A stretch of 64,000 nt of DNA, taken from Rhodococcus sp. CH91. Lineage in GTDB: Bacteria > Actinomycetota > Actinomycetes > Mycobacteriales > Mycobacteriaceae. Shown here piece by piece: positions 1 to 64,000 of the stretch (within the stretch, counting starts at the first letter, position 1; every line of letters begins with the position of its first letter). The notes under the pieces were generated by a model. The model was not told the DNA's origin, ran no database searches, and saw nothing but the letters and a program-made list of their open reading frames with translations. The position numbers and the translations under genes were made by a program. Where the stretch lies: assembly GCF_022554085.1 (NCBI RefSeq), contig NZ_JAKFYR010000012.1:288-64287 (forward strand), in the 5' to 3' direction.

Positions 1-140
1 GGATCAACTGCTCGACAAATCGCCTGGTCAGTGCGGGTGGACGGGAAGGAACCCGCAGGTGAACGTGGTTGCGCACTTCCGCTCGAGCCCGCGCCGGTAA
101 ACGTGACGCCCGACACAGCTCTGTTCGACCCGCACCGCGG
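1..140. other. Gene-free left edge downstream of murA, possible rRNA leader
   Basis: No coding frame here looks real. In mycobacteria the 16S rRNA gene follows murA on the same strand, so this stretch may be the start of an rRNA promoter and leader region reading leftward. The minus strand carries TTGTCG (plus 13-18), a possible -35 box, but the matching -10 would lie outside the window. The rRNA assignment is inference from conserved gene order, not something visible in the window. Confidence 0.3.
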
Positions 141-1421
141 CTATCGGGGCAGCAGCCGGCCTTCGTCGACGCCCACCCGTTCGATACTTCCGCCCAGCTC
201 CTGAAGGATCTCGACGAACCGGGGATAACCCCGATCGATGTGGTAGACGTCGTGGACTTCGGTCACCCCGTCGGCGCACAGACCGGCGAGCACCAGTCCG
301 GCGCCCGCCCGGATGTCCGACGCCCATACCGGCGCACTCGACAACTGCTCCACACCCCGCACGACGGCGTGGTGTCCATCCGTGCGAGCGTCCGCTCCGA
401 GACGCACCATCTCCTCCACGAAGCGGAACCGGGCTTCGAAGACGTTCTCGGTGATCATGGAGGTTCCGTCCGCCACCGCCGCCAGGCCGATGGCCATGGG
501 CTGCAGATCCGTCGGGAAGCCCGGGTACGGCAGCGTCGCGAAGTTCACCGCACGCGGACGTTCCTCCTGTACCACATGGAATCCGTCCGGCAGAGGCGTG
601 ACCTCGGCTCCGGCGCTACGCAACTTGTCGAGCACCAATCCGAGATGCTTCGGGTTCACTCCGCGAACCGCCAGGTCTCCCCTGGTCATCACCGCTGCGA
701 TCCCCCACGTCGCCGCGACGATCCGGTCGCCGATGCAGCGGTGCTCGGTCGGTCGCAGCGCAGGCACGCCCGATACACGCAGAGTCGTGCTGCCTGCGCC
801 CGTGATCCGGGCACCCATCCGGACCAGCATGGTGCACAGGTCGACGATCTCGGGTTCACGAGCAGCGTTGTCGATCGTCGTGTCCCCCTCGGCGAGGACC
901 GCCGCCATCAGGATGTTCTCGGTGGCACCGACGGAGGGGAAGGCGAGGCGGATCGTCGCTCCGTGCAGATCGTCCGCCTCCGCGACGACACAGCCGTGTT
1001 CGATCGTCGAGTGCGCACCGAGCAGTCGCAGCCCGGCCTGGTGCATGTCGAGTGGCCGAGAACCGATGGCATCGCCACCCGGAAGCGCCACGATCGCCTT
1101 ACGGCATCGAGCGACCAGGGGGCCGAGTACGCACACCGATGCGCGGAACTGACGCACCGCCGCGAAGTCGGCGCGGTACTCCGGTTCCGCGGGGGTGGTG
1201 ATGCGGACCGCGTCACCCTCGATCACGACCTCGCAGCCCAGGCCACGCAGTACTTCCGCCATCAACGGCACATCGAGGATGTCCGGGCAATTGGTGATGG
1301 TGGTGGTGCCCTCGGCGAGCAAGGCCGCGGCCATCAGTTTGAGCACACTGTTCTTGGCACCCCCGACGACCACGTCGCCGGCAAGGCGGTTCCCACCCGT
1401 GACAAGAAAGCGTTCACTCAC
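141..1421 (-). CDS. murA: UDP-N-acetylglucosamine 1-carboxyvinyltransferase MurA
   Basis: MurA transfers enolpyruvate from PEP to UDP-GlcNAc, the first committed cytoplasmic step of peptidoglycan synthesis. The protein is 426 residues from a GTG start, close to the usual 418-430. The frame is open further upstream, but family homology begins at [15 protein letters not shown]. The catalytic loop reads [13 protein letters not shown] at residues 115-127, with Asp117 where most bacteria have the Cys that fosfomycin alkylates. M. tuberculosis has the same Asp, linked to natural fosfomycin resistance. A -10-like box TACGCT (plus 1430-1435) sits 8 bases before the GTG, and I see no Shine-Dalgarno sequence, so the mRNA may be leaderless. 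The gene is divergent to the cobalamin adenosyltransferase. Confidence 0.96.
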
Positions 1422-1465
1422 AACGACACAGCGTAACGGCGTGTCCCGAGGAAGAGCAGAGCCGG

Positions 1466-1471
1466 TACCGT
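1466..1471 (+). promoter_or_regulatory. -10-like box of the cobalamin adenosyltransferase gene
   Basis: TACCGT lies 7 bases before the ATG at 1479, with no Shine-Dalgarno sequence in front of that ATG. This spacing would start the transcript at the start codon. It also favours ATG 1479 over the GTG at 1470, which overlaps the box. No clear -35 is seen. Confidence 0.35.
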
Positions 1472-1478
1472 GACGCCC

Positions 1479-2051
1479 ATGGCAGTCCACCTCACACGGA
1501 TCTATACGCGCACCGGAGACGACGGAACGACGGGGCTCAGCGACTTCTCGCGGGTCTCGAAGAACGACCCTCGTCTGGTCGCCTACGCCGATTGCGACGA
1601 GACCAACGCGGCCATCGGAGTTGCACTGGCACTGGGCGCTCTCCCCGATCGGCTCGTTCCCGTCCTCCGGCAGATCCAGAACGATCTGTTCGACGCCGGC
1701 GCCGATCTGTCGACGCCTGTGGTCGAGAACCCGAAATACCCACCGCTGCGCATCACCGAGCAGTACATCGAACGGCTCGAGGCGTGGTGCGACGAGTACA
1801 ACGAAGAGCTGAAACCGCTCGATTCGTTCATTCTTCCGGGTGGGACGCCGGCTGCCGCACTGTTGCATACCGCACGGACGGTGGCGCGTCGCGCCGAGCG
1901 TTCTGCGTGGGCGGCCGTCGCGGCGGCGCCCGAGGGCACCAGCGTGCTGCCGGCGAAGTATCTGAATCGGCTTTCGGATCTGCTCTTCATTCTGAGCCGG
2001 ATCGCGAATCCGGAGGGTGACGTGCTGTGGCAGCCCGGAGCGGGCGCGTGA
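1479..2051 (+). CDS. Cob(I)alamin adenosyltransferase, PduO type
   Basis: This enzyme transfers the adenosyl group of ATP to cob(I)alamin to make coenzyme B12, needed here by methylmalonyl-CoA mutase. The protein has 190 residues. The N-terminal ATP-binding signature is [14 protein letters not shown], and the C-terminal helix motif [12 protein letters not shown] is typical of the family. I chose ATG 1479 ([10 protein letters not shown]) because this is the usual family N-terminus; a GTG at 1470 would add three residues. The gene is divergent to murA and convergent with the DUF2550 gene, leaving only 10 bases between the two stop codons. A link to propionyl-CoA from the valine operon in this window is metabolic inference. 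Confidence 0.93.
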
Positions 2052-2061
2052 GGAGAATCCT

Positions 2062-2496
2062 CTAGAGGGGACGGCGGCGCTGCGAACGGCCGTCCGGCCT
2101 GGACTCGAGCCAGGACATGAAGGCCATCAAGGCGCCGCTGTCGAACGCGATCTCGTACGAGTTTCCGCGATCGACCATGTCGAGGATCACGATGTCCTCG
2201 GTCATGATGTCGAATTCGCTACCCGTCGGCGACCGGCGCGACTGCACGTCGATGCCTTGTCGGGTCAGACGCGTATCGGGGCCCGGTCGAAGGCTCGACA
2301 GCTTGTAGAACGCGAGTGAATCGTCTCCGTACCGTACGATTCCGTGCCTCCAGCCGGAACCGTCGTTCTGAGGCATCACTCGAAGAATGGCGGCGGTACC
2401 TCCGCCGCGAAGGGTGAACAGACGGTACGACAAAGCCGCGACGGAGACCGCGAGCAGCACCACAAGGATCGTGAGAATCAGAAATCCAGGTGACAC
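2062..2496 (-). CDS. DUF2550 membrane protein
   Basis: A 144-residue protein with one N-terminal transmembrane helix (about residues 5-25, [18 protein letters not shown]) followed by a soluble basic domain. It matches the actinobacterial DUF2550 family, which sits directly after atpC in mycobacteria and relatives; function is unknown. It lies 39 bases after atpC on the same strand, with no terminator between, so it is probably the last gene of the ATP synthase operon. The C-terminus is strongly basic (RSQRRRPL). Confidence 0.88.
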
Positions 2497-2535
2497 TGCT
2501 CGTCGGCTCCGTCGCGGCTTCTCGTTGTTCGACGA

Positions 2536-2904
2536 TCAGGCTCGCTCGACAGCCCGCAGGCGGCCTCGGGCCGCTGCGATCTCCGACTCGTCACGATTCT
2601 CATCGTTCAGAGCCGACTTGGCTGCCTCGACGTCGATGTCCTCCACGCGGTCGGCGGCTTCGGCGAGCACCGTCACCGTCGTCGCGGTCACCGAGAGGAA
2701 TCCGCCGTGGACGGCCAGGACGATCCGCTCACCGTCCGCAGTCCTGAGGGAGACGACGCCACCCTCGACGAGCTGGCCGAGCACGGGCTCGTGACCGGAC
2801 ATGATGCCGATCTCGCCCTCGGTGGTCTGGGCGGTCACGAGAGTCGCCGATCCGGACCACACGCGTTCCTCGACGGCGACGATGTCCACGCTCATTTCAG
2901 CCAC
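2536..2904 (-). CDS. atpC: ATP synthase F1 epsilon subunit
   Basis: Epsilon is part of the F1 central stalk; it couples rotation and can inhibit ATP hydrolysis. The protein is 122 residues, a typical actinobacterial length. The beta-sandwich domain covers about residues 1-85 ([16 protein letters not shown] is the family signature). The C-terminal helical part ends in [12 protein letters not shown] and is short compared with E. coli, as in mycobacteria. The gene begins 6 bases after the atpD stop. An internal ATG three codons on could also serve as start. Confidence 0.95.
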
Positions 2905-2910
2905 GGTGGC

Positions 2911-4365
<1,455 letters not shown>

Positions 4366-5340
4366 TCAGTCACTTCCTGCACTCGAGGCGAGCGCACCGG
4401 CACCGCCGACGATCTCGCTGATTTCCTGGGTGATCTGGGCCTGGCGGGCCTGGTTCGCCTGACGGCTGAGCGTGTTCACCAGTTCCGTGGCATTGTCCGT
4501 CGCCGCCTTCATGGCGGTGCGACGGGCTGCCGACTCGGAGGCCGCGGCGTCCAGCAGCGACGCATAGATACGCGTGCTGATGTACTTCGGCAGGAGCGCC
4601 TCGAGCAGAGTTCCGGCCTCCGGCTCGAAGTTGTACACCGCCTGCGGTCCCTCTGCACGTCGCCCGTCGGAGAGCATGTCCTCACCGAGGTCGATCTCGT
4701 CCTCGGTGACGCTCACCTCGAGCGGAGCCATCCGTCGCACCTGGGGGGTCTGCGTCAGCATCGACACGAACCGGGTGTAGACGATGTGCAGTTCGTCGAC
4801 ACCCTCGATGGTGCCTTCGCCGTTGGGAGCCGGAACCTCGTTGCCGGATCCCGCCATGAACAGCTCGACCAGGTGGCGGCTCGCCTTGGCGGCGTCCGTG
4901 TAACGCGGCTCCTGCGAGAAGCCCGTCCACGCACCGGCCACCTCGCGCTCACGGAAGGTGTAGTAGCCGAGGCCTTTGCCACCCATCACGTACAGCACAG
5001 GCTCCTTGCCCTCGCTGAGGAGCAGCTGACGCAGCTCCTCGGCTTCCTTGAGGACGTTGGAGTTGTAACCGCCGGCCATACCGCGATCGCTGGTCACGAC
5101 CAGCACCGCAGCACGCTTGGGGTTCTCACGCTCGTTGAGCAGGGGGTGATCCAACGACGCCGACGCACTGGCCAGCTCGGAGAGCACCTTGGTGATCTCC
5201 TCGGCGTACGGCTTGGACGCTGCCACTCGGGCCTGAGCCTTCGTGATACGCGACGTCGCGATCAGTTCCTGCGCCTTGGTGATCTTCTTGGTCGAGTTGA
5301 CCGACTTGATCCGCGAACGCAATTCGCGCAAGTTCGCCAT
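4366..5340 (-). CDS. atpG: ATP synthase F1 gamma subunit
   Basis: Gamma is the rotating central stalk. It has 324 residues, longer than the roughly 286 of E. coli. The N-terminal helix [24 protein letters not shown] and the C-terminal helix ending in [18 protein letters not shown] are diagnostic. A Gly/Asn/Pro-rich loop ([17 protein letters not shown]) lies in the central domain, in the region where mycobacteria carry an actinobacterial insertion tied to weak ATP hydrolysis. A GGGAG ribosome site precedes the ATG by 11 bases. Confidence 0.97.
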
Positions 5341-5388
5341 TCGTCGATCACACTCCCTTCACTGGACGCTGGGTCATGGACTCCCCGC

Positions 5389-7032
5389 TCACTTGCGAAC
5401 GGTGGTGCGCTTGACGGAGACCTGCTCCTGCTCGACCTCGTCGGCACCGAGTGCCTCGGCGTCGGCCTCGTTCACGACTCGGCTGCCGTCGGAGGCGATG
5501 AAGCCCTCCTTGAACTTGGCGGTCGCGGCGGTCAGGGCCTCGATCGACTCGTCGGTCAGGGCCTTGCCACCGGCGATCTGCTCGAAGACGCCTGCGGCGT
5601 TGCGGTGCAGATCCTCGAGAAGCTCCGCCTCGAAGCGACGCACGTCGTCGACGGGGACCGAGTCGAAGACACCTTCACCGGCGAGGAAGATCGACACGAT
5701 CTGGTCCTCGACCGCGATGGGCGAGTACTGATCCTGCTTGAGCAGCTCGACGAGACGCTGGCCACGCTCGAGCTGGGCCTTCGACGCGGCGTCGAGGTCG
5801 GATGCGAAGGCGGCGAAGCCTTCGAGCTCACGGAACTGCGCGAGCTCGAGACGCAGCGAACCGGAGACCTTCTTCATGCCCTTGGTCTGGGCGGCGCCAC
5901 CGACTCGGGAAACCGAGATACCGACGTTGATCGCGGGACGGACACCCTTGTTGAACAGGTCGGACTCGAGGAAGACCTGGCCGTCGGTGATGGAGATGAC
6001 GTTGGTCGGGATGTAGGCCGACACGTCGTTCGCCTTGGTCTCGATGATCGGCAGAGCGGTCAGTGAACCGCCACCGAGCTCGTCGGAGAGCTTGGCGGAG
6101 CGCTCCAGCAGACGCGAGTGCAGGTAGAAGACGTCGCCGGGGTATGCCTCGCGGCCCGGCGGACGACGCAGCAGCAGGGAGATGGCACGGTACGCCTCGG
6201 CCTGCTTGGTCAGATCGTCGAACACGATGAGGACGTGCTTGCCCTGGTACATCCAGTGCTGGCCGAGGGCCGAACCGGTGTAGGGGGCGAGCCACTTGAA
6301 GCCGGCGGAGTCGGAGGCGGGAGCCGCGACGATGGTGGTGTACTCCATCGCGCCGTTCTCCTCGAGTGCCTGCTTGACACCCGCGATGGTCGAGCCCTTC
6401 TGGCCGATCGCGACGTAGATGCAACGGACCTGCTGCTTCGGGTCGCCGGTCTCCCAGTTCGCCTTCTGGTTCAGGATCGCGTCGATGCAGACCGCGGTCT
6501 TGCCCGTCTTGCGGTCGCCGATCACGAGCTGACGCTGGCCACGGCCGATCGGGGTCATCGCGTCGATGGCCTTGATGCCGGTCTGCAGCGGCTCCTCGAC
6601 GGGCTGACGCTCCAGCACGGTCGCGGCCTGCAGCTCGAGGGCGCGGGTCTCGTCGGCCTGGATGTCGCCGAGTCCGTCGATCGGCTGACCGAGGGGGTTC
6701 ACGACGCGGCCGAGGAAGTTGTCGCTCACCGGCACCGACAGAACGTCGCCGGTCCGCTTGACTTCCTGGCCTTCCTCGATCGTCTGGTAATCGCCCAGGA
6801 TCACGGCACCGATCTCGGTCGCCTCGAGGTTGAGGGCCACGCCGAGGACGCCACCGGGGAACTCCAGCAGCTCGTTGGCCATCGCCGACGGCAGACCGCT
6901 GATGTGCGCGATGCCGTCACTGGTGTCGACGACCACGCCGACCTCCTCGCGGGAGGCCTCCGGGGAGTAGCTCGCGGTGTAGTTGTCAATCGCGCTACGG
7001 ATCTCGTCGGAGGAGATCGTCAGCTCCGCCAT
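5389..7032 (-). CDS. atpA: ATP synthase F1 alpha subunit
   Basis: Non-catalytic nucleotide-binding subunit of the F1 hexamer. It has 547 residues. The P-loop GDRKTGKT is at about 172-179, and the alpha/beta family signature [14 protein letters not shown] follows. The C-terminus carries an extra tail after the usual alpha end, about the last 35 residues and ending [17 protein letters not shown]. Mycobacterial alpha has a comparable extension that suppresses ATP hydrolysis, so the same role is plausible here. It lies between atpH and atpG with short intergenic gaps. Confidence 0.98.
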
Positions 7033-7092
7033 GTTCTTCCTGCTCTCGGTATCTGGTCTTCGAAAAGATCTATGTGTGTGTTCGGTAGTGGA

Positions 7093-7917
7093 CTACGTGA
7101 GGCTCTTGCGCACTGCTGCGAGTCGACCCGCGGCACTACCGTCGATGACCTCGTCGCCCACCCGGACGACCAATCCACTGAGAAGCTCGGGATCGACCTC
7201 GACGTGCACCGTCACAGGCTTCCCGTAGACGCGGGACAGAATCACGGTGAGCCGCTCTTCCTGCCTCGCATCGAGCGGTGCCGCGCTGCGAACATGAGCA
7301 ACGGCACGGTCCCGCTGGGCCGCTGCGAGCGTCGACAACTCGTCGAACGTGTCGGCCGGGGGCTGGGTGAGCCGTCCGACCGCGTGAACCGCCAACGCTT
7401 CGGTGACAGCCGTCACCTTGCCGTAGAGCAGACGCGACAGCAGCTCTCGCTTGGCCGAAGCCGGAGCGCTGCGATCCGAGAGCGTCTGCTCGAGGGCGGG
7501 GTCGCCGGCCACGATGCGACCGAGACGGAACAGTTCGTCCTCGACGGCGTCGAGTTGGTCCTGGTCCGCTGCCGCTTTCAACAGCGCCTCACGACCGAGC
7601 CGGACGAGAGAGTTGGTCAGATCGGACTGGGCCGACCAGTCCTGTCCCGCTGCGGCCGTGACGGTCGCGAGGGTCTGAGCCGAAACCTTGCCGGCGAAGA
7701 CCTGCTCGGCCAGCCGTTCGCGAACGGCAGCCGGGGCCGAGGCGTCGGCCAGCGCGGTCCGAAGAGCCCGCTGGCTGTCGAGCGCCTCGACCACCGAGAA
7801 CAGCTCGGAACCGGCCTGAGCCGCAGCGGCAGTCGCGGCACCCGAGCCCAGGGCGGACTGCAACGCGGAACGCGTATGAGCGAGTGCCTCACGGCTTGCT
7901 GCGTACATTGTGCTCAC
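7093..7917 (-). CDS. atpH: ATP synthase F1 delta subunit
   Basis: Delta joins the peripheral stalk to the top of F1. It has 274 residues, against about 177 in E. coli, as in other actinobacteria such as Corynebacterium. The C-terminal signature region [20 protein letters not shown] is clear. Unlike M. tuberculosis, where a b-like domain is fused to delta, this delta is not fused to a second stalk domain. Its start overlaps the atpF stop by 4 bases, so the two are translationally coupled. Confidence 0.95.
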
Positions 7918-8477
7918 TTTCCGGATGCAGAGTCAGCGCTGAGGGAGTCGAGTTCGTCGAGGAACCGATCGATCGAGCCGGCACGCTTCACGTCGTCCGT
8001 GAGCGCCTCACCGAGGATCTTCTCGGCGAGATCCACGGAGCTACGTCCGAGATCGCTACGCAGCTCGGCCACGATCTGCTGGCGCTGGGCCTGCAGCTGG
8101 CTGTGGCCGGCGGCGACGATGCGGTCGCTCTCCTCCTGTGCCTGCGCCTTCATGTCGGCGATGATCTGCTGGCCCTGTGCACGGGCCTCTTCACGGATCT
8201 GCGCCGCCTCGGTGCGGGCTTCGGCGAGCTGGCTCCGGTACTGCTCGAGCGCGGCCGCAGCCTCCGCCTGAGCTTCCTCTGCCTTCTTGATGCCGCCTTC
8301 GATCAGCTCCGAACGCTCGTCGAGCACCTTCTGGAACATCGGAAGCACGAACTTCCAGAAGACGAATCCGACGAGGATCAGGGCGACCAGCGACCAGACG
8401 ATGTCGTATGTCGCGGGGAGGAGGGGATTGGGAGTCTCCCCTTCCCCTGCCGCGAGAATCAGGATGCTGTCAGCCAT
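7914..8477 (-). CDS. atpF: ATP synthase Fo b subunit
   Basis: The b subunit forms the peripheral stalk that holds F1 still. It has 187 residues. One membrane helix lies at about 29-47 ([23 protein letters not shown]), followed by a long charged alpha-helical region rich in Ala, Glu and Gln (about 55-165), the coiled stalk. It lies 13 bases after atpE. Confidence 0.96.
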
Positions 8478-8490
8478 GGTGATCGTCGGA

Positions 8491-8790
<300 letters not shown>

Positions 8791-8829
8791 TCAGTCTGTG
8801 TGTAGATGTGGGTCGTGCCGTTCGGCGAG

Positions 8830-9624
8830 CTAATGCTCTTCGGCGTGCAGCGCCAGATCGATGTACACCGCGGTGAGCAGCGCGAAGATGTAGGCCTGCA
8901 GGACGATCACCAGGAGCTCGAAGAAGGTGAACGCGATTCCGCCGATGAGAGAACCGATACCGAACACCTTCATGAAGCCGTCGGAATCGAAGAAGAAGAA
9001 CTGCGTGGCACTGAAGAACAGCACGAGCATGATGTGACCGGCCAGCATGTTGGCCATGAGACGAATGGTCAGGGTGAACGGCCGCAGAATGAACGTCGAG
9101 ACGAACTCGATCGGGATCACCAGCACGTGGAGAGCGGGCGGCAGGTTCGGGATGACGATGCTGCTCTTGACGTAGCGGAAGAATCCGTACTTCTTGATGC
9201 CCACATAGTTGAAGACGATGTAGGCGAGTGCCGCGAGCACGATCGGCATACCGATTCGTGCGTTCGAGGAGATGTTGAGGAACGGGATGATCGAGGTCAG
9301 GTTGAGCCCGGCCACCAGGAAGAAGATGGTGACGATCACCGGGAGGAACCGGCGTCCCTGTTCCTTGCCGAGGATGTCCTCGGCGATGTGGATACGAACA
9401 AAGTCGAGCATGATCTCGGCGACGTTCTGGACGCCCCGCGGCACGATCTTCGGACTCCGCAGCGCGAAGAAGAAGAACAGTGCGACGATCAGGGCGACGG
9501 CGACGCGAATGAGCATCAGCCGGTCCAACTCGAAGGGTGTGCCTTCGAACAGGATTGCCGGTGGGAAAAAATCAGCTAGTGACGGCGCGTGGAATTCTCC
9601 GGCTGCCAAGGTGGTGACGCTCAG
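8830..9624 (-). CDS. atpB: ATP synthase Fo a subunit
   Basis: Subunit a forms the proton half-channels beside the c ring. The protein has several membrane helices; the essential Arg region is FTLTIRLMANMLAGH and the C-terminal helix is AYIFALLTAVYIDLALHAEEH. The start is uncertain. A TTG at 9609 (LAAGEFHAPS) has no ribosome site. Five codons upstream, CTG at 9624 (reading L-S-V-T-T-L-A-A-G) follows a good GGAGAG with 5-base spacing, so I chose the CTG, giving 264 residues. CTG starts are rare, so this is inference. A 90-base gap separates it from atpE. Confidence 0.92.
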   Translation of the reverse strand: MSVTTLAAGEFHAPSLADFFPPAILFEGTPFELDRLMLIRVAVALIVALFFFFALRSPKIVPRGVQNVAEIMLDFVRIHIAEDILGKEQGRRFLPVIVTIFFLVAGLNLTSIIPFLNISSNARIGMPIVLAALAYIVFNYVGIKKYGFFRYVKSSIVIPNLPPALHVLVIPIEFVSTFILRPFTLTIRLMANMLAGHIMLVLFFSATQFFFFDSDGFMKVFGIGSLIGGIAFTFFELLVIVLQAYIFALLTAVYIDLALHAEEH

Positions 9625-9936
9625 CGCTCTCTCCCGTAGTCGGCCGCAGGCATGCCGTCTGCGGTTCGATCGGACATTGACGATCCAGAAGTCGACCAGG
9701 TCGGCTCGCGTATTCGCCAGTGGTCCGAACCGCGTGAACGGTCCCGCTTCCTGCCGGTGTCGGCGACTCTCGTCGACTCGGCGGCCATTTGAACACGACC
9801 GCCTACGAAGTCACAACTGCACGCCGTTTCCAAACCTGACGCGTGCAATGTCACTCTCGTGGAATTCACCCTACCAACTGCTCTACGACAGCGCGTAGGT
9901 GGGTTCCTACCTGAAGGGTTATGGACTCCGCCACTA
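9625..9936. other. atpI-atpB intergenic region
   Basis: This gap of about 310 bases has no convincing gene. The minus strand holds a candidate promoter for atpB and the rest of the operon (listed separately). A weak 5-bp hairpin (GTAGG/CCTAC, 9895-9910) lies just after the atpI stop and has no T-run, so it is unlikely to be a full terminator. The gap suggests that the main ATP synthase genes have a promoter apart from the wecA-atpI run. Confidence 0.45.
9787..9816 (-). promoter_or_regulatory. Candidate promoter of the atpB operon
   Basis: On the minus strand, TTGTGA (plus 9811-9816) and TCAAAT (plus 9787-9792) are separated by 18 bases, acceptable for a sigma-A promoter. The transcript would have a leader of about 155 bases before atpB. 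The -10 is a weak match, so confidence is low. Confidence 0.3.
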
Positions 9937-10416
9937 CTACCGATCGTCGTTGCCGGTCGAGGAGGAGGGCTGCGGTTCGACGTAGAGCGCACGCTGCGAC
10001 AGCACTCCGTAGGTCTCCGCCCCCAGCACGATGACCAGCGCCAAGACGATCGTCAGGACGAGCGCGTTCCGATCGTAGAAGTCGAGCGAGTCGAGCGAAG
10101 CCATCACGACGATGGCGAGGATCAGCTTGAGCAACCACGTACCGAGCAGGACGGCCCCGGCCGTCATCGCCGGCATCTTCGAGGTCAGGAGCACGCCGAG
10201 CGCGGTGAAGAGGATGAACCCGCCGCCGACGGCCGCACCGATCAGCGCTCCCCACAGACCGGGCGTTCCCGCGACGAGTACGGAGATCACCGACGCCACG
10301 ACGGCGAGGGCGAGCAATCCGAGCGCGCCGTACCGCACCGCTGCTCGCATCGGCGCGATCGGGTCGGGCAGCGAAGGCAGCACGGGGTCGGGTTGGGGAT
10401 GATCCGGGTTCGTCAC
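9937..10416 (-). CDS. AtpI-like ATP synthase assembly protein
   Basis: A 159-residue protein with four predicted membrane helices (about 30-50, 55-77, 85-105 and 118-138) and charged ends, of the ATP synthase I type. AtpI-like proteins sit before atpB and help assemble the c ring or supply magnesium in other bacteria. The C-terminus (QPSSSTGNDDR) is polar. It lies 10 bases after wecA, so it is likely read from the wecA side. Family assignment rests on helix layout and position more than on motifs. Confidence 0.8.
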   Translation of the reverse strand: MTNPDHPQPDPVLPSLPDPIAPMRAAVRYGALGLLALAVVASVISVLVAGTPGLWGALIGAAVGGGFILFTALGVLLTSKMPAMTAGAVLLGTWLLKLILAIVVMASLDSLDFYDRNALVLTIVLALVIVLGAETYGVLSQRALYVEPQPSSSTGNDDR

Positions 10417-10426
10417 GGTATCGAGC

Positions 10427-11632
10427 CTAACGGACCTCGCGCGGACGTTCCGGTGGCGTCTCCCCCGGCTCGTCGTGGCGACGGAGGGACGGCACCGCGG
10501 TGACCACGAGTGCGAAGACGAGGCCCCCGGCGAGAAGCAGCACGACGCCCCGGCGGTCGAGAAGGGACGAGCCGACCGCGCCGAACGCGAGGATGCCGAC
10601 CCATAGATACAGCAGAAGCACCACGCGGCGGTGCGAGTGTCCGATCTGCAGGAGACGATGGTGCAGGTGCATCTTGTCCGGGCTGAACGGACTCACCCCG
10701 GCCCGGGTACGCCGCACGATCGCGAGGAGCAGGTCGAGGATCGGGATGAACATCACAGCGCCGACGAGGATCAACGGCGAGAGCAGGCCCAGCAGGTCGC
10801 GCGATCCATACGCGCTGAGCGGGATCAGACCCGAGGCGCTCGTCGAGATCGCGGCCAGCATGAGGCCGATGAGCATCGATCCCGAGTCGCCCATGAAGAT
10901 CTTCGCCGGCTGAAAGTTGTGCGGCAGGAAGCCGAGACACGCGCCCGCCAGAGCAGCGGCCATCAGTGCCGGCGGATAAGCGGAGACATCGCCACCCTGG
11001 TCGAGCAGCAACCCGACGGAGAACGCACAGATCGCCAATGCGGCGATCAAACCGAGGCCGGCGGCGAGCCCGTCGAGACCGTCGACGAAGTTCATCGCAT
11101 TGATCATCACCGCCGCCACCGCGACGGTGATGAGACCGCCCTGCAGCTGGTCGAGCACGAGGGTCGAAGCACTGAACGGGTCGTAGATCACGATCCAGCT
11201 CACGCCCATGACGACGAGCACACCCGCCGCCGTGACCTGGCCTACGAATTTGGTGAGGGCGTCGAGCCCCCAACGGTCGTCGACGATACCGACGACGACG
11301 ATGATCGAAGCCGCGACGAGGGCGGCACCCATGTCGGGCGTGTACTCGAAACCTCGTGTCAGAGCAGGTAATTGCTGCGCGAAGACGATTCCCGCGACGA
11401 GCCCGATGTACATCCCCACCCCGCCCATCCGCGGGGTGGGAGTCACGTGGACATCGCGATCGCGCGGAACGGCGACCGCGCCGAACTTCAGCGCGAGGAT
11501 GCGGACCACACCGGTGGCGAGGAAGGTCACCACCGCAGAGGTCAGCAGGACGAGAAGAAGCTCCCTGATGGGAACGCCGGCGCCGCGCCCGGCCTGAGCG
11601 AGCAATACGGCGGTCGTGTCGGCTGCAGTCAC
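10427..11632 (-). CDS. wecA: Undecaprenyl-phosphate sugar-1-phosphate transferase WecA/Rfe
   Basis: This polytopic membrane enzyme moves GlcNAc-1-phosphate from UDP-GlcNAc to decaprenyl/undecaprenyl phosphate. In mycolic-acid bacteria that starts the linker between peptidoglycan and arabinogalactan. It has 401 residues from GTG 11632 (VTAADTTAVLLAQ), preceded by GGAG. The open frame runs about 110 codons upstream into tsaC, but that part is not homologous. MraY/WecA motifs are visible: PRMGGVGM, VDDRWGLDALTK with the Asp pair, NAMNFVDGLDGLAAG and HHRLLQIGHSHR. About 11 membrane helices are expected. It lies 19 bases after tsaC. Confidence 0.95.
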   Translation of the reverse strand: MTAADTTAVLLAQAGRGAGVPIRELLLVLLTSAVVTFLATGVVRILALKFGAVAVPRDRDVHVTPTPRMGGVGMYIGLVAGIVFAQQLPALTRGFEYTPDMGAALVAASIIVVVGIVDDRWGLDALTKFVGQVTAAGVLVVMGVSWIVIYDPFSASTLVLDQLQGGLITVAVAAVMINAMNFVDGLDGLAAGLGLIAALAICAFSVGLLLDQGGDVSAYPPALMAAALAGACLGFLPHNFQPAKIFMGDSGSMLIGLMLAAISTSASGLIPLSAYGSRDLLGLLSPLILVGAVMFIPILDLLLAIVRRTRAGVSPFSPDKMHLHHRLLQIGHSHRRVVLLLYLWVGILAFGAVGSSLLDRRGVVLLLAGGLVFALVVTAVPSLRRHDEPGETPPERPREVR

Positions 11633-11651
11633 GTGCTCCGTTCCTCCGCCG

Positions 11652-12314
11652 TTACTCCCCGCCGGCGCGCAGGCGTTCGGGATCGTCGCCCAGCACCTCT
11701 GCGAGCGCGTCGATCGTGACCGCACCCTCGCGCAGGACACGCGGACGGTCTCCGGTGAGATCGACGATCGTCGAGGCCACGCCGTGCTCGGCAGGACCGC
11801 CGTCGAGGTAGACGCTCGCCGACGCTCCGAGCTGCTCGCGCGCCTCGGTGACATTCGTCGCCGGCGGCCTACCGGAGACGTTGGCGCTCGACACCGCGAG
11901 CGGGCCGACCTCGCGCAACAGTTCCAGGATGACCGGATGCAGCGGCATGCGGAGCATGACCGTTCCACGCGTGTCGCCGAGATCCCAGGCGAGGGACGGT
12001 GCCTGATGCACCACCAGGCTCAGTCCCCCCGGCCAGAACGCCCGGATCAACTCCCTCGCCTCGGGCCGCACGGAGGTGACGAGCCCGTCGATGGTGGTCC
12101 ACGAACCGACCAGCACCGGCACCGGCATGTCGCGCCCCCGGCCCTTCGCACGCAGCAGGGCGGACACGGCCTCCGAATCGAATGCGTCGGCCGCGATCCC
12201 GTAGACCGTATCGGTGGGTACGACGACGAGTCGTCCGGCCTTGAGCGCGCCGCGCGCCGCGTTCAGGCCGGCAGCGCGCGAAGCTTCGTTGTTGCAGTCG
12301 TACACGGTGCTCAC
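11652..12314 (-). CDS. tsaC: L-threonylcarbamoyladenylate synthase
   Basis: It makes threonylcarbamoyl-AMP from threonine, bicarbonate and ATP, the first step toward t6A37 in tRNAs reading ANN codons. At 220 residues it has only the YrdC/TsaC domain and lacks the extra C-terminal Sua5 domain. The nucleotide-binding motif VVPTDTVYGIAADAF (about 32-46) and SSANVSGRPPATN are diagnostic. The start is GTG with an AAGGA site 9 bases upstream. It sits in the prfA-prmC-tsaC translation cluster common in actinobacteria. Confidence 0.95.
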   Translation of the reverse strand: MSTVYDCNNEASRAAGLNAARGALKAGRLVVVPTDTVYGIAADAFDSEAVSALLRAKGRGRDMPVPVLVGSWTTIDGLVTSVRPEARELIRAFWPGGLSLVVHQAPSLAWDLGDTRGTVMLRMPLHPVILELLREVGPLAVSSANVSGRPPATNVTEAREQLGASASVYLDGGPAEHGVASTIVDLTGDRPRVLREGAVTIDALAEVLGDDPERLRAGGE

Positions 12315-12365
12315 GCGCTCATCCTTCCACTCCGGCGGGAATCGGTGTCCGACGGGTCCTGCCCG

Positions 12366-13289
12366 TCAGTCCTGCGCCCCGGACCGCAGCGACTTCCCAC
12401 GGCCGGCTTCCACATCGGTCGGAACACGATGCGCCGTGACGAAGCGGGATTTCCCGGCGAGGTCCGGATGCCGCACGACATCGCCGAAGACGCGCCGCTG
12501 TTCGAACAGTTCCGCGACGAGCAGGCTGTGGGTGTCGTCGTGCTCGACCGCCACCGCTCCCCCTATCCGGAGCCACCGCGCGATGTTCGACACCATCGGC
12601 CTGATGACGGAGAGCCCGTCGGCGCCCCCGAACAGTGCCGAGTGCGGATCGTGGTCGATCACCTCGGGTTCGAGGACGGCCCCTTCGGGGATGTAGGGCG
12701 GGTTGGCCACCACGAGATCGACCGTGCCTTCGAGATCGGTCAGGAGGGTGCGGTCGGTGACGTCGCCCTGATGCAGCCGGATGGGGGTGTCCCCTTCTGC
12801 GGCACGCGTCTCGGCATTGCGTCTCGCCCAGGTGAGGGCCTTCGGTTCGAGTTCGACGGCGTGGACTTCCGCGTCGGGCCTGGCGTGCGCGATCGCGAGA
12901 GCGAGTGCGCCCGAGCCCGTGCACAGGTCGAGGACGACGGGGTTGCGGGTGCCGTGGCGTTCCAGGAAGGCCAGCGCCCATCCCAGCAGCAGTTCGGTCT
13001 CGGGACGAGGAACGAACACGCCGGGGCCCACCGCGAGATCGATCTCCCCCATCGGCGATGTGCCGATGATGTACTGCAGCGGGATCCGCTTCGCCCGCTG
13101 CTCGACCATCGAGCGGTAGGCGTCGATGGTCGCCGGGTCGACGAGCGGGACGAGGCCGAGCCGGCCTCGTTCGATGCCGAGCAGGTGCGCAGCGAGCAGT
13201 TCGGCGTCGACCCGCGGACTCGGGACACCCGCTTGCTCGAGTACCGACGCTGCTTCGATGACGGCCAGGCGCAGAGGTTGACGGCTCAC
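12366..13289 (-). CDS. prmC: Release factor glutamine methyltransferase PrmC
   Basis: It methylates the Gln of the GGQ motif in release factors RF1 and RF2, using SAM. It has 307 residues from GTG 13289 (VSRQPLRLAV); the frame stays open far upstream, but that part has no homology. SAM-binding motif I is VVLDLCTGSGALAL at about 118-131, and the substrate-binding NPPY is at 196-199. The gene lies next to prfA, whose product it modifies. The C-terminal tail after RFVTAHRV is about 18 residues longer than usual and basic. Confidence 0.95.
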   Translation of the reverse strand: MSRQPLRLAVIEAASVLEQAGVPSPRVDAELLAAHLLGIERGRLGLVPLVDPATIDAYRSMVEQRAKRIPLQYIIGTSPMGEIDLAVGPGVFVPRPETELLLGWALAFLERHGTRNPVVLDLCTGSGALALAIAHARPDAEVHAVELEPKALTWARRNAETRAAEGDTPIRLHQGDVTDRTLLTDLEGTVDLVVANPPYIPEGAVLEPEVIDHDPHSALFGGADGLSVIRPMVSNIARWLRIGGAVAVEHDDTHSLLVAELFEQRRVFGDVVRHPDLAGKSRFVTAHRVPTDVEAGRGKSLRSGAQD

Positions 13290-13524
13290 GGGTACAGGGT
13301 GCCACGCCGTCCGGGCAGCTCGTACGCAGAGGTGGTACCTCTCATATCGAACAGACGGGACGAAACGGGCAGCTGCGCGAAAGACGCTCCGGGAGTGCGG
13401 GTTCGAATCCGAGATCGCGAGACTCGACGACGGGCGCATCTCCCGGCCGGTTTCGCGGTAGACGCCTACCGCAACGCCGGCTGCCGGAACTGCGTCCGGA
13501 CGACATCGAACCCGGTTCCCGCGA

Positions 13525-14604
13525 TTACTCCGCCGCGAGCCGGGCTTCGCGGTCCGCCGCGCCGAGTGCGTCGAGCAGGGCGTCGAGCTCTCCGTCGAGC
13601 ACGGCGTCGAGGTTGTGGGACTTGAATCCGATGCGGTGATCGGTGATCCGGTTCTCCGGGAAGTTGTAGGTCCGGATCCGTTCGGAACGGTCGACCGTGC
13701 GCACCTGGCTCGCACGTCCGGCCGAAGCCTCCGCATCGGCTGCCTCTTCGGCCGCCGCCTGCAGACGTGCAGCGAGCACCTGCATCGCACGGGCCTTGTT
13801 CTGCAGCTGGGAGCGCTCGTTCTGGCACGTGACGACGATGCCGGTGGGGAGGTGCGTGATGCGGACGGCCGAGTCGGTGGTATTGACGCCCTGACCGCCC
13901 TTGCCCGACGACCGGTAGACGTCGATCCGCAGGTCGCCCTCGTCGATCTGAACCTGTTCGACCTCGTCGGGTTCGGGATAGACGAACACCCCGGCCGCCG
14001 AGGTGTGCACGCGGCCCTGCGACTCGGTGACGGGCACACGTTGCACGCGGTGCACGCCGCCTTCGAACTTCAACCGGGACCAGACACCGTCGCGCACATC
14101 GGTCCGCGACTTGATCGACAGGGTGACGTCCTTGTAGCCGCCGAGATCGGAGTAGGTGGCCCCGAGGACCTCCACGCGCCAGCCCGCACGCTCGGCGTAG
14201 CGCGTGTACATACGCGCCAGATCGGAGGCGAAGAGGGCGGACTCCTCGCCACCCTCACCGGACTTGACCTCGAGAACGACGTCGTCGCCGTCGTGAGGAT
14301 CGCGGGGCGCGAGGAGATCGGTCAGGGACCGGTCGAGTTCGGCGATCCGGGCTTCGAGCTCGTCGACCTCGGACGCGAAGGAGGCATCGTCGGCCGCGAG
14401 TTCGCGGGCCGCCTCGAGATCCTCGCGAGCCTGCTTCAGAGCGTTGTAGGTCGACATCACAGGAGCGAGTTCTGCGAAGCGTTTGCCCACCCGGCGAGCG
14501 GCAGCCGGATCGTCGTGCAGCGACGGATCGGACAGCTGCTGTTCCAGGCCTGCGTGTTCGGCCAGGATGTCGTCGATGGCCGACGGCTTGGTCTGCCCCG
14601 CCAT
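13525..14604 (-). CDS. prfA: Peptide chain release factor 1
   Basis: RF1 reads UAA and UAG and triggers peptide release. It has 359 residues from ATG 14604 ([12 protein letters not shown]); an upstream in-frame start would place the N-terminus within the rpmE terminator and is unlikely. The stop-codon recognition tripeptide is PVT (191-193), and the catalytic GGQ is at 236-238 in [16 protein letters not shown]. It follows rpmE, separated by a strong terminator, and precedes prmC by 235 bases with no gene in between. Confidence 0.97.
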
Positions 14605-14640
14605 ATGAGTGTGCTCCGCTCTGGTTCGGTCCCTGCAATG

Positions 14641-14686
14641 AAAAAGCCGACGCCCGGCCTGCACAAGGGCAGTACCGGGCGTCGGC
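14641..14686 (-). terminator. Rho-independent terminator after rpmE
   Basis: A perfect 12-bp stem (GCCGACGCCCGG at 14646-14657 and its complement at 14675-14686) with a 17-base loop is followed on the minus strand by five T residues (plus 14641-14645). This is a textbook terminator for the leftward rpmE transcript and suggests that prfA has its own promoter or depends on read-through. Confidence 0.85.
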
Positions 14687-14693
14687 GTGACAG

Positions 14694-14927
14694 CTAGCTG
14701 TCGGAAGCGGCCTTCTTCGACGCGCGCTTGCCGTAGCGAGCCTCGAAGCGCGCGACCCGACCACCGGTGTCGAGAATCTTCTGCTTGCCGGTGTAGAAGG
14801 GGTGGCAGTTGGAGCAGACTTCGACGGTGATCCGTCCCGACTCCTTGGTGCTGCGCGTCTCGAACGTGTTACCGCAACCGCAGACGACGGTCGTCGTCAC
14901 GTAGTTGGGGTGGATTCCTGCCTTCAT
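14694..14927 (-). CDS. rpmE: 50S ribosomal protein bL31, zinc-binding form
   Basis: Large-subunit ribosomal protein, 77 residues from ATG 14927 ([14 protein letters not shown]). The C+ form is shown by CGCG near residue 16 and CSNC near residue 37, four Cys ligands for zinc; the alternative zinc-free paralogue lacks these. The YTGKQ motif is typical. An AAAGGGA ribosome site lies just upstream. It has its own candidate promoter and terminator, between rho and prfA. Confidence 0.97.
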
Positions 14928-15000
14928 GGTGTCCCTTTCGTGGCCGCCGGGTCGCCTTCGCGGGTCGAAGACGTGAACCGGAGCCGGACTGAGCCTGTCG

Positions 15001-15006
15001 ATTATG
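15001..15006 (-). promoter_or_regulatory. Candidate rpmE -10 box
   Basis: On the minus strand CATAAT, preceded by TTTGG, lies 73 bases before the rpmE start and just downstream of the rho hairpin. It is a good -10 match; a weak TTCTTC lies 18 bases upstream within the hairpin. Terminator and promoter would thus overlap. Confidence 0.4.
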
Positions 15007-15017
15007 CCAAACGTAGG

Positions 15018-15041
15018 GCCCCGGGAAGAAATTCCCGGGGC
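15018..15041 (-). terminator. Hairpin terminator after rho
   Basis: A perfect 10-bp stem, GCCCCGGGAA with its complement, is closed by a GAAA tetraloop (15018-15041), 8 bases downstream of the rho stop. On the minus strand it is followed by CTACGTTTGG, so the T-run is weak. It could end rho transcription or stabilise the 3' end. Confidence 0.65.
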
Positions 15042-15048
15042 ACCGACG

Positions 15049-17088
15049 TCAGTCCTCGAGCGCCCCCGGTGCGGTCTTCGCCACATTCATGAGGAACTCG
15101 ATGTTCGTCTTGGACTTCTTGAGCCGGTCGATGAGCAGATCGATCGCCTGGTGCGAATCGAGACCCGACAGCACGCGGCGCAGCTTGTGCACCACGGCGA
15201 ACTCGTCGGGGCTCATGAGCAACTCGTCCTTGCGTGTACCCGACGGATTGACATCGACCGCGGGGAACACGCGACGCTCCGCGATCTTGCGATCGAGCTT
15301 GAGCTCCGCGTTACCGGTGCCCTTGAACTCCTCGAAGATCACGGTGTCGCCGGTCGAACCGGTCTCGACCATCGCGGTGGCGATGATCGTGAGCGAGCCG
15401 CCGTTCTCGATGTTGCGCGCCGCACCCAGGAAACGCTTCGGCGGATACAGCGCGGTCGAGTCCACACCACCGGAGAGGATGCGTCCCGAAGCCGGCGACG
15501 AGTTGTTGTAGGCACGGCCGAGACGGGTGATCGAGTCGAGGAGCACCACGACGTCCTGCCCCATCTCCACCAGGCGCTTCGCACGCTCGATGGCGAGCTC
15601 GGCGACCGAGGTGTGGTCCGACGGCGGCCGGTCGAAGGTCGAGGCGATGACCTCACCCTTCACCGAACGCTGCATGTCGGTGACCTCTTCGGGACGCTCG
15701 TCGACGAGCACGACCATCAGGTAGCACTCGGGGTTGTTGACGGCGATGGCGTTGGCGATGTCCTGCAGGACGGTCGTCTTACCGGCCTTCGGAGGCGACA
15801 CGATCAGCGCGCGCTGCCCCTTGCCGATCGGCATGACCAGATCGATCACACGCGTGGTGAGGATGTTCGGCTGGGTCTCGAGACGCAGTCGCTGGTTGGG
15901 ATACAGCGGGGTGAGCTTGTTGAACTCGGGGCGGCGCTTGGCCGATTCGACGTCGCGACCGTTGACGGTGTCGAGGCGGACCAGCGGGTTGAACTTCTGG
16001 CGCTGGTTGCTCTGCTCACCTTCGCGGGGAACACGCACGGCACCGGTGATCGCGTCGCCGCGGCGCAGACCGTTCTTGCGCACCATGTTCATCGACACGT
16101 ACACATCGTTCGGACCGGCGAGATATCCCGAGGTGCGGACGAACGCGTAGTTGTCGAGGACGTCGAGGATGCCGGCGACCGGCTGCAGAACGTCGTCCTC
16201 GCGGATCTCGGGGTCGCGCGAATCGGAGCCGCCCTCGTTGCGATCGCGACCACGGCGACGCTCACGGAAGCGACGGCCCCGGCGACCGCGGCCGCCTTCC
16301 TCGTCGTCTCCTCCGCGGTTGTCCTGGCCCTGCCGCGGACCCTGGTTGCCGCTCTCGCGGTCGCCACCGTCCTGGTTGCGATCACCCTGGTTGCGGTCAC
16401 CCTGGTTGCGGTCACCCTGGTTGCGCTCGCCGCGGCGCGCGGACCCGTCACCCGAGGTGCGGTCCTGGTTCTTCTCGCGCTGCGAGTCCCGGTCCTGCCG
16501 GCCTTCGCCGGCCGAGTCGGCGTTGTCGGCCTGCTGGTTCTGATCGGCATGATCGGACTGGTCGGCGCCACGACGGCCCCGACGTCCACGGCCCCGGCGG
16601 TTCCCGTCGGATTCGCCGTCGCCACTGGGATTCTGGCCACTCTGGGCCTTGTCCTGCGAGCCGGCCTCGACCGGCTTCGCGTCGGCCTTCTGCTCGGACG
16701 CGGGGGCTTCGGGCGCGGCGTTCTCGTCTACCGCGGCACGGGTACGACGACCACGAGCCGGACGCGCGGGCGAGTCCTCGGTCTTGTCGGCAGCGCCGGC
16801 CTTCTCGGAGGCAACCGGCTTCTCGGCGCCGGCGGTCGGCGTGGCTGCAGGCTGCTCCGCGGCGGGGGCGGCCGAGCCGCCTCCCTGCCGCTCCTTGATC
16901 GCAGCGATGAGATCGCCCTTACGCATTCCGGAGGTGCCCTTGATGCCGAGCTCGGCGGCAAGAGTGCGCAACTCGGCCAGCACCATGCCCGACAGGCCTG
17001 CTCCGCGGCGACCGCGCGTGGTCGTCCGGCTACCGGCGTCCTCGGGAATGTCCAGAGCAGGTGTAGCGATCAGGTCCGTATCTGTCAC
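15049..17088 (-). CDS. rho: Transcription termination factor Rho with long disordered insert
   Basis: Rho is a hexameric RNA helicase that ends transcription. It has 679 residues from GTG 17088 ([13 protein letters not shown]) with GGAAGG 7 bases upstream; E. coli Rho has 419. Order: a short Rho-N helical domain (to about 75, [25 protein letters not shown]); a low-complexity region of about 220 residues rich in Arg, Gly, Asp, Asn and Gln; the RNA-binding domain (from about 300, [20 protein letters not shown]); and the ATPase with Walker [10 protein letters not shown] near 433 and the Q-loop/R-loop region. The insert contains repeated NQGDR units coded by 15-bp DNA repeats. Such inserts are typical of actinobacterial Rho but vary in length. 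It has its own promoter and a long leader. Confidence 0.97.
16371..16430. repeat. Four tandem 15-bp repeats inside rho
   Basis: The unit CCTGGTTGCGGTCAC occurs at 16371, 16386, 16401 and 16416 with few changes (the first reads ATCAC and the last CTCGC at the end). On the coding strand it gives a run of NQGDR-type pentapeptides in the disordered Rho insert. Being a multiple of three, copy-number change would keep the frame. Confidence 0.9.
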
Positions 17089-17246
17089 GGAGATCCTTCC
17101 TTCCCTCGCTCGCTCCATGCGCAGTCGAGGGTTCGTCCCGCAGATCAGTTCGTGCACTGAGCTGGGATTTGCCGTACGAGTTCAGGGAAAACGAACGGTC
17201 GGCACGTCCGCCACCACCGATGATCCGGTAGGTGCGGTCTGTCCCT

Positions 17247-17287
17247 CTCCCGGATCCGGGAGTAGGTGAGGATCGATCCAGGATCGA
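17247..17287 (-). promoter_or_regulatory. Paired palindromes in the rho leader
   Basis: CTCCCGGATCCGGGAG at 17247-17262 is perfectly self-complementary. TCGATCC-A-GGATCGA at 17273-17287 is a second perfect inverted repeat. Both lie in the predicted 5' leader of rho, about 160-190 bases before its start. They could fold as RNA hairpins or bind a regulator. Confidence 0.5.
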
Positions 17288-17359
17288 CGCCCCGATGGAG
17301 CTGGAGTGATTGCCCTGGAGAATCCGGCGACTGATACGCACGACGTGCGGACACCCCAC

Positions 17360-17388
17360 AGAATAGCGACGATCTGTACGTAGGGCAA
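17360..17388 (-). promoter_or_regulatory. Probable rho promoter
   Basis: The minus strand has TTGCCC (plus 17383-17388), a 17-base spacer and TATTCT (plus 17360-17365), a good sigma-A-type promoter. The predicted start is near 17353, giving a leader of about 265 bases. It lies downstream of the thrB stop. Confidence 0.6.
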
Positions 17389-17458
17389 GAATCGCCACGA
17401 CGGATCGGGTGTGTGTGTTGCACCACCGTTCGACCCGCGAGCGGCGCGCGAACCGGCC

Positions 17459-19513
<2,055 letters not shown>

Positions 19514-19517
<4 letters not shown>

Positions 19518-20842
19518 TCGGCGGATCCCTCCAGTCTCAGGACGCTGGTCACAGCGATCACGGATTCGAGTTTGTCGAGCGCTGCGACGGTGTCCGCCAG
19601 CGCACGGTCGGTGGCCTGATGGGTCAGGACGACCAGTCGGGCCGCCTCGCCGGCGCCTTCCTGGCGAACGGCTGCGATGCTCACGTCGCGTGTGGCGAAC
19701 TCGGCGGCCACCGCGGAGAGCACGCCGGCGCGGTCGGCGACCTTCAGGTTGACGTAGTAGCGCGTGAGGATGTCGCTCATGGGCGCGATCTCGAGCTGCG
19801 CGTACTTCGATTCGCGCGGACCGCGCCCACCCTGCACGCGGTTGCGGGCGGCCATCACCAGATCGCCCATCACCGCCGAGGCGGTGGGCGCGCCACCGGC
19901 ACCCTGGCCGTAGAACATGAGCCGTCCGGCGGACTCCGCTTCGACGACGACGGCATTGAACGCGCCGTTGACCGAGGCCAACGGGTGTTCGCGGGGCACG
20001 AGCGCCGGGTAGACGCGGGCGGACACCCGGTCCTTACCGTCGGCCGACGGCACGCGCTCGCACAGGGCGAGCAGCTTGATCGTGCAGTTGAGCGCGCGAG
20101 CGGAGGTCAGGTCTGCGGCGGTGATCGTCGAGATGCCCTCGCGGTAGACGTCCGCGGCGGTCACCCGGGTGTGGAAGGCGATCGACGCGAGGATCGCCGC
20201 CTTGGCGGCCGCATCGAAGCCTTCGACGTCGGCGGTCGGGTCGGCTTCGGCGTAGCCGAGCCGGCTCGCCTCGGCGAGCGTCTCGGCGTAGTCCGCGCCG
20301 GTCTCGTCCATGGCCGAGAGGATGTAGTTGGTGGTGCCGTTGACGATGCCGACGACACGGTCGACCCGATCACCCGCCAGCGACTGCGTGAGCGGCCGGA
20401 TCACCGGGATCGCGCCGGCCACGGACGCCTCGAAGTACAGGTCGACGTTGCGGGCCTCGGCCGCTTCGGCCAGTTCACCGGTGTAGGCGGCGAGCAGTGC
20501 CTTGTTCGCGGTGACCACGGACTTGCCCGCGTCCAGCGCCGCCCGCACGAGGGTGCGGGGAAGCTCGATGCCTCCGATGAGCTCGACGACGATGTCGACG
20601 TCGTCCCGGCGGATCAGAGACTCGGCATCCGTCGTGACCAGGTCTGTGGGAAGCCCCCGGTCGCGGGTGTCGTCGCGAACAGCGACGCCACGCAACTCCA
20701 GGGGTGCGCCGATACGGGCCTCGAGGTCGGTGGCGTCGTCACGGATGATCCGTACGACCTCGGCACCGACGGTGCCGTGTCCGAGAACCGCCACACCCAC
20801 CGGACGCCGGCCCGAAGCATCGGTCGCCGTTGCACTGGTCAC
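19514..20842 (-). CDS. hom: Homoserine dehydrogenase
   Basis: It reduces aspartate semialdehyde to homoserine at the branch to threonine and methionine. It has 442 residues from GTG 20842 ([19 protein letters not shown]) with GGAGG upstream. The NAD(P)-binding motif is [13 protein letters not shown] near 16-28, and the catalytic domain contains [14 protein letters not shown]. The C-terminal ACT domain ([18 protein letters not shown]) suggests allosteric feedback, usually by threonine. The start overlaps the lysA stop by 4 bases. Confidence 0.97.
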
Positions 20843-22260
20843 TCCGAAACCTCCAAGTTGAGCAGATCTTCGACGGTCTCGCGGCGCAACAGGACGCGCG
20901 AGCATCCGTCCTTGACCGCCACGACGGCGGGGCGAGGCAGCAGGTTGTACCTGCTCGACATCGAGTAGCAGTATGCACCCGTCGCCGCGACCGCCAGTAA
21001 ATCACCGGCGGCGAGGTCGTCGGGCATCCAGGCGTCGCGGATCACGATGTCGCCGCTCTCACAGTGTTTGCCGACGACTCGCGAGACCACCGGGGCACCG
21101 TCGCTCACGCGGGAGACGAGACGCGATTCGTACTCGGCCTGATACAGCGACGTGCGGATGTTGTCGCTCATGCCGCCGTCGACGCTGATGTAGCGGCGGA
21201 TGTTGCCGGCACCGACCTCGACGTCCTTGATCGTTCCGACCTCGTAGAGCGTCACCGTGCCCGGTCCGGCGATCGCGCGGCCCGGTTCGACGGCCAGCGT
21301 GGGCGCCGGCAGCCCGGCGAGGGCCGACTCGTTGCGCACGATGTCCGTCAGTTTGGCGGCGAGGTCGGCGACTGGCGGCGGATCGTCGCTGGGCACGTAC
21401 GAGATACCCAGACCACCACCGAGGTCGACGATGTTCATCTGCGCCGTCTTGTCGACACCGAACTCGGCGACGATGTCGCGCAGCAGCCCGATCACGCGGT
21501 GCGCGGCGAGCTCGAAGCCGTCGACGTCGAAGATCTGCGAGCCGATGTGGCTGTGCAGGCCCACGAGGCGGAGGTTGTCGGCGGCGAAGACGCGCCGCAC
21601 GGCCTCCATGGCGTGACCACCGGCCAGCGAGAGACCGAACTTCTGGTCCTCGTGCGCTGTGGAGATGAATTCGTGCGTGTGCGCCTCGACACCCACGGTC
21701 ACCCGGATGAGCACGTCCTGCACGGCACCGGCTTCACCGGCGATCGTGTCGAGCCGGTCGATCTCGGCGAGCGAGTCGAGGACGATGTGGCCGACTCCCG
21801 CGGTGACGGCGGTGCGCAACTCGGCGACGGACTTGTTGTTGCCGTGCATCGCGATCTTCCCGGCGGGGAAACCCGCGTGCAGGGCGATGGCAAGCTCGCC
21901 ACCGGAGGAGACGTCGAGCGAGAGCCCTTCCTGATGGACCCACCGCGCGATCTCGCTGCACAGGAATGCCTTCGACGCGTAGTGCACCGTCGCCGACGGG
22001 CCGAAAGCCTCGGCGATCTCCCGGCAGCGGGAGCGGAAGTCGTCTTCGTCGACGACGAACAGGGGTGTGCCGTACTTCTCGGCGAGCTCGGTGACCGGGA
22101 TACCGGCGATCGTCATGACCCCGTCCTCGCCTCGTGCGGCGTTGCGCGGCCACACGTGTGGGACGAGCGCATTGAGTGCCGCGGCGTCGACGGGGCGCTC
22201 GGGCAGGTTCGGGGCGTGCGGGATCTGGGCGTGGCGCGGGCCCGCGGGGTGCGCGTTCAC
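20839..22260 (-). CDS. lysA: Diaminopimelate decarboxylase
   Basis: PLP enzyme that makes lysine from meso-diaminopimelate, the last step of lysine synthesis. It has 473 residues from GTG 22260 ([17 protein letters not shown]). The PLP lysine is in [21 protein letters not shown] binds the PLP phosphate, and the active-site Cys motif is GKHCESGD. The roughly 60-residue N-terminal part before [11 protein letters not shown] is typical of actinobacterial LysA. The start overlaps argS by 4 bases. Confidence 0.97.
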
Positions 22261-23909
22261 ATCCGCTCCGGGGCGCTGACGCCGAGCACGCCGAGACCGT
22301 TGGCGAGGACCTGGCGGGTCGCCGCGCACAACGCGAGCCGCGCGGTGTGCAGAGGTCCTGCTTCCTCGTCACCCTGCGGCAGGATGCGGCAGGCGTCGTA
22401 GAAGCGGTGGTAGGTGCCCGCCAGCTCTTCGAGATAGCGCGCGACCCGGTGCGGTTCACGCAGCTCGGCGGCCTTCGCCAGCACCCGGGGGTACTCGCCG
22501 ATGGTGCGGATGAGCTCTCCTTCGCGCTCGTGGGTGAGCAGCGAGAAGTCGGCACCGTCGGTGGTCAGTCCCAGATCGGCGGCGTTGCGTGCGATGGACG
22601 ACAGTCGCGCGTGGGCGTACTGCACGTAGTAGACCGGGTTCTCGTTGGTGGTGCCGGCCCACAGTTCGAGATCGATGTCGATGCTCTGGTCCACCGAGGA
22701 CCGCACCAGCGAGTAGCGCGCGGCGTCGACGCCGATCGCTTCGACGAGGTCGTCGAGGGTGATCACGGTGCCGGCCCGCTTGCTCATCTTCACGGTTTCG
22801 CCACCGCGGACGAGGTTGACCATCTGGCCGATCATCACCTCGACGGTGTCGGGATCGTCGCCGAACGCCGCGGCGGCGGCCTTCAGGCGTGCGATGTAAC
22901 CGTGGTGGTCCGCGCCGAGCATGTAGATGCACAGGTCGAATCCGCGTGCGCGCTTGTCCTGGAAGTACGCGATGTCACCGGCGATGTAGGCCGCGTTGCC
23001 GTCGGACTTGATGACGACCCGGTCCTTGTCGTCGCCGTAATCGGTGCTCTTGAGCCACCACGCGCCGTCCTCGAAGTACAGATTGCCCGACGCCTTGAGC
23101 GTCTCGACGGCCTTCTCCACCGCTCCGCTCTCGAACAGGGAGTTCTCGTGGAAGTAGACGTCGAAGTCGACGCCGAACTCGTGGAGGGTGCGCTTGATGT
23201 GCGCGAACATCAGCTCCACACCGATCGAGCGGAACGTCTCGTGGCGCTCGTCCTCGGGAAGGTCGAGCGCGTCGGGCCGCTGCTCGAGCACCGCGGAGGC
23301 GATGTCGACGATATAGGCGCCGGCGTAACCGTCCTCCGGAGCGGGCTGCCCGAGCGCCGAGGCGATGAGCGATCGGGTGAAACGGTCGATCTGCGCACCG
23401 TGGTCGTTGAAGTAGTACTCGCGGGTGACCTCGGCGCCCTGAGCGCTGAGGATGCGTCCGAGCGCGTCGCCGACCGCAGCCCACCGGGTGCCGCCGAGAT
23501 GGATCGGCCCGGTGGGGTTGGCGGAGACGAACTCGAGATTGATCCGGGTATCCGCGAGGTCGCGGCCGTTGCCGTAACCGGCCCCCTCGGTGAGCACCTT
23601 CGCCACGATCGCGCCCTGCGCGTCGGCGGCGAGACGGATGTTGAGGAATCCGGGGCCTGCGACCTCGGCGGAGTCGATGCCGTCGGCCGCGGTCAGGGCC
23701 TCGGCCAGCCAGGTGGCGAGTTCTCGGGGATTGACACCGACCTTCTTCGCGACCTGCATCGCGACGTTGGTCGCGTAGTCGCCGTGCTCCGGATTGCGCG
23801 GGCGCTCGACGGTGAGGGTCTCGGGGAGAACGGACGCGTCCAGACCACGGTCGGTGAGAACGCCGGCAGCGGTTCCGCGGAGCAGTTGGGCAAGGTCGGA
23901 GGGAGTCAC
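22257..23909 (-). CDS. argS: Arginyl-tRNA synthetase
   Basis: Class I synthetase that charges tRNA-Arg. It has 550 residues from GTG 23909 ([12 protein letters not shown]), the same length as the mycobacterial enzyme. The HIGH-type motif is [11 protein letters not shown] and the KMSKS-type motif is VKMSKRAG; the C-terminal anticodon-binding DALR domain ends in [20 protein letters not shown] box 8 bases upstream of the GTG suggests a leaderless transcript. It heads the lysine/threonine run. A tRNA-Arg gene lies about 1.8 kb away. Confidence 0.97.
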
Positions 23910-23917
23910 AGGTGTCC

Positions 23918-23923
23918 ATCCTA
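23918..23923 (-). promoter_or_regulatory. argS -10 box
   Basis: On the minus strand TAGGAT sits 8 bases before the argS GTG. No Shine-Dalgarno sequence precedes the start, so transcription and translation may begin at about the same base. No clear -35 is seen. Confidence 0.45.
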
Positions 23924-24066
23924 TTGGCTGGTGGATCGGGCCGCCGACGGTCCCCCTACCGGCCGCTCCGGGCGCCGTGCGCGAGGACGCCCGTAGAGTT
24001 GTGTGTGTTTGTGCGCCCCGGGGCGCGCTCCCCCCGTCTGTCCACCCGTCGAAAGAGCACTCAGCG

Positions 24067-24885
24067 ATGCCCAGCGGTTCGGTTAGTGGCGGCTCCGGTA
24101 ACAAGAAGACCGGAGCCAAGTCGTCGAAGGCCATCCAGGCCGCCAAGAAGAAGAGCGGTGGCGCTCGCGGCGTTCCCGCGCAGCGGCAGATCCCGTGGCT
24201 GACGATCGGCGGCGTGGCCGTCGTCGTCGTGCTGGTCGCCGTGATCGCTGTGAGCCTGATTCCGAAGTATCAGGATCAGCAGGAGATGTCGGCGTGGACT
24301 CCGTCGGAGTCCAACCAGGACCCCTCGGACGACATCGAGGGTGTCCTGAAGATCGAGTACCCGGCGGGTGTGCACGTCGCGGCGAATCAGCGTGTCGCCT
24401 ACGACCAGTCGCCGCCGTTCGGTGGTCCCCACGACTCGGTGTGGGCGACCTGCACCGGAACCGTCTACGAGCAGGCCGTGCGGTCCGAGAACATGGTCCA
24501 CTCGCTCGAGCACGGCGCGGTGTGGATCGCGTACAACCCCGATCTGCTCGACGACGCCGCGGTCGACACGCTCCGCGCGAAGGTCGACGGCCGCACGTAC
24601 ATGGTGATGTCCCCCTATCCGGGCCTGGACTCCCCCATCTCGCTGCAGTCGTGGGGACGTCAGCTCAAGGTCGACAGCGTGGACGACGAACGCATCGACC
24701 AGTTCGTCAGCGCGCTGCGCCTGAACCAGTACACCTACCCCGAGGTGGGTGCCAGCTGCTCGACGATCCCCGGTTCGTTCGATCCGGCGAATCCGCCGGC
24801 CTTCGACGCCTCCGAGCCCGGTCCCGACGCGGTGCCGATGAACGCGGAGACCGCCGGCGACATGCAGGCACCGGCCGGGAGCTGA
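24067..24885 (+). CDS. DUF3105 membrane-anchored protein
   Basis: A 272-residue protein. The N-terminus is Ser/Gly/Lys-rich (about 1-40), then one membrane helix (about 45-66, [22 protein letters not shown]), then an extracytoplasmic domain with family features: [21 protein letters not shown], the His-containing [14 protein letters not shown], and a C-terminal Cys region (GASCSTIP). The DUF3105 family has no known function. ATG 24067 follows GAAAGAG. The gene is followed 2 bases later by the DUF305 gene, so the two probably work together. Divergent to argS. Confidence 0.9.
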
Positions 24886-24887
24886 CG

Positions 24888-25604
24888 ATGAGCGAAACCC
24901 CCTCGGATACGTCCTCCCCGCAGCGCACACGCGGGGAACATTCCCGGATGCTGTTCGCGCTGCTCACCGTCGCAGCGGTCGCGGTGGGTTTCCTCGCGGG
25001 TTTCCTCGCCCGGGTTCCCTTCGAGGACTCGGCGCCTGCCGCCCCGGAGGCGGGCTCGGTGGACGTCGGTTTCGCGCAGGACATGATCGTGCACCACGAT
25101 CAGGGTGTCGAGATGGCTGCCGTCGCGATCGCCAATTCGGGCGACGATCGCATCCGCAACATCGCGTACGACATCCTGACCACGCAGCAGAACCAGATCG
25201 GCCAGATGCAGGGCTGGCTGTCGCTGTGGGGACAGCCGCTGCTGCCGACCGGTGAGTACATGACGTGGATGACCGAGTCCGGTGGCCACGACCACGGCGG
25301 TCACGGCACGGCCACGAATGCGGAGGGTGCGAGCGACTCGCATCTGATGCCGGGCATGGCCACTTCCGAGGATCTCGCGAATCTCCGGGCCGCCCGCGGA
25401 CCCGAACTGGACGTGCTCTTCCTCCAATTGATGCTGCGACATCACGAGGGCGGTCTGCCGATGATGGAGTACGGCGAGCAGTATGCGAGCACGGCGGCGG
25501 TGCGCAATCTGGCGGGCACGATGGTTGCGACGCAGCAGGGCGAATCGGATCTGATGAGGACCCTGCTCGCCGAGCGTGGCGCCGAACCGCTGCCGCTCAA
25601 CTGA
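24888..25604 (+). CDS. DUF305 exported His/Met-rich protein
   Basis: A 238-residue protein with an N-terminal membrane or signal helix (about 21-42, LFALLTVAAVAVGFLAGFLA). Two DUF305 repeats follow: FAQDMIVHHDQGVEMA near 62-77, and LQLMLRHHEGGLPMMEYG near 185. Between them lies a His/Gly-rich stretch (GGHDHGGHG). DUF305 proteins are four-helix bundles resembling ferritin or copper-binding proteins. The paired HH and Met residues suggest metal binding, possibly copper; this is inference. It is coupled to the DUF3105 gene. Confidence 0.92.
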   Translation: MSETPSDTSSPQRTRGEHSRMLFALLTVAAVAVGFLAGFLARVPFEDSAPAAPEAGSVDVGFAQDMIVHHDQGVEMAAVAIANSGDDRIRNIAYDILTTQQNQIGQMQGWLSLWGQPLLPTGEYMTWMTESGGHDHGGHGTATNAEGASDSHLMPGMATSEDLANLRAARGPELDVLFLQLMLRHHEGGLPMMEYGEQYASTAAVRNLAGTMVATQQGESDLMRTLLAERGAEPLPLN

Positions 25605-25667
25605 GCCGTCCGACCGCACGAAACCGGAACTCCGGCCGAAAACCGGCTCTGACCTGCCGATGTGGAG

Positions 25668-25695
25668 TTGAGCGCTCGATGCGCTAGGCTAACTC
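25668..25695 (+). promoter_or_regulatory. Candidate tRNA-Arg promoter
   Basis: TTGAGC (25668-25673), a 16-base spacer and TAACTC (25690-25695) lie 30 bases before the mature tRNA. The -35 is a fair match and the -10 is weak. Confidence 0.4.
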
Positions 25696-25725
25696 CCGCA
25701 CCTCCGGTCATCCGGCGGTCCGGAT

Positions 25726-25801
25726 GCCCTCGTAGCTCAGGGGATAGAGCGCTTGCCTCCGGAGCAAGAAGTCGCAGGTTCGAATCCTGCCGAGGGCACC
25801 A
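25726..25801 (+). tRNA. tRNA-Arg (CCG)
   Basis: A 76-base gene with CCA encoded. The acceptor stem GCCCTCG pairs with CGAGGGC (25791-25797). The D-arm is AGCTCAGGGGATAGAGC, the anticodon stem CTTGC/GCAAG encloses loop CTCCGGA with anticodon CCG (reads CGG), and the T-arm is GCAGGTTCGAATCCTGC. It lies alone between DUF305 and a strong hairpin. M. tuberculosis, as I recall, also has a tRNA-Arg near argS. Confidence 0.97.
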
Positions 25802-25802
25802 C

Positions 25803-25834
25803 GAAGGCCCCGCTTCTCACGAAGCGGGGCCTTC
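25803..25834 (+). terminator. Hairpin behind tRNA-Arg
   Basis: A perfect 14-bp stem (GAAGGCCCCGCTTC and its complement) with a TCAC loop starts one base after the tRNA. No T-run follows on the plus strand (GGTGTTC), so it may act as a terminator without a U-tract or shield the tRNA 3' end. It may also end the leftward epoxide-hydrolase-like gene, whose stop is 30 bases away. Confidence 0.75.
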
Positions 25835-25863
25835 GGTGTTCATCGGGTCGGTTCCGGTGTCGG

Positions 25864-26223
25864 TCAGTTGCCGGTGAACGGCGTCGGGTCGAAGTAGTCC
25901 CGGCAGGCCGCGATCTTTCCGTCGACGATCTCGAACACGCCCGTGACGGGGAGTTCGATCGTCCTACCGTTCATGGTGAACACATCGGTGCGTTCGTTGA
26001 GCACGACGCTGCCCGAGACTGCCTGGTGGTGGATGCGATAGTCGATGGCCCCGAACGACGTCACGAAGCCCGCGATGTACTCCTCGATGGCCGCCCTGCC
26101 GCGGATCGGTTCCATCGGGATGTTGTGAAAGACCGCGTCCTCGGCGAAGAAGCCGGCGAGCTCGGCCGGATCGGGATCGGCCCAGCGCCGGCAGAACTCG
26201 GTGACGACCTCGTCGGGGCTCAT
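25864..26223 (-). CDS. Limonene-1,2-epoxide hydrolase-like protein
   Basis: A 119-residue NTF2/SnoaL-fold protein. The sequence follows the limonene epoxide hydrolase family: FHNIPMEPIRGR, then NERTDVF with the Arg-x-Asp pair, and CRDYFD with the second Asp, matching the Asp-Arg-Asp catalytic triad. The M. tuberculosis relative is EphG. Substrate unknown. The start overlaps the stop of the metallo-hydrolase gene by 4 bases, so both are made together. Confidence 0.85.
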   Translation of the reverse strand: MSPDEVVTEFCRRWADPDPAELAGFFAEDAVFHNIPMEPIRGRAAIEEYIAGFVTSFGAIDYRIHHQAVSGSVVLNERTDVFTMNGRTIELPVTGVFEIVDGKIAACRDYFDPTPFTGN

Positions 26224-27218
26224 CGGCTCTGCACGCGCGCGAAGCGGGCGGGTTCGGTTCCCGCCACTCGACGGACCCGTCCTCGTTCGATGAGCTGCCG
26301 CACGTGCGCCGACCCCTCGGCGAGCGCCATTCTCTTACCGTGCAAGGGGGTCTCGTCCCACGGCCGGTACCAGCGCATGCGGGCGGTGGCCTCCCACAGC
26401 GTGAGTTCCTCGTCGCCGAATGCGTCGTAGAGATCGTCGAGGCGCTGGTCGTGGTGGTCGATCAGTTCGCCGACGCGGTGCGGCAGGTCGTCGATCTGCT
26501 GCCGGTGTGCGGGCAGTGCGCGCCGCACGGGCAGATCGGCGACCACGCGTAGCGACTCGAGATACTCCCCCAGCGCGTCGCGTTGCGGCAGCGGGAAATC
26601 GAACTCGCCGACGTGCGGGGTCGTGGTCGCGAGGACGTGGTCGCCGCTGAACAGCACGCCGTGTTCCTCGAGCAGGAAGCACGCGTGACCGGCCGTGTGG
26701 CCGGGGGTCAGCACGGTGCGCAGGGAGCGGCCCGCCAGCGGGATCGTCTCGTCGGCACCGAGTTTGCGGTCGGGCAGCGAGTCGGGACGGCCCACCGCCG
26801 GCACGGCGGTGGCGAGCGATTCCTCGATCGCATCCTCGGGTGCGCCGGCACGGCGCAACAGTTCGGCTTCCTGGGGACGGCGATCGACGTCGGAGAGCAT
26901 GACCTCGAGGTGCGCGAAATCGGCCTCGTTCATGGCCACCCAGCATCCGGAGGCCTCGCGGATGCGTCCGGTGAGGCCGACATGGTCGGGATGGAAATGG
27001 GTGACGACGACGCCCTCGACGTCGGTCACCGACAGGCCCGCCGTCGCCAGTCCGTCCTGCAGGGCCGCCCACGACCTGTCGTCGTTCCAGCCGACGTCCA
27101 CGAGGACGACACCGCGTGGGGATTCCATCACGTAGACCTGGGTATCACCGACGGGCAGGTCTGCCACCGGGACGGGGACGACATGGATGCCGTCTCCGAT
27201 ATCACACGCTCGGGCCAT
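26220..27218 (-). CDS. MBL-fold metallo-hydrolase
   Basis: A 332-residue metallo-beta-lactamase-fold hydrolase. The metal motif HFHPDHVG is near residue 74-81; GHTAGHACF and FSGDHVLATT give the further His and Asp ligands. The C-terminal part after residue 235 (DLPHRVGELIDHHDQRL) is the helical tail seen in a subgroup of RNase Z/glyoxalase II-like enzymes. Substrate unknown. A GAGAGG ribosome site precedes ATG. It forms a two-gene operon with the epoxide hydrolase-like gene. Confidence 0.9.
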   Translation of the reverse strand: MARACDIGDGIHVVPVPVADLPVGDTQVYVMESPRGVVLVDVGWNDDRSWAALQDGLATAGLSVTDVEGVVVTHFHPDHVGLTGRIREASGCWVAMNEADFAHLEVMLSDVDRRPQEAELLRRAGAPEDAIEESLATAVPAVGRPDSLPDRKLGADETIPLAGRSLRTVLTPGHTAGHACFLLEEHGVLFSGDHVLATTTPHVGEFDFPLPQRDALGEYLESLRVVADLPVRRALPAHRQQIDDLPHRVGELIDHHDQRLDDLYDAFGDEELTLWEATARMRWYRPWDETPLHGKRMALAEGSAHVRQLIERGRVRRVAGTEPARFARVQSR

Positions 27219-27243
27219 CGGTCATACCTCTCGATCATGGTGA

Positions 27244-27257
27244 CTTTCGCTCGAAAG
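27244..27257. promoter_or_regulatory. Inverted repeat upstream of the MBL-fold gene
   Basis: CTTTCG-CT-CGAAAG is a 6-bp inverted repeat 26 bases before the metallo-hydrolase start and just after cysQ. It could be an operator, but no regulator gene is adjacent and no clear -35/-10 pair was found. Confidence 0.3.
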
Positions 27258-27271
27258 CTACCGTAATAAGT

Positions 27272-28417
27272 TCAACTATTCTGCGGATGGGGCTCGATGA
27301 CTGCGACGATGGACCGGATCTCCCCCGCCGGGATGTCGAAATGCTCGGTCACCGCGACCGACATCTCCGATGCCGGCTTCCCTCCACCCGGAACCGTCGC
27401 GATGTCCAGCACGAAGCGCGCGACCACGCTGTGATGCCATTCGTGGAACTGCAGGTCGCGGATCCTGCGGATCGGCCGGTATTCCGGGCCGTGCTCGAGC
27501 CGGTCACGGATCTCGACGCCACTGTCTCCGGTGCGCTCCCCGTTCTCGACCCGCCAGGCATCGGCGGCGAGCCGCACATGGGACGCGTCGTGGCTCACCA
27601 GGGAACGGATGTAGGCGCGCGCCATCGCCACCCGAGGACTGTCACCCGGACCGACCGCATGGCGGGCCAGTGCCGCCATCACCTCCGGAGCCCATTCCGC
27701 ACGGCAGATCACCAGGTCGGGAAGATATGGATGCGGCCGGTTGTATTCCAGTTCGCTGCCGTCGATCCGGCTGCAGTGCAGGCCGGCGGCCCGGGCCACC
27801 GCGACCGGCGCCGCCGAATCCCACTCCCACTGTCCGCCGGCGTGGATATAAGCGTCGGCCTCACCCCGGACCACCGCCATCGCCTTGGCGCCGGCCGAGC
27901 CCATCCGGATCAGGTCGGCACCGAGCTCGCCTGCGAGATCGAACACGAATGACGGCGGCCTGCTCCCGCTGATGACGATGCGCGGACGACGCCGCGAGAC
28001 CGGAGGCGGAGGCGGTACGTCGCCGGTACTGTGCACCACGCCGATCGCGGGCTGGGCCACCGCACCCGCGGTCAGGCCCTTGCCCGCCTCCCACAGTGCG
28101 ACGTGGACCGCCCAGTCGACGTGCGAGGGCATCCCGTACTCCTTCGATCCGTCCAGCGGATCGATGATCCAGACCCGGTCGGCCTCGACCCGCGACGGAT
28201 CGTCGGCGGACTCCTCCGAGAGCACCGCGTCCCCGGGTCGTGCCGCGGCCAGGCGTTCGAGGATGTAGGTATCGGCGGCGCGGTCACCGCGCCGGCCCAG
28301 CTCGCGGCCGGTGAGGGCATCTCCCTCGATGGCACGGACGGTCAGTAACAGTTCCCCTGCGGCGGAGGCTGTCTCGGCGGCGAGTCGGGCATCGTCGAGC
28401 TGGGAGTCGTCGGTCAT
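27272..28417 (-). CDS. cysQ: CysQ 3'(2'),5'-bisphosphate nucleotidase with extra C-terminal domain
   Basis: The N-terminal part (about 1-255) is a magnesium-dependent phosphatase that converts PAP to AMP, clearing the by-product of PAPS use. Metal ligands are visible: LSEES with Glu68/Glu69, DPLDGSKE with Asp86 and Asp89, and WEWDSAAP with Asp200. CysQ normally ends after PDLVICRAE and a short helix (about 260 residues). Here the frame continues for another 120 residues (AMARAYIRSLVSHDASH to IEPHPQNS), which resembles a SnoaL/NTF2-like small domain by its helix-then-strand pattern; that label is inference. The 381-residue protein is one uninterrupted frame. Its ATG overlaps the cysNC stop by 4 bases. 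Confidence 0.9.
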   Translation of the reverse strand: MTDDSQLDDARLAAETASAAGELLLTVRAIEGDALTGRELGRRGDRAADTYILERLAAARPGDAVLSEESADDPSRVEADRVWIIDPLDGSKEYGMPSHVDWAVHVALWEAGKGLTAGAVAQPAIGVVHSTGDVPPPPPVSRRRPRIVISGSRPPSFVFDLAGELGADLIRMGSAGAKAMAVVRGEADAYIHAGGQWEWDSAAPVAVARAAGLHCSRIDGSELEYNRPHPYLPDLVICRAEWAPEVMAALARHAVGPGDSPRVAMARAYIRSLVSHDASHVRLAADAWRVENGERTGDSGVEIRDRLEHGPEYRPIRRIRDLQFHEWHHSVVARFVLDIATVPGGGKPASEMSVAVTEHFDIPAGEIRSIVAVIEPHPQNS

Positions 28418-30252
28418 GCGGTCAACAATTGCACGATCAGCGCGGCCTTCGCCGCAGGAGTGCCGTCTCGTGGACGAAGCACCATCTCGGGCTCGCGTGG
28501 CGGCTCGTACGGATCGTCGACGCCGGTGAAGCGGGTGATCTCGCCGGCGCGGGCCCGTGCGTACATGCCCTTGGGGTCGCGCGCCTCGCACTCCGCGAGC
28601 GGCGTGTCGACGAACACCTCGTAGAACGGTATGCCCGCCTCCTCGTGATGCCGGCGCACGCGGTCGCGGTCCTCCCGGTACGGGCTGATCAATGCGCAGA
28701 TCGCGACCAGACCGGCGTCGGCCATCAGCTGGGCCACCGCACCGACACGCCGGACGTTCTCGGCGCGATCCTCCGGGCCGAAACCTAGATCGGCGTTGAG
28801 CCCGTGCCGCAGGTTGTCGCCGTCGAGGCGGTAAGCGGGAATTCCCTCGGCGATCAGTTTCCGCTCGAGCTCGACAGCGACGGTGGATTTGCCGGAGGCC
28901 GACAAGCCGGTGAGCCAGACCGTCGCGCCCGCCCTCCCCCGCTCGGTACGTGCGACCTCGGCCGAGTGCCACACCACCGGAACATCCGCCAGCGTCGGTC
29001 CGAGGATCGTTCCCGCGGCGACGGTGTTGCCCGTGTGCTCGTCCACGAGGACGAAACCGCCGGTGGTGCGATTACGGCGATACGGGTCGAACAGCAGTGG
29101 CTTGTGCGTGCGGATCCGTACACGACCGATCTCGTTGAGGCGCAGCGAGCCGGCGGTCTCGTCGCGGTGCAGGGAATCGATGTCGAGCCGATAGTCGACG
29201 CGCGCCACCCGGGCGGTGACGGCCTGAGTCGTGTGCAGCAGGACGTACCGAGCATCCTCGTCGAGGGAGGAGCGCTCGTCGAACCAGCACACCATGGCGT
29301 CGATCTCCCGGCCGACGAGCGGACGGTTATTGGGGCGGCACACCATGTCGCCGCGACCGACGTCGAGGTCGTGCCCGAGTTCGACGCATACCGCCGCACC
29401 GGCGAAGGCGTGGTCGAGTGTGACCCCGCCGGGTCCGCGGAGCGCCCGCACGTGCGTCGCGAACCCCGAAGGCAGAACGACCACCTCGTCGCCCGGCGCG
29501 AATCCTCCCCCGGCGATCGTGCCGGCGACCCCACGGAAGTCACGGTGCGGTCCGTCGCCGCCCGGCCGGATCACGTACTGCACGGGAAGACGGGCGTCGA
29601 TCAGATTGGCGTCGGACGCGACGTGCACCTGTTCGAGATGATGCAGGAGCGAGGTCCCCTCGTACCACGGCATGTTCGCGGTCCGGGAGACGACGTTGTC
29701 GCCGTGCAGAGCGGAGACCGGGACGAAGGCGAGGTCGGGGATGTCGAGTTTCGCCGCGAACGCGCGGAATTCGTCGCACAGCTCGTCGAATCGTTGCTGC
29801 GACCAGTCCACGAGGTCCATCTTGTTGATACAGAGCACCACGTGTCGGACACCGAGGAGGGACGCCAGGAAGGCGTGCCTGCGGGTCTGTTCGACGATCC
29901 CCTTGCGGGCGTCGACGAGGACGAGTGCGAGGTCCGCGGTCGACGCGCCCGTGACCATGTTCCGCGTGTACTGCTCGTGGCCGGGGGTGTCGGCGATGAC
30001 GAAGGTCCGATGAGCGGTGGCGAAATAGCGGTAGGCGACGTCGATCGTGATGCCCTGCTCACGTTCGGCACGAAGACCGTCGGTGAGCAGCGCCAGGTCG
30101 GCCCGGTCGGCGCCGCGGGCGCGACTGACGCGGTCCACGGCCTCGAACTGGTCCTCGAAGACCGCCTTGGAATCGAACAGCAGGCGGCCGATGAGGGTGG
30201 ACTTGCCGTCGTCCACGCTTCCCGCGGTGGAGATGCGCAGCAGACTCGACAT
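28414..30252 (-). CDS. cysNC: Bifunctional sulfate adenylyltransferase large subunit / APS kinase CysNC
   Basis: It makes APS with CysD, driven by GTP, then phosphorylates APS to PAPS. It has 612 residues, as in M. tuberculosis CysNC. The CysN GTPase half has GSVDDGKSTLIGRL near 11-24, DTPGHEQY and NKMDLVDW. The APS kinase half begins near 435 with the P-loop GLSASGKST and LDGDNLRHGLN. The open frame continues upstream across cysD, but homology starts at MSSLLRISTAG. Stop and start with cysD overlap by one base (TGATG). Confidence 0.97.
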   Translation of the reverse strand: MSSLLRISTAGSVDDGKSTLIGRLLFDSKAVFEDQFEAVDRVSRARGADRADLALLTDGLRAEREQGITIDVAYRYFATAHRTFVIADTPGHEQYTRNMVTGASTADLALVLVDARKGIVEQTRRHAFLASLLGVRHVVLCINKMDLVDWSQQRFDELCDEFRAFAAKLDIPDLAFVPVSALHGDNVVSRTANMPWYEGTSLLHHLEQVHVASDANLIDARLPVQYVIRPGGDGPHRDFRGVAGTIAGGGFAPGDEVVVLPSGFATHVRALRGPGGVTLDHAFAGAAVCVELGHDLDVGRGDMVCRPNNRPLVGREIDAMVCWFDERSSLDEDARYVLLHTTQAVTARVARVDYRLDIDSLHRDETAGSLRLNEIGRVRIRTHKPLLFDPYRRNRTTGGFVLVDEHTGNTVAAGTILGPTLADVPVVWHSAEVARTERGRAGATVWLTGLSASGKSTVAVELERKLIAEGIPAYRLDGDNLRHGLNADLGFGPEDRAENVRRVGAVAQLMADAGLVAICALISPYREDRDRVRRHHEEAGIPFYEVFVDTPLAECEARDPKGMYARARAGEITRFTGVDDPYEPPREPEMVLRPRDGTPAAKAALIVQLLTA

Positions 30253-31184
30253 CAGAAGTATCCCTCCCGCTTGCGGTCTTCCATCCCGGCGTCCGAGATG
30301 CGGTCGTCCGCCCGGGTCGCCCCGCGTTCGGTGACCCGGCTCGCGGCGACCTCGGCGACGACCTCGGCTGCGGTGGCCGCAGCCGATTCGACACAGCCCG
30401 TACACGTGGCGTCGCCGACGGTGCGGAACCGCACGAGCACCTCGCGGGGCGTCTCGTCCGGCAGCAGGGTGAGAAAGCGGTTGTGCGCGAGCATCATTCC
30501 GTCGCGTTCGATCACGGGGCGCCGGTGAGCGTAGTACAGGGAGGGCAGATCGACGTGCTCGTCGCGGATGTATCGCCAGATGTCGAGTTCGGTCCAGTTG
30601 GAGAGAGGGAACACCCGGACGTGCTCGCCCTTGCGGTGGCGGCCGTTGTACAGGCGCCACAATTCCGGACGCTGCGCTTTCGGGTCCCACTGCCCGAATT
30701 CGTCGCGCAGGCTGAAGATGCGTTCCTTGGCCCGGGCCTTCTCCTCGTCCCGGCGGGCACCCCCGAAGACCGCATCGAAGCCGCCTTCGGTCACCGCCCG
30801 CAACAGGGTGCCGGTCTGCAGACGATTGCGGGTGGCCCGAGGCCCGTGATCCTCGACCGCGCGTCCGGCATCGAGATCGTCCTGGACCGACGCCGTGAGC
30901 AACCGCACGCCCCGTTCCGCCACCGTGCGGTCGCGGAACTCGATCACTTCGTCGAAGTTGTGCCCGGTATCGATGTGCAGCACCGGAAACGGCAGCGGAG
31001 CCGGCCAGAACGCCTTCGCCGCCAGGTGGAGCATGACAGCGGAGTCCTTGCCTCCGGAGAAGAGCAGCACCGGGCGGGCGAAGGTGGCGGCGACCTCCCG
31101 GAAGATGTGGACGGACTCCGCCTCGAGCGCGTCGAGCAGCGAGAGTTCGTAGGTGGGTGGTCGTCGTGAAGACACCGCAGTCAC
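30252..31184 (-). CDS. cysD: Sulfate adenylyltransferase small subunit CysD
   Basis: ATP sulfurylase catalytic subunit, forming APS from sulfate and ATP with CysN. It has 310 residues from GTG 31184 (MTAVSSRRPPTYELS). The PP-loop is LLFSGGKDSAVMLH (about 40-54), followed by HIDTGHNFDEVIEFRD and GGARRDEEKARAKER. The C-terminal GDATCTGC region is typical. It is the first gene of cysD-cysNC-cysQ. Its promoter lies over the 3' end of the iclR gene and contains the palindrome described at 31252-31265. Confidence 0.97.
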   Translation of the reverse strand: MTAVSSRRPPTYELSLLDALEAESVHIFREVAATFARPVLLFSGGKDSAVMLHLAAKAFWPAPLPFPVLHIDTGHNFDEVIEFRDRTVAERGVRLLTASVQDDLDAGRAVEDHGPRATRNRLQTGTLLRAVTEGGFDAVFGGARRDEEKARAKERIFSLRDEFGQWDPKAQRPELWRLYNGRHRKGEHVRVFPLSNWTELDIWRYIRDEHVDLPSLYYAHRRPVIERDGMMLAHNRFLTLLPDETPREVLVRFRTVGDATCTGCVESAAATAAEVVAEVAASRVTERGATRADDRISDAGMEDRKREGYF

Positions 31185-31247
31185 ATGCCCTTTCCGGGCG
31201 AGCGCCGTTCCGAATGTGTACCGGCGCGGTCGACGTTCGATGCGTTC

Positions 31248-31277
31248 ACGATAGAACGAGTTTCAATTCTCGGTCAA
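31248..31277 (-). promoter_or_regulatory. Probable cysD promoter
   Basis: On the minus strand TTGACC (plus 31272-31277), an 18-base spacer and TATCGT (plus 31248-31253) form a promoter overlapping the end of iclR. The predicted start is near 31241, giving a leader of about 57 bases. The same two boxes, with a 17-base spacer, occur at the divergent DUF1214 operon promoter. Confidence 0.55.
31252..31265 (-). promoter_or_regulatory. TnnAACnnGTTnnA operator in the cysD promoter
   Basis: Read on the minus strand, TGAAACTCGTTCTA fits TnnAACnnGTTnnA, the 14-bp pattern described for the mycobacterial lipid/cholesterol repressor KstR. It lies in the spacer and over the -10 box of the cysD promoter and covers the iclR stop codon. 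It is nearly the same as the site at 32209-32222. Whether KstR or the neighbouring IclR protein binds it cannot be told from sequence. Confidence 0.55.
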
Positions 31278-32198
31278 CGACCGGCCCTCCGGCTGCCGGC
31301 GGCGGACCGGCCGGCGACCCCCGAGTTCGGTGGTGATCGCATCCGCTGCCGCCACGAGCGCCTGCCCGTAGCGCTCGAGTGCGGCGGCATCGAGCTCGCG
31401 TTCGACGTGCATCGCGAGCACGAGCGACTGGTGCCCGTCCGCATCGAAGGCGGGCGCCGCCACGAGATTGACCGCATGCGACGCCCCCGAGGCGAAGGCA
31501 TCGGGGAGAAGCACGCGCTCACCGGGACTCGACACGAGCTCCGCGAGCATCTCCCGCATCTCGGGCGCCAGGTCGTGCGAGATCACCCCGGCCATGAGGG
31601 CATAGAGACGCCGGCCGCCCCGGGTCAGGGATTCGGCCAGATAACCGGTGCGACGACATTCGGCCACCACGCGGCGCAGGTGTTCGCGGTCGACGTCCAC
31701 CGGCAGCGTGGGTTCACGACGCAGCCACTCCTCCATCCGTTCGTCGGTGTCCCACAGCACGTACATCAACCCGACGGGCGGAGCGAACGGATAGACCTCC
31801 CCCACGCGGGCGGCGGCCGCGGCACCGCGCGCGTGGCCCTCACCGGCGACCTCGAGCACCACGATGCGATCCCCGACCACCGCCGAGGCCGTGCACAGCA
31901 CGTGGAACTGCGCCGCGAGCGGTCCGAGATGCCGGTGCGCGACCGCTCCCGACGAGAATCCCTGCTGCGCCGCGCGCCCCGCGACGACCAGGGCGGGCCC
32001 GAGCCCGTACGTCTTGCCGACCGGGTCGCGAACGAGATATCCGGCCTCGGTCAGCACGGTGAGGATTCCCAAGCAGGTGGGCTTGCTCAGGCCGAGTTCC
32101 CGCGCCAGCTCGGACAAGCCGTAGCGGCATCCGGGACGGGCGACGAAGTGATCGAGGATCTCCACCACGCGTTCGGTGGGGGGCGAGCGGCGGACCAT
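31263..32198 (-). CDS. IclR-family transcriptional regulator
   Basis: A 311-residue regulator from ATG 32198 (MVRRSPPTERVVEILDHF) with GGAGG 5 bases upstream. The N-terminal winged helix-turn-helix (about 8-68, YGLSELARELGLSKPTCLGILTVL) is followed by an effector-binding domain (about 80-270) of the IclR type. Effector unknown. It sits between cysD and the divergent DUF1214-SDR-sulfotransferase operon, and its ends are bracketed by two almost identical palindromes, so control of both flanking operons is plausible. A TAAAGT box on the minus strand may be part of its own promoter. Confidence 0.93.
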   Translation of the reverse strand: MVRRSPPTERVVEILDHFVARPGCRYGLSELARELGLSKPTCLGILTVLTEAGYLVRDPVGKTYGLGPALVVAGRAAQQGFSSGAVAHRHLGPLAAQFHVLCTASAVVGDRIVVLEVAGEGHARGAAAAARVGEVYPFAPPVGLMYVLWDTDERMEEWLRREPTLPVDVDREHLRRVVAECRRTGYLAESLTRGGRRLYALMAGVISHDLAPEMREMLAELVSSPGERVLLPDAFASGASHAVNLVAAPAFDADGHQSLVLAMHVERELDAAALERYGQALVAAADAITTELGGRRPVRRRQPEGRSLTEN

Positions 32199-32226
32199 TG
32201 ACCCTCCCTGTAACACGTTCTATCGT
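32198..32226 (+). promoter_or_regulatory. Probable promoter of the DUF1214-SDR-sulfotransferase operon
   Basis: TTGACC (32198-32203), a 17-base spacer and TATCGT (32221-32226) form a promoter with a predicted start near 32233, about 48 bases before GTG 32281. The -35 box overlaps the iclR start region. Both boxes equal those of the cysD promoter. Confidence 0.6.
32209..32222 (+). promoter_or_regulatory. TnnAACnnGTTnnA operator of the sulfotransferase operon
   Basis: TGTAACACGTTCTA fits the KstR-type pattern TnnAACnnGTTnnA and lies in the promoter spacer, reaching the -10 box. It shares 12 of 14 bases with the cysD site, and the downstream TCGT is also conserved. A protein bound here would block the promoter, so a repressor is likely. 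Confidence 0.6.
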
Positions 32227-32280
32227 CTGCCCCACGAGACTTTACCGCAGCGGTACACATATGGACCACAGGAGATCGCA

Positions 32281-33447
32281 GTGCTCACCGATCCACTCAC
32301 CGCGGCGATCGCCGAGGCCGAGAAACTCGTCGCCACCGCCCCCCATATCCGCACCGACCAGGACCTCACCGAGGGCTACGGCTACCTCGCGGGCGGGATC
32401 GCCGCATGCGTGCACGCCACCTGGGCCCACAGCAGCACGCATCCGGTCTTCATCACCGGCACCGGCCCTTATACCAAGATGGGTCTCGACAATCCGGACA
32501 CGCTGTACTGGGGAGCCGCGGTACGCGACGACGCGGAGTACGTCGTCACCGGCCGCCGCGGCACGACCTGCGACCTGAGCTTCCAGGTACTCGCGGGCAA
32601 CTACACCGATGCCGAGGTGCCGGGCAATGTCACGGCGTTCGACGACCGCGCCGTCCGCATCGACCCCGACGGCACCTTCGAGATCCGGTTCGGGCCCGGC
32701 CCCGCCGACCCCGAGCGCAACTACTTCACCCTCGCGCCCGGCTCGTCCCAACTCGTCGTGCGGGAGGTCTACAGCGACTGGTCACAACGACGCGGCACGC
32801 TGCGCATCGATCGACTGGACAGCCTCGGCGTCCCCGCACCCGAGCCGACCCGCGAAGACGTCGTGAAACGCTACGAACGCGCGGGGCGTGCACTCGTCAC
32901 GCGGGTCAAGACGTGGCTGCAGTTCCCCGAATGGTTCTATCTCCGCCTGCCGGTGAACACCGTCACCGAGCCACGCCGGACACCCGGTGGACTCGATACG
33001 CAGTATTCCTCGGTCGGGCACTTCGACCTCGGCGACGACGAGGCCATGATCCTGACCCTCCCCGCGAGCGACGCCCCCTATCTGGGATTCCAGATAGGCA
33101 GTCTCTGGTATATCTCCCTGGACTACGTCCACCACCAGACATCGCTGAACAACACGCAGGCACAGGTCGATCCGGACGGCATGGTCCGGATCGTCGTCTC
33201 GGCCCGCAATCCCGGACTGACCAACTGGGTGGAGACCCTCGGCCGCGGTCGCGGCATCCTGCAGTTCCGCTGGCAACGCCTCGACCGCGAACTCACCGCT
33301 GCCGACGGCCCGACCGCCGAGGTGGTCCCGTTCGATCGGCTCGCCGAGAGTCTGCCCTTCCACGAATCGAACCGCATCACTCCCGAGGCCTGGGCCGATC
33401 GCATCGCGGCACGCCAGCAGGCCGTCGCCGATCGGATGCTCGGATGA
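32281..33447 (+). CDS. DUF1214 domain protein
   Basis: A 388-residue protein from GTG 32281 with GGAG 6 bases upstream. It has no signal peptide. The C-terminal half (about 250-370: YLGFQIGSLWYISLDY, HHQTSLNNTQAQVDPDG, NPGLTNWVETLGRGRGILQFRW) is the DUF1214 domain; the N-terminal half has a beta-rich region. Function unknown. The order DUF1214 protein, SDR, sulfotransferase resembles what I recall as Rv3531c-Rv3530c-Rv3529c in the KstR-controlled cholesterol region of M. tuberculosis. It ends 4 bases into the SDR gene. Confidence 0.88.
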   Translation: MLTDPLTAAIAEAEKLVATAPHIRTDQDLTEGYGYLAGGIAACVHATWAHSSTHPVFITGTGPYTKMGLDNPDTLYWGAAVRDDAEYVVTGRRGTTCDLSFQVLAGNYTDAEVPGNVTAFDDRAVRIDPDGTFEIRFGPGPADPERNYFTLAPGSSQLVVREVYSDWSQRRGTLRIDRLDSLGVPAPEPTREDVVKRYERAGRALVTRVKTWLQFPEWFYLRLPVNTVTEPRRTPGGLDTQYSSVGHFDLGDDEAMILTLPASDAPYLGFQIGSLWYISLDYVHHQTSLNNTQAQVDPDGMVRIVVSARNPGLTNWVETLGRGRGILQFRWQRLDRELTAADGPTAEVVPFDRLAESLPFHESNRITPEAWADRIAARQQAVADRMLG

Positions 33448-34235
33448 ACCCCGGAGGCGGACTGCTCCACGACCGGGTCGCGGTGATCTCCGGTGTCGGT
33501 CCGGGCCTGGGCCGCACGCTCGCCCTGCGCTGTGCGATGCAGGGTGCCGACGTGGTACTCGCCGCCCGCACCCGGGACCGCCTCGAGAAGGTGGCCGCGG
33601 AAGTCGAGAGCACGGGCCGTCGGGCGCTGGCCGTCCCGACCGACATCACCGACGACGAGTCCGTGGCCGCACTCGTGGAGACCGCGACCGCGCAGTTCGG
33701 CCGCGTCGATCTCCTCGTCAACAACGCGTTCACCGTTCCGTCGATGAAACCGTTGGCACGCACCGAATTCCAGCAGGTCCGCGACAGTCTGGAACTGACG
33801 GTGCTGGGCGCTCTGCGGTTGACACAATCACTCACCCCCGCCCTCGCCGAATCCGGCGGATCGGTGGTCAACATCAACTCGATGGTGCTGCGGCATTCCC
33901 AGGAGCGTTACGGCAGTTACAAACTCGCCAAGTCGGCACTGCTGGCCATGTCCCGTTCCCTGGCGACGGAACTGGGACCTCAGGGAATTCGTGTCAACTC
34001 CGTTGCACCCGGATACATCTGGGGGCCGGTCCTGCAGGGGTACTTCGAGCACCAGGCCGGCAAGTACGGAATCACGGTCGAGCAGATCTACGAGCACACC
34101 GCTGCCGCCTCGGATCTGAAGCGTCTCCCGACCACCGAGGAGATCGCCGATGCGGTGATCTTCCTGGCCTCCCCGATGGCATCGGCGATCACCGGCCAAT
34201 GCCTCGATGTCAACTGCGGCGAATACCACCACTGA
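33444..34235 (+). CDS. Short-chain dehydrogenase/reductase
   Basis: A 263-residue classical SDR. The cofactor motif is SGVGPGLGR near 16-24 (in place of TGxxxGIG), NNAF is at about 92-95 (variant of NNAG), and the catalytic Ser and YxxxK are in NINSMVLRHSQERYGSYKLAK. The C-terminal ASAITGQCLDVNCGEYHH is typical. The NAD(P) preference is unclear. It starts 4 bases before the DUF1214 stop and precedes the sulfotransferase by 11 bases. A hydroxysteroid or alcohol substrate is a guess from context. Confidence 0.92.
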   Translation: MNPGGGLLHDRVAVISGVGPGLGRTLALRCAMQGADVVLAARTRDRLEKVAAEVESTGRRALAVPTDITDDESVAALVETATAQFGRVDLLVNNAFTVPSMKPLARTEFQQVRDSLELTVLGALRLTQSLTPALAESGGSVVNINSMVLRHSQERYGSYKLAKSALLAMSRSLATELGPQGIRVNSVAPGYIWGPVLQGYFEHQAGKYGITVEQIYEHTAAASDLKRLPTTEEIADAVIFLASPMASAITGQCLDVNCGEYHH

Positions 34236-34246
34236 ACGGGACTCCC

Positions 34247-35395
34247 ATGAGCGAACGCACCACCGTCGGCACCGTCGAGGACCTCCACGCCTCGGCGACC
34301 CGGTCGACCGGCCTGGACGATTTCGGCGACGACGACTACCGCGACGGCCTCGAAGTACTGCTCGAGTCCTACGCCCGCGACGAGTCCCTCACTCCTCTGG
34401 GCAGCAAGATGTCGCGCGTTTTCCTTCGAGGGGCCCTCATCGCGCGGTTGCTGTCCGAGGCCGCGTGGAGGAAACACCCCGAGCATGCCGACGTCCCGAT
34501 CACCCGGCCGATCTTCGTCACCGGACTCCCCCGCACCGGCACCACCGCGCTGCATCGCCTCCTGGCCGCCGACCCCGCGCACCAGGGCCTGGAGATGTGG
34601 CTCACCGAGATGCCGCAACCCCGGCCCCCGCGCTCGGCATGGGCCGCCGATCCCGTCTTCTCCGCCATCGAAGCCGGTTTCGCCCGGCATCACGTGGAAC
34701 ACCCCGAGTTCATGGGGGTGCACTACATGTCGGCCGCAGAGGTCGAGGAGTGCTGGCAATTGCTGCGCCAGTCGTTCCGGTCGGTGTCCTACGAGTGCCT
34801 GGCACACCTGCCGAGCTACTCCCGCTGGCTCGCCGACCAGGACTGGACCGGCGCCTACACCCGCCATCGCAGAAACCTGCAGCTCATCGGGCTTCCCGAT
34901 GCCGACAAGCGGTGGGTGCTGAAGAATCCCAGCCACCTGTTCGCCCTCGACGAGCTGCTGACCGTCTATCCCGACGCGCTGGTGGTGGTGACACACCGCG
35001 ATCCTCGCACGGTGATCCCGTCGGTGTGCAGCCTCGCGGCACACGCCACCGAAGGCTGGTCCGAGACCTTCGTCGGCGAGACCATCGGCCGCACTCAGCT
35101 CGATCTGTGGGCGCGTGGTTTCGAGCACTTCACGCAGGCACGCGCCCGGCACGATCCCGCGCAGTTCGTCGACGTCGACTACCGGGATTTCGTCGCCGAC
35201 CCGCTCGGCAGTGTCGGTGCCCTGTACGACCGGTTCGGCCTGCCGTTCACCGCGGACGCGGAACGCGCGATGACGGACCTGCACGAGGAAAGCCGGAGCG
35301 GGGCACGGAAACCCGCGCACCGCTACACGCTCGAGGAGTTCGGTCTGTCCGCGCGTGAGGTCGACGAGCGGTTCCCCGACCACGCGTACCGCTGA
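34247..35395 (+). CDS. PAPS-dependent sulfotransferase
   Basis: A 382-residue sulfotransferase from ATG 34247 (MSERTTVGTVEDLH). The 5'-phosphosulfate loop is PIFVTGLPRTGTTALHRLL near residue 85-103; the 3'-phosphate region is VTHRDPRTVIPSVCSL near 248-263. These bind PAPS, the product of CysNC encoded just across the iclR gene. It resembles the Rv3529c-type enzymes of mycobacteria. The acceptor is unknown; context suggests a lipid or steroid alcohol. It is the last gene of its operon. Confidence 0.92.
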   Translation: MSERTTVGTVEDLHASATRSTGLDDFGDDDYRDGLEVLLESYARDESLTPLGSKMSRVFLRGALIARLLSEAAWRKHPEHADVPITRPIFVTGLPRTGTTALHRLLAADPAHQGLEMWLTEMPQPRPPRSAWAADPVFSAIEAGFARHHVEHPEFMGVHYMSAAEVEECWQLLRQSFRSVSYECLAHLPSYSRWLADQDWTGAYTRHRRNLQLIGLPDADKRWVLKNPSHLFALDELLTVYPDALVVVTHRDPRTVIPSVCSLAAHATEGWSETFVGETIGRTQLDLWARGFEHFTQARARHDPAQFVDVDYRDFVADPLGSVGALYDRFGLPFTADAERAMTDLHEESRSGARKPAHRYTLEEFGLSAREVDERFPDHAYR

Positions 35396-35469
35396 CGCCG
35401 GTGGACACGGCACCTCCGAACCGGTGTGCCCTGTCTACCTGCACGTTCGTACATGGGATGATCGAAGGT

Positions 35470-35997
35470 ATGCCCGCACCACTGCCGCTCGATCCCATCG
35501 CCGAAGCCCACCGCCAGTGGACCGATCACGGGTGGGGTGACGTCGCCGACGGCATGGCGGCCGTGACGTCGGTGATGCGTGCGCAGCAGATCATGATGGC
35601 GCGTGTCGAGGAAGTGCTCAAACCGTTCGGTCTGACCTTCGCGCGCTACGAACTGCTCACGCTGTTGCACTTCACCAGGTCCGGCGCGCTGCCGATGGCC
35701 AAGGCCAGCGCGCGCCTGCAGGTTCATCCGACCAGCGTGACCAACGCCGTCGACCGGCTCGAGAAGGCCGGACTCGTCCGCCGCACACCGCATCCGACCG
35801 ATCGGCGTGCCACCCTCGTCGAACTCACCGACGAGGGGCGGGACCTGGCGATCCAGGCCACCGAGAAACTCAACACCGAGGTCTTCGCGCGGCCGGGTAT
35901 CCCCGACGAGCACCTCGACAGCCTGCTGCGCATTCTCGCCGGCATGCGGCACGATGCGGGTGATTTCGACACCGGGGACGCACCCACCAAGTGGTGA
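35470..35997 (+). CDS. MarR-family transcriptional regulator
   Basis: A 175-residue regulator from ATG 35470 with GAAGG two bases upstream; an ATG at 35458 would add four residues. The winged helix-turn-helix is at about 60-130 (MAKASARLQVHPTSVTNAVDRLEKAGLVRRTPHPTDRRATLVELTDEG). The C-terminal helix completes the dimer interface. The short upstream gap contains an imperfect palindrome around ACGTTCGT. Target genes unknown; it is followed by a long shared terminator and the convergent valine operon. Confidence 0.92.
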   Translation: MPAPLPLDPIAEAHRQWTDHGWGDVADGMAAVTSVMRAQQIMMARVEEVLKPFGLTFARYELLTLLHFTRSGALPMAKASARLQVHPTSVTNAVDRLEKAGLVRRTPHPTDRRATLVELTDEGRDLAIQATEKLNTEVFARPGIPDEHLDSLLRILAGMRHDAGDFDTGDAPTKW

Positions 35998-36002
35998 GGG
36001 CC

Positions 36003-36051
36003 GGACACGACGGTGGGCCGCCCCGATTCGGGGCGGCCCACCGCTGTGTCC
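36003..36051. terminator. Long bidirectional terminator between marR and the valine operon
   Basis: The stem has a perfect 14-bp core (CGGTGGGCCGCCCC at 36011-36024 with its complement at 36030-36043, loop GATTC), plus an outer 6-bp arm (GGACAC/GTGTCC) after a small 2-base interior loop. No T-run is present. It lies 5 bases from the marR stop and 12 from the echA stop, so it would end both convergent transcripts. Confidence 0.8.
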
Positions 36052-36063
36052 GGGTGTCGCGGA

Positions 36064-36840
36064 TCAGGCGTGCTTGAACTCCGGCGCGCGCTTCTCGACG
36101 AAGGCGGCCATGCCTTCCTTCTGATCGGCGGTGGCGAACGTCGAATGGAACACGCGGCGCTCGAACTTCACGCCTTCGGCCAGCGTGGTCTCGAAGGAGC
36201 GGTTGACGGCTTCCTTCGCCATGATCGCGACCGGCAGTGACATCGACGCGATGGTCGCCGCCGTCTCGAGAGCCACATCGAACAATTCCGCGGCGGGAAC
36301 GATGCGCGAGACGAGTCCGGCGCGCTCGGCCTCCTCGGCGTCCATATTGCGTCCGGTCAGGCACATGTCCATGGCCTTGGCCTTGCCCACGGCGCGGGTG
36401 AGGCGCTGCGATCCACCGATACCCGGGATCACGCCGAGCTTGATCTCGGGCTGACCGAACTTGGCGGTGTCGGACGCGATGATGAAGTCGCACAGCATCG
36501 CCAGCTCGCAGCCGCCACCGAGCGCGTAACCCGACACCGCGGCGACGATCGGCTTGCGGACGGACGAGAGCCGATCCCACTGCGAGAACAGATCTTCCGC
36601 GTACGCCTCGGCGAAGGTCTTCGGCGCCATCTCCTTGATGTCGGCGCCGGCGGCGAACGCCTTCTCCGACCCGGTGAGCAGGATCGCACCGATCTCGCCG
36701 TCCGCGTCGAGTTCCTCGACGGCAGCGACGACCTCGCGCATCAACTGGCTGTTGAGCGCGTTGAGTGCCTTCGGCCGGTTGAGGGTGACGATGCCGACGC
36801 GGCCCTTGCGGTCGAGCAGGATGGTCTCGAAATCTGTCAC
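36064..36840 (-). CDS. Enoyl-CoA hydratase of the valine operon
   Basis: A 258-residue crotonase from GTG 36840 ([14 protein letters not shown]). Both catalytic Glu residues are present: [12 protein letters not shown] and [14 protein letters not shown]. The oxyanion-hole region AAGADIKEM is typical. In this operon it would hydrate methacrylyl-CoA to 3-hydroxyisobutyryl-CoA. It resembles EchA8-type short-chain hydratases, so broader use in fatty-acid oxidation is possible. Start overlaps the mmsB stop by 4 bases. Confidence 0.94.
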
Positions 36841-37745
36841 TTGCTGTCCTTCGCGGTCGAGCGGTCTCGGATGTCGGTGATGATGGCGGAGAAGTCGAGT
36901 CCTCCACCACCCTCGGTGTTGAAACGATGGTAGAGCTCGGCTGCGCGCAATCCGAGTTCGGCCTCGACACCGTTGGCCCGCACCGCGTTCGCGGCCAGTC
37001 CGAGATCCTTGTCCATGAGCGCGGCCGCGAAACCCGGCTGGTAGTCGTTGTTCGCGGGCGTGGTCGGGACCGGACCCGGCACCGGGCAGTTGCTCGTCAG
37101 CGCCCAGCACTGACCGGACGCGTTGGACGCGACGTCGAACAGCGCCTGGTTGTCGAGGCCGAGCTTCTCACCGAGCACGAACGCCTCGCTGATCGCGATC
37201 ATCGAGATGCCCAGGATCATGTTGTTGCAGATCTTCGCGGCCTGGCCGTTGCCCGATCCACCGCAGTGGACGATCTTGCGGCCCATCGCCTCGAGCAGCG
37301 GCTGCGCCGTCGCGAAATCCTCTTCGCTGCCGCCGACCATGAACGCGAGGGTGCCGGCGGACGCCCCGGCGACACCGCCCGAGACGGGCGCGTCGACGGC
37401 GCGGTGACCGGCCCGCTGCGCCTTCTCCGCTGCCGCGCGGGCATCGGCGACGTCGATGGTCGAACTGTCGACGAACAGCGTGTTCGACTCGGCCGCGGGC
37501 AGGATCTCGTCGTACAGGTCGAGGACGAGCTTGCCGTTCGGCAGCATGGTGATCACGACCTCGGCGCCACGCACCGCGTCGACCGCGGCCTCGGCGACGG
37601 TGATGCCGTTCTTCGTGGCCTCTTCCTGCGCAGCGGGAACCGGGTCGTAACCCGTGACGGTGTACCCGGCGCGGACCAGGTTCGCGGCCATCGGTCCGCC
37701 CATGTGTCCGAGGCCCAGGAAGGCGACGGCGGGAAGTGCACTCAT
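36837..37745 (-). CDS. mmsB: 3-hydroxyisobutyrate dehydrogenase
   Basis: It oxidises 3-hydroxyisobutyrate to methylmalonate semialdehyde with NAD. It has 302 residues from ATG 37745. The Rossmann motif is [15 protein letters not shown] near 9-23, the substrate motif [19 protein letters not shown] is present, and the catalytic Lys is in [15 protein letters not shown]. It overlaps its neighbours on both sides by 4 bases, so the five genes from mmsA on are tightly coupled. Confidence 0.96.
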
Positions 37746-38806
37746 CGGTCGTTCTCCTTGGGAGCGGCGAGCCCGAGTTCGAGATCGCCGAGCGGCTGGA
37801 AGTAGGCGTCGACGTCGGCCTCGGTGACGTCGGCGAGGGTGGCCGGCGACCACTGCGGGTTGCGGTCCTTGTCGACGACCTGCGCGCGGATCCCCTCGAC
37901 GAGGTCGTGCGACTTCAGTGAAGCGGTCGAGACCCGGAACTCTTCGTTCAGCACCTCTTCGAGGCTGCCGAGCTGCCGGGCGTGCCGCAACGACCGCAGG
38001 GTCACCTTCAGCGCGACAGGCGATTTCGCGAGCACCTGATCGGCGGTCTCGCGCGCCTCCGGCACGTCCGAGGACCGGAGTCGCTCCACGATCTCGTCGA
38101 CGGTATCGGCGGAGTACGCCGCGTCGATCCACTCGCGCTGGGCGAGGAGCGCCGATTCGGGTGCGGACTGCGAATATTCGGCGAGTGCGTCCTCGACCGA
38201 GCCGGATTCGAGTGCGCCGACGAACTTGTCGAGCGACTCGGACGGCAGGTAGTGGTCGGCGAAACCGAGGGCGATGGCGTCGCCGGCCTTCATCCGCCCG
38301 GTGGTCAGCGCGATGTGGGTACCGATCTCGCCGGGTGTGCGCGAGAGCAGGTAGGTGCCGCCGACATCGGGAACGAATCCGATTCCGGTCTCGGGCATGG
38401 CGATGCTCGAACGTTCGGTGACGATCCGGACGTTGCCGTGCGCCGAGATCCCGACGCCGCCGCCCATGACGATCCCGTCCATGATCGCGATGTACGGCTT
38501 CGGGTAGCGGCCGATGGCAGCGTTGAGGATGTACTCGTCACGCCAGAAGTCCTGTGATCCCGTGCCGCCGTCCTTGGCGTCGTGGTAGATCGAGACGATG
38601 TCGCCGCCGGCGCACAGGCCGCGTTCACCGGCGCCGCGTACCAGCACGGCACGCACCGAGTCGTCGTTCTCCCACGCGTTCAGGGCCTTCGACATCTCGA
38701 GGACCATGGCGTGATTGAGGGCGTTGATGGCCTTGGGCCGGTTGAGCGTGATACGGCCGATGCCGTCCTTCACGTCGATGAGGATCTCGGGTTCCTGCCC
38801 GGTCAT
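37742..38806 (-). CDS. 3-hydroxyisobutyryl-CoA hydrolase
   Basis: A 354-residue crotonase-fold hydrolase; its length and the C-terminal half (FRVSTASLKSHDLVEGIRAQVVDKDRNPQWSPA) are diagnostic of 3-hydroxyisobutyryl-CoA hydrolase and not of a hydratase. The N-terminal core has GLCAGGDIVSIY, GGGVGISAHG and PETGIGFVPDVGG. It releases free 3-hydroxyisobutyrate for MmsB. ATG 38806 overlaps the acyl-CoA dehydrogenase stop. Confidence 0.93.
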   Translation of the reverse strand: MTGQEPEILIDVKDGIGRITLNRPKAINALNHAMVLEMSKALNAWENDDSVRAVLVRGAGERGLCAGGDIVSIYHDAKDGGTGSQDFWRDEYILNAAIGRYPKPYIAIMDGIVMGGGVGISAHGNVRIVTERSSIAMPETGIGFVPDVGGTYLLSRTPGEIGTHIALTTGRMKAGDAIALGFADHYLPSESLDKFVGALESGSVEDALAEYSQSAPESALLAQREWIDAAYSADTVDEIVERLRSSDVPEARETADQVLAKSPVALKVTLRSLRHARQLGSLEEVLNEEFRVSTASLKSHDLVEGIRAQVVDKDRNPQWSPATLADVTEADVDAYFQPLGDLELGLAAPKENDR

Positions 38807-39957
38807 GCTGCTCCGTTCTGTGCTGCGGCCACCACGCTCCGCGCGACGACCATCCGCATGATCTCGTTGGTTCCTTCGAGGATCTGATGCACGCGCAGAT
38901 CGCGCACGATCTTCTCGATCCCGTACTCGGCAAGGTAACCGTAGCCACCGTGCAGTTGCAGTGCTTCGTTGGCGACCTCGAATCCCGTGTCGGTCGCGAA
39001 CCGCTTGGCCATCGCGCACAACTCGACGACGTCCTCGCTCCCTCGGTCGAGAGCGTCGGCGGCGCGCCACAGCAGGGTGCGGGCGGCTTCGAGTTCGATA
39101 CGCATGTCGGCCAGGCGGAACTGCAGTGCCTGCGAGTCGAGCAGACGTTCCCCGAAGGCCCTGCGCTCGGCGAGATAGGCGACCGTCCGGTCCAGAGCGG
39201 TCTGCGCTCCGCCGACGGAGCATGCGGCGATGTTGATCCGGCCACCGTTGAGTCCGTGCATGGCGATACGGAATCCACCGCCCTCGGTACCGAGCAGGTT
39301 ATCCGCGGGCACGCGGGCACCGTCGAGGATCACCTGCCGGGTGGGCTGCGCGTTCCAGCCCATCTTCTTCTCGTTGGCACCGAAGGACAGGCCCGGGGTG
39401 TCCTTCGGGACGATGAACGCCGAGATCCCGCGCGCACCGGTGTCCCCGGTGCGCGCCATTACCACGTACACGTCGGAGGTGCCGGCGCCGGAGATGAACT
39501 GCTTGACGCCGGTGAGCACGTAATCGTCACTGTCGCGAACGGCCTTGGTGCTCAAGGCCGCCGCATCGGAACCGGCGCCGGGCTCGGTGAGGCAGTAGCT
39601 GGCGAGGTGCTCCATCGTGCACAGGTCCGGGATCCACTGCCGGCGCTGCTCGTCGTTGCCGAAGCGGTCGATCATCCAGGTGACCATGTTGTGGATGGAG
39701 ATGTACGCCGCGACGGACGGGCAGCCCTTCGCCAGTTCTTCGAAGATCCGGACGGAATCGAGGCGTCGCAGCCCCGATCCGCCGACATCCTCGCGGACGT
39801 AGATTCCGCCCATACCCAGTTCGGCGGCCTTGCGCAGCACGTCCACCGGAAAATGCTTGTCCTGATCCCACTCGACCGCGTTCGGGGCCAGGTACTCGGT
39901 GGCGAAGTCCCGGGCGGTGTCGCGGATGGCCCGGTCGTCGTCGTCGAGGATGAACAC
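38803..39957 (-). CDS. Acyl-CoA dehydrogenase, probably isobutyryl-CoA
   Basis: A 384-residue FAD enzyme of the acyl-CoA dehydrogenase family. It shows YCLTEPGAGSDAA, the FAD-binding LQLHGGYGYLAEY and the catalytic Glu in HQILEGTNEIMRMVV near the C-terminus. The operon context (MmsA, HIBCH, MmsB) points to isobutyryl-CoA to methacrylyl-CoA as the reaction. The gene begins 9 bases after mmsA. Confidence 0.93.
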   Translation of the reverse strand: MFILDDDDRAIRDTARDFATEYLAPNAVEWDQDKHFPVDVLRKAAELGMGGIYVREDVGGSGLRRLDSVRIFEELAKGCPSVAAYISIHNMVTWMIDRFGNDEQRRQWIPDLCTMEHLASYCLTEPGAGSDAAALSTKAVRDSDDYVLTGVKQFISGAGTSDVYVVMARTGDTGARGISAFIVPKDTPGLSFGANEKKMGWNAQPTRQVILDGARVPADNLLGTEGGGFRIAMHGLNGGRINIAACSVGGAQTALDRTVAYLAERRAFGERLLDSQALQFRLADMRIELEAARTLLWRAADALDRGSEDVVELCAMAKRFATDTGFEVANEALQLHGGYGYLAEYGIEKIVRDLRVHQILEGTNEIMRMVVARSVVAAAQNGAA

Positions 39958-39966
39958 GGCGACCGC

Positions 39967-41499
39967 CTAGTTCATCGTCGGGATGACGAAGTGGTCGGTG
40001 TCGGCCACGTGGGCACCGGCGATGTCGCCTTCCTTGACACCGGAGGGCCAGCGCTGCGTGACCGTCTTCGTCTTGGTGTAGAAGCGGAAGGCGTCGGGGC
40101 CGTGCTGGTTGAGGTCGCCGAAGCCGGAGGCCTTCCATCCACCGAAGGTGTAGTAGGCGATCGGCACCGGGATCGGGACGTTGACGCCCACCATGCCGAC
40201 CTGGACACGGGCGACGAAGTCGCGTGCGGTGTCGCCGTCGCGGGTGAAGATCGCGACGCCGTTGCCGTACTCGTGCTCGGTGGGCAGGGCGAGGGCGTGC
40301 TCGTAATCGCGGGCACGCACGACCGTGAGCACCGGTCCGAAGATCTCTTCCTTGTAGATCGACATGTCGGTGGTGACCTTGTCGAACAGGGTGGCACCGG
40401 AGAAGAAGCCGTTCTCGTGCCCTTCGAGGACGAAGTCGCGGCCGTCGACGACCAGTTCGGCGCCTTCCTCGACGCCCTGGGCGATGTAACCGTGGACGCG
40501 TTCCCGTGCGGCAGCGGTCACGAGCGGACCGAAATCGGCCTTCTCGTCGAAACTGGTGCCGATGCGCAGGTCGGCGATGCGCTCGGTGAGCTTGGCGACG
40601 AGACGATCGGCGGTCTCCTCCCCGACCGGAACGGCGACCGACAGTGCCATGCAGCGCTCGCCGGCCGAACCGTATGCGGCGCCGACGAGGGCGTCGGCCA
40701 CCTGGTCGAGGTCGGCGTCGGGCATGATGATCGCGTGGTTCTTCGCGCCGCCGAAGCACTGCGCGCGCTTGCCGTTCCTGGCGGCCGTCTCGTAGATGTA
40801 CTGCGCGATCGGCGTCGAGCCGACGAAGCCGACGGCCTTGATGCGCTTGTCGTTCAGCAGGACGTCGACAGCTTCCTTGTCGCCGTTGACGACGTTGAAG
40901 ACACCCGCAGGCAGACCGGCCTCGAGAAACAGTTCGGCCAGCCGCAGCGGAACCGAGGGATCACGCTCGGAAGGCTTGAGCACGAAGGCATTGCCGGAGA
41001 CGAGCGCGGGAGCGGCCTTCCACAGCGGGATCATGGCCGGGAAATTGAACGGGGTGATGCCGGCGACGACACCGAGCGGCTGGCGCATCGAGTACACGTC
41101 GATGCCGGTACCGGCGGATTCGGTGTATTCACCCTTGAGCAGGTGCGGAGCACCGAGCGCGACCTCGACGACCTCGAGTCCGCGCTGGATGTCGCCCTTC
41201 GCGTCGGGGATGGTCTTGCCGTGCTCGCTCGACAGCAGGCGGGCGAGTTCGTCCATGTTGTCCTGGGCGAGTTGCAGGAATCGCATGAGCACGCGGGCCC
41301 GCTTCTGCGGGTTCCACGACGCCCATTCCTTCTGAGCCACTTCGGCATCGGCGATCGCGGCTTCGACTTCGCTCACGGCGGCGAGCGGCACGCGGGCCTG
41401 GACCTCGCCGGTGTTGGGGTCGAAGACGTCGGCGTAGCGGCCGGAGGTGCCGGCGACATGCTGTCCGCCGACGAAGTGGGTCAGTTCTCGAACGCTCAT
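39967..41499 (-). CDS. mmsA: Methylmalonate-semialdehyde dehydrogenase, CoA-acylating
   Basis: It converts methylmalonate semialdehyde with CoA and NAD to propionyl-CoA and CO2. It has 510 residues. The catalytic Cys is in GSAGERCMALSVAVPVG; GITPFNFPAMIPLWK and FVGSTPIAQYIYE form the NAD site, and FGGAKNHAIIMPDAD is family specific. It is the first gene of the valine operon, preceded by a candidate promoter and a leader with an 8-bp direct repeat. Confidence 0.97.
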   Translation of the reverse strand: MSVRELTHFVGGQHVAGTSGRYADVFDPNTGEVQARVPLAAVSEVEAAIADAEVAQKEWASWNPQKRARVLMRFLQLAQDNMDELARLLSSEHGKTIPDAKGDIQRGLEVVEVALGAPHLLKGEYTESAGTGIDVYSMRQPLGVVAGITPFNFPAMIPLWKAAPALVSGNAFVLKPSERDPSVPLRLAELFLEAGLPAGVFNVVNGDKEAVDVLLNDKRIKAVGFVGSTPIAQYIYETAARNGKRAQCFGGAKNHAIIMPDADLDQVADALVGAAYGSAGERCMALSVAVPVGEETADRLVAKLTERIADLRIGTSFDEKADFGPLVTAAARERVHGYIAQGVEEGAELVVDGRDFVLEGHENGFFSGATLFDKVTTDMSIYKEEIFGPVLTVVRARDYEHALALPTEHEYGNGVAIFTRDGDTARDFVARVQVGMVGVNVPIPVPIAYYTFGGWKASGFGDLNQHGPDAFRFYTKTKTVTQRWPSGVKEGDIAGAHVADTDHFVIPTMN

Positions 41500-41521
41500 G
41501 TCCGATCCCGTCCTTTACTGG

Positions 41522-41547
41522 TGTGCGATGACATTAGGATGTGCGAT
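41522..41547. repeat. Direct repeat TGTGCGAT in the mmsA leader
   Basis: TGTGCGAT at 41522-41529 is repeated exactly at 41540-41547, an 18-base period, in the predicted 5' leader of mmsA. The spacing suits a regulator binding to one face of the DNA, or a leader element. No adjacent regulator gene explains it. Confidence 0.5.
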
Positions 41548-41587
41548 TTTCGGCGCGAACGGGCGCAGGCCCGAAGTCTTCGCTGAT

Positions 41588-41615
41588 CCTATAGTTGGAA
41601 GTCCACGTATGTCTA
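41588..41615 (-). promoter_or_regulatory. Probable mmsA operon promoter
   Basis: On the minus strand TAGACA (plus 41610-41615), a 16-base spacer and TATAGG (plus 41588-41593). The predicted start is near 41581, giving a leader of about 80 bases that holds the TGTGCGAT repeats. Confidence 0.5.
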
Positions 41616-41666
41616 CCGTCACACCCCGCCGATCACGTCCGGTGACACTCGGCGAGCGTTCGCGCG

Positions 41667-42215
41667 TCAGCCCTCGGCGATCTGCTGCGCCTTCGCATAC
41701 GCGAGGTGCAGGAAATCCGCCCCGGCGAGCGCCGCGAACGAGCCTGCCACCAGTCGCGTGAGCCCGGGCGCGTAGACGAGACCGAACACCAGCGCCGTCA
41801 CCGTCCACAGGTCGAGGCAGAACGGGCAGGCCAGCAATTCGCCCACCGCGTGACGCACCCGCGACGACTTTCGCGGCTGTTCCATCACCTCGGCCGGCCC
41901 ACCCGGGCCGTCGAATCGGGTGAACGGCGCGCGCACCGGACTCGTGACGGCGGCCTTGCTCAGGATGCGGGAGAACTTGTGGCTGGCGAGGGCGGTGACC
42001 ACGAGATCGCCGGCACCCGGTTTCGGCAGCGGGCGGCCACGTCTCGCCGCGATCGCCGCCAGCACACCGACGAGCGTGAGATAGATCGACATCAGAACCG
42101 CGTACCCGCCGAGCGGGCGATCCTCGCCCCCGCGATAGGTCTCGGCTTCCTCCTTCACTGCGTGGACCGCGCTTTCTGCGTGCTCCTTGATCGACGACTC
42201 GTCCGATGTCCCCAT
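41667..42215 (-). CDS. DUF1360 membrane protein
   Basis: A 182-residue protein from ATG 42215 with GAGG 4 bases upstream. Predicted membrane helices are at about 38-58 (YAVLMSIYLTLVGVLAAIAA), 130-155 (LLACPFCLDLWTVTALVFGLVY) and 157-175. The CPFCLDLW motif is the DUF1360 signature, with two Cys near a membrane surface. The N-terminal 30 residues are charged. Function unknown. The open frame upstream of 42215 is not homologous. Confidence 0.88.
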   Translation of the reverse strand: MGTSDESSIKEHAESAVHAVKEEAETYRGGEDRPLGGYAVLMSIYLTLVGVLAAIAARRGRPLPKPGAGDLVVTALASHKFSRILSKAAVTSPVRAPFTRFDGPGGPAEVMEQPRKSSRVRHAVGELLACPFCLDLWTVTALVFGLVYAPGLTRLVAGSFAALAGADFLHLAYAKAQQIAEG

Positions 42216-42309
42216 GAATCCTCCACTCGGGCAGTTCTCGTACCGCGGTGGACCGTGTCCACCCGCGACCTCACCCGGGCAGACATACCCCCGCGCCCGC
42301 CGCCGCAAC

Positions 42310-42331
42310 CCGGATCCCCGGATCCCCGGAT
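42310..42331. repeat. Short 8-bp tandem repeat
   Basis: CCGGATCC occurs twice in tandem at 42310-42325, followed by a partial third copy (CCGGAT). It lies in the 122-base gap between the SWIM gene stop (42338) and the DUF1360 gene. It is self-complementary and may fold, but it is short and may be chance in G+C-rich DNA. Confidence 0.6.
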
Positions 42332-42337
42332 CGGAGG

Positions 42338-43108
42338 TCATCGCATACGCCGGTACAGATCCTCGAGATCGTTGATACCGCGGATCACCACTGCCTCGTC
42401 GGTTCCGCCCGCCCGCAGCGCCCGGCGCAGCAACATGGGGTCGAGATCCTCGAGCGCGGGCCGGAACCGTTCCGCCGGCAGCTCGGGCAACTCCGTCCCG
42501 TCGCCGTAGAAATCCTGTTCCGCGGTCGCGTCGTCCGGGTTGTCCGCCTCGTCGACGCCACCGATCAAGGTCGCGACATCGACACCACGCAGGGTCAGCA
42601 CCGCGAGCGGCTGCTCGTCGACATGCTCGGCAAGGAGATAGGCGACGGCCGCCGAATGCTTGCAGGGCCACCCGTCGTCGGGACAGGTGCAGTCGAAATC
42701 GAGCTCGCCCGCACGTCGCGGAAGCAGCGACGAGCCCAGCTCCTCGGGAAGGATGCCCGCCGCGAGGCGCGCGAGCATGCCCGGCGACGACCGGACGAGC
42801 GCCACGAGTTCGCCCACCGCGTCCTCGTCGAGCGTCCGCACACGCACCGCCGCGGTGAACGGGGTGAGCTGACTTCCCTGCACCTCACCCACCGCCGCAC
42901 CGGGTTCGAGACGCACGGAGACCACCTGGCCTGCGCGCGCGTACGCGCGGCCCCGCGTCAGGCGCGCCTTGTCGGCGACCTCCTCCATTGCCGAGATCAA
43001 TTCCTTCGACCACCAGCTCCGCCCGATGGCGCCGCGCTTGGTGCGCGCCTCGATACCACCGTCGATCCGACGCGCCGTGCCGTAACGGCGTACCTCACCT
43101 CGCGCCAT
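42338..43108 (-). CDS. SWIM zinc-finger protein
   Basis: A 256-residue protein. The SWIM zinc motif CTCPDDGWPCKHSAAVAYLL (CxC then CxH) is at about 140-159; SWIM domains bind DNA or proteins next to SWI2/SNF2 enzymes. The N-terminal part has GRSWWSKELISAMEEV. The ATG follows immediately after the TAG stop of the SNF2 gene with no base between, so the two are made together. The rest of the protein has no motif I recognise. Confidence 0.92.
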   Translation of the reverse strand: MARGEVRRYGTARRIDGGIEARTKRGAIGRSWWSKELISAMEEVADKARLTRGRAYARAGQVVSVRLEPGAAVGEVQGSQLTPFTAAVRVRTLDEDAVGELVALVRSSPGMLARLAAGILPEELGSSLLPRRAGELDFDCTCPDDGWPCKHSAAVAYLLAEHVDEQPLAVLTLRGVDVATLIGGVDEADNPDDATAEQDFYGDGTELPELPAERFRPALEDLDPMLLRRALRAGGTDEAVVIRGINDLEDLYRRMR

Positions 43109-45916
43109 CTAGTCACCCACCGCTTCGTCACCGAGGGTGAGCAGGGACTGCAACTGGTCGGTGGACAGCTCGGTGATCCAGTTCTCCCCCGCACCCACCG
43201 CGATCTCGGCCAGTTCCTTCTTTCCGGTGAGCATTTCGTCGATACGCTCCTCCACCGTCCCCACACAGACGAGCTTGCGGACCTGCACGTCACGGCGTTG
43301 CCCGATCCGGAACGCGCGGTCCGTCGCCTGGTTCTCGACGGCGGGATTCCACCACCGGTCGAGATGGACGACGTGGTTGGCGGCGGTGAGATTCAGTCCG
43401 GTCCCGCCCGCCTTGAGCGAGAGCATCATGATCGACGGCCCGCCGTCGCCCTGGAAGGCCGCGACCATCGCGTCGCGCTTACCCTTGGGCACGCCTCCGT
43501 GGAGGAACGGCACCGAAGTCGCGAACCGCTCCTCGAGATAGGGAACGACGAGTTCACCGAACTCCCGGAACTGCGTGAACAGCAGCACTTTCTCACCGTC
43601 TGCCAATACGGACTCGACGATGTCCTCGACCAGGCCGAGCTTGCCCGACCGATGGCGCCCGCGGCGCAGGACCGGCGAGCCGTCGCTCAGATAGTGCGCC
43701 GGATGGTTGCACACCTGCTTGAGCCGGGTCAGCGCCGCGAGCACCGCCCCCTTGCGTGCCATGCCCTCCTTGTCGCGGATCCGACGCATCATGTCGTCCA
43801 CGACCGCCCGGTAGAGCGCAGCCTGCTCCGCCGTCAGATTCGCCCGCACGGTCTGCTCGAACTTCTCGGGCAGATCGGAGATGACGTCGGGGTCGGTCTT
43901 GACGCGGCGCATCACGAACGGTGCGGACAACGCCCGCAGCCGCGCCGCGGCGACCGCGTCGTGGTCGCGTTCGATCGGTACCGCGAACCGCGCACGGAAG
44001 GACGCCGCGCTGCCGAGCAGGGACGGATTCGCGAAGTCCAGGATCGCCCGCAGTTCCTCGAGCCGGTTCTCCACGGGTGTACCGGTGAGCGCGATCCGGT
44101 GCCCGGCGGGCACCGCACGCGTGGCACGGGACTGCGCTGTCGCGGTGTTCTTCACGTGCTGCGCCTCGTCGAGGACCACGCGGCGCCACGACAACGCCGC
44201 GAGTTGGGTGACGTCCCGAGCGGCGATGGCGTAGGTCGTCACCACGAGATCGTGGTCGGCGGCGGTCGCGGCGAGCGCACCGCCGCTCAGCCGCTGCGCG
44301 CCGTGGTGGACGTGCACCCTCAGATCGGGCACGAACCGTTCGGCTTCGCGTTGCCAGTTGCCGACGACCGACATCGGGCACACGAGCAGCGTCGGCGCGT
44401 CCCGCAGCCCCGCTTCGCGTTCGTGCGCGAGCAGCGCGAGCACCTGGATGGTCTTGCCCAGGCCCATGTCGTCGGCGAGGACCGCGCCGAGGCCGAGCCG
44501 GCTCATGAACGCGAGCCAGTCGAGACCACGCTGCTGATAGGGCCGCAGTTCGGCGGTCAGTCCCGCGGGTGCGGGTACCGGCTCGGGCCGGGCCTGCCCG
44601 TCGAGCAGCATCTCCACCCAGCCGGTCGCGGAGATCTCGGTGACCTCCGCCGGTGGCGCGTCGTCGCCGGTGAACTGGGCGAACAACGAGCCGAGCGTGG
44701 CGCCTTCCGTGGAATGCGCGGTCACATAGCGGGCGGCGCGGGTCAGGGCCTCGTTGTCGGCACGCACCCATTTGCCGCGCAGCTTCACCAGATCGCTGTT
44801 CGCCGCGACGAGTTCTTCCATCTCCGTCGGTGTGAGCAGCATGTCGCCGACGGCGAGTTGCCATTCGTACGAGACGATCGCGTTCATCCCGACCACGCTG
44901 TCGTCGGCGCTGACGGGTGCGACGGGCGAGTCGACCTGCAGGCGCAGGGACGGCTCGACCGTCGCCCATGCCCGTGGCAGCAACACCGCGATCCCGGCGG
45001 CGTCGAGCGCACGTGCCCCGTGCTCGACGAGATCGACGACGACCGGGGTGGGCAGCAGCAGATCGAGGGTGTCCGGATCGCGGGGAACGTCCTGGAGCCG
45101 GGGATAGGTCTGGAGGGCGACGCCGAGTTTGCGCACCCCGATCTGCAGCAGATGCGGATCGGTGTCCTGCACCGGCAGCGGCATCGGCGCCTGCCCCTCC
45201 GCGCGCAGGCAGACCTCCAGACGCCAGAAGGAGTCGGCACCCACCCCGTCGTCGACGTCGTCCGGTTCGACGAGCCGCAGCACCAGATCCGGTTCGTATC
45301 CGGCCAGGCTGGCACGCCATTCCTCGAGCGCGTCGGCCATGCGCTGGGTGCCGCGGGGATGGGCGGTGCCCTCCGCCAGGGCAGCGACGAGGGGATGCAG
45401 TGAAGTCGACGAGCCGTGCAAGGTCCGCACGATCGGATCGGTCAGTTCGCGGCACAGGTCGTCGAGCAGATCGATCGGGCGCCCGAGTTGTCGCTGCACG
45501 GGAGGCATCGCAGCGGCCAGTTCCGCGGACCAGGCGCGCGTCTTCTCCCCGCCGAGCAACTGCCATCGCGCCCACCACTGCTTCTCTGCGCGCACGAGTT
45601 CCGGCGCGACGCGCCCGGCCTGCGCCCATCTCTCGATGCCCCGTGCCAGGTGCGCGAGATACCGCAGGTCGCCACCCACTCCCCCGGGCCGGCGGGGTAT
45701 GTCCAGCAGCAGTTCTGCCGCATCGGGAGGCGCGACCGCGACGGCGGGCACCACCTGCGGCTCGGTCTCGCCCGGAAAGGTGATCGTGACCCGATGGCGG
45801 AACGGGCGGTCGACCCACCGGCGCAGCGCCGAGGGCAGCGCGTCGGGATCGGGCTCTGCGGCAGGCTCCCACCACAGCATCAGGCCGGATCCCGGTGACC
45901 ACAGCCCGTGCAACAT
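43109..45916 (-). CDS. SNF2-family DEAD/DEAH helicase
   Basis: A 935-residue SWI2/SNF2 ATPase that would remodel or translocate on DNA. The N-terminal 450 residues form a SNF2-associated region seen in bacterial proteins of this type. The ATPase has motif I ADDMGLGKTIQ near 490, the Walker B-like LDEAQHVKN, motif III TGTPVEN, and in the C-terminal half KVLLFTQFREF, LSLKAGGTGLNL and the arginine finger RAFRIGQRRDV. The start is ATG 45916 (MLHGLWSPGSG); the frame upstream is not coding. Paired with the SWIM gene. Confidence 0.95.
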   Translation of the reverse strand: MLHGLWSPGSGLMLWWEPAAEPDPDALPSALRRWVDRPFRHRVTITFPGETEPQVVPAVAVAPPDAAELLLDIPRRPGGVGGDLRYLAHLARGIERWAQAGRVAPELVRAEKQWWARWQLLGGEKTRAWSAELAAAMPPVQRQLGRPIDLLDDLCRELTDPIVRTLHGSSTSLHPLVAALAEGTAHPRGTQRMADALEEWRASLAGYEPDLVLRLVEPDDVDDGVGADSFWRLEVCLRAEGQAPMPLPVQDTDPHLLQIGVRKLGVALQTYPRLQDVPRDPDTLDLLLPTPVVVDLVEHGARALDAAGIAVLLPRAWATVEPSLRLQVDSPVAPVSADDSVVGMNAIVSYEWQLAVGDMLLTPTEMEELVAANSDLVKLRGKWVRADNEALTRAARYVTAHSTEGATLGSLFAQFTGDDAPPAEVTEISATGWVEMLLDGQARPEPVPAPAGLTAELRPYQQRGLDWLAFMSRLGLGAVLADDMGLGKTIQVLALLAHEREAGLRDAPTLLVCPMSVVGNWQREAERFVPDLRVHVHHGAQRLSGGALAATAADHDLVVTTYAIAARDVTQLAALSWRRVVLDEAQHVKNTATAQSRATRAVPAGHRIALTGTPVENRLEELRAILDFANPSLLGSAASFRARFAVPIERDHDAVAAARLRALSAPFVMRRVKTDPDVISDLPEKFEQTVRANLTAEQAALYRAVVDDMMRRIRDKEGMARKGAVLAALTRLKQVCNHPAHYLSDGSPVLRRGRHRSGKLGLVEDIVESVLADGEKVLLFTQFREFGELVVPYLEERFATSVPFLHGGVPKGKRDAMVAAFQGDGGPSIMMLSLKAGGTGLNLTAANHVVHLDRWWNPAVENQATDRAFRIGQRRDVQVRKLVCVGTVEERIDEMLTGKKELAEIAVGAGENWITELSTDQLQSLLTLGDEAVGD

Positions 45917-45964
45917 GCCCACTATCGTGCCAGCCGTACCCGGACGCGATGGCAGGCTGGGTCC

Positions 45965-46894
45965 ATGGCGCGCGCATACGGCTTCGTGGAGTACGGCGGT
46001 CCGGAGACACAACAGCTTCTCGACGTGGATGTTCCGGTACCCGGTCCCGGGCAGCTTCTCGTGGCGGTCCGGGCCGCCGGTGTGAATCCGGCCGACTGGA
46101 AGGTGCGCTCCGGCACACGCAGAAACAGCATCGCGGTGCACTTTCCGGCTGTGCTCGGCCGCGAGGTCGCAGGCGTGGTGCAGGCGGCGGGCGGCAACAC
46201 GGTCGCCGACTTCGCGGTGGGTGACGCCGTGTTCGGAGCCACGGCGACCGGCTTCGGCGGTTACGCCGAGTACACGCTCGTCGACGCGGCCGCCGCCGCA
46301 CACAAACCCGAGGCGGTCTCGTACGAGGTGGCGGCCACACTCCCTGTCGCGGCCGGAACCGCCCTCGACATCGCCGAGCATCTCGGCATCGTCGACGCCG
46401 ACACCGTGCTCGTGCTGGGGGCGGGCGGCGGTGTGGGATCGGCTCTCACTCAGCTCGCGCACGCTGCAGGAGCGGCCGTACTCGGCGTGGCGAGTGCGGG
46501 GAAACGGGATGCGGTCGAGTCCTGCGGGGGCGTGTGGATCGAGTCCGGACCGGGCTTCGACATGCGCGTGGCGGCAGCCACGGAACGCTGCGGCGCGGTG
46601 ACCGCGATCGTCGACCTCGTCGGTGGTGAGGTGCTGGAACGGGCGGTCGCGCTGACCCGGGCTCCGGAGCGGGTGGTGAGCGTCGCGGATCCCGCCCGTG
46701 CCGAAGCCCTGGGAGGGTCCGGGATCACCCGGCGTCGCACCCGGGAGGTCTTCGACCGGATCGCCTCGCTCGTGGTACGCGGAATCCTCGACCCACGCGT
46801 CGAACGGGCCTTCCCGCTCTCCGACGCCGGTAGCGCGCTCGCCCTGGTCGAGTCCGGGCACGCGGGCGGGAAGGTCGTCGTGACCGTCCCCTGA
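45965..46894 (+). CDS. NADP-dependent quinone oxidoreductase-type MDR protein
   Basis: A 309-residue zinc-independent medium-chain reductase. It has the catalytic domain start GFVEYGGPE, AAGVNPADWKVRSG, and the cofactor motif VLGAGGGVGSALTQLA near 140-155. No structural zinc Cys cluster is present. It is related to QorA/enoyl reductases; substrate unknown. The ATG lies 48 bases from the divergent SNF2 start. CAGGCT sits 6 bases upstream of ATG, fitting the leaderless pattern weakly. Confidence 0.92.
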   Translation: MARAYGFVEYGGPETQQLLDVDVPVPGPGQLLVAVRAAGVNPADWKVRSGTRRNSIAVHFPAVLGREVAGVVQAAGGNTVADFAVGDAVFGATATGFGGYAEYTLVDAAAAAHKPEAVSYEVAATLPVAAGTALDIAEHLGIVDADTVLVLGAGGGVGSALTQLAHAAGAAVLGVASAGKRDAVESCGGVWIESGPGFDMRVAAATERCGAVTAIVDLVGGEVLERAVALTRAPERVVSVADPARAEALGGSGITRRRTREVFDRIASLVVRGILDPRVERAFPLSDAGSALALVESGHAGGKVVVTVP

Positions 46895-46943
46895 CCCGGC
46901 CGGCCCGACTCGGTGTGTCGGGGAACTGTGCCAGGATCACCGC

Positions 46944-47651
46944 GTGCGTGGGGGGAACACGACGTGGTGGGTGACGGCCGTAGTGGCGGCGGTGCTGGTG
47001 TCCTGGCTCTGGGACCGCACCGGACCGGAATCCGAGCCCGTGCCGGGCAGCCCGGCCCGGGCCGAGGTGCACGAGCTGCTCGGCCGGGTGACCGTCGTCG
47101 ACGAGCGGCGGAGAGCACCGGGATACGAGCGGGGTTGCGGTCCCGATGAGGGATGCGTGTTCGGACCGGCCTGGTCGGACGACCATCCCGGTCCCGGTGG
47201 CCACGACGGCTGCGACACCCGCAACAACGTCCTCGCCCGCGACCTCCGCTCCCCCACCTTCCGGGCCGGCAGCGACGACTGCGTCGTGACGTCCGGTCTC
47301 CTGCACGACCCGTACACCGGAGTGCGCGTGGAGTTCCGGCGGGCCGAGGCGAACAGCGTGCACATCGATCACATCTATCCGCTCGCCGCGGCCTGGGATC
47401 TCGGAGCGGCCCGATGGCCCGCCGAGCGCAGACGCCGGTTCGCCAACGACATCACGTACAACCTCGTCGCCGTGGGCGGACAGGCCAATCTCGACAAGCG
47501 CGACGACACGCCCGCACAATGGCTGCCGCCGGCGGCGGGTTACCGCTGTTGGTTCGCCGGCCGGTACCTCACGGTCGCGGTGCGCTACGCCCTGCCGGTC
47601 ACGGCCGACGACCATCGGGCACTGGCCGCGGCTGCCCGGTCCTGCCCGTGA
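46944..47651 (+). CDS. Exported HNH endonuclease family protein
   Basis: A 235-residue protein from GTG 46944. An N-terminal hydrophobic helix (about 7-23, TWWVTAVVAAVLVSWLW) makes it secreted or anchored outside. The HNH/DUF1524-type core has GCDTRNNVLARDL near 90-102, SVHIDHIYPLAAAWDLGA with the metal His pair near 134-150, and NLDKRDDTPAQWLPP. Several Cys suggest disulfides. The family is common in actinobacteria as extracellular nucleases. CAGGAT lies 6 bases before the GTG, another leaderless candidate. Confidence 0.9.
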   Translation: MRGGNTTWWVTAVVAAVLVSWLWDRTGPESEPVPGSPARAEVHELLGRVTVVDERRRAPGYERGCGPDEGCVFGPAWSDDHPGPGGHDGCDTRNNVLARDLRSPTFRAGSDDCVVTSGLLHDPYTGVRVEFRRAEANSVHIDHIYPLAAAWDLGAARWPAERRRRFANDITYNLVAVGGQANLDKRDDTPAQWLPPAAGYRCWFAGRYLTVAVRYALPVTADDHRALAAAARSCP

Positions 47652-47680
47652 TGCGACCGGTCGTGCCCCCTTGATCCGGG

Positions 47681-48463
47681 TCAGACCGGCAGATTCTGCG
47701 GGATCCAGTCCGGATCGCGCTTCTCCATGAAGGCCCGCATGCCCTCGCGGGGTTCGGGTGAGGTCTCCAGTGCCCCGAACATCGTCTGGTAGTCGATCTG
47801 TCCGTAGCGCTCGTTGAGCATCCGCTTGACCTGTGCCCGTGCGAGAGGCGCAGTGCGCAGGACCTGCCGGGCGGCCTCCAGCGCCGCTTCCCTCAACTGC
47901 TCGTGCGGGACGACCCGCGAGATGACACCCAGGCGCAATGCTTCGTCCGCGTCGAACACGCGCGCCGACAGGAGCAGGTCGCGGGCGGCCGCGAGGCCGA
48001 CATGGGCCGGCAGCGCGGCGGCGAACGTCGCGTCGGGGATACCGCGGAGAAGCTCGGGGACACGGAAGGTCGCGCGGTCGCTGGCCACCGCGATGTCGGA
48101 CATCATGGCCACGAGCAGCCCTCCGGCCTGGCAGATGCCGTTGACGGCGGAGATCACCGGTGCGCGGCTGTCGCGGATGGTGAGGAAGGGCACCACGTCG
48201 TTGCCGGCGAGGCCGTCGGGCAGATCGTCACCGGGCTCGGCGCGACCGCCGAGATCCCCTCCGGGCGCGAAGACGTCGTCCACCCCGGTGATGACGAGTG
48301 CCGCCAGGTCGGGATCGGAGTTGACCAGTCGTACCGCGCGTTTGAGCCCGTAGTACATCGCGGGTGTGAAGGCGTTGCGGGCCGCGGGCCGGTCGATGAT
48401 GCACCAGCCGATCGCGCCCTCTCGTTCGAATCTCAGTCCACCGGCACCCAGATCGTCTCCCAT
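47681..48463 (-). CDS. Enoyl-CoA hydratase/isomerase family protein, atypical active site
   Basis: A 260-residue crotonase. The usual GGGCEL segment reads QAGGLLVAMMSD, so the first catalytic Glu is replaced by Leu; the second site reads FRVPELLRGIPDATF with its Glu kept. The oxyanion region is FAPGGDLGG. This pattern argues against an ordinary water-adding hydratase and suggests another crotonase reaction. It is divergent to the AroE-like gene with only 38 bases between. Its -35/-10 pair places the transcript start near the ATG. Confidence 0.88.
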   Translation of the reverse strand: MGDDLGAGGLRFEREGAIGWCIIDRPAARNAFTPAMYYGLKRAVRLVNSDPDLAALVITGVDDVFAPGGDLGGRAEPGDDLPDGLAGNDVVPFLTIRDSRAPVISAVNGICQAGGLLVAMMSDIAVASDRATFRVPELLRGIPDATFAAALPAHVGLAAARDLLLSARVFDADEALRLGVISRVVPHEQLREAALEAARQVLRTAPLARAQVKRMLNERYGQIDYQTMFGALETSPEPREGMRAFMEKRDPDWIPQNLPV

Positions 48464-48470
48464 GCACCGG

Positions 48471-48500
48471 ACAGTATCGCATTCTGAATAAAGAGAACAA
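48471..48500 (-). promoter_or_regulatory. Promoter of the atypical crotonase gene
   Basis: On the minus strand TTGTTC (plus 48495-48500), an 18-base spacer and TACTGT (plus 48471-48476), with 7 bases to the ATG at 48463. This is a good promoter, and it predicts a nearly leaderless mRNA. It occupies the whole gap to the divergent AroE-like gene, so one regulator could act on both. Confidence 0.5.
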
Positions 48501-48501
48501 T

Positions 48502-49374
48502 ATGCTCACCGAAGTGAATCGCCATTTTCGCGAGAGGCGGGTCTACGGTGAGGAGATGCTCGAGCGCATCTCCAAGGACACCCGTCTGTGCATCTCGATG
48601 TCCGGCCGCCCCAGCAACATCGGCACGCGGTTCCACAACTACCTCTACGAGGAACTCGGACTCGACTTCGTCTACAAGGCCTTCGCGCCCGCGAATATCG
48701 AGGACGCGGTGAGGGGGATTCGTGGTCTGGGCATCCGCGGGGCCGGCGTGTCGATGCCGTTCAAAGAAGCGGTATTGCCCCTCGTCGATGTACTGCACGA
48801 CTCCGCGCGAGCCATCGAATCGGTGAACACGATCGTCAACGACGACGGCGTCCTGCACGCCTACAACACCGACTACCAGGCGGTCAGCGATCTGCTCGTC
48901 GCCCACGAGGTCGACACCGCACTGCCGGTCACGGTGGTCGGAAGCGGCGGGATGGCGAAGGCCGCGACAGCGGCGCTGCGGCACAACGGATTCACCCGGG
49001 GGACGATCCTCGCCCGCAACGAGGACACCGGGCGGTCCCTCGCCCGTAAATACGGTTACCGATGGTGCCCGGACACACGTGAGATCACGCCCGGGCTCGT
49101 CGTCAACGCCACTCCGATCGGTATGGCCGGCGGACCGGAAGCGGCCGACCTGCCTGTCCCGCACGACTTCGCCGCGGCGGCGGCCACCGTCTTCGACGTC
49201 GTGGCCGTGCCTCCGGACACTCCTCTCGTCCGCTTCGCGCGTGAACGCGGCATCCCCGTGATCACCGGCGACGAGGTGATCGCATTGCAAGCGGCACTGC
49301 AGTTCGAGCTCTACACCGGTGTGGCTCCGACACGCGAGCAGGTGCGCCGCGCATCGGAGTACTCCCGGTCCTGA
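48502..49374 (+). CDS. Shikimate dehydrogenase-like protein
   Basis: A 290-residue AroE-fold protein. Substrate-side motifs are altered: SMSGRPSNIGTRFHN in place of the short SxSxxxHN, and GAGVSMPFKEAVLP in place of NVTxPxK, though the catalytic Lys is kept. ESVNTIVND and NTDYQAV keep the Asn and Asp. The NAD(P) domain has VVGSGGMAKAATAAL, and NATPIGM is present. It is probably a paralogue acting on a related acid, not the housekeeping AroE. Ribosome site AAAGAG precedes ATG. Divergent to the atypical crotonase. Confidence 0.88.
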   Translation: MLTEVNRHFRERRVYGEEMLERISKDTRLCISMSGRPSNIGTRFHNYLYEELGLDFVYKAFAPANIEDAVRGIRGLGIRGAGVSMPFKEAVLPLVDVLHDSARAIESVNTIVNDDGVLHAYNTDYQAVSDLLVAHEVDTALPVTVVGSGGMAKAATAALRHNGFTRGTILARNEDTGRSLARKYGYRWCPDTREITPGLVVNATPIGMAGGPEAADLPVPHDFAAAAATVFDVVAVPPDTPLVRFARERGIPVITGDEVIALQAALQFELYTGVAPTREQVRRASEYSRS

Positions 49375-49402
49375 GCCACGGACGATCGGGGCGGGCGAGC
49401 CG

Positions 49403-50254
49403 TCAGATCGTGCCGGCCTGTTCGAGTCCGTCGAGGACGAGGGTGGCGGCATCGACCGCGACGTTCATCTCGAGGCGGGTGATGTCGTGGGTGGCAGGAT
49501 CCTGCAGACCGAAGTTGTTCACCCACGCGGCCGTTCGCGCCGACTGGAACATGAACGTGGTGGTTTCGGTCTCGCCCGCGAGGTCTCCGACGAACCAGCC
49601 GGTGAAGAACGGGCCGAGGTCGACGCCGTAGACCGCCTCGAACTCGTCCGCGATCACCGGCGCGGCGTCGACGAGTGCTTCACCGAAGGTGTAGAAGTCG
49701 CGCGTGTGCGTGGGGGTCGAGCCGATCGCCACGAGAGCTTCCGGGAAGTCGACCACCAGGTGCGCGACGATCGCACCGAGCAGCACCCTGCCGGGGCTGC
49801 GATCGCACTGCTCGGTCAGCGCCAGCGCGTCCGCCCAGTGCGGCGCGGGCGTTCCGCCGGTCACATATTCGTGCAGATTCGACAGGTACAGCCGCACGAC
49901 CTCGACCGCGAGCGCGGACGCCCATTCCGGATCGTCGTAGATCCCGGAGTCGAGGGTCGGGCCGGTCAGTTCGAGGATCTCGTCGAAGGCGAGCACGAAG
50001 GTGCCGCGATAGTCGTCGCTGCGGGTGAGGAGATCACGCAGATCGGCGATACGAGTGCGGGCGTCGTCGAAGGTGTCGATCCCCGCGGGGTCCGTGAGCG
50101 CGGCGATCTCGGCCTCCGGTACGGCCGACACACACTGTGACGGCACGGGATCGGACGGTATCGGCACTGCCGAGACCGGCGACGCGACGAGCAGCGTCGC
50201 GAGGCCCGTCATCCCCGCAGCGAACGCGATTCGTGCTCCGGCGAAATGTTTCAT
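49403..50254 (-). CDS. DUF5995-like exported protein
   Basis: A 283-residue protein with a signal peptide (about 1-29, cleavage likely after SPVSA). The mature part is helical, with LAFDEILELTGPTLDSG, YLSNLHEYVTGGTPAPHWADAL and GAIVAHLVVDFPEALVAIG. This layout fits the DUF5995 family, which has a conserved His-Asp helix in its second half; the assignment is from memory. Two Cys (residues near 41 and 150) could form a disulfide. Function unknown. Confidence 0.78.
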   Translation of the reverse strand: MKHFAGARIAFAAGMTGLATLLVASPVSAVPIPSDPVPSQCVSAVPEAEIAALTDPAGIDTFDDARTRIADLRDLLTRSDDYRGTFVLAFDEILELTGPTLDSGIYDDPEWASALAVEVVRLYLSNLHEYVTGGTPAPHWADALALTEQCDRSPGRVLLGAIVAHLVVDFPEALVAIGSTPTHTRDFYTFGEALVDAAPVIADEFEAVYGVDLGPFFTGWFVGDLAGETETTTFMFQSARTAAWVNNFGLQDPATHDITRLEMNVAVDAATLVLDGLEQAGTI

Positions 50255-50293
50255 TCATGTGAACTTACCGACCGGTGTGTCCGGAATGCACGT

Positions 50294-51154
50294 TCACGTC
50301 CCATCACCCTGCGGGCTGCCGCCGGTCGCGACCCTCCTCTTCGGATCGGCGCTCCACTGCGACCACGAACCCGGATACAGCGCGGCCTCGATCCCGGCGA
50401 TCTCGAGCGCAGCGATCTCGTGTGCGGCGTTGATACCCGACCCGCAGTACACGGCGACGTCGGTCCCGTTCACTCCCAGCCGCGAGAAGCGATACGCGAG
50501 TTGATCCGCCGGCAGGAAGGATCCGTCCTGGCGCAGATTCTCCGTGGTCGGCGCGCTGATCGCGCCGGGAATGTGCCCGGCACGCCGGTCCACCGGCTCC
50601 TCGTCCCCGCGGTATCGCGCATAGGCCCGCGCATCGAGCAGGACCCCGTGGGTGGAGAACTCCGCGGCCTCGTCCGGGCCGATCGTCGGCAGGTGGCCGG
50701 GACTCAGCGTCACGGTACCCGGTCGCGTCTCGTCGCCCGGGCCCGCCGCGAGCAGATGGCCACCGGCCGTCCACGCCTGCAGCCCGCCGTCGAGCAGCCG
50801 GACCTCGGGGTGCCCCGCCCACCGCAGCAACCACCACGCGCGGGCGGCAGCGAGACCACCGCTGCCGTCGTAGGCGACGACGAGATCTCCCTCGTCGATG
50901 CCCCATCGACGCGCCGCGGCCTGGAGGCGATCGATATCGGGCAGCGGATGCCGGCCGTGCTCGAGAGTCGGCGGGTCGGCGAGTTCCTCGTCCATGTCGA
51001 CGTAGACCGCACCGCTGATATGACCTTCGTGGAAGCGCTCCCGGCCGTGCGGGTCGCCGAGCGTCCAGCGGACGTCGAGTATCACCGGAGATCGGCCGTG
51101 CTCGATCATCTCGGCCAGTTCGAGGGTCGTGAGGAGGACGGAGTTCCCGGACAT
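50294..51154 (-). CDS. Thiosulfate/3-mercaptopyruvate sulfurtransferase
   Basis: A 286-residue tandem rhodanese. The N-terminal inactive domain has VILDVRWTLGDPHGRERFHEGHI; the C-terminal domain carries the catalytic loop AVYCGSGINAAHE near 240, with Cys as nucleophile. CGSG is closer to mercaptopyruvate sulfurtransferase loops than to thiosulfate CRxG loops. ATG 51154 (MSGNSVLLTTLELAEMI) is the family-like start; the frame is open further upstream. It may supply sulfane sulfur or detoxify cyanide. Confidence 0.92.
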   Translation of the reverse strand: MSGNSVLLTTLELAEMIEHGRSPVILDVRWTLGDPHGRERFHEGHISGAVYVDMDEELADPPTLEHGRHPLPDIDRLQAAARRWGIDEGDLVVAYDGSGGLAAARAWWLLRWAGHPEVRLLDGGLQAWTAGGHLLAAGPGDETRPGTVTLSPGHLPTIGPDEAAEFSTHGVLLDARAYARYRGDEEPVDRRAGHIPGAISAPTTENLRQDGSFLPADQLAYRFSRLGVNGTDVAVYCGSGINAAHEIAALEIAGIEAALYPGSWSQWSADPKRRVATGGSPQGDGT

Positions 51155-51325
51155 GATCCGATCCTGGCACGAACGGCACATCCGTTCCGGGTTTGTGTGC
51201 GATACGCCGTCGGCGAGGCGACGACCGGCCGCCGCGGCCTCCCCCACAGGCGTCCGATTCGGCGCTTTTCTCCGGCGGATCGGGATTCCCGTGGCTGTTG
51301 ATCTGATTTGCCGTGCGGAGAGCAC

Positions 51326-51331
51326 TATCGT
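51326..51331 (+). promoter_or_regulatory. -10 box of the thioesterase gene
   Basis: TATCGT lies 6 bases before the GTG at 51338 with no Shine-Dalgarno sequence, predicting a leaderless mRNA. No good -35 is seen. Confidence 0.4.
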
Positions 51332-51337
51332 CGAGAC

Positions 51338-51811
51338 GTGAGCAACCGCCGACCGACGAGCCCCGCCGCCCCGCCCGAGCCGGAGCAGTTCCCGGTGTTG
51401 TGGCCCATGCAGACACGCTGGGCCGACAACGACCATTACGGCCACGTCAACAACGTCACGTACTACTCGTACTTCGACTCAGCGGTCAACGGGTGGCTCA
51501 TCTCCACCACCGGGGTCGACATCCGCGAACTCGATGCGATCGGGGTCGTGGCGGAGACCTCCTGCCGCTATCTCGCCGAGCTGTCCTTCCCGGATCGCCT
51601 GCAGGTGGGCCTGGCGGTCGAACGACTGGGCACACAGTCGATCACCTATTCGCTCGCGATCTTCCGTGAATCCGACGACGCGCTGCTACCCGCCGCGACC
51701 GGCCGCTTCGTTCACGTCTACGTCGATCCGCAGACCCGTCGCCCCGTCCCGATTCCCGACCAGATCCGCAAGGCCGCCGCTCAGCTGGCGACGCCGAATC
51801 CCACCCCGTAG
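51338..51811 (+). CDS. Hotdog-fold acyl-CoA thioesterase
   Basis: A 157-residue 4HBT-type thioesterase from GTG 51338. The signature RWADNDHYGHVNNVTYYSYFDS (about 27-48) places the catalytic Asp and the His/Asn loop; it resembles FadM/YbgC-like enzymes. The substrate acyl chain is unknown. Convergent with the Lrp gene and divergent to the sulfurtransferase. Confidence 0.9.
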   Translation: MSNRRPTSPAAPPEPEQFPVLWPMQTRWADNDHYGHVNNVTYYSYFDSAVNGWLISTTGVDIRELDAIGVVAETSCRYLAELSFPDRLQVGLAVERLGTQSITYSLAIFRESDDALLPAATGRFVHVYVDPQTRRPVPIPDQIRKAAAQLATPNPTP

Positions 51812-51840
51812 ACCGCCGGGGGCGCCCGTCGAGAGGGTTC

Positions 51841-52314
51841 TCAGGCTCGTTCCGTAGCGCGGGCGAGCAGTGGAGTGGTGCGCTGGGAAACGAGTTCCTG
51901 CATGACCAGCGACATGTCGGTGCGTTCGACGCCGCGGATCTTCAGGATCCGGCCGGCGAGCCGGTAGAGATCGTCGGCGTCCCGCGCGACGACCTTGACC
52001 GACAGGTCGACCGGCCCCGTCAGCCCGTACACCTCGGTGACCTCGGGGATCTGTGCCAGTTCGTCGACCACCTCGTCGAGCCGGTGCTGGTCGACGCGCG
52101 TGGCGACATAGGCCGAGAGCGGATATCCCAGCGTGGCGGGGTCGACCCGCCGGTCGAAGGAGGAGAGGACCCCCTCGTTCTCCCACCGCGACAGTCGTGC
52201 CTGGACGGTGTTGCGGGAGAGCCCGAGCCGCTGCGCCAGTTCCACCCCCGTGGCTCTCGGCGTCCGGGCGAGTTCGAGGAGCAGACGCGCGTCGGTGGCA
52301 TCCAGACTGGTCAT
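51841..52314 (-). CDS. Lrp/AsnC-family regulator
   Basis: A 157-residue regulator. The N-terminal helix-turn-helix is at about 18-50 (RATGVELAQRLGLSRNTVQARLSRWENEGVL); the C-terminal RAM domain, about 65-145, binds amino-acid-like ligands (VYGLTGPVDLSVKVVARDADDL). It is divergent to bkdABC with a strong palindrome between them, so it very likely controls branched-chain keto-acid oxidation, as BkdR-type Lrp proteins do in other bacteria. ATG 52314. Confidence 0.94.
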   Translation of the reverse strand: MTSLDATDARLLLELARTPRATGVELAQRLGLSRNTVQARLSRWENEGVLSSFDRRVDPATLGYPLSAYVATRVDQHRLDEVVDELAQIPEVTEVYGLTGPVDLSVKVVARDADDLYRLAGRILKIRGVERTDMSLVMQELVSQRTTPLLARATERA

Positions 52315-52402
52315 TCTTCGCAGTCTGCCACCGTGGGACGCGTCGAAACCGTGCTTTCTGCGCAGTGCGAGGCGGATCGATTGCGCACGCGCACGGGACG
52401 CG

Positions 52403-52430
52403 GATGATGTGGTGTACACCACACATCATC
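52403..52430. promoter_or_regulatory. Palindromic operator between lrp and bkdA
   Basis: The perfect 14-bp palindrome GTGGTGTACACCAC (52409-52422) is flanked by GATGAT on the left and, after two extra bases, ATCATC on the right. It lies 50 bases before bkdA and 89 before the lrp start. The size and symmetry suit an Lrp-family dimer or higher oligomer. The core GTGTACAC recurs at 55875-55882. Confidence 0.7.
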
Positions 52431-52480
52431 CGGTCGCGCCTCACGAGGGCACACCGGATCCGCACCGACGAGGTGATCCG

Positions 52481-53581
52481 ATGGTTGAACCGACCGCATA
52501 TCCGGTCCAGTTGATCCAACCCGACGGACGACGCGTCCTCGACACCGGGTACGCCCCACTGGTCGCCGATATCGGCCCTGATCAGCTGCGCGAACTCTAT
52601 CGCGACATGGTCGTCGTGCGACGTCTCGACAGTGAGGCGACCGCACTGCAACGCCAGGGCGAACTCGGACTGTGGGCGCCGCTCACCGGCCAGGAGGCCG
52701 CTCAGGTCGGTTCGGCCCGGGCGCTCGGGCCCGACGACTACGCCTTCACCAGCTACCGCGAACACGCCGTCGCGTGGTGCCGGGGTGTCGATCCCGCCGA
52801 CATGACCCGCTTGTGGCGTGGCTGCGCCCTGTCGGGATGGGATCCACGACCGGTCGCCACCACCAACCCCGCAATCGTGGTCGGGGCCCAGGGGCTGCAC
52901 GCGACCGGCTACGCGATGGGGGCGAAACTCGACGGGGCCGACATCGCGACGATCGCGTACTTCGGTGACGGCGCCACCAGCCAGGGCGATCTGTCCGAAG
53001 CGCTCGTGTTCTCCGTCAGCTGGGGGGCCGGGGTGGTCTTCTTCTGCCAGAACAACCAGTGGGCGATCAGCGTGCCCACCCACGTCCAGAGTCCGGTTCC
53101 GCTCGCCCGGCGCGCCGCCGGCTTCGGGATGCCGGCCGTACAGGTGGACGGCAACGACGTCCTCGCCGTCCTCGCCGTGACCCGCCGGGCGGTCCGCCAC
53201 GCCCGCGAGGGTGCCGGGCCGTTCTTCGTCGAAGCGCTCACCTACCGGATGGGTCCGCACACGACCTCCGACGACCCCACCCGTTATCGCGCCCCTGCCG
53301 ACCTCGAGGAGTGGAAGGCGCGCGACCCTCTCGACCGGGTCGGCCGGCTCCTCGAACGTGAGGGCCACATCGACGAGACCTTCCTCGACGAGGTTCGAGC
53401 AGAAGCGGACGACGCCGCCGCGCGACTGCGGCGCGGCACCCTCGGGATGCCGGAACCCGAACCGGCCACATTGTTCGACCACGTCTACGCCACAGGCCAT
53501 CCGCTCGTGACCGAGGAACGCGCCGCCCACGCCGACTATCTCGCGAGTTTCGGCCCGGCCGGTGAGGAGGCACGACGATGA
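52481..53581 (+). CDS. bkdA: Branched-chain 2-oxoacid dehydrogenase E1 alpha
   Basis: Thiamine-diphosphate E1 alpha subunit. It has 366 residues from ATG 52481. The TPP motif is YFGDGATSQGDLSEALVFSVSW to CQNNQW near 163-193. The phosphorylation-loop-like segment YRMGPHTTSDDPTRYR matches branched-chain E1 (HxTSDD) and not pyruvate E1. Its stop overlaps the bkdB ATG by 4 bases. It decarboxylates 2-oxoisovalerate and related acids. Confidence 0.95.
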   Translation: MVEPTAYPVQLIQPDGRRVLDTGYAPLVADIGPDQLRELYRDMVVVRRLDSEATALQRQGELGLWAPLTGQEAAQVGSARALGPDDYAFTSYREHAVAWCRGVDPADMTRLWRGCALSGWDPRPVATTNPAIVVGAQGLHATGYAMGAKLDGADIATIAYFGDGATSQGDLSEALVFSVSWGAGVVFFCQNNQWAISVPTHVQSPVPLARRAAGFGMPAVQVDGNDVLAVLAVTRRAVRHAREGAGPFFVEALTYRMGPHTTSDDPTRYRAPADLEEWKARDPLDRVGRLLEREGHIDETFLDEVRAEADDAAARLRRGTLGMPEPEPATLFDHVYATGHPLVTEERAAHADYLASFGPAGEEARR

Positions 53582-54561
53582 CCACCACGACGATGACACT
53601 CGCCGGTGCCCTCAACGCAGGGCTGCGCCGCGCACTCGAGAAGGATCCCCGGGTCGTCGTCATGGGCGAGGACGTCGGCACTCTCGGCGGGGTCTTCCGC
53701 ATCACCGACAGCCTGCAGAAGGACTTCGGCGAAGGGCGCGTGATCGACACGCCTCTCGCCGAATCCGGAATCGTGGGAACCGCGTTCGGGATGGCACTGC
53801 GGGGCTACCGGCCGGTGTGCGAGATCCAGTTCGACGGTTTCGTCTATCCGGCCTTCGACCAGATCGTCTCGCAGGTCGCGAAGATCCACTACCGCACCGC
53901 GGGGGCGGTGACGGCACCACTGACCATCCGGATTCCCTACGGCGGTGGCATCGGTGCGGTCGAACACCACTCGGAATCACCGGAGGTGTATTTCACGCAC
54001 ACCGCGGGTCTGCGCGTCGTCAGCCCGAGCACTCCGTCCGACGCCTACTGGATGATCCAGCAGGCGATCGCCCTCGACGATCCGGTGATCTTCCTCGAAC
54101 CCAAACATCGTTACTGGGAACGCGGCGAGGTGGAGATCGATAGGGCACCGGAGATCGTCCTGGAGTCGGCACGAGTCGTCCGGTCGGGTTCCGACGCGAC
54201 GGTCGTGACCTTCGGCGCTCTGGTGGGCACGGCGCTGCGGGCTGCGGAGATCGCCGAACAGGAGGGGCATTCGCTCGAAGTCATCGATCTGCGGTCGTTG
54301 TCCCCGCTCGACTTCGACATCGTCGAGGCGTCGGTGCGGCGGACCGGGCGTCTCGTCGTCGTACAGGAAGCACCGGTGTTCTGCGGCATCGGTGCGGAGA
54401 TCGCGGCCCGCACGAGCGAACGATGCTTCTACCAGCTCGAGGCACCGGTGCTGCGGGTCGGGGGATTCGACATCCCCTATCCCCCGGCCAAACTCGAATC
54501 GCACCATCGCCCCGACCCGGATCGCATCCTCGACGCGGTCGACCGCGCGCTGGCGGCGTGA
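53578..54561 (+). CDS. bkdB: Branched-chain 2-oxoacid dehydrogenase E1 beta
   Basis: A 327-residue E1 beta subunit that pairs with BkdA. Motifs: VMGEDVGTLGGVFRIT, DTPLAESGIVGTAFGMAL and FEIQFD-like EIQFDGFVYPAFDQI. The C-terminal transketolase domain has LEVIDLRSLSPLDFD, and the end is RVGGFDIPYPPAKLE. It is coupled to bkdA and precedes bkdC by 9 bases. Confidence 0.96.
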   Translation: MTTTTMTLAGALNAGLRRALEKDPRVVVMGEDVGTLGGVFRITDSLQKDFGEGRVIDTPLAESGIVGTAFGMALRGYRPVCEIQFDGFVYPAFDQIVSQVAKIHYRTAGAVTAPLTIRIPYGGGIGAVEHHSESPEVYFTHTAGLRVVSPSTPSDAYWMIQQAIALDDPVIFLEPKHRYWERGEVEIDRAPEIVLESARVVRSGSDATVVTFGALVGTALRAAEIAEQEGHSLEVIDLRSLSPLDFDIVEASVRRTGRLVVVQEAPVFCGIGAEIAARTSERCFYQLEAPVLRVGGFDIPYPPAKLESHHRPDPDRILDAVDRALAA

Positions 54562-54570
54562 GGAGAATCG

Positions 54571-55863
54571 ATGCCGGATCCGACACGCGAAGTACAGGAA
54601 TTCCGTCTCCCCGATCTGGGTGAAGGACTCACCGAGGCGGACTGGGTGCACTGGTCCGTCGCGGTCGGTGATCACGTCGCACTCAACCAGATCATCGGGG
54701 AGGTCGAAAGCGCCAAGGCCACCGTGGAATTGCCTTCCCCCTATGCAGGTACCGTCGCCGAACTGCTCGTCGAACCGGGGCAAACGGTTCCCGTCGGGAC
54801 ACCTCTGCTGCGGATTGCCACCGACGCCGGAACCACCGGCGGGCCGGAAGGCGACGGTGCGCCGGCACGCCCATCGGTGCTCGTCGGCTACGGTCCCGGC
54901 GACGCCCCACCGAGCAGACGAACGAACCGCCCTGTCCCGGACGATCCTGTTCCGGACGAGACCCTCCCGTCCCGGGGCACCGAGGCGGTACCGGCGCGGC
55001 CGGACGCGAAACCCGCCGCACGCAAACTCGCGGCTGTCCTCGACGTCGACCTGCGTACCGTGGCGGGCACCGGACGCGACGGAGTGATCACGTGCGACGA
55101 CGTGCGCCGTACCGCCGGCGACGGACACGGCTCCCCAGAAAGCCCGGTTCAGGCTTCCGGCCGGATCACCCGGGTGCCCGTCGCCGGAGTGCGGAAACGC
55201 ACGGCCGACGCCGTGACCCGCAGCGCCTTCACCGCCCCGCACGCCACGGTCTTCCTCACCTGCGACGTGACCCCCACGGTCGACCTGGTGACCACACTGC
55301 GTGCGTCCCCCTCCTTCGAGGGCGTCCATCTCACGGCACTGACCGTCGTGTCCCGCGCGCTGATGCAGGCGATCGTCGGCGAGCCGTCCCTGAATTCGCG
55401 CTGGGACGACGAGAGCGGTGACATCGTGCTCCATCACGATGTGCATCTCGGGATCGCCACGGCGACGCCCGACGGGCTCAAGGTCCCGGTCGTCCGTGAG
55501 GCACAGGCACTGTCGTTGCCGCAGCTGGCCGGTGCGATCACCGACGTCGCCGAGCGGGCGCGGACGGGGCGGTCCTCCCCGAGCGAGCTCGCCGGCTCGA
55601 CGGTCTCGATCACGAACGTCGGGGTCTTCGGCGTCGATGCGGGCACCCCGATCCTCAATCCGGGTGAATCGGCGATCCTCGCCGTCGGCGCGATCTCCGA
55701 CCGTCCGTGGGTCAGGGACGACGCGCTCGCGATCCGGAAGGTGGTCACCCTGTCGCTCTCGTTCGACCACCGGCTCGTCGACGGAGAACAAGCGGGTCGT
55801 GCTCTCGCGACGATCGGAGCCGTCCTCGGCGATCCCGTGGGTGCCCTCCTGTCCGGTCCGTGA
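54571..55863 (+). CDS. bkdC: Dihydrolipoamide acyltransferase E2 of branched-chain complex
   Basis: A 430-residue E2. One lipoyl domain (about 5-80; the lipoyl Lys is in EVESAKATVELPSP), a linker, a peripheral-subunit-binding domain (about 145-180, PAARKLAAVLDVDLRTVAGTGRDG) and the acyltransferase domain with the catalytic HxxxDG in FDHRLVDGEQAGR near 400. Ribosome site AGGAGA. No E3 gene is in the operon, so it must use lipoamide dehydrogenase encoded elsewhere. Confidence 0.96.
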   Translation: MPDPTREVQEFRLPDLGEGLTEADWVHWSVAVGDHVALNQIIGEVESAKATVELPSPYAGTVAELLVEPGQTVPVGTPLLRIATDAGTTGGPEGDGAPARPSVLVGYGPGDAPPSRRTNRPVPDDPVPDETLPSRGTEAVPARPDAKPAARKLAAVLDVDLRTVAGTGRDGVITCDDVRRTAGDGHGSPESPVQASGRITRVPVAGVRKRTADAVTRSAFTAPHATVFLTCDVTPTVDLVTTLRASPSFEGVHLTALTVVSRALMQAIVGEPSLNSRWDDESGDIVLHHDVHLGIATATPDGLKVPVVREAQALSLPQLAGAITDVAERARTGRSSPSELAGSTVSITNVGVFGVDAGTPILNPGESAILAVGAISDRPWVRDDALAIRKVVTLSLSFDHRLVDGEQAGRALATIGAVLGDPVGALLSGP

Positions 55864-55872
55864 CCCATCGAC

Positions 55873-55884
55873 CCGTGTACACGG
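55873..55884. promoter_or_regulatory. Second GTGTACAC palindrome at the end of the bkd operon
   Basis: CCGTGTACACGG is a perfect 12-bp palindrome 10 bases after the bkdC stop and 60 bases before the small membrane ORF. It shares the 8-base core GTGTACAC with the operator at 52409-52422, so the Lrp protein could also act on the following transporter pair. Confidence 0.45.
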
Positions 55885-55944
55885 TTGTGATCAGCCCGAT
55901 CCGAATTCGTGACGCTGCGGACAGCGGTTGGTTGGCTGCGAGCC

Positions 55945-56079
55945 ATGACCAACGAACCCCCGCCCGCAGGAACCTCGCGTCCCCGCCGTCTCGGTGAGGA
56001 CTGGGCCGCCGTCGTGGCCGGCCTCGCGCTCATCGCTGCCGTACTCACCGGCATCCTCCCCGGAGGTCTGGTGCCGTGA
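55945..56079 (+). CDS. Small 44-residue membrane protein upstream of YeiH
   Basis: ATG 55945 opens a 44-codon frame (MTNEPPPAGTSRPRRLGEDW then one hydrophobic helix, AAVVAGLALIAAVLTGIL, ending GGLVP). Its TGA overlaps the GTG of the YeiH-type gene by 4 bases, so translation is coupled. The basic N-terminus and single helix suggest a membrane peptide with the N-terminus inside. It might be an accessory subunit of the transporter. No Shine-Dalgarno match stronger than GCGAG is seen. Confidence 0.65.
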   Translation: MTNEPPPAGTSRPRRLGEDWAAVVAGLALIAAVLTGILPGGLVP

Positions 56080-57236
56080 GCGCGCGCGACACCGACGGGA
56101 TCGCACCCGAGGAGACCGGCAGTACCGCGCTCGGTGCCGAACCCGCTCGGCAGAGACCGTCGCGGGCACTCGCCGTCGCCGGTGTCCTCGTCGTGGTGGT
56201 GCTCGGTGCCCTCGTCCGTTTCCTCGAGCAGACCGTGCCCGAACTCGCCGAAGGCAGTTCGTTCGAGCGGGTCGCGTCGTCGATCGAGTTCCCGGTCTAC
56301 GCCATCGCTCTCGGTCTGCTCGGCAATCTGGTCCTCTCCCGTACCGGCCTACGGGACAGGATCTCCGGTGGATTCCGCACGGAGTTCTTCATCAAGACCG
56401 GCCTGGTGCTGCTCGGGGCGTCGATCAATCTCACGGTCCTCGCCACCGCCGCCGGGCCCGCGATCGTGCAGGGCGTGCTGCTCATCACCGCCGTGTTCTC
56501 GTTCAGCTGGTGGCTGGGCGGCAAGCTCGGCCTCGACGAGAAACTGAGGGCACTGCTGTCGGCCGCGGTGTCGATCTGCGGTGTCAGCGCCGCGATCGCG
56601 GCGGCAGGAGCCGTGCAGGCGAAGCGGGAACAGCTCGCCTACGCCGCCTCATTGGTGATCGTGTTCGCTCTGCCGTCGATCTTCCTGCTGCCCTGGCTGG
56701 CCGGACTGTTCGGGCTGTCCGACGCCGTGGCGGGGGCGTGGATCGGCGGCAACATCGACACCACCGCGGCGGTAGCGGCGTCCGGAGCGATCGTGGGCGA
56801 GGACGCCCTCCAGATCGCCACGATCGTCAAGACCACCCAGAACGCTCTCATCGGCTTCGTGGCCGTGGCGTTGACGGCCTACTTCGCGTTGCGGGTGGAG
56901 CGCCGACCGGGTTCGGCACGTCCGAGCATCGGCGACTTCTGGCAGCGATTCCCGAAGTTCGTCCTCGGATTCGTGGCGGCCTCGGTGATCGGCACACTGT
57001 GGGTGAAATTCGCCGACGACGGCAAGGCCGACATCTCCACGATCAACGACCTGCGCACCTGGTTCCTGATCTTCGCGTTCGTCTCGATCGGCCTGGAGTT
57101 CTCTGCGAGGGGACTGCGCGAGGCCGGATGGCGCCCGATCGTCGTCTTCGGGTCCGCAACGGTGGTCAACATCGTCGTGGCGCTGGGCCTGGCGACCGTG
57201 CTGTTCGGCAACTTCGAGTTGCCGTCCCAGGGGTGA
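56076..57236 (+). CDS. YeiH-type putative sulfate exporter family transporter
   Basis: A 386-residue polytopic membrane protein with about 10 helices. Family features: GFRTEFFIKTGLVLLGASINL, SWWLGGKLGLDEKLRALLSAAVSICGVSAAIAA, WIGGNIDTTAAVAASGAI and IVKTTQNALIGFVA. The family name (putative sulfate exporter, UPF0324) is tentative even where annotated. GTG 56076 lies inside the stop of the 44-residue ORF. Sulfur genes at 27-35 kb and 50-51 kb make a sulfur role possible, but this is weak context. Confidence 0.9.
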   Translation: MSARDTDGIAPEETGSTALGAEPARQRPSRALAVAGVLVVVVLGALVRFLEQTVPELAEGSSFERVASSIEFPVYAIALGLLGNLVLSRTGLRDRISGGFRTEFFIKTGLVLLGASINLTVLATAAGPAIVQGVLLITAVFSFSWWLGGKLGLDEKLRALLSAAVSICGVSAAIAAAGAVQAKREQLAYAASLVIVFALPSIFLLPWLAGLFGLSDAVAGAWIGGNIDTTAAVAASGAIVGEDALQIATIVKTTQNALIGFVAVALTAYFALRVERRPGSARPSIGDFWQRFPKFVLGFVAASVIGTLWVKFADDGKADISTINDLRTWFLIFAFVSIGLEFSARGLREAGWRPIVVFGSATVVNIVVALGLATVLFGNFELPSQG

Positions 57237-57290
57237 TGTCCGGCGAGGTCGTCCTCCCTGCGCGGTGAGGCGAGCCGAGCACGGACGCCG

Positions 57291-57324
57291 ACGGCGCCCA
57301 CGCGGTGATCCGCGTGGGCGCCGT
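57291..57324. terminator. Bidirectional terminator between yeiH and pntB
   Basis: A perfect 14-bp stem (ACGGCGCCCACGCG at 57291-57304 and its complement at 57311-57324), extendable by a G-C pair to close a TGAT loop. No T-run is present. It lies between convergent stop codons and can serve both strands. Confidence 0.8.
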
Positions 57325-57342
57325 GACGGAGAACGGAAGGGC

Positions 57343-58766
<1,424 letters not shown>

Positions 58767-58767
<1 letters not shown>

Positions 58768-59096
58768 CAGGAGTCAGCCCCCTTCTTCTGTGCGACCGGG
58801 GCGTCCTTGCGCTGCTTGAACATCCCCAGCATGCGGTCGGTGACGACGAAGCCACCGACGACGTTCAGGGTGCCGAACACCAGAGCGACGAACAGGATGA
58901 TCTTGATACCCCAGGGGGCGTCTCCGGGGAGGTGGCCGAGCACGACCAGCGCACCGAGCACGACGATGCCGTGGATGGCGTTGGTGCCCGACATCAGCGG
59001 CGTGTGCAGCGTGTTCGGCACCTTCGAGATGACGGCGAAACCGACGAATCCGGCCAGGACCAGAATCGCGATGTTCGCGAGTAGTTCGTTGTACAT
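58767..59096 (-). CDS. pntAb: NAD(P) transhydrogenase membrane subunit alpha-2
   Basis: A 109-residue membrane subunit with three helices (LLANIAILVLAGFVGFAVIS, GIVVLGALVVLGHLP and IKIILFVALVFGTLNVVGGFVVTDRML). In this three-gene layout the alpha chain is split, as in Rhodospirillum and M. tuberculosis. Start ATG 59096, immediately after the pntAa stop at 59097. Confidence 0.94.
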
Positions 59097-60224
59097 CTAG
59101 GAGTTCTCCTTCGAGCGTGTCACGCAGGCAGCCGCGAGGATCTCGTCCGAGAAATCCGGGGCGAGAGCACCGGACTCGTCGAGCAGCAGCTCGATCAGCG
59201 CGTACACGTTCTTCGAGTAGAGCTCGGAGGCATGCTCCGGCATCGTCGCGGGCAGGTTGAGCGGCGAGCAGATCGTGACGTCGTGCTTGACGACCGTCTG
59301 TCCCGGCTCGGTGAGTTCGCAGTTGCCACCGGTCTCACCGGCGAGGTCGACGATCACCGAACCGGGCTTCATACCCTCGACCGCGGCGGCGGTCACCAGG
59401 CGCGGTGCCGGGCGGCCCGGCACGAGCGCGGTGGTGATGACGACGTCGAAGCCCTTGATGGCGTCTTCGAGCGCCTGCTGCTGCTGCGCCCGCTCGGCGT
59501 CGGTGAGTTCACGCGCGTAGCCGCCCTCACCGGCAGCGTCGATGCCGAGGTCGAGCCACTGGGCGCCGACCGAGCGCACCTGGTCGGCGACCTCGGGCCG
59601 TACGTCGTAACCGGTGGTGCGGCCACCGAGCCGCTTCGCCGTGGCCAGTGCCTGCAGACCCGCGACACCCACACCGAGCACCAGCACGGTCGCCGGCTTC
59701 ACGGTGCCGGCCGCGGTGGTGAGCATAGGGAAGAACCGCGTGGATTCACTCGCCGCGACCAGCACGGCCTTGTACCCGGCGACGTTCGCCTGCGACGACA
59801 GGGCGTCCATGACCTGTGCGCGGGAGATACGCGGAATGGCTTCGACGGCATATGCCTCGACGCCGGCCTGCGTCAGGGCACCGATCTGGTTGTCGGCATT
59901 GCGCGGGGCGAGGAACCCGATCAGTCGCTGGCCCGACTTCAGGCGGGCGATCTCGGCGTCACTCGGCGGCGCGACCTTGACGACGATGTCGGCGGCCCAG
60001 GCGTCACCGACGGTCGCGCCGGCCTCCTTGTATGCGCCGTCGGGAATCAGCGCGCCCTGACCGGCACCGGCCTCGACGACCACGTCGAGACCCTTCCCGA
60101 CCAGCGCGGGCACGATCTTCGGCACGAGCGCGACCCGCCGTTCCCCGTCGTTCGTCTCACGAACGACGCCGACGGTCGGACGGCGGTGCGCTCCGCTCCC
60201 CGTATTCGATCCTTCGGTACTCAA
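59097..60224 (-). CDS. pntAa: NAD(P) transhydrogenase subunit alpha-1
   Basis: The soluble NAD-binding subunit (dI). It has 375 residues from TTG 60224 (LSTEGSNTGSGAHRRPTVGVVRE), supported by AGGAG with 6-base spacing; an ATG further upstream has no such site. Motifs: VGVVRETNDGERRVAL, ALSSQANVAGYKAVL, the Rossmann motif VLVLGVGVAGLQALATAKRLG, and the C-terminal SKNVYALIELLL. No membrane helix. It heads the pnt operon. Confidence 0.96.
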   Translation of the reverse strand: MSTEGSNTGSGAHRRPTVGVVRETNDGERRVALVPKIVPALVGKGLDVVVEAGAGQGALIPDGAYKEAGATVGDAWAADIVVKVAPPSDAEIARLKSGQRLIGFLAPRNADNQIGALTQAGVEAYAVEAIPRISRAQVMDALSSQANVAGYKAVLVAASESTRFFPMLTTAAGTVKPATVLVLGVGVAGLQALATAKRLGGRTTGYDVRPEVADQVRSVGAQWLDLGIDAAGEGGYARELTDAERAQQQQALEDAIKGFDVVITTALVPGRPAPRLVTAAAVEGMKPGSVIVDLAGETGGNCELTEPGQTVVKHDVTICSPLNLPATMPEHASELYSKNVYALIELLLDESGALAPDFSDEILAAACVTRSKENS

Positions 60225-60363
60225 TTCTTGACTCCTGCGTCGATGAAAGTGCGCGTCGCGCCACGGTCGGTGGCGGAATATGCGAAATCGGAGGCCATGT
60301 GACGGCCTCTTGTGCACTGAAAGGCTTATGCAGACCTACCGTGCCCTCCTGCGAACCCGCAAC

Positions 60364-60395
60364 CTGTTCGGTTCATCTGAATCGAGTCCGAACAG
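60364..60395. promoter_or_regulatory. Inverted repeat in the pnt upstream region
   Basis: CTGTTCGG and CCGAACAG are perfect complements with 16 bases between, about 140-170 bases upstream of the pntAa start. It could be a spaced operator or a hairpin in the pnt leader. Confidence 0.35.
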
Positions 60396-60571
60396 CAAGA
60401 TGACGAAAGTTTGTGAGGCAGCTCACCTACCCGAGGCTATTTTCCTCCCCCGAACGACGAGGCGGGGAAGTATCGGAATCGGCGGCGGAAACCGGCCCAC
60501 CGACCCCCTCCGGAACGAAAGCGTGCGGAAGGCAAACAGATTCGCCTACCACCTCGCGCCCACTCACGTGC

Positions 60572-60601
60572 ATCGATTCATGACACTTCGGAATCGATTC
60601 A
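60572..60601. repeat. Direct repeat ATCGATTCA upstream of the sirtuin gene
   Basis: ATCGATTCA occurs exactly at 60572-60580 and 60593-60601, a 21-base period (two helical turns), about 75-105 bases before the sirtuin start. The position suits an activator or repressor site. Confidence 0.45.
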
Positions 60602-60663
60602 GACACCCGGAGGACGGACACGAACTTTGCGCTCGTCCCCTGCTCGGAGTAATGGAGCACCTC

Positions 60664-60669
60664 TAATCT
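60664..60669 (+). promoter_or_regulatory. -10 box of the sirtuin gene
   Basis: TAATCT is 6 bases before the ATG at 60676, and no Shine-Dalgarno sequence is present. This predicts a leaderless mRNA. No strong -35 is visible. Confidence 0.5.
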
Positions 60670-60675
60670 GGCGTC

Positions 60676-61431
60676 ATGGGTGTGCCGCCCCCGATCCTCG
60701 ATCTCGCCCGCACCGCCCGTCGCGTCGCCGTTCTGACCGGCGCCGGCATGTCCGCGGAGAGCGGGGTACCCACCTTCCGCGACGCACAGACCGGCCTGTG
60801 GGAGAACGTCGACGCGACGGCCCTCGCGACGCCGGAAGCGTGGGAGGACGATCCCGCGAAGGTGTGGGCGTGGTACCAGTGGCGGGTCGCCCTCGTGCGA
60901 GGGGTCCACCCGAATGCCGGTCATCGTGCCCTTGCGGACTGGGGACACACCGCCCGCGTGCAGATAGTCACCCAGAACGTCGACGACCTCCACGAGCGTG
61001 CCGGCAGCGAGGAGGTCGTCCATCTGCACGGAAGCCTGTTCTCGCCGCGCTGTACCCGATGCGGCCGTCCCGTCGAACTCCCCGACCCGCCACGTGACGC
61101 CCTCGCCCGGCTCGAGCCACCGTCCTGTCCCGCCTGCGGAGACGACGTCCGGCCCGGTGTCGTGTGGTTCGGCGAGATGCTGCCGCAGGAACCCTGGGAG
61201 ATCGCCACCGGATCCGTGCGGGACGCCGAGCTGCTCGTCGTGGTCGGCACGTCGGGCGTGGTGTATCCCGCGGCGGGATTGCCCGCTCTCGCCCGGAGCC
61301 ACGGTGTGCCGGTCGTGGAGATCGATCCCCGCGAGACCGATCTCGGCGATCGGGTGGACCACAGCTGGCGCACGACGGCAGCTGTGGGGCTGCCCGCTCT
61401 CGTCGAGGCACTGGAGCACGGACGGCCGTGA
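60676..61431 (+). CDS. NAD-dependent deacylase, sirtuin class III
   Basis: A 251-residue sirtuin. Motifs: GAGMSAESGVPTFRD near 22-36 (NAD loop), TQNVDDLHERAG, the HLHG catalytic His, and four zinc Cys in CTRCG and CPACG. Tyr67 and Arg70 in WYQWR match the pair that lets SIRT5/CobB-type enzymes remove succinyl and malonyl groups. It would remove acyl groups from protein lysines, such as those of acyl-CoA enzymes. A probable leaderless mRNA. Confidence 0.95.
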   Translation: MGVPPPILDLARTARRVAVLTGAGMSAESGVPTFRDAQTGLWENVDATALATPEAWEDDPAKVWAWYQWRVALVRGVHPNAGHRALADWGHTARVQIVTQNVDDLHERAGSEEVVHLHGSLFSPRCTRCGRPVELPDPPRDALARLEPPSCPACGDDVRPGVVWFGEMLPQEPWEIATGSVRDAELLVVVGTSGVVYPAAGLPALARSHGVPVVEIDPRETDLGDRVDHSWRTTAAVGLPALVEALEHGRP

Positions 61432-61452
61432 ACCGAGAAGGACGGCCCGGGT

Positions 61453-61458
61453 TAGGGT
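61453..61458 (+). promoter_or_regulatory. -10 box of the HIT gene
   Basis: TAGGGT is 6 bases before the GTG at 61465, so the HIT gene may have its own leaderless transcript although it lies only 33 bases after the sirtuin gene. Confidence 0.4.
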
Positions 61459-61464
61459 GGCCCG

Positions 61465-61905
61465 GTGAGCTCCTGTGTGTTCTGCGCCATAGCCGAGGGT
61501 GGCGCTCCGGCATCGCGGGTGTACGAGGACGACGACGTGGTGGCCTTCCTCGACATCCGGCCGATCGCGCGCGGACACACGCTCGTGGTCCCGCGCATCC
61601 ACGCGGCCCGCCTCGAGGATCTCGATCCGGCCTCGGGCGCCGCGGTCTTCCGCGCGGGGCAACGAATCGCGCGGGCGATGTCCCGGTCCGAGCTCGCCAC
61701 CGACGGAACCAATCTCGTCCTCAACGACGGACGGGCAGCCTTCCAGACCGTCTTCCACACCCATCTGCACGTGCTGCCCCGCTGGACGGGCGACCGTGTA
61801 CGGATGGGCATCGGCCTGCTCCGCCGTCGCCCCCACGATCCCGAGACCACAGCCGCACTCATCCGCGCCGGTCTCGACCGGCTCACTTCCGAGGAGCATC
61901 CGTGA
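61465..61905 (+). CDS. HIT-family nucleotide hydrolase/transferase
   Basis: A 146-residue histidine-triad protein. The triad HTHLHVLP (HxHxHxx) is at about 97-104. Its N-terminal CVFCAIAEG may bind zinc. HIT proteins cleave nucleotide-phosphoramidates or Ap4A-like compounds. GTG 61465; the stop overlaps the next gene's GTG by 4 bases. Confidence 0.94.
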   Translation: MSSCVFCAIAEGGAPASRVYEDDDVVAFLDIRPIARGHTLVVPRIHAARLEDLDPASGAAVFRAGQRIARAMSRSELATDGTNLVLNDGRAAFQTVFHTHLHVLPRWTGDRVRMGIGLLRRRPHDPETTAALIRAGLDRLTSEEHP

Positions 61906-62744
61906 CATCGCACTCCGGCACGCCCAGCGTCGAGTTCCCCGTCGATACGATCCGGCCGCTGCTGATCGAGCAGTTCGGCGCCCTCGACGACGTGCTCTCG
62001 GGGCTGACGGACGACGAGTGGGACGCCTCGACGACGCTGCCGGGATGGACGGTCAAGGACATCGCCGCGCATCTCATCGGCACCGAGTCGATGCTCGCGG
62101 GTATCGACGCTCCGGGTGTGGACCGGGACGTGCGGTCGCTCCCCCATGTACGCAACGACATCGCGGCGTTCAACGAACTGTGGGTGGAATCGCTGCGCCC
62201 CGTCCCCGGCCCGGAGGTCCTGTCGCGATACCGCGAGATCGTCGCGCGTCGCACCGACGAACTTTCCGCGATGAGCCAGGAGGATTTCGAGAAGGAGTCG
62301 ACCACACCCGTGGGCCCGGCGCCGTACGGACGTTTCATGCGTATCCGCGTGTTCGACTGCTGGCTGCACGAACTGGACATCTGCGACGCGCTCGGCAGGA
62401 GCGGCACCGAGGGCGGTCCGCGAGCCGAACTCGCGTCCACCGAAATCTTCGGCGCGGTGCCCTTCGTCGTGGGCAAACGCGGCAAGGCTCCGGAGGGGGC
62501 ACGCATCACGATCGAGCTCTCCGGCCCCCTCGCGCGCACGATCCACCTCGAGGTACACGGGCGGGCCACCGTGGTGCCCGAACTCTCGCAGCCGGCCACG
62601 TCGACGATCGCGATGGACTCGTCGTTGTTCGTGCGCCTCGCCGGCGGACGCCTCCGGGCGGAGGACCGACTCGGCGACATCGTCCTCCACGACGACACCG
62701 AGGTCGGTCGTCGCATCGTGGACAACCTCGCGTTCACGATCTGA
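61902..62744 (+). CDS. Mycothiol-dependent maleylpyruvate isomerase-family protein
   Basis: A 280-residue protein from GTG 61902 with GAGGAG 5 bases upstream. The N-terminal DinB_2/MDMPI domain has LPGWTVKDIAAHLIGTESML near 45-65 and HELDICDALGR near 150, giving the conserved His positions for metal. The C-terminal part (FGAVPFVVGKRGKAPEGARI) is a SCP2-like domain. Mycothiol use fits an actinobacterium. Substrate unknown. Confidence 0.88.
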   Translation: MTSHSGTPSVEFPVDTIRPLLIEQFGALDDVLSGLTDDEWDASTTLPGWTVKDIAAHLIGTESMLAGIDAPGVDRDVRSLPHVRNDIAAFNELWVESLRPVPGPEVLSRYREIVARRTDELSAMSQEDFEKESTTPVGPAPYGRFMRIRVFDCWLHELDICDALGRSGTEGGPRAELASTEIFGAVPFVVGKRGKAPEGARITIELSGPLARTIHLEVHGRATVVPELSQPATSTIAMDSSLFVRLAGGRLRAEDRLGDIVLHDDTEVGRRIVDNLAFTI

Positions 62745-62747
62745 ATC

Positions 62748-63401
62748 GTGCGACTGTTCCTGTCCTCCTACAGGTTCGTTGGCGAACCCGAGGTGTTCGC
62801 CCGGCTGGTGCGGAAGCCCGGCCGGATCGCGGTGATCGCGAACGCCGCGGACGCGTGGCCTGCCACGGCTCGCGCGGCAGCGGTCACGAGCGAACTGGGA
62901 CCGCTCCGGTCGCTCGGGTTCTCCCCGGAGGAGGTGGATCTGCGGACACATCTCGACGACCCCGGCTCGCTGCGGGCGCGCCTCGACGGGTTCGGCGCGG
63001 TGTGGGTCCGAGGCGGCAACACCTTCGTGTTGCGAGCACAGCTCGCGCGCAGCGGCGCCGACGCGGTGCTGACCGAGCTGGTACGCGAGGACCGGCTGGT
63101 CTACGGCGGGTACAGCGCGGGCGCATGTGTCGTGACGCCGTCGCTGCGCGGACTCGAATTCTCCGACGACCCGGGAGAAGTCGACACCGCCTGCGGCACA
63201 TCGGCTCTCTGGGACGGACTCGGATGGATCGACCACGCGATCGTTCCCCACGCCGGAGGGTCGGTGCTCGCCGACGACGGGGTGATCGAGAGCCTGCGCT
63301 ATCTGCGCGAGCACGGCATCGCGCACGTGGCGTTGACCGACGACGACGTACTCGTCGTCGACACCGCGCAGGGCGGCGCCCCGGGTACGGTGAATCCATG
63401 A
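62748..63401 (+). CDS. Peptidase E (S51 family)
   Basis: A 217-residue protein of the S51/glutamine-amidotransferase-like fold. The nucleophile is Ser in YGGYSAGACVVTPSL near 122-136. S51 enzymes cleave Asp-X dipeptides, but many relatives differ. GTG 62748, three bases after the previous stop. Its stop overlaps the GNAT ATG by 4 bases. Confidence 0.9.
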   Translation: MRLFLSSYRFVGEPEVFARLVRKPGRIAVIANAADAWPATARAAAVTSELGPLRSLGFSPEEVDLRTHLDDPGSLRARLDGFGAVWVRGGNTFVLRAQLARSGADAVLTELVREDRLVYGGYSAGACVVTPSLRGLEFSDDPGEVDTACGTSALWDGLGWIDHAIVPHAGGSVLADDGVIESLRYLREHGIAHVALTDDDVLVVDTAQGGAPGTVNP

Positions 63402-63688
63402 CGCAGAACACCGACAGCACCGAGACCCGCCTCGAGCACGAGACCGGAAAGTCGCGCTTCGCCCTCTATCTCGGCGACGATCTCGCGGCCTACGCGGACT
63501 ACACGCAGCGCGGAGAACTGCGCGACTTCGACCACACCGTCACCGACCCGCAGTTCCGCGGACGAGGGCTCGCCGGAGTCGTCGTGCAGTACGCGCTCGA
63601 CGAGACCCGCAAGGAAGGTCTGAAGATCGGCACGTCGTGCTGGTACGTCGAGAAGTACGTCGCGGAGCACCCGGAATACCGCAACTGA
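63398..63688 (+). CDS. Small GNAT-family acetyltransferase, YjdJ type
   Basis: A 96-residue protein with the acyl-CoA site DPQFRGRGLAGVVVQYAL near 50-67 and a short C-terminal helix ending VEKYVAEHPEYRN. It is the half-length GNAT form related to plant NATA-like and YjdJ proteins. Substrate unknown. It is coupled to pepE. Confidence 0.92.
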   Translation: MTQNTDSTETRLEHETGKSRFALYLGDDLAAYADYTQRGELRDFDHTVTDPQFRGRGLAGVVVQYALDETRKEGLKIGTSCWYVEKYVAEHPEYRN

Positions 63689-63713
63689 CCTGCCGCACCC
63701 CGCACCGGCGTGC

Positions 63714-64000
63714 TCAGTTGAAACCCATCACGTCGGTACCCCAGACCCGGCGCATCTCCCCTTCGGGATCGGGCACGACGGTGTCGGTGGAGTCGATCAG
63801 GAGGGTCGACCGCTCCTCCGGCTCGTATCGAGGCCAGTGCTTCGACCCGTCCAGCGCCGCGGGTACGCCGTGATGGGCGAACGCCACCCATCGTCGCTGC
63901 ACGCGCCCGGACACCTCTCCGGCCACCTTGCGGCCCCCGAGCCAGAAGGTCGGATCTCGGCCGAGGGTCCCGAAATTGCCGAAGACGTAAGGTAGTTCGG
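63714..64000 (-). CDS. Type B carboxylesterase, 3' end only
   Basis: The window edge cuts the gene; the last 95 codons are seen. They read ELPYVFGNFGTLGRDPTF at the cut, then WVAFAHHGVPAALDGSKHWP and RSTLLIDSTDTVVPDPEGEM, the C-terminal part of carboxylesterase/lipase B enzymes. The catalytic His would lie just beyond the edge, since it usually precedes ELPYVF. No signal peptide can be judged. Confidence 0.88.
   Translation of the reverse strand, partial: ELPYVFGNFGTLGRDPTFWLGGRKVAGEVSGRVQRRWVAFAHHGVPAALDGSKHWPRYEPEERSTLLIDSTDTVVPDPEGEMRRVWGTDVMGFN

Follow-up and report, generated by a model that had tools for sequence, protein, structure and literature searches.

To our knowledge, cholesterol catabolism needs no sulfotransferase, and a sulfation step is absent from the textbook pathway. 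Among the mycobacterial PAPS-dependent sulfotransferases, Stf0 acts on trehalose and Stf3 on menaquinone. In the gene group Rv3531c-Rv3530c-Rv3529c, Rv3529c is presumably a sulfotransferase and Rv3530c a short-chain dehydrogenase/reductase (SDR). The cholesterol repressor KstR binds upstream of Rv3531c in an EMSA, and MSMEG_5932, of the counterpart operon in M. smegmatis, is de-repressed 6-fold without KstR (PMC1995591). Of the three genes, Rv3531c but not Rv3529c or Rv3530c is listed as one whose loss is predicted to prevent growth on cholesterol, and the table concerned assigns no role to any of the three genes (PMC6429209). Because the main text of PMC3182942 leaves Rv3529c, Rv3530c and Rv3531c unnamed, this requirement is taken here from the table and notes of PMC6429209. 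In the text of a cholesterol study of Saccharopolyspora hirsuta, the terms sulfotransferase, IclR, DUF1214 and adenylyl are absent, and kstR and mce4 were not raised at 24 h (PMC9782250).

In the window (the whole analyzed stretch of 64,000 nucleotides from Rhodococcus sp. CH91), an iclR gene is flanked by cysD-cysNC-cysQ on the minus strand and by an operon of DUF1214-like, SDR and sulfotransferase genes on the plus strand. The latter three follow the order of the Rv3531c-Rv3529c-type operon, with a KstR box in front. All of the genes named in the initial annotation were present at their places, and two of its labels, CysQ and DUF1214, were weakened by scores under the equivalog and Pfam cut-offs, respectively. 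Here and throughout, bit scores are written as score/cut-off. The sulfotransferase (34247..35395, plus strand; Sulfotransfer_3, PF13469, 219.4/27) is of the PAPS-dependent type, and genome searches with PF13469 and PF00685 detected no other sulfotransferase; PF09037 (Stf0 type) found no match in this genome and none in the controls either. The closest solved chain is 2zq5_A (E 3.3e-164), which we take to be an M. tuberculosis enzyme. The protein carries VTGLPRTGTTALHRLL and THRDPRTVIPSVCSLA, presumably the 5'- and 3'-phosphosulfate binding motifs, and R96, G98, T99, T100, H103, R251 and S259 are invariant in 26 aligned rows. The enzyme would transfer the sulfuryl group from PAPS.

The SDR gene (33444..34235, plus strand; NF005909, 420.7/258; YxxxK present) overlaps the preceding DUF1214-like gene (32281..33447, plus strand) by 4 bp. 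The product of the latter is labelled DUF1214-like only, because it does not reach the PF06742 gathering score (22.9/25); the profile of its alignment (A1) matches the solved chain 6ans_A (E 1.8e-40). On the minus strand, cysD encodes the small subunit of sulfate adenylyltransferase (30252..31184; TIGR02039, 462.9/396.6) and cysNC the large subunit with a fused APS kinase (28414..30252; NF004035, 915/715), which is over the TIGR00455 cut-off, has its P-loops and is the sole APS kinase that PF01583 finds in the genome, with one matching place. The third gene of this unit encodes a cysQ-like 3'(2'),5'-bisphosphate nucleotidase (27272..28417). It belongs clearly to the PF00459 superfamily (101.4/27), contains LSEES, DPLDG and WEWDSAAP, and has a C-terminal stretch of about 130 amino acids that matched no Pfam family. 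Its score falls below the CysQ equivalog cut-off (91.1/228.8), and a PAP phosphatase role is suggested by its context.

The initial annotation proposed a dedicated sulfation system rather than cysteine synthesis only, and this proposal is supported by the presence of another operon that serves assimilation. On a different contig (C3) lies a separate operon of sulfite/nitrite reductase, cysH, cysD and cysN genes; it is there, and not at the window locus, that cysH and a sulfite reductase gene accompany cysD-cysN. CysH of this operon scores as an APS reductase (TIGR02055, 242.1/235.3) and stays under the cut-off of the PAPS reductase profile (157.5/254.2), so cysteine synthesis can do without PAPS. 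The window CysD is a paralogue of the assimilatory CysD, with 65% identity between them, and is 76-83% identical to the sulfotransferase-linked CysD of Nocardia and Saccharopolyspora loci. In a CysD tree with weak inner support, the rows of a second module (described below) stand apart, and the assimilatory CysD of the same genome forms a long branch that is placed weakly (93/70) among the sterol-linked rows, together with one cluster row (L164). With assimilation served from C3, and with the genome's one APS kinase and one detected sulfotransferase both at this locus, the cysD-cysNC-sulfotransferase module looks dedicated to sulfation.

The neighborhood is conserved. When the search was performed with the sulfotransferase alone as query, 80 named related loci were retained. 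SDR and DUF1214-like genes accompany the sulfotransferase gene in 78 of them, a divergent cysNC-cysD pair adjoins it in 67, and 57 have the identical order of all six genes. The co-conservation of the cys genes with the sulfotransferase operon, whose lack had been named beforehand as grounds for abandoning the idea, is thus observed. The iclR-family regulator gene (minus strand; PF09339, 38.6/22), which extends over 31263-32216 or, from an ATG that is probably its start, to 32198, occupies the equivalent position in 63 of the 80 loci.

Two exact matches to the KstR box pattern TnnAACnnGTTnnA were found in the 64 kb, where 0.09 are expected. One predicted box, TAGAACGAGTTTCA (31252..31265), lies 67 bp upstream of the cysD start and overlaps the iclR end; the other, TGTAACACGTTCTA (32209..32222), lies between iclR and the DUF1214-like gene. 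Among the related loci, the box is present at 70/79 DUF1214-like and 47/68 cysD promoters, with the exact form absent from 9 and 21 of them, respectively, whereas eight control palindromes each scored 0/79 and 0/68. KstR is encoded in the genome (NF033703, 332.7/280), and boxes adjoin kstR, kstD (NF005882), hsaA (NF045629) and a steroid thiolase gene (NF005889), all over cut-off. Genome-wide, the pattern has 36 sites versus 9 for a reversed-pattern control, and some of the 36 have no recognized sterol gene nearby. KstR would bind both boxes in Rhodococcus sp. CH91, in agreement with the KstR data on the mycobacterial counterpart (PMC1995591). This predicted regulation is a new point beyond the first reading, and the adjacent boxes suggest that the genes are turned on by cholesterol-like compounds. 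The iclR gene does lie between the two units, as had been emphasized, but KstR is the more informative regulator, with boxes on both sides of iclR; because these boxes explain both units, the IclR-centered view was set aside.

The proposed likeness to the mycobacterial cholesterol region gains from the two conserved boxes and from the genomic company of the module in several other genera, where DUF1214-like, SDR and sulfotransferase genes are found within kshA/hsa loci or next to them. Of 20 loci inspected, 6 have the DUF1214-like and sulfotransferase genes behind hsaA on its strand, and in 2 more these genes adjoin kshA. In genus g28, module genes adjoin kshA (loci L162 and L163) and kstD (L162). 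From the primer sequences printed for MSMEG_5932, the peptides TSLNGT and KGYLQF can be read, and these primers agree with the DUF1214-like gene in L163 at 19/20 and 17/20 bases. Furthermore, the sulfotransferase occurs in 125 of 161 family genomes, every one of which (125/125) also has KshA-like and APS kinase genes; in five genomes, a KshA-like gene is present but the sulfotransferase is not. An APS kinase gene lies within 20 kb of the sulfotransferase gene in at least 90 of 124 genomes, and in 20 of the 124 both kinds of gene, APS kinase and KshA-like, are missing from the places listed within that distance.

On balance, we favor with moderate confidence a PAPS-dependent sulfation module within the sterol-catabolism (KstR) regulon, with a steroid-derived acceptor. 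From sequence and gene context we infer that the acceptor is of steroid nature, what the DUF1214-like protein does, and every enzymatic activity. At the onset of sterol breakdown, KstR would leave the two boxes and both divergent units would be transcribed. CysD and CysNC would convert sulfate and ATP to PAPS, the SDR would adjust a carbonyl or hydroxyl group of an intermediate derived from the steroid, and the sulfotransferase would add a sulfuryl group to it. The PAP by-product would be cleared by CysQ, the DUF1214-like protein may process or bind the sulfated product, and IclR may act as a second, local regulator. A ring A/B-stage compound is the likeliest acceptor, given that module genes adjoin kshA and sit behind hsa genes elsewhere.

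What the sulfate ester is for could be read in other ways. Sulfotransferase-driven elimination has precedents for sulfate as a leaving group in CurM ST-TE and retinol dehydratase, whose partner domains are unrelated to the window module. By analogy, the SDR may reduce a ring ketone, the sulfotransferase may esterify the alcohol and the DUF1214-like protein may eliminate sulfate to give an alkene, the oxygen removal being paid for by the KstR-controlled PAPS supply. Such a route is doubtful, although it fits the requirement for Rv3531c and not Rv3529c on cholesterol, because a toxic sulfate ester would accumulate without Rv3531c; were it true, the DUF1214-like family would be a sulfate-ester lyase. 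Somewhat less doubtful, yet still clearly behind the sterol-linked module that we prefer, is overflow or detoxification, in which a leaked intermediate, whether a phenolic or catecholic seco-steroid (3-HSA, DHSA) or some other compound, would be sulfated for holding or export and not as a productive step. Phenols are classical sulfotransferase acceptors. The position of module genes behind hsaA in the 6 loci mentioned above agrees with this reading, as does the absence of Rv3529c and Rv3530c from the genes listed as required on cholesterol (PMC6429209). The listing of Rv3531c as required would then be left unexplained, as would the company of the SDR and DUF1214-like genes in 78/80 loci, and no exporter gene was recognized among the cluster genes.

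The acceptor would not be a steroid if KstR switched on the synthesis of a sulfated product that is useful during sterol growth, be it an envelope lipid, a quinone or a signal. The substrates of Stf0 and Stf3 speak for this reading, as does a second module of equivalent gene kinds that has no box in front in 11/11 paralogue loci examined; sulfation by such genes therefore need not be sterol-linked. Nevertheless, the close linkage to kshA and hsa genes and the near-identical presence patterns of the sulfotransferase and KshA-like genes argue against it, no lipid or polyketide synthesis gene was recognized among the cluster genes, and we regard it as improbable. Almost no credence is given to ordinary sulfate assimilation genes lying beside an unrelated operon by chance. 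CysD and CysN are indeed common assimilation enzymes, but the assimilation operon on C3, with its APS reductase, led to rejection of that role, and chance adjacency is ruled out by the synteny over 80 loci (57 to 67 with the neighborhood conserved) together with KstR boxes on both units.

Several known systems resemble parts of this arrangement. In rhizobial nodPQ-nodH, an additional copy of the sulfate-activation genes serves one dedicated sulfotransferase, like the window module; unlike it, that system has a lipo-chitin signal as acceptor, another regulator, and no SDR or DUF1214. R. qingshengii IGTS8 has a second sulfate-activation complex with a fused APS kinase and an adjoining sulfotransferase (CysN2C-CysD2-Stf0), distinct from the assimilatory CysN1D1 as in the two-set layout of CH91, according to the passages concerned (PMC8557817). 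There, however, the sulfotransferase is named Stf0, is numbered beside a sulfatase gene and was found on dibenzothiophene, and those passages mention neither iclR, DUF1214 and SDR nor a sterol link (PMC8557817). Literature searches that paired KstR with sulfotransferase returned no title on such a module, and those that paired DUF1214 with sulfotransferase found nothing.

The Rv3531c-Rv3530c-Rv3529c type comes closest in its genes: L162 and L163 share the DUF1214-like, SDR and sulfotransferase order with the window. It differs in that no cysD, cysNC or cysQ was found adjoining the operon in these two loci, and an APS kinase gene is within 20 kb in 0/10 g28 genomes among the places listed, so PAPS must come from elsewhere. 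The Rhodococcus/Nocardia layout, with its own PAPS supply under KstR boxes, would define the job of the Rv3531c-Rv3529c type as sterol-tied, PAPS-dependent sulfation and, if so, a pathway of interest for both steroid drug production and tuberculosis would gain a sulfation branch.

The module comprises two divergent units. On the minus strand, cysD (30252-31184), cysNC (28414-30252) and a cysQ-like gene (27272-28417) have overlapping stop and start codons in an operon-like arrangement, and iclR (31263-32216) lies upstream of them on the same strand. The DUF1214-like gene (32281-33447), the SDR gene (33444-34235, overlapping it by 4 bp) and the sulfotransferase gene (34247-35395) run in the opposite direction on the plus strand. 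Gene identities rest on Pfam and NCBIfam, with two labels weaker than the others: the cysQ-like product belongs to the inositol phosphatase superfamily and scores below the CysQ equivalog cut-off (91.1 against 228.8), and the DUF1214-like product falls below the Pfam cut-off (22.9 against 25 bits). The C-terminal ~130 aa of the cysQ-like product (~27272-27680, minus strand) have no Pfam match, and this protein has near full-length matches in many Rhodococcus loci. SnoaL/limonene-epoxide-hydrolase-like and MBL-fold hydrolase genes follow cysQ on the same strand (25864-27218), a position that the MBL-fold gene keeps only in Rhodococcus, at 9 of the 80 related loci, and a tRNA-Arg (ccg) gene (25726-25801, plus strand) lies immediately left of the cluster. 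Adjoining enoyl-CoA hydratase, acyl-CoA dehydrogenase and aldehyde dehydrogenase genes, with a 3-hydroxyisobutyrate-dehydrogenase-like gene recognized by eye (36064-41499, minus strand), resemble a valine catabolism set, at which a search of the 64-kb window found no KstR box.

The KstR box, given as TnnAACnnGTTnnA in PMC1995591, has exactly two matches in the 64,000 bases, where 0.09 are expected from shuffles and two were reached in 1 of 100 shuffles. Both are exact; the first (31252-31265) precedes cysD by 67 bp, and the second (32209-32222) sits between iclR and the DUF1214-like gene. Among the best 80 of 182 loci, a box precedes the DUF1214-like gene in 70 of 79 and cysD in 47 of 68. Most of the 133 boxes in this 1.60 Mb fall at these two promoters, and eight rearranged palindromes used as controls matched this DNA 1 to 12 times, never at either promoter. 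Within the box, the information content at the two promoters is 1.70 and 1.62 bits per base; the 30 bases flanking it have 0.61 and 0.50. In the Nocardia loci, of the two promoters only that of the DUF1214-like gene carries a box; cysD there lies close behind iclR and may share the boxed promoter. The predicted regulator of both units is KstR.

A putative KstR regulon is present in the same genome, which contains 36 box sites versus 9 for the reversed pattern, so that perhaps one quarter of the 36 are due to chance. In 13 inspected stretches holding 17 of these sites, boxes adjoin genes for KstR (332.7 against a cut-off of 280 bits, NCBIfam), 3-ketosteroid dehydrogenase (995.2/788), HsaA (714.1/450) and steroid 3-ketoacyl-CoA thiolase (722.3/515). 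Other boxed neighbors, which we take from position to be KshA, KshB, Cyp125 and FadE34, have no NCBIfam match above cut-off, and several further boxed neighbors are not recognized sterol genes (e.g., at loci L108, L110, L113, L114 and L115). A second KstR-like TetR protein (193.5 bits, below 280) is encoded on another contig, C35 (L112:7323-8009), with a KstR-type box upstream. Counting against a sterol-linked sulfation module, the available text of a study of Saccharopolyspora hirsuta on cholesterol (PMC9782250) contains no IclR, DUF1214 or adenylyl term, its sole sulf- word is an organism name, and kstR and mce4 were not raised at 24 h. Literature linking KstR with a sulfotransferase or PAPS supply was not found among papers judged mostly by title and abstract opening; a 2007 Rhodococcus cholesterol study may list the genes as induced.

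The gene neighborhood is old. When named genomes were scanned with the sulfotransferase as sole query, 182 relatives were obtained, and the best 80 loci were kept; proteins of Rhodococcus sp. 105337, R. gordoniae and R. coprophilus among them are 87-88% identical to the query, and a Rhodococcus is the most likely source of the window. DUF1214-like and SDR genes precede the sulfotransferase in 78 of the 80 loci, iclR is present in 63, six genes (without cysQ) are all in order in 57, and all seven in 40. Divergent cysD and cysNC adjoin the sulfotransferase in 67 loci, including Rhodococcus, Prescottella, Nocardia, Saccharopolyspora and Amycolatopsis, and 4 of the remaining 13 have <6 kb of upstream sequence; the co-conservation of cys genes and sulfotransferase operon implied by the initial annotation is thus borne out. 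The window CysD is 76-78% identical to the sulfotransferase-linked CysD of Saccharopolyspora, versus 65% to the assimilatory CysD of its own genome.

The PAPS supply of the module is separate from sulfate assimilation. PF01507 matches at three places in the genome: the window cysD and, on contig C3, cysH followed by a second cysD. The C3 stretch (L087) encodes a sulfite/nitrite-type reductase, CysH, CysD and a 444-aa CysN that has no APS kinase match; ABC transporter genes downstream are of sulfate type by eye. Its CysH scores above the APS reductase model cut-off (242.1/235.3 bits) and below that for PAPS reductase (157.5/254.2), and contains CCRLRKVVPL, SIGCAPCT and KTECGLH, close to the APS reductase signatures given in PMC8557817. 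Since this CysH is of the APS reductase type, cysteine synthesis should not require PAPS. By profile search, the only APS kinase in the genome is the window's, as is the only sulfotransferase by PF13469 and by PF00685; PF09037 had zero matches here and in every control genome as well, so that its negative result carries no weight. Judged from these gene sets, the module is not the cell's cysteine pathway, and the separate C3 assimilation operon with its APS reductase-type CysH supports the earlier proposal of a dedicated system rather than cysteine synthesis only.

The sulfotransferase is co-inherited with sterol degradation genes. Among 161 family genomes (≥90% complete), it was found in 125 (E ≤1e-30), a KshA-like protein in 130 (E ≤1e-80), APS kinase in 134 and a Cyp125-like P450 in 128. 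Every sulfotransferase-bearing genome also has KshA; KshA occurs without the sulfotransferase in five. APS kinase occurs in all 125 sulfotransferase genomes and is absent from 27 of the 36 others; the P450 match is missing in 1 of the 125. Fisher's test for sulfotransferase co-occurrence gave 3e-28 and 3e-23, which are not honest probabilities because the genomes are related; by genus, the sulfotransferase is present in 20 of 30 and KshA in 21 of 30. Distances were counted in 124 genomes, leaving out G008, a genome with only a much weaker sulfotransferase match, and are lower bounds, because positions are listed for KshA in 109 of 130 genomes and for APS kinase in 129 of 134. Within 20 kb of the sulfotransferase lie APS kinase in at least 90, KshA in at least 35 and both in at least 21; neither is that close in 20 among the places listed, eight of them in one genus. 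Of 296 genomes sampled evenly across the phylum, 19 have a sulfotransferase match at E ≤1e-60, and this family accounts for 11.

Physical linkage was examined in 20 loci chosen from genera elsewhere in the family; L151, L154 and L160 among them are second copies. In six (L146, L148, L149, L152, L153, L157), KshA, a box, HsaA and the next gene are followed by the DUF1214-like and sulfotransferase genes, always on the HsaA strand, with the SDR found in five of the six. The three genes lie beside KshA in L162 and L163. CysD and CysNC are within the stretch in 11 of the 20, three of them hsa-linked, and L147, L154, L158 and L165 have neither sterol-gene linkage nor CysD/CysNC. The kshA-hsa locus L146 (genus g4) carries a CysQ-like gene (42%) directly beside the sulfotransferase, and no cysD or cysNC within the stretch.

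Another sulfotransferase, of 52-57% identity, occurs in several genomes of this and related genera. In all 11 of its loci examined (L151, L166-L175; L166 genes as queries), CysQ, CysD, CysNC, SDR and sulfotransferase stand in this order, with a SnoaL-like gene between CysNC and SDR, a DUF1214-like gene after the sulfotransferase and a divergent gene that is TetR-like by eye. This recurrence as a block argues that the genes for PAPS synthesis and recycling act in a single reaction sequence with the SDR, the sulfotransferase and the DUF1214-like protein. In these 11 loci no KstR box lies in front, which argues against KstR control being obligatory for such a sequence.

For the window module, KstR derepression would come first and PAPS synthesis would follow; the SDR would then act before sulfation, PAP would be removed, and the DUF1214-like protein would handle the sulfated product. 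Because the genes elsewhere follow hsa genes or adjoin kshA, the probable acceptor is a ring A/B-stage steroid, whose sulfate may serve as a tag, result from detoxification or act as a leaving group. That Rv3531c is listed as required for growth on cholesterol and Rv3529c is not (predictions in PMC6429209) hints that the sulfotransferase acts first and the DUF1214-like protein later.

For the mycobacterial counterpart, Table 3 of PMC1995591 places a KstR motif, bound by KstR in EMSA, between Rv3531c and Rv3532, and gives 6-fold de-repression in the absence of KstR for the corresponding gene MSMEG_5932. The MSMEG_5932 primers given in that paper encode TSLNGT and KGYLQF. They have no paired DNA-level match in the window DUF1214-like gene, whose protein reads TSLNNT and RGILQF at these motifs; in L162 and another locus, L024, they match at 15 and 15 of 20 bases with the same spacing as in the DUF1214-like gene of L163, where 19 of 20 and 17 of 20 bases match, 131 bp apart. 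By this primer match and the similar motifs, the de-repression of MSMEG_5932 was measured on a counterpart of the window DUF1214-like gene; a likeness to the mycobacterial cholesterol region (Rv3531c-Rv3529c) had been noted in the initial annotation.
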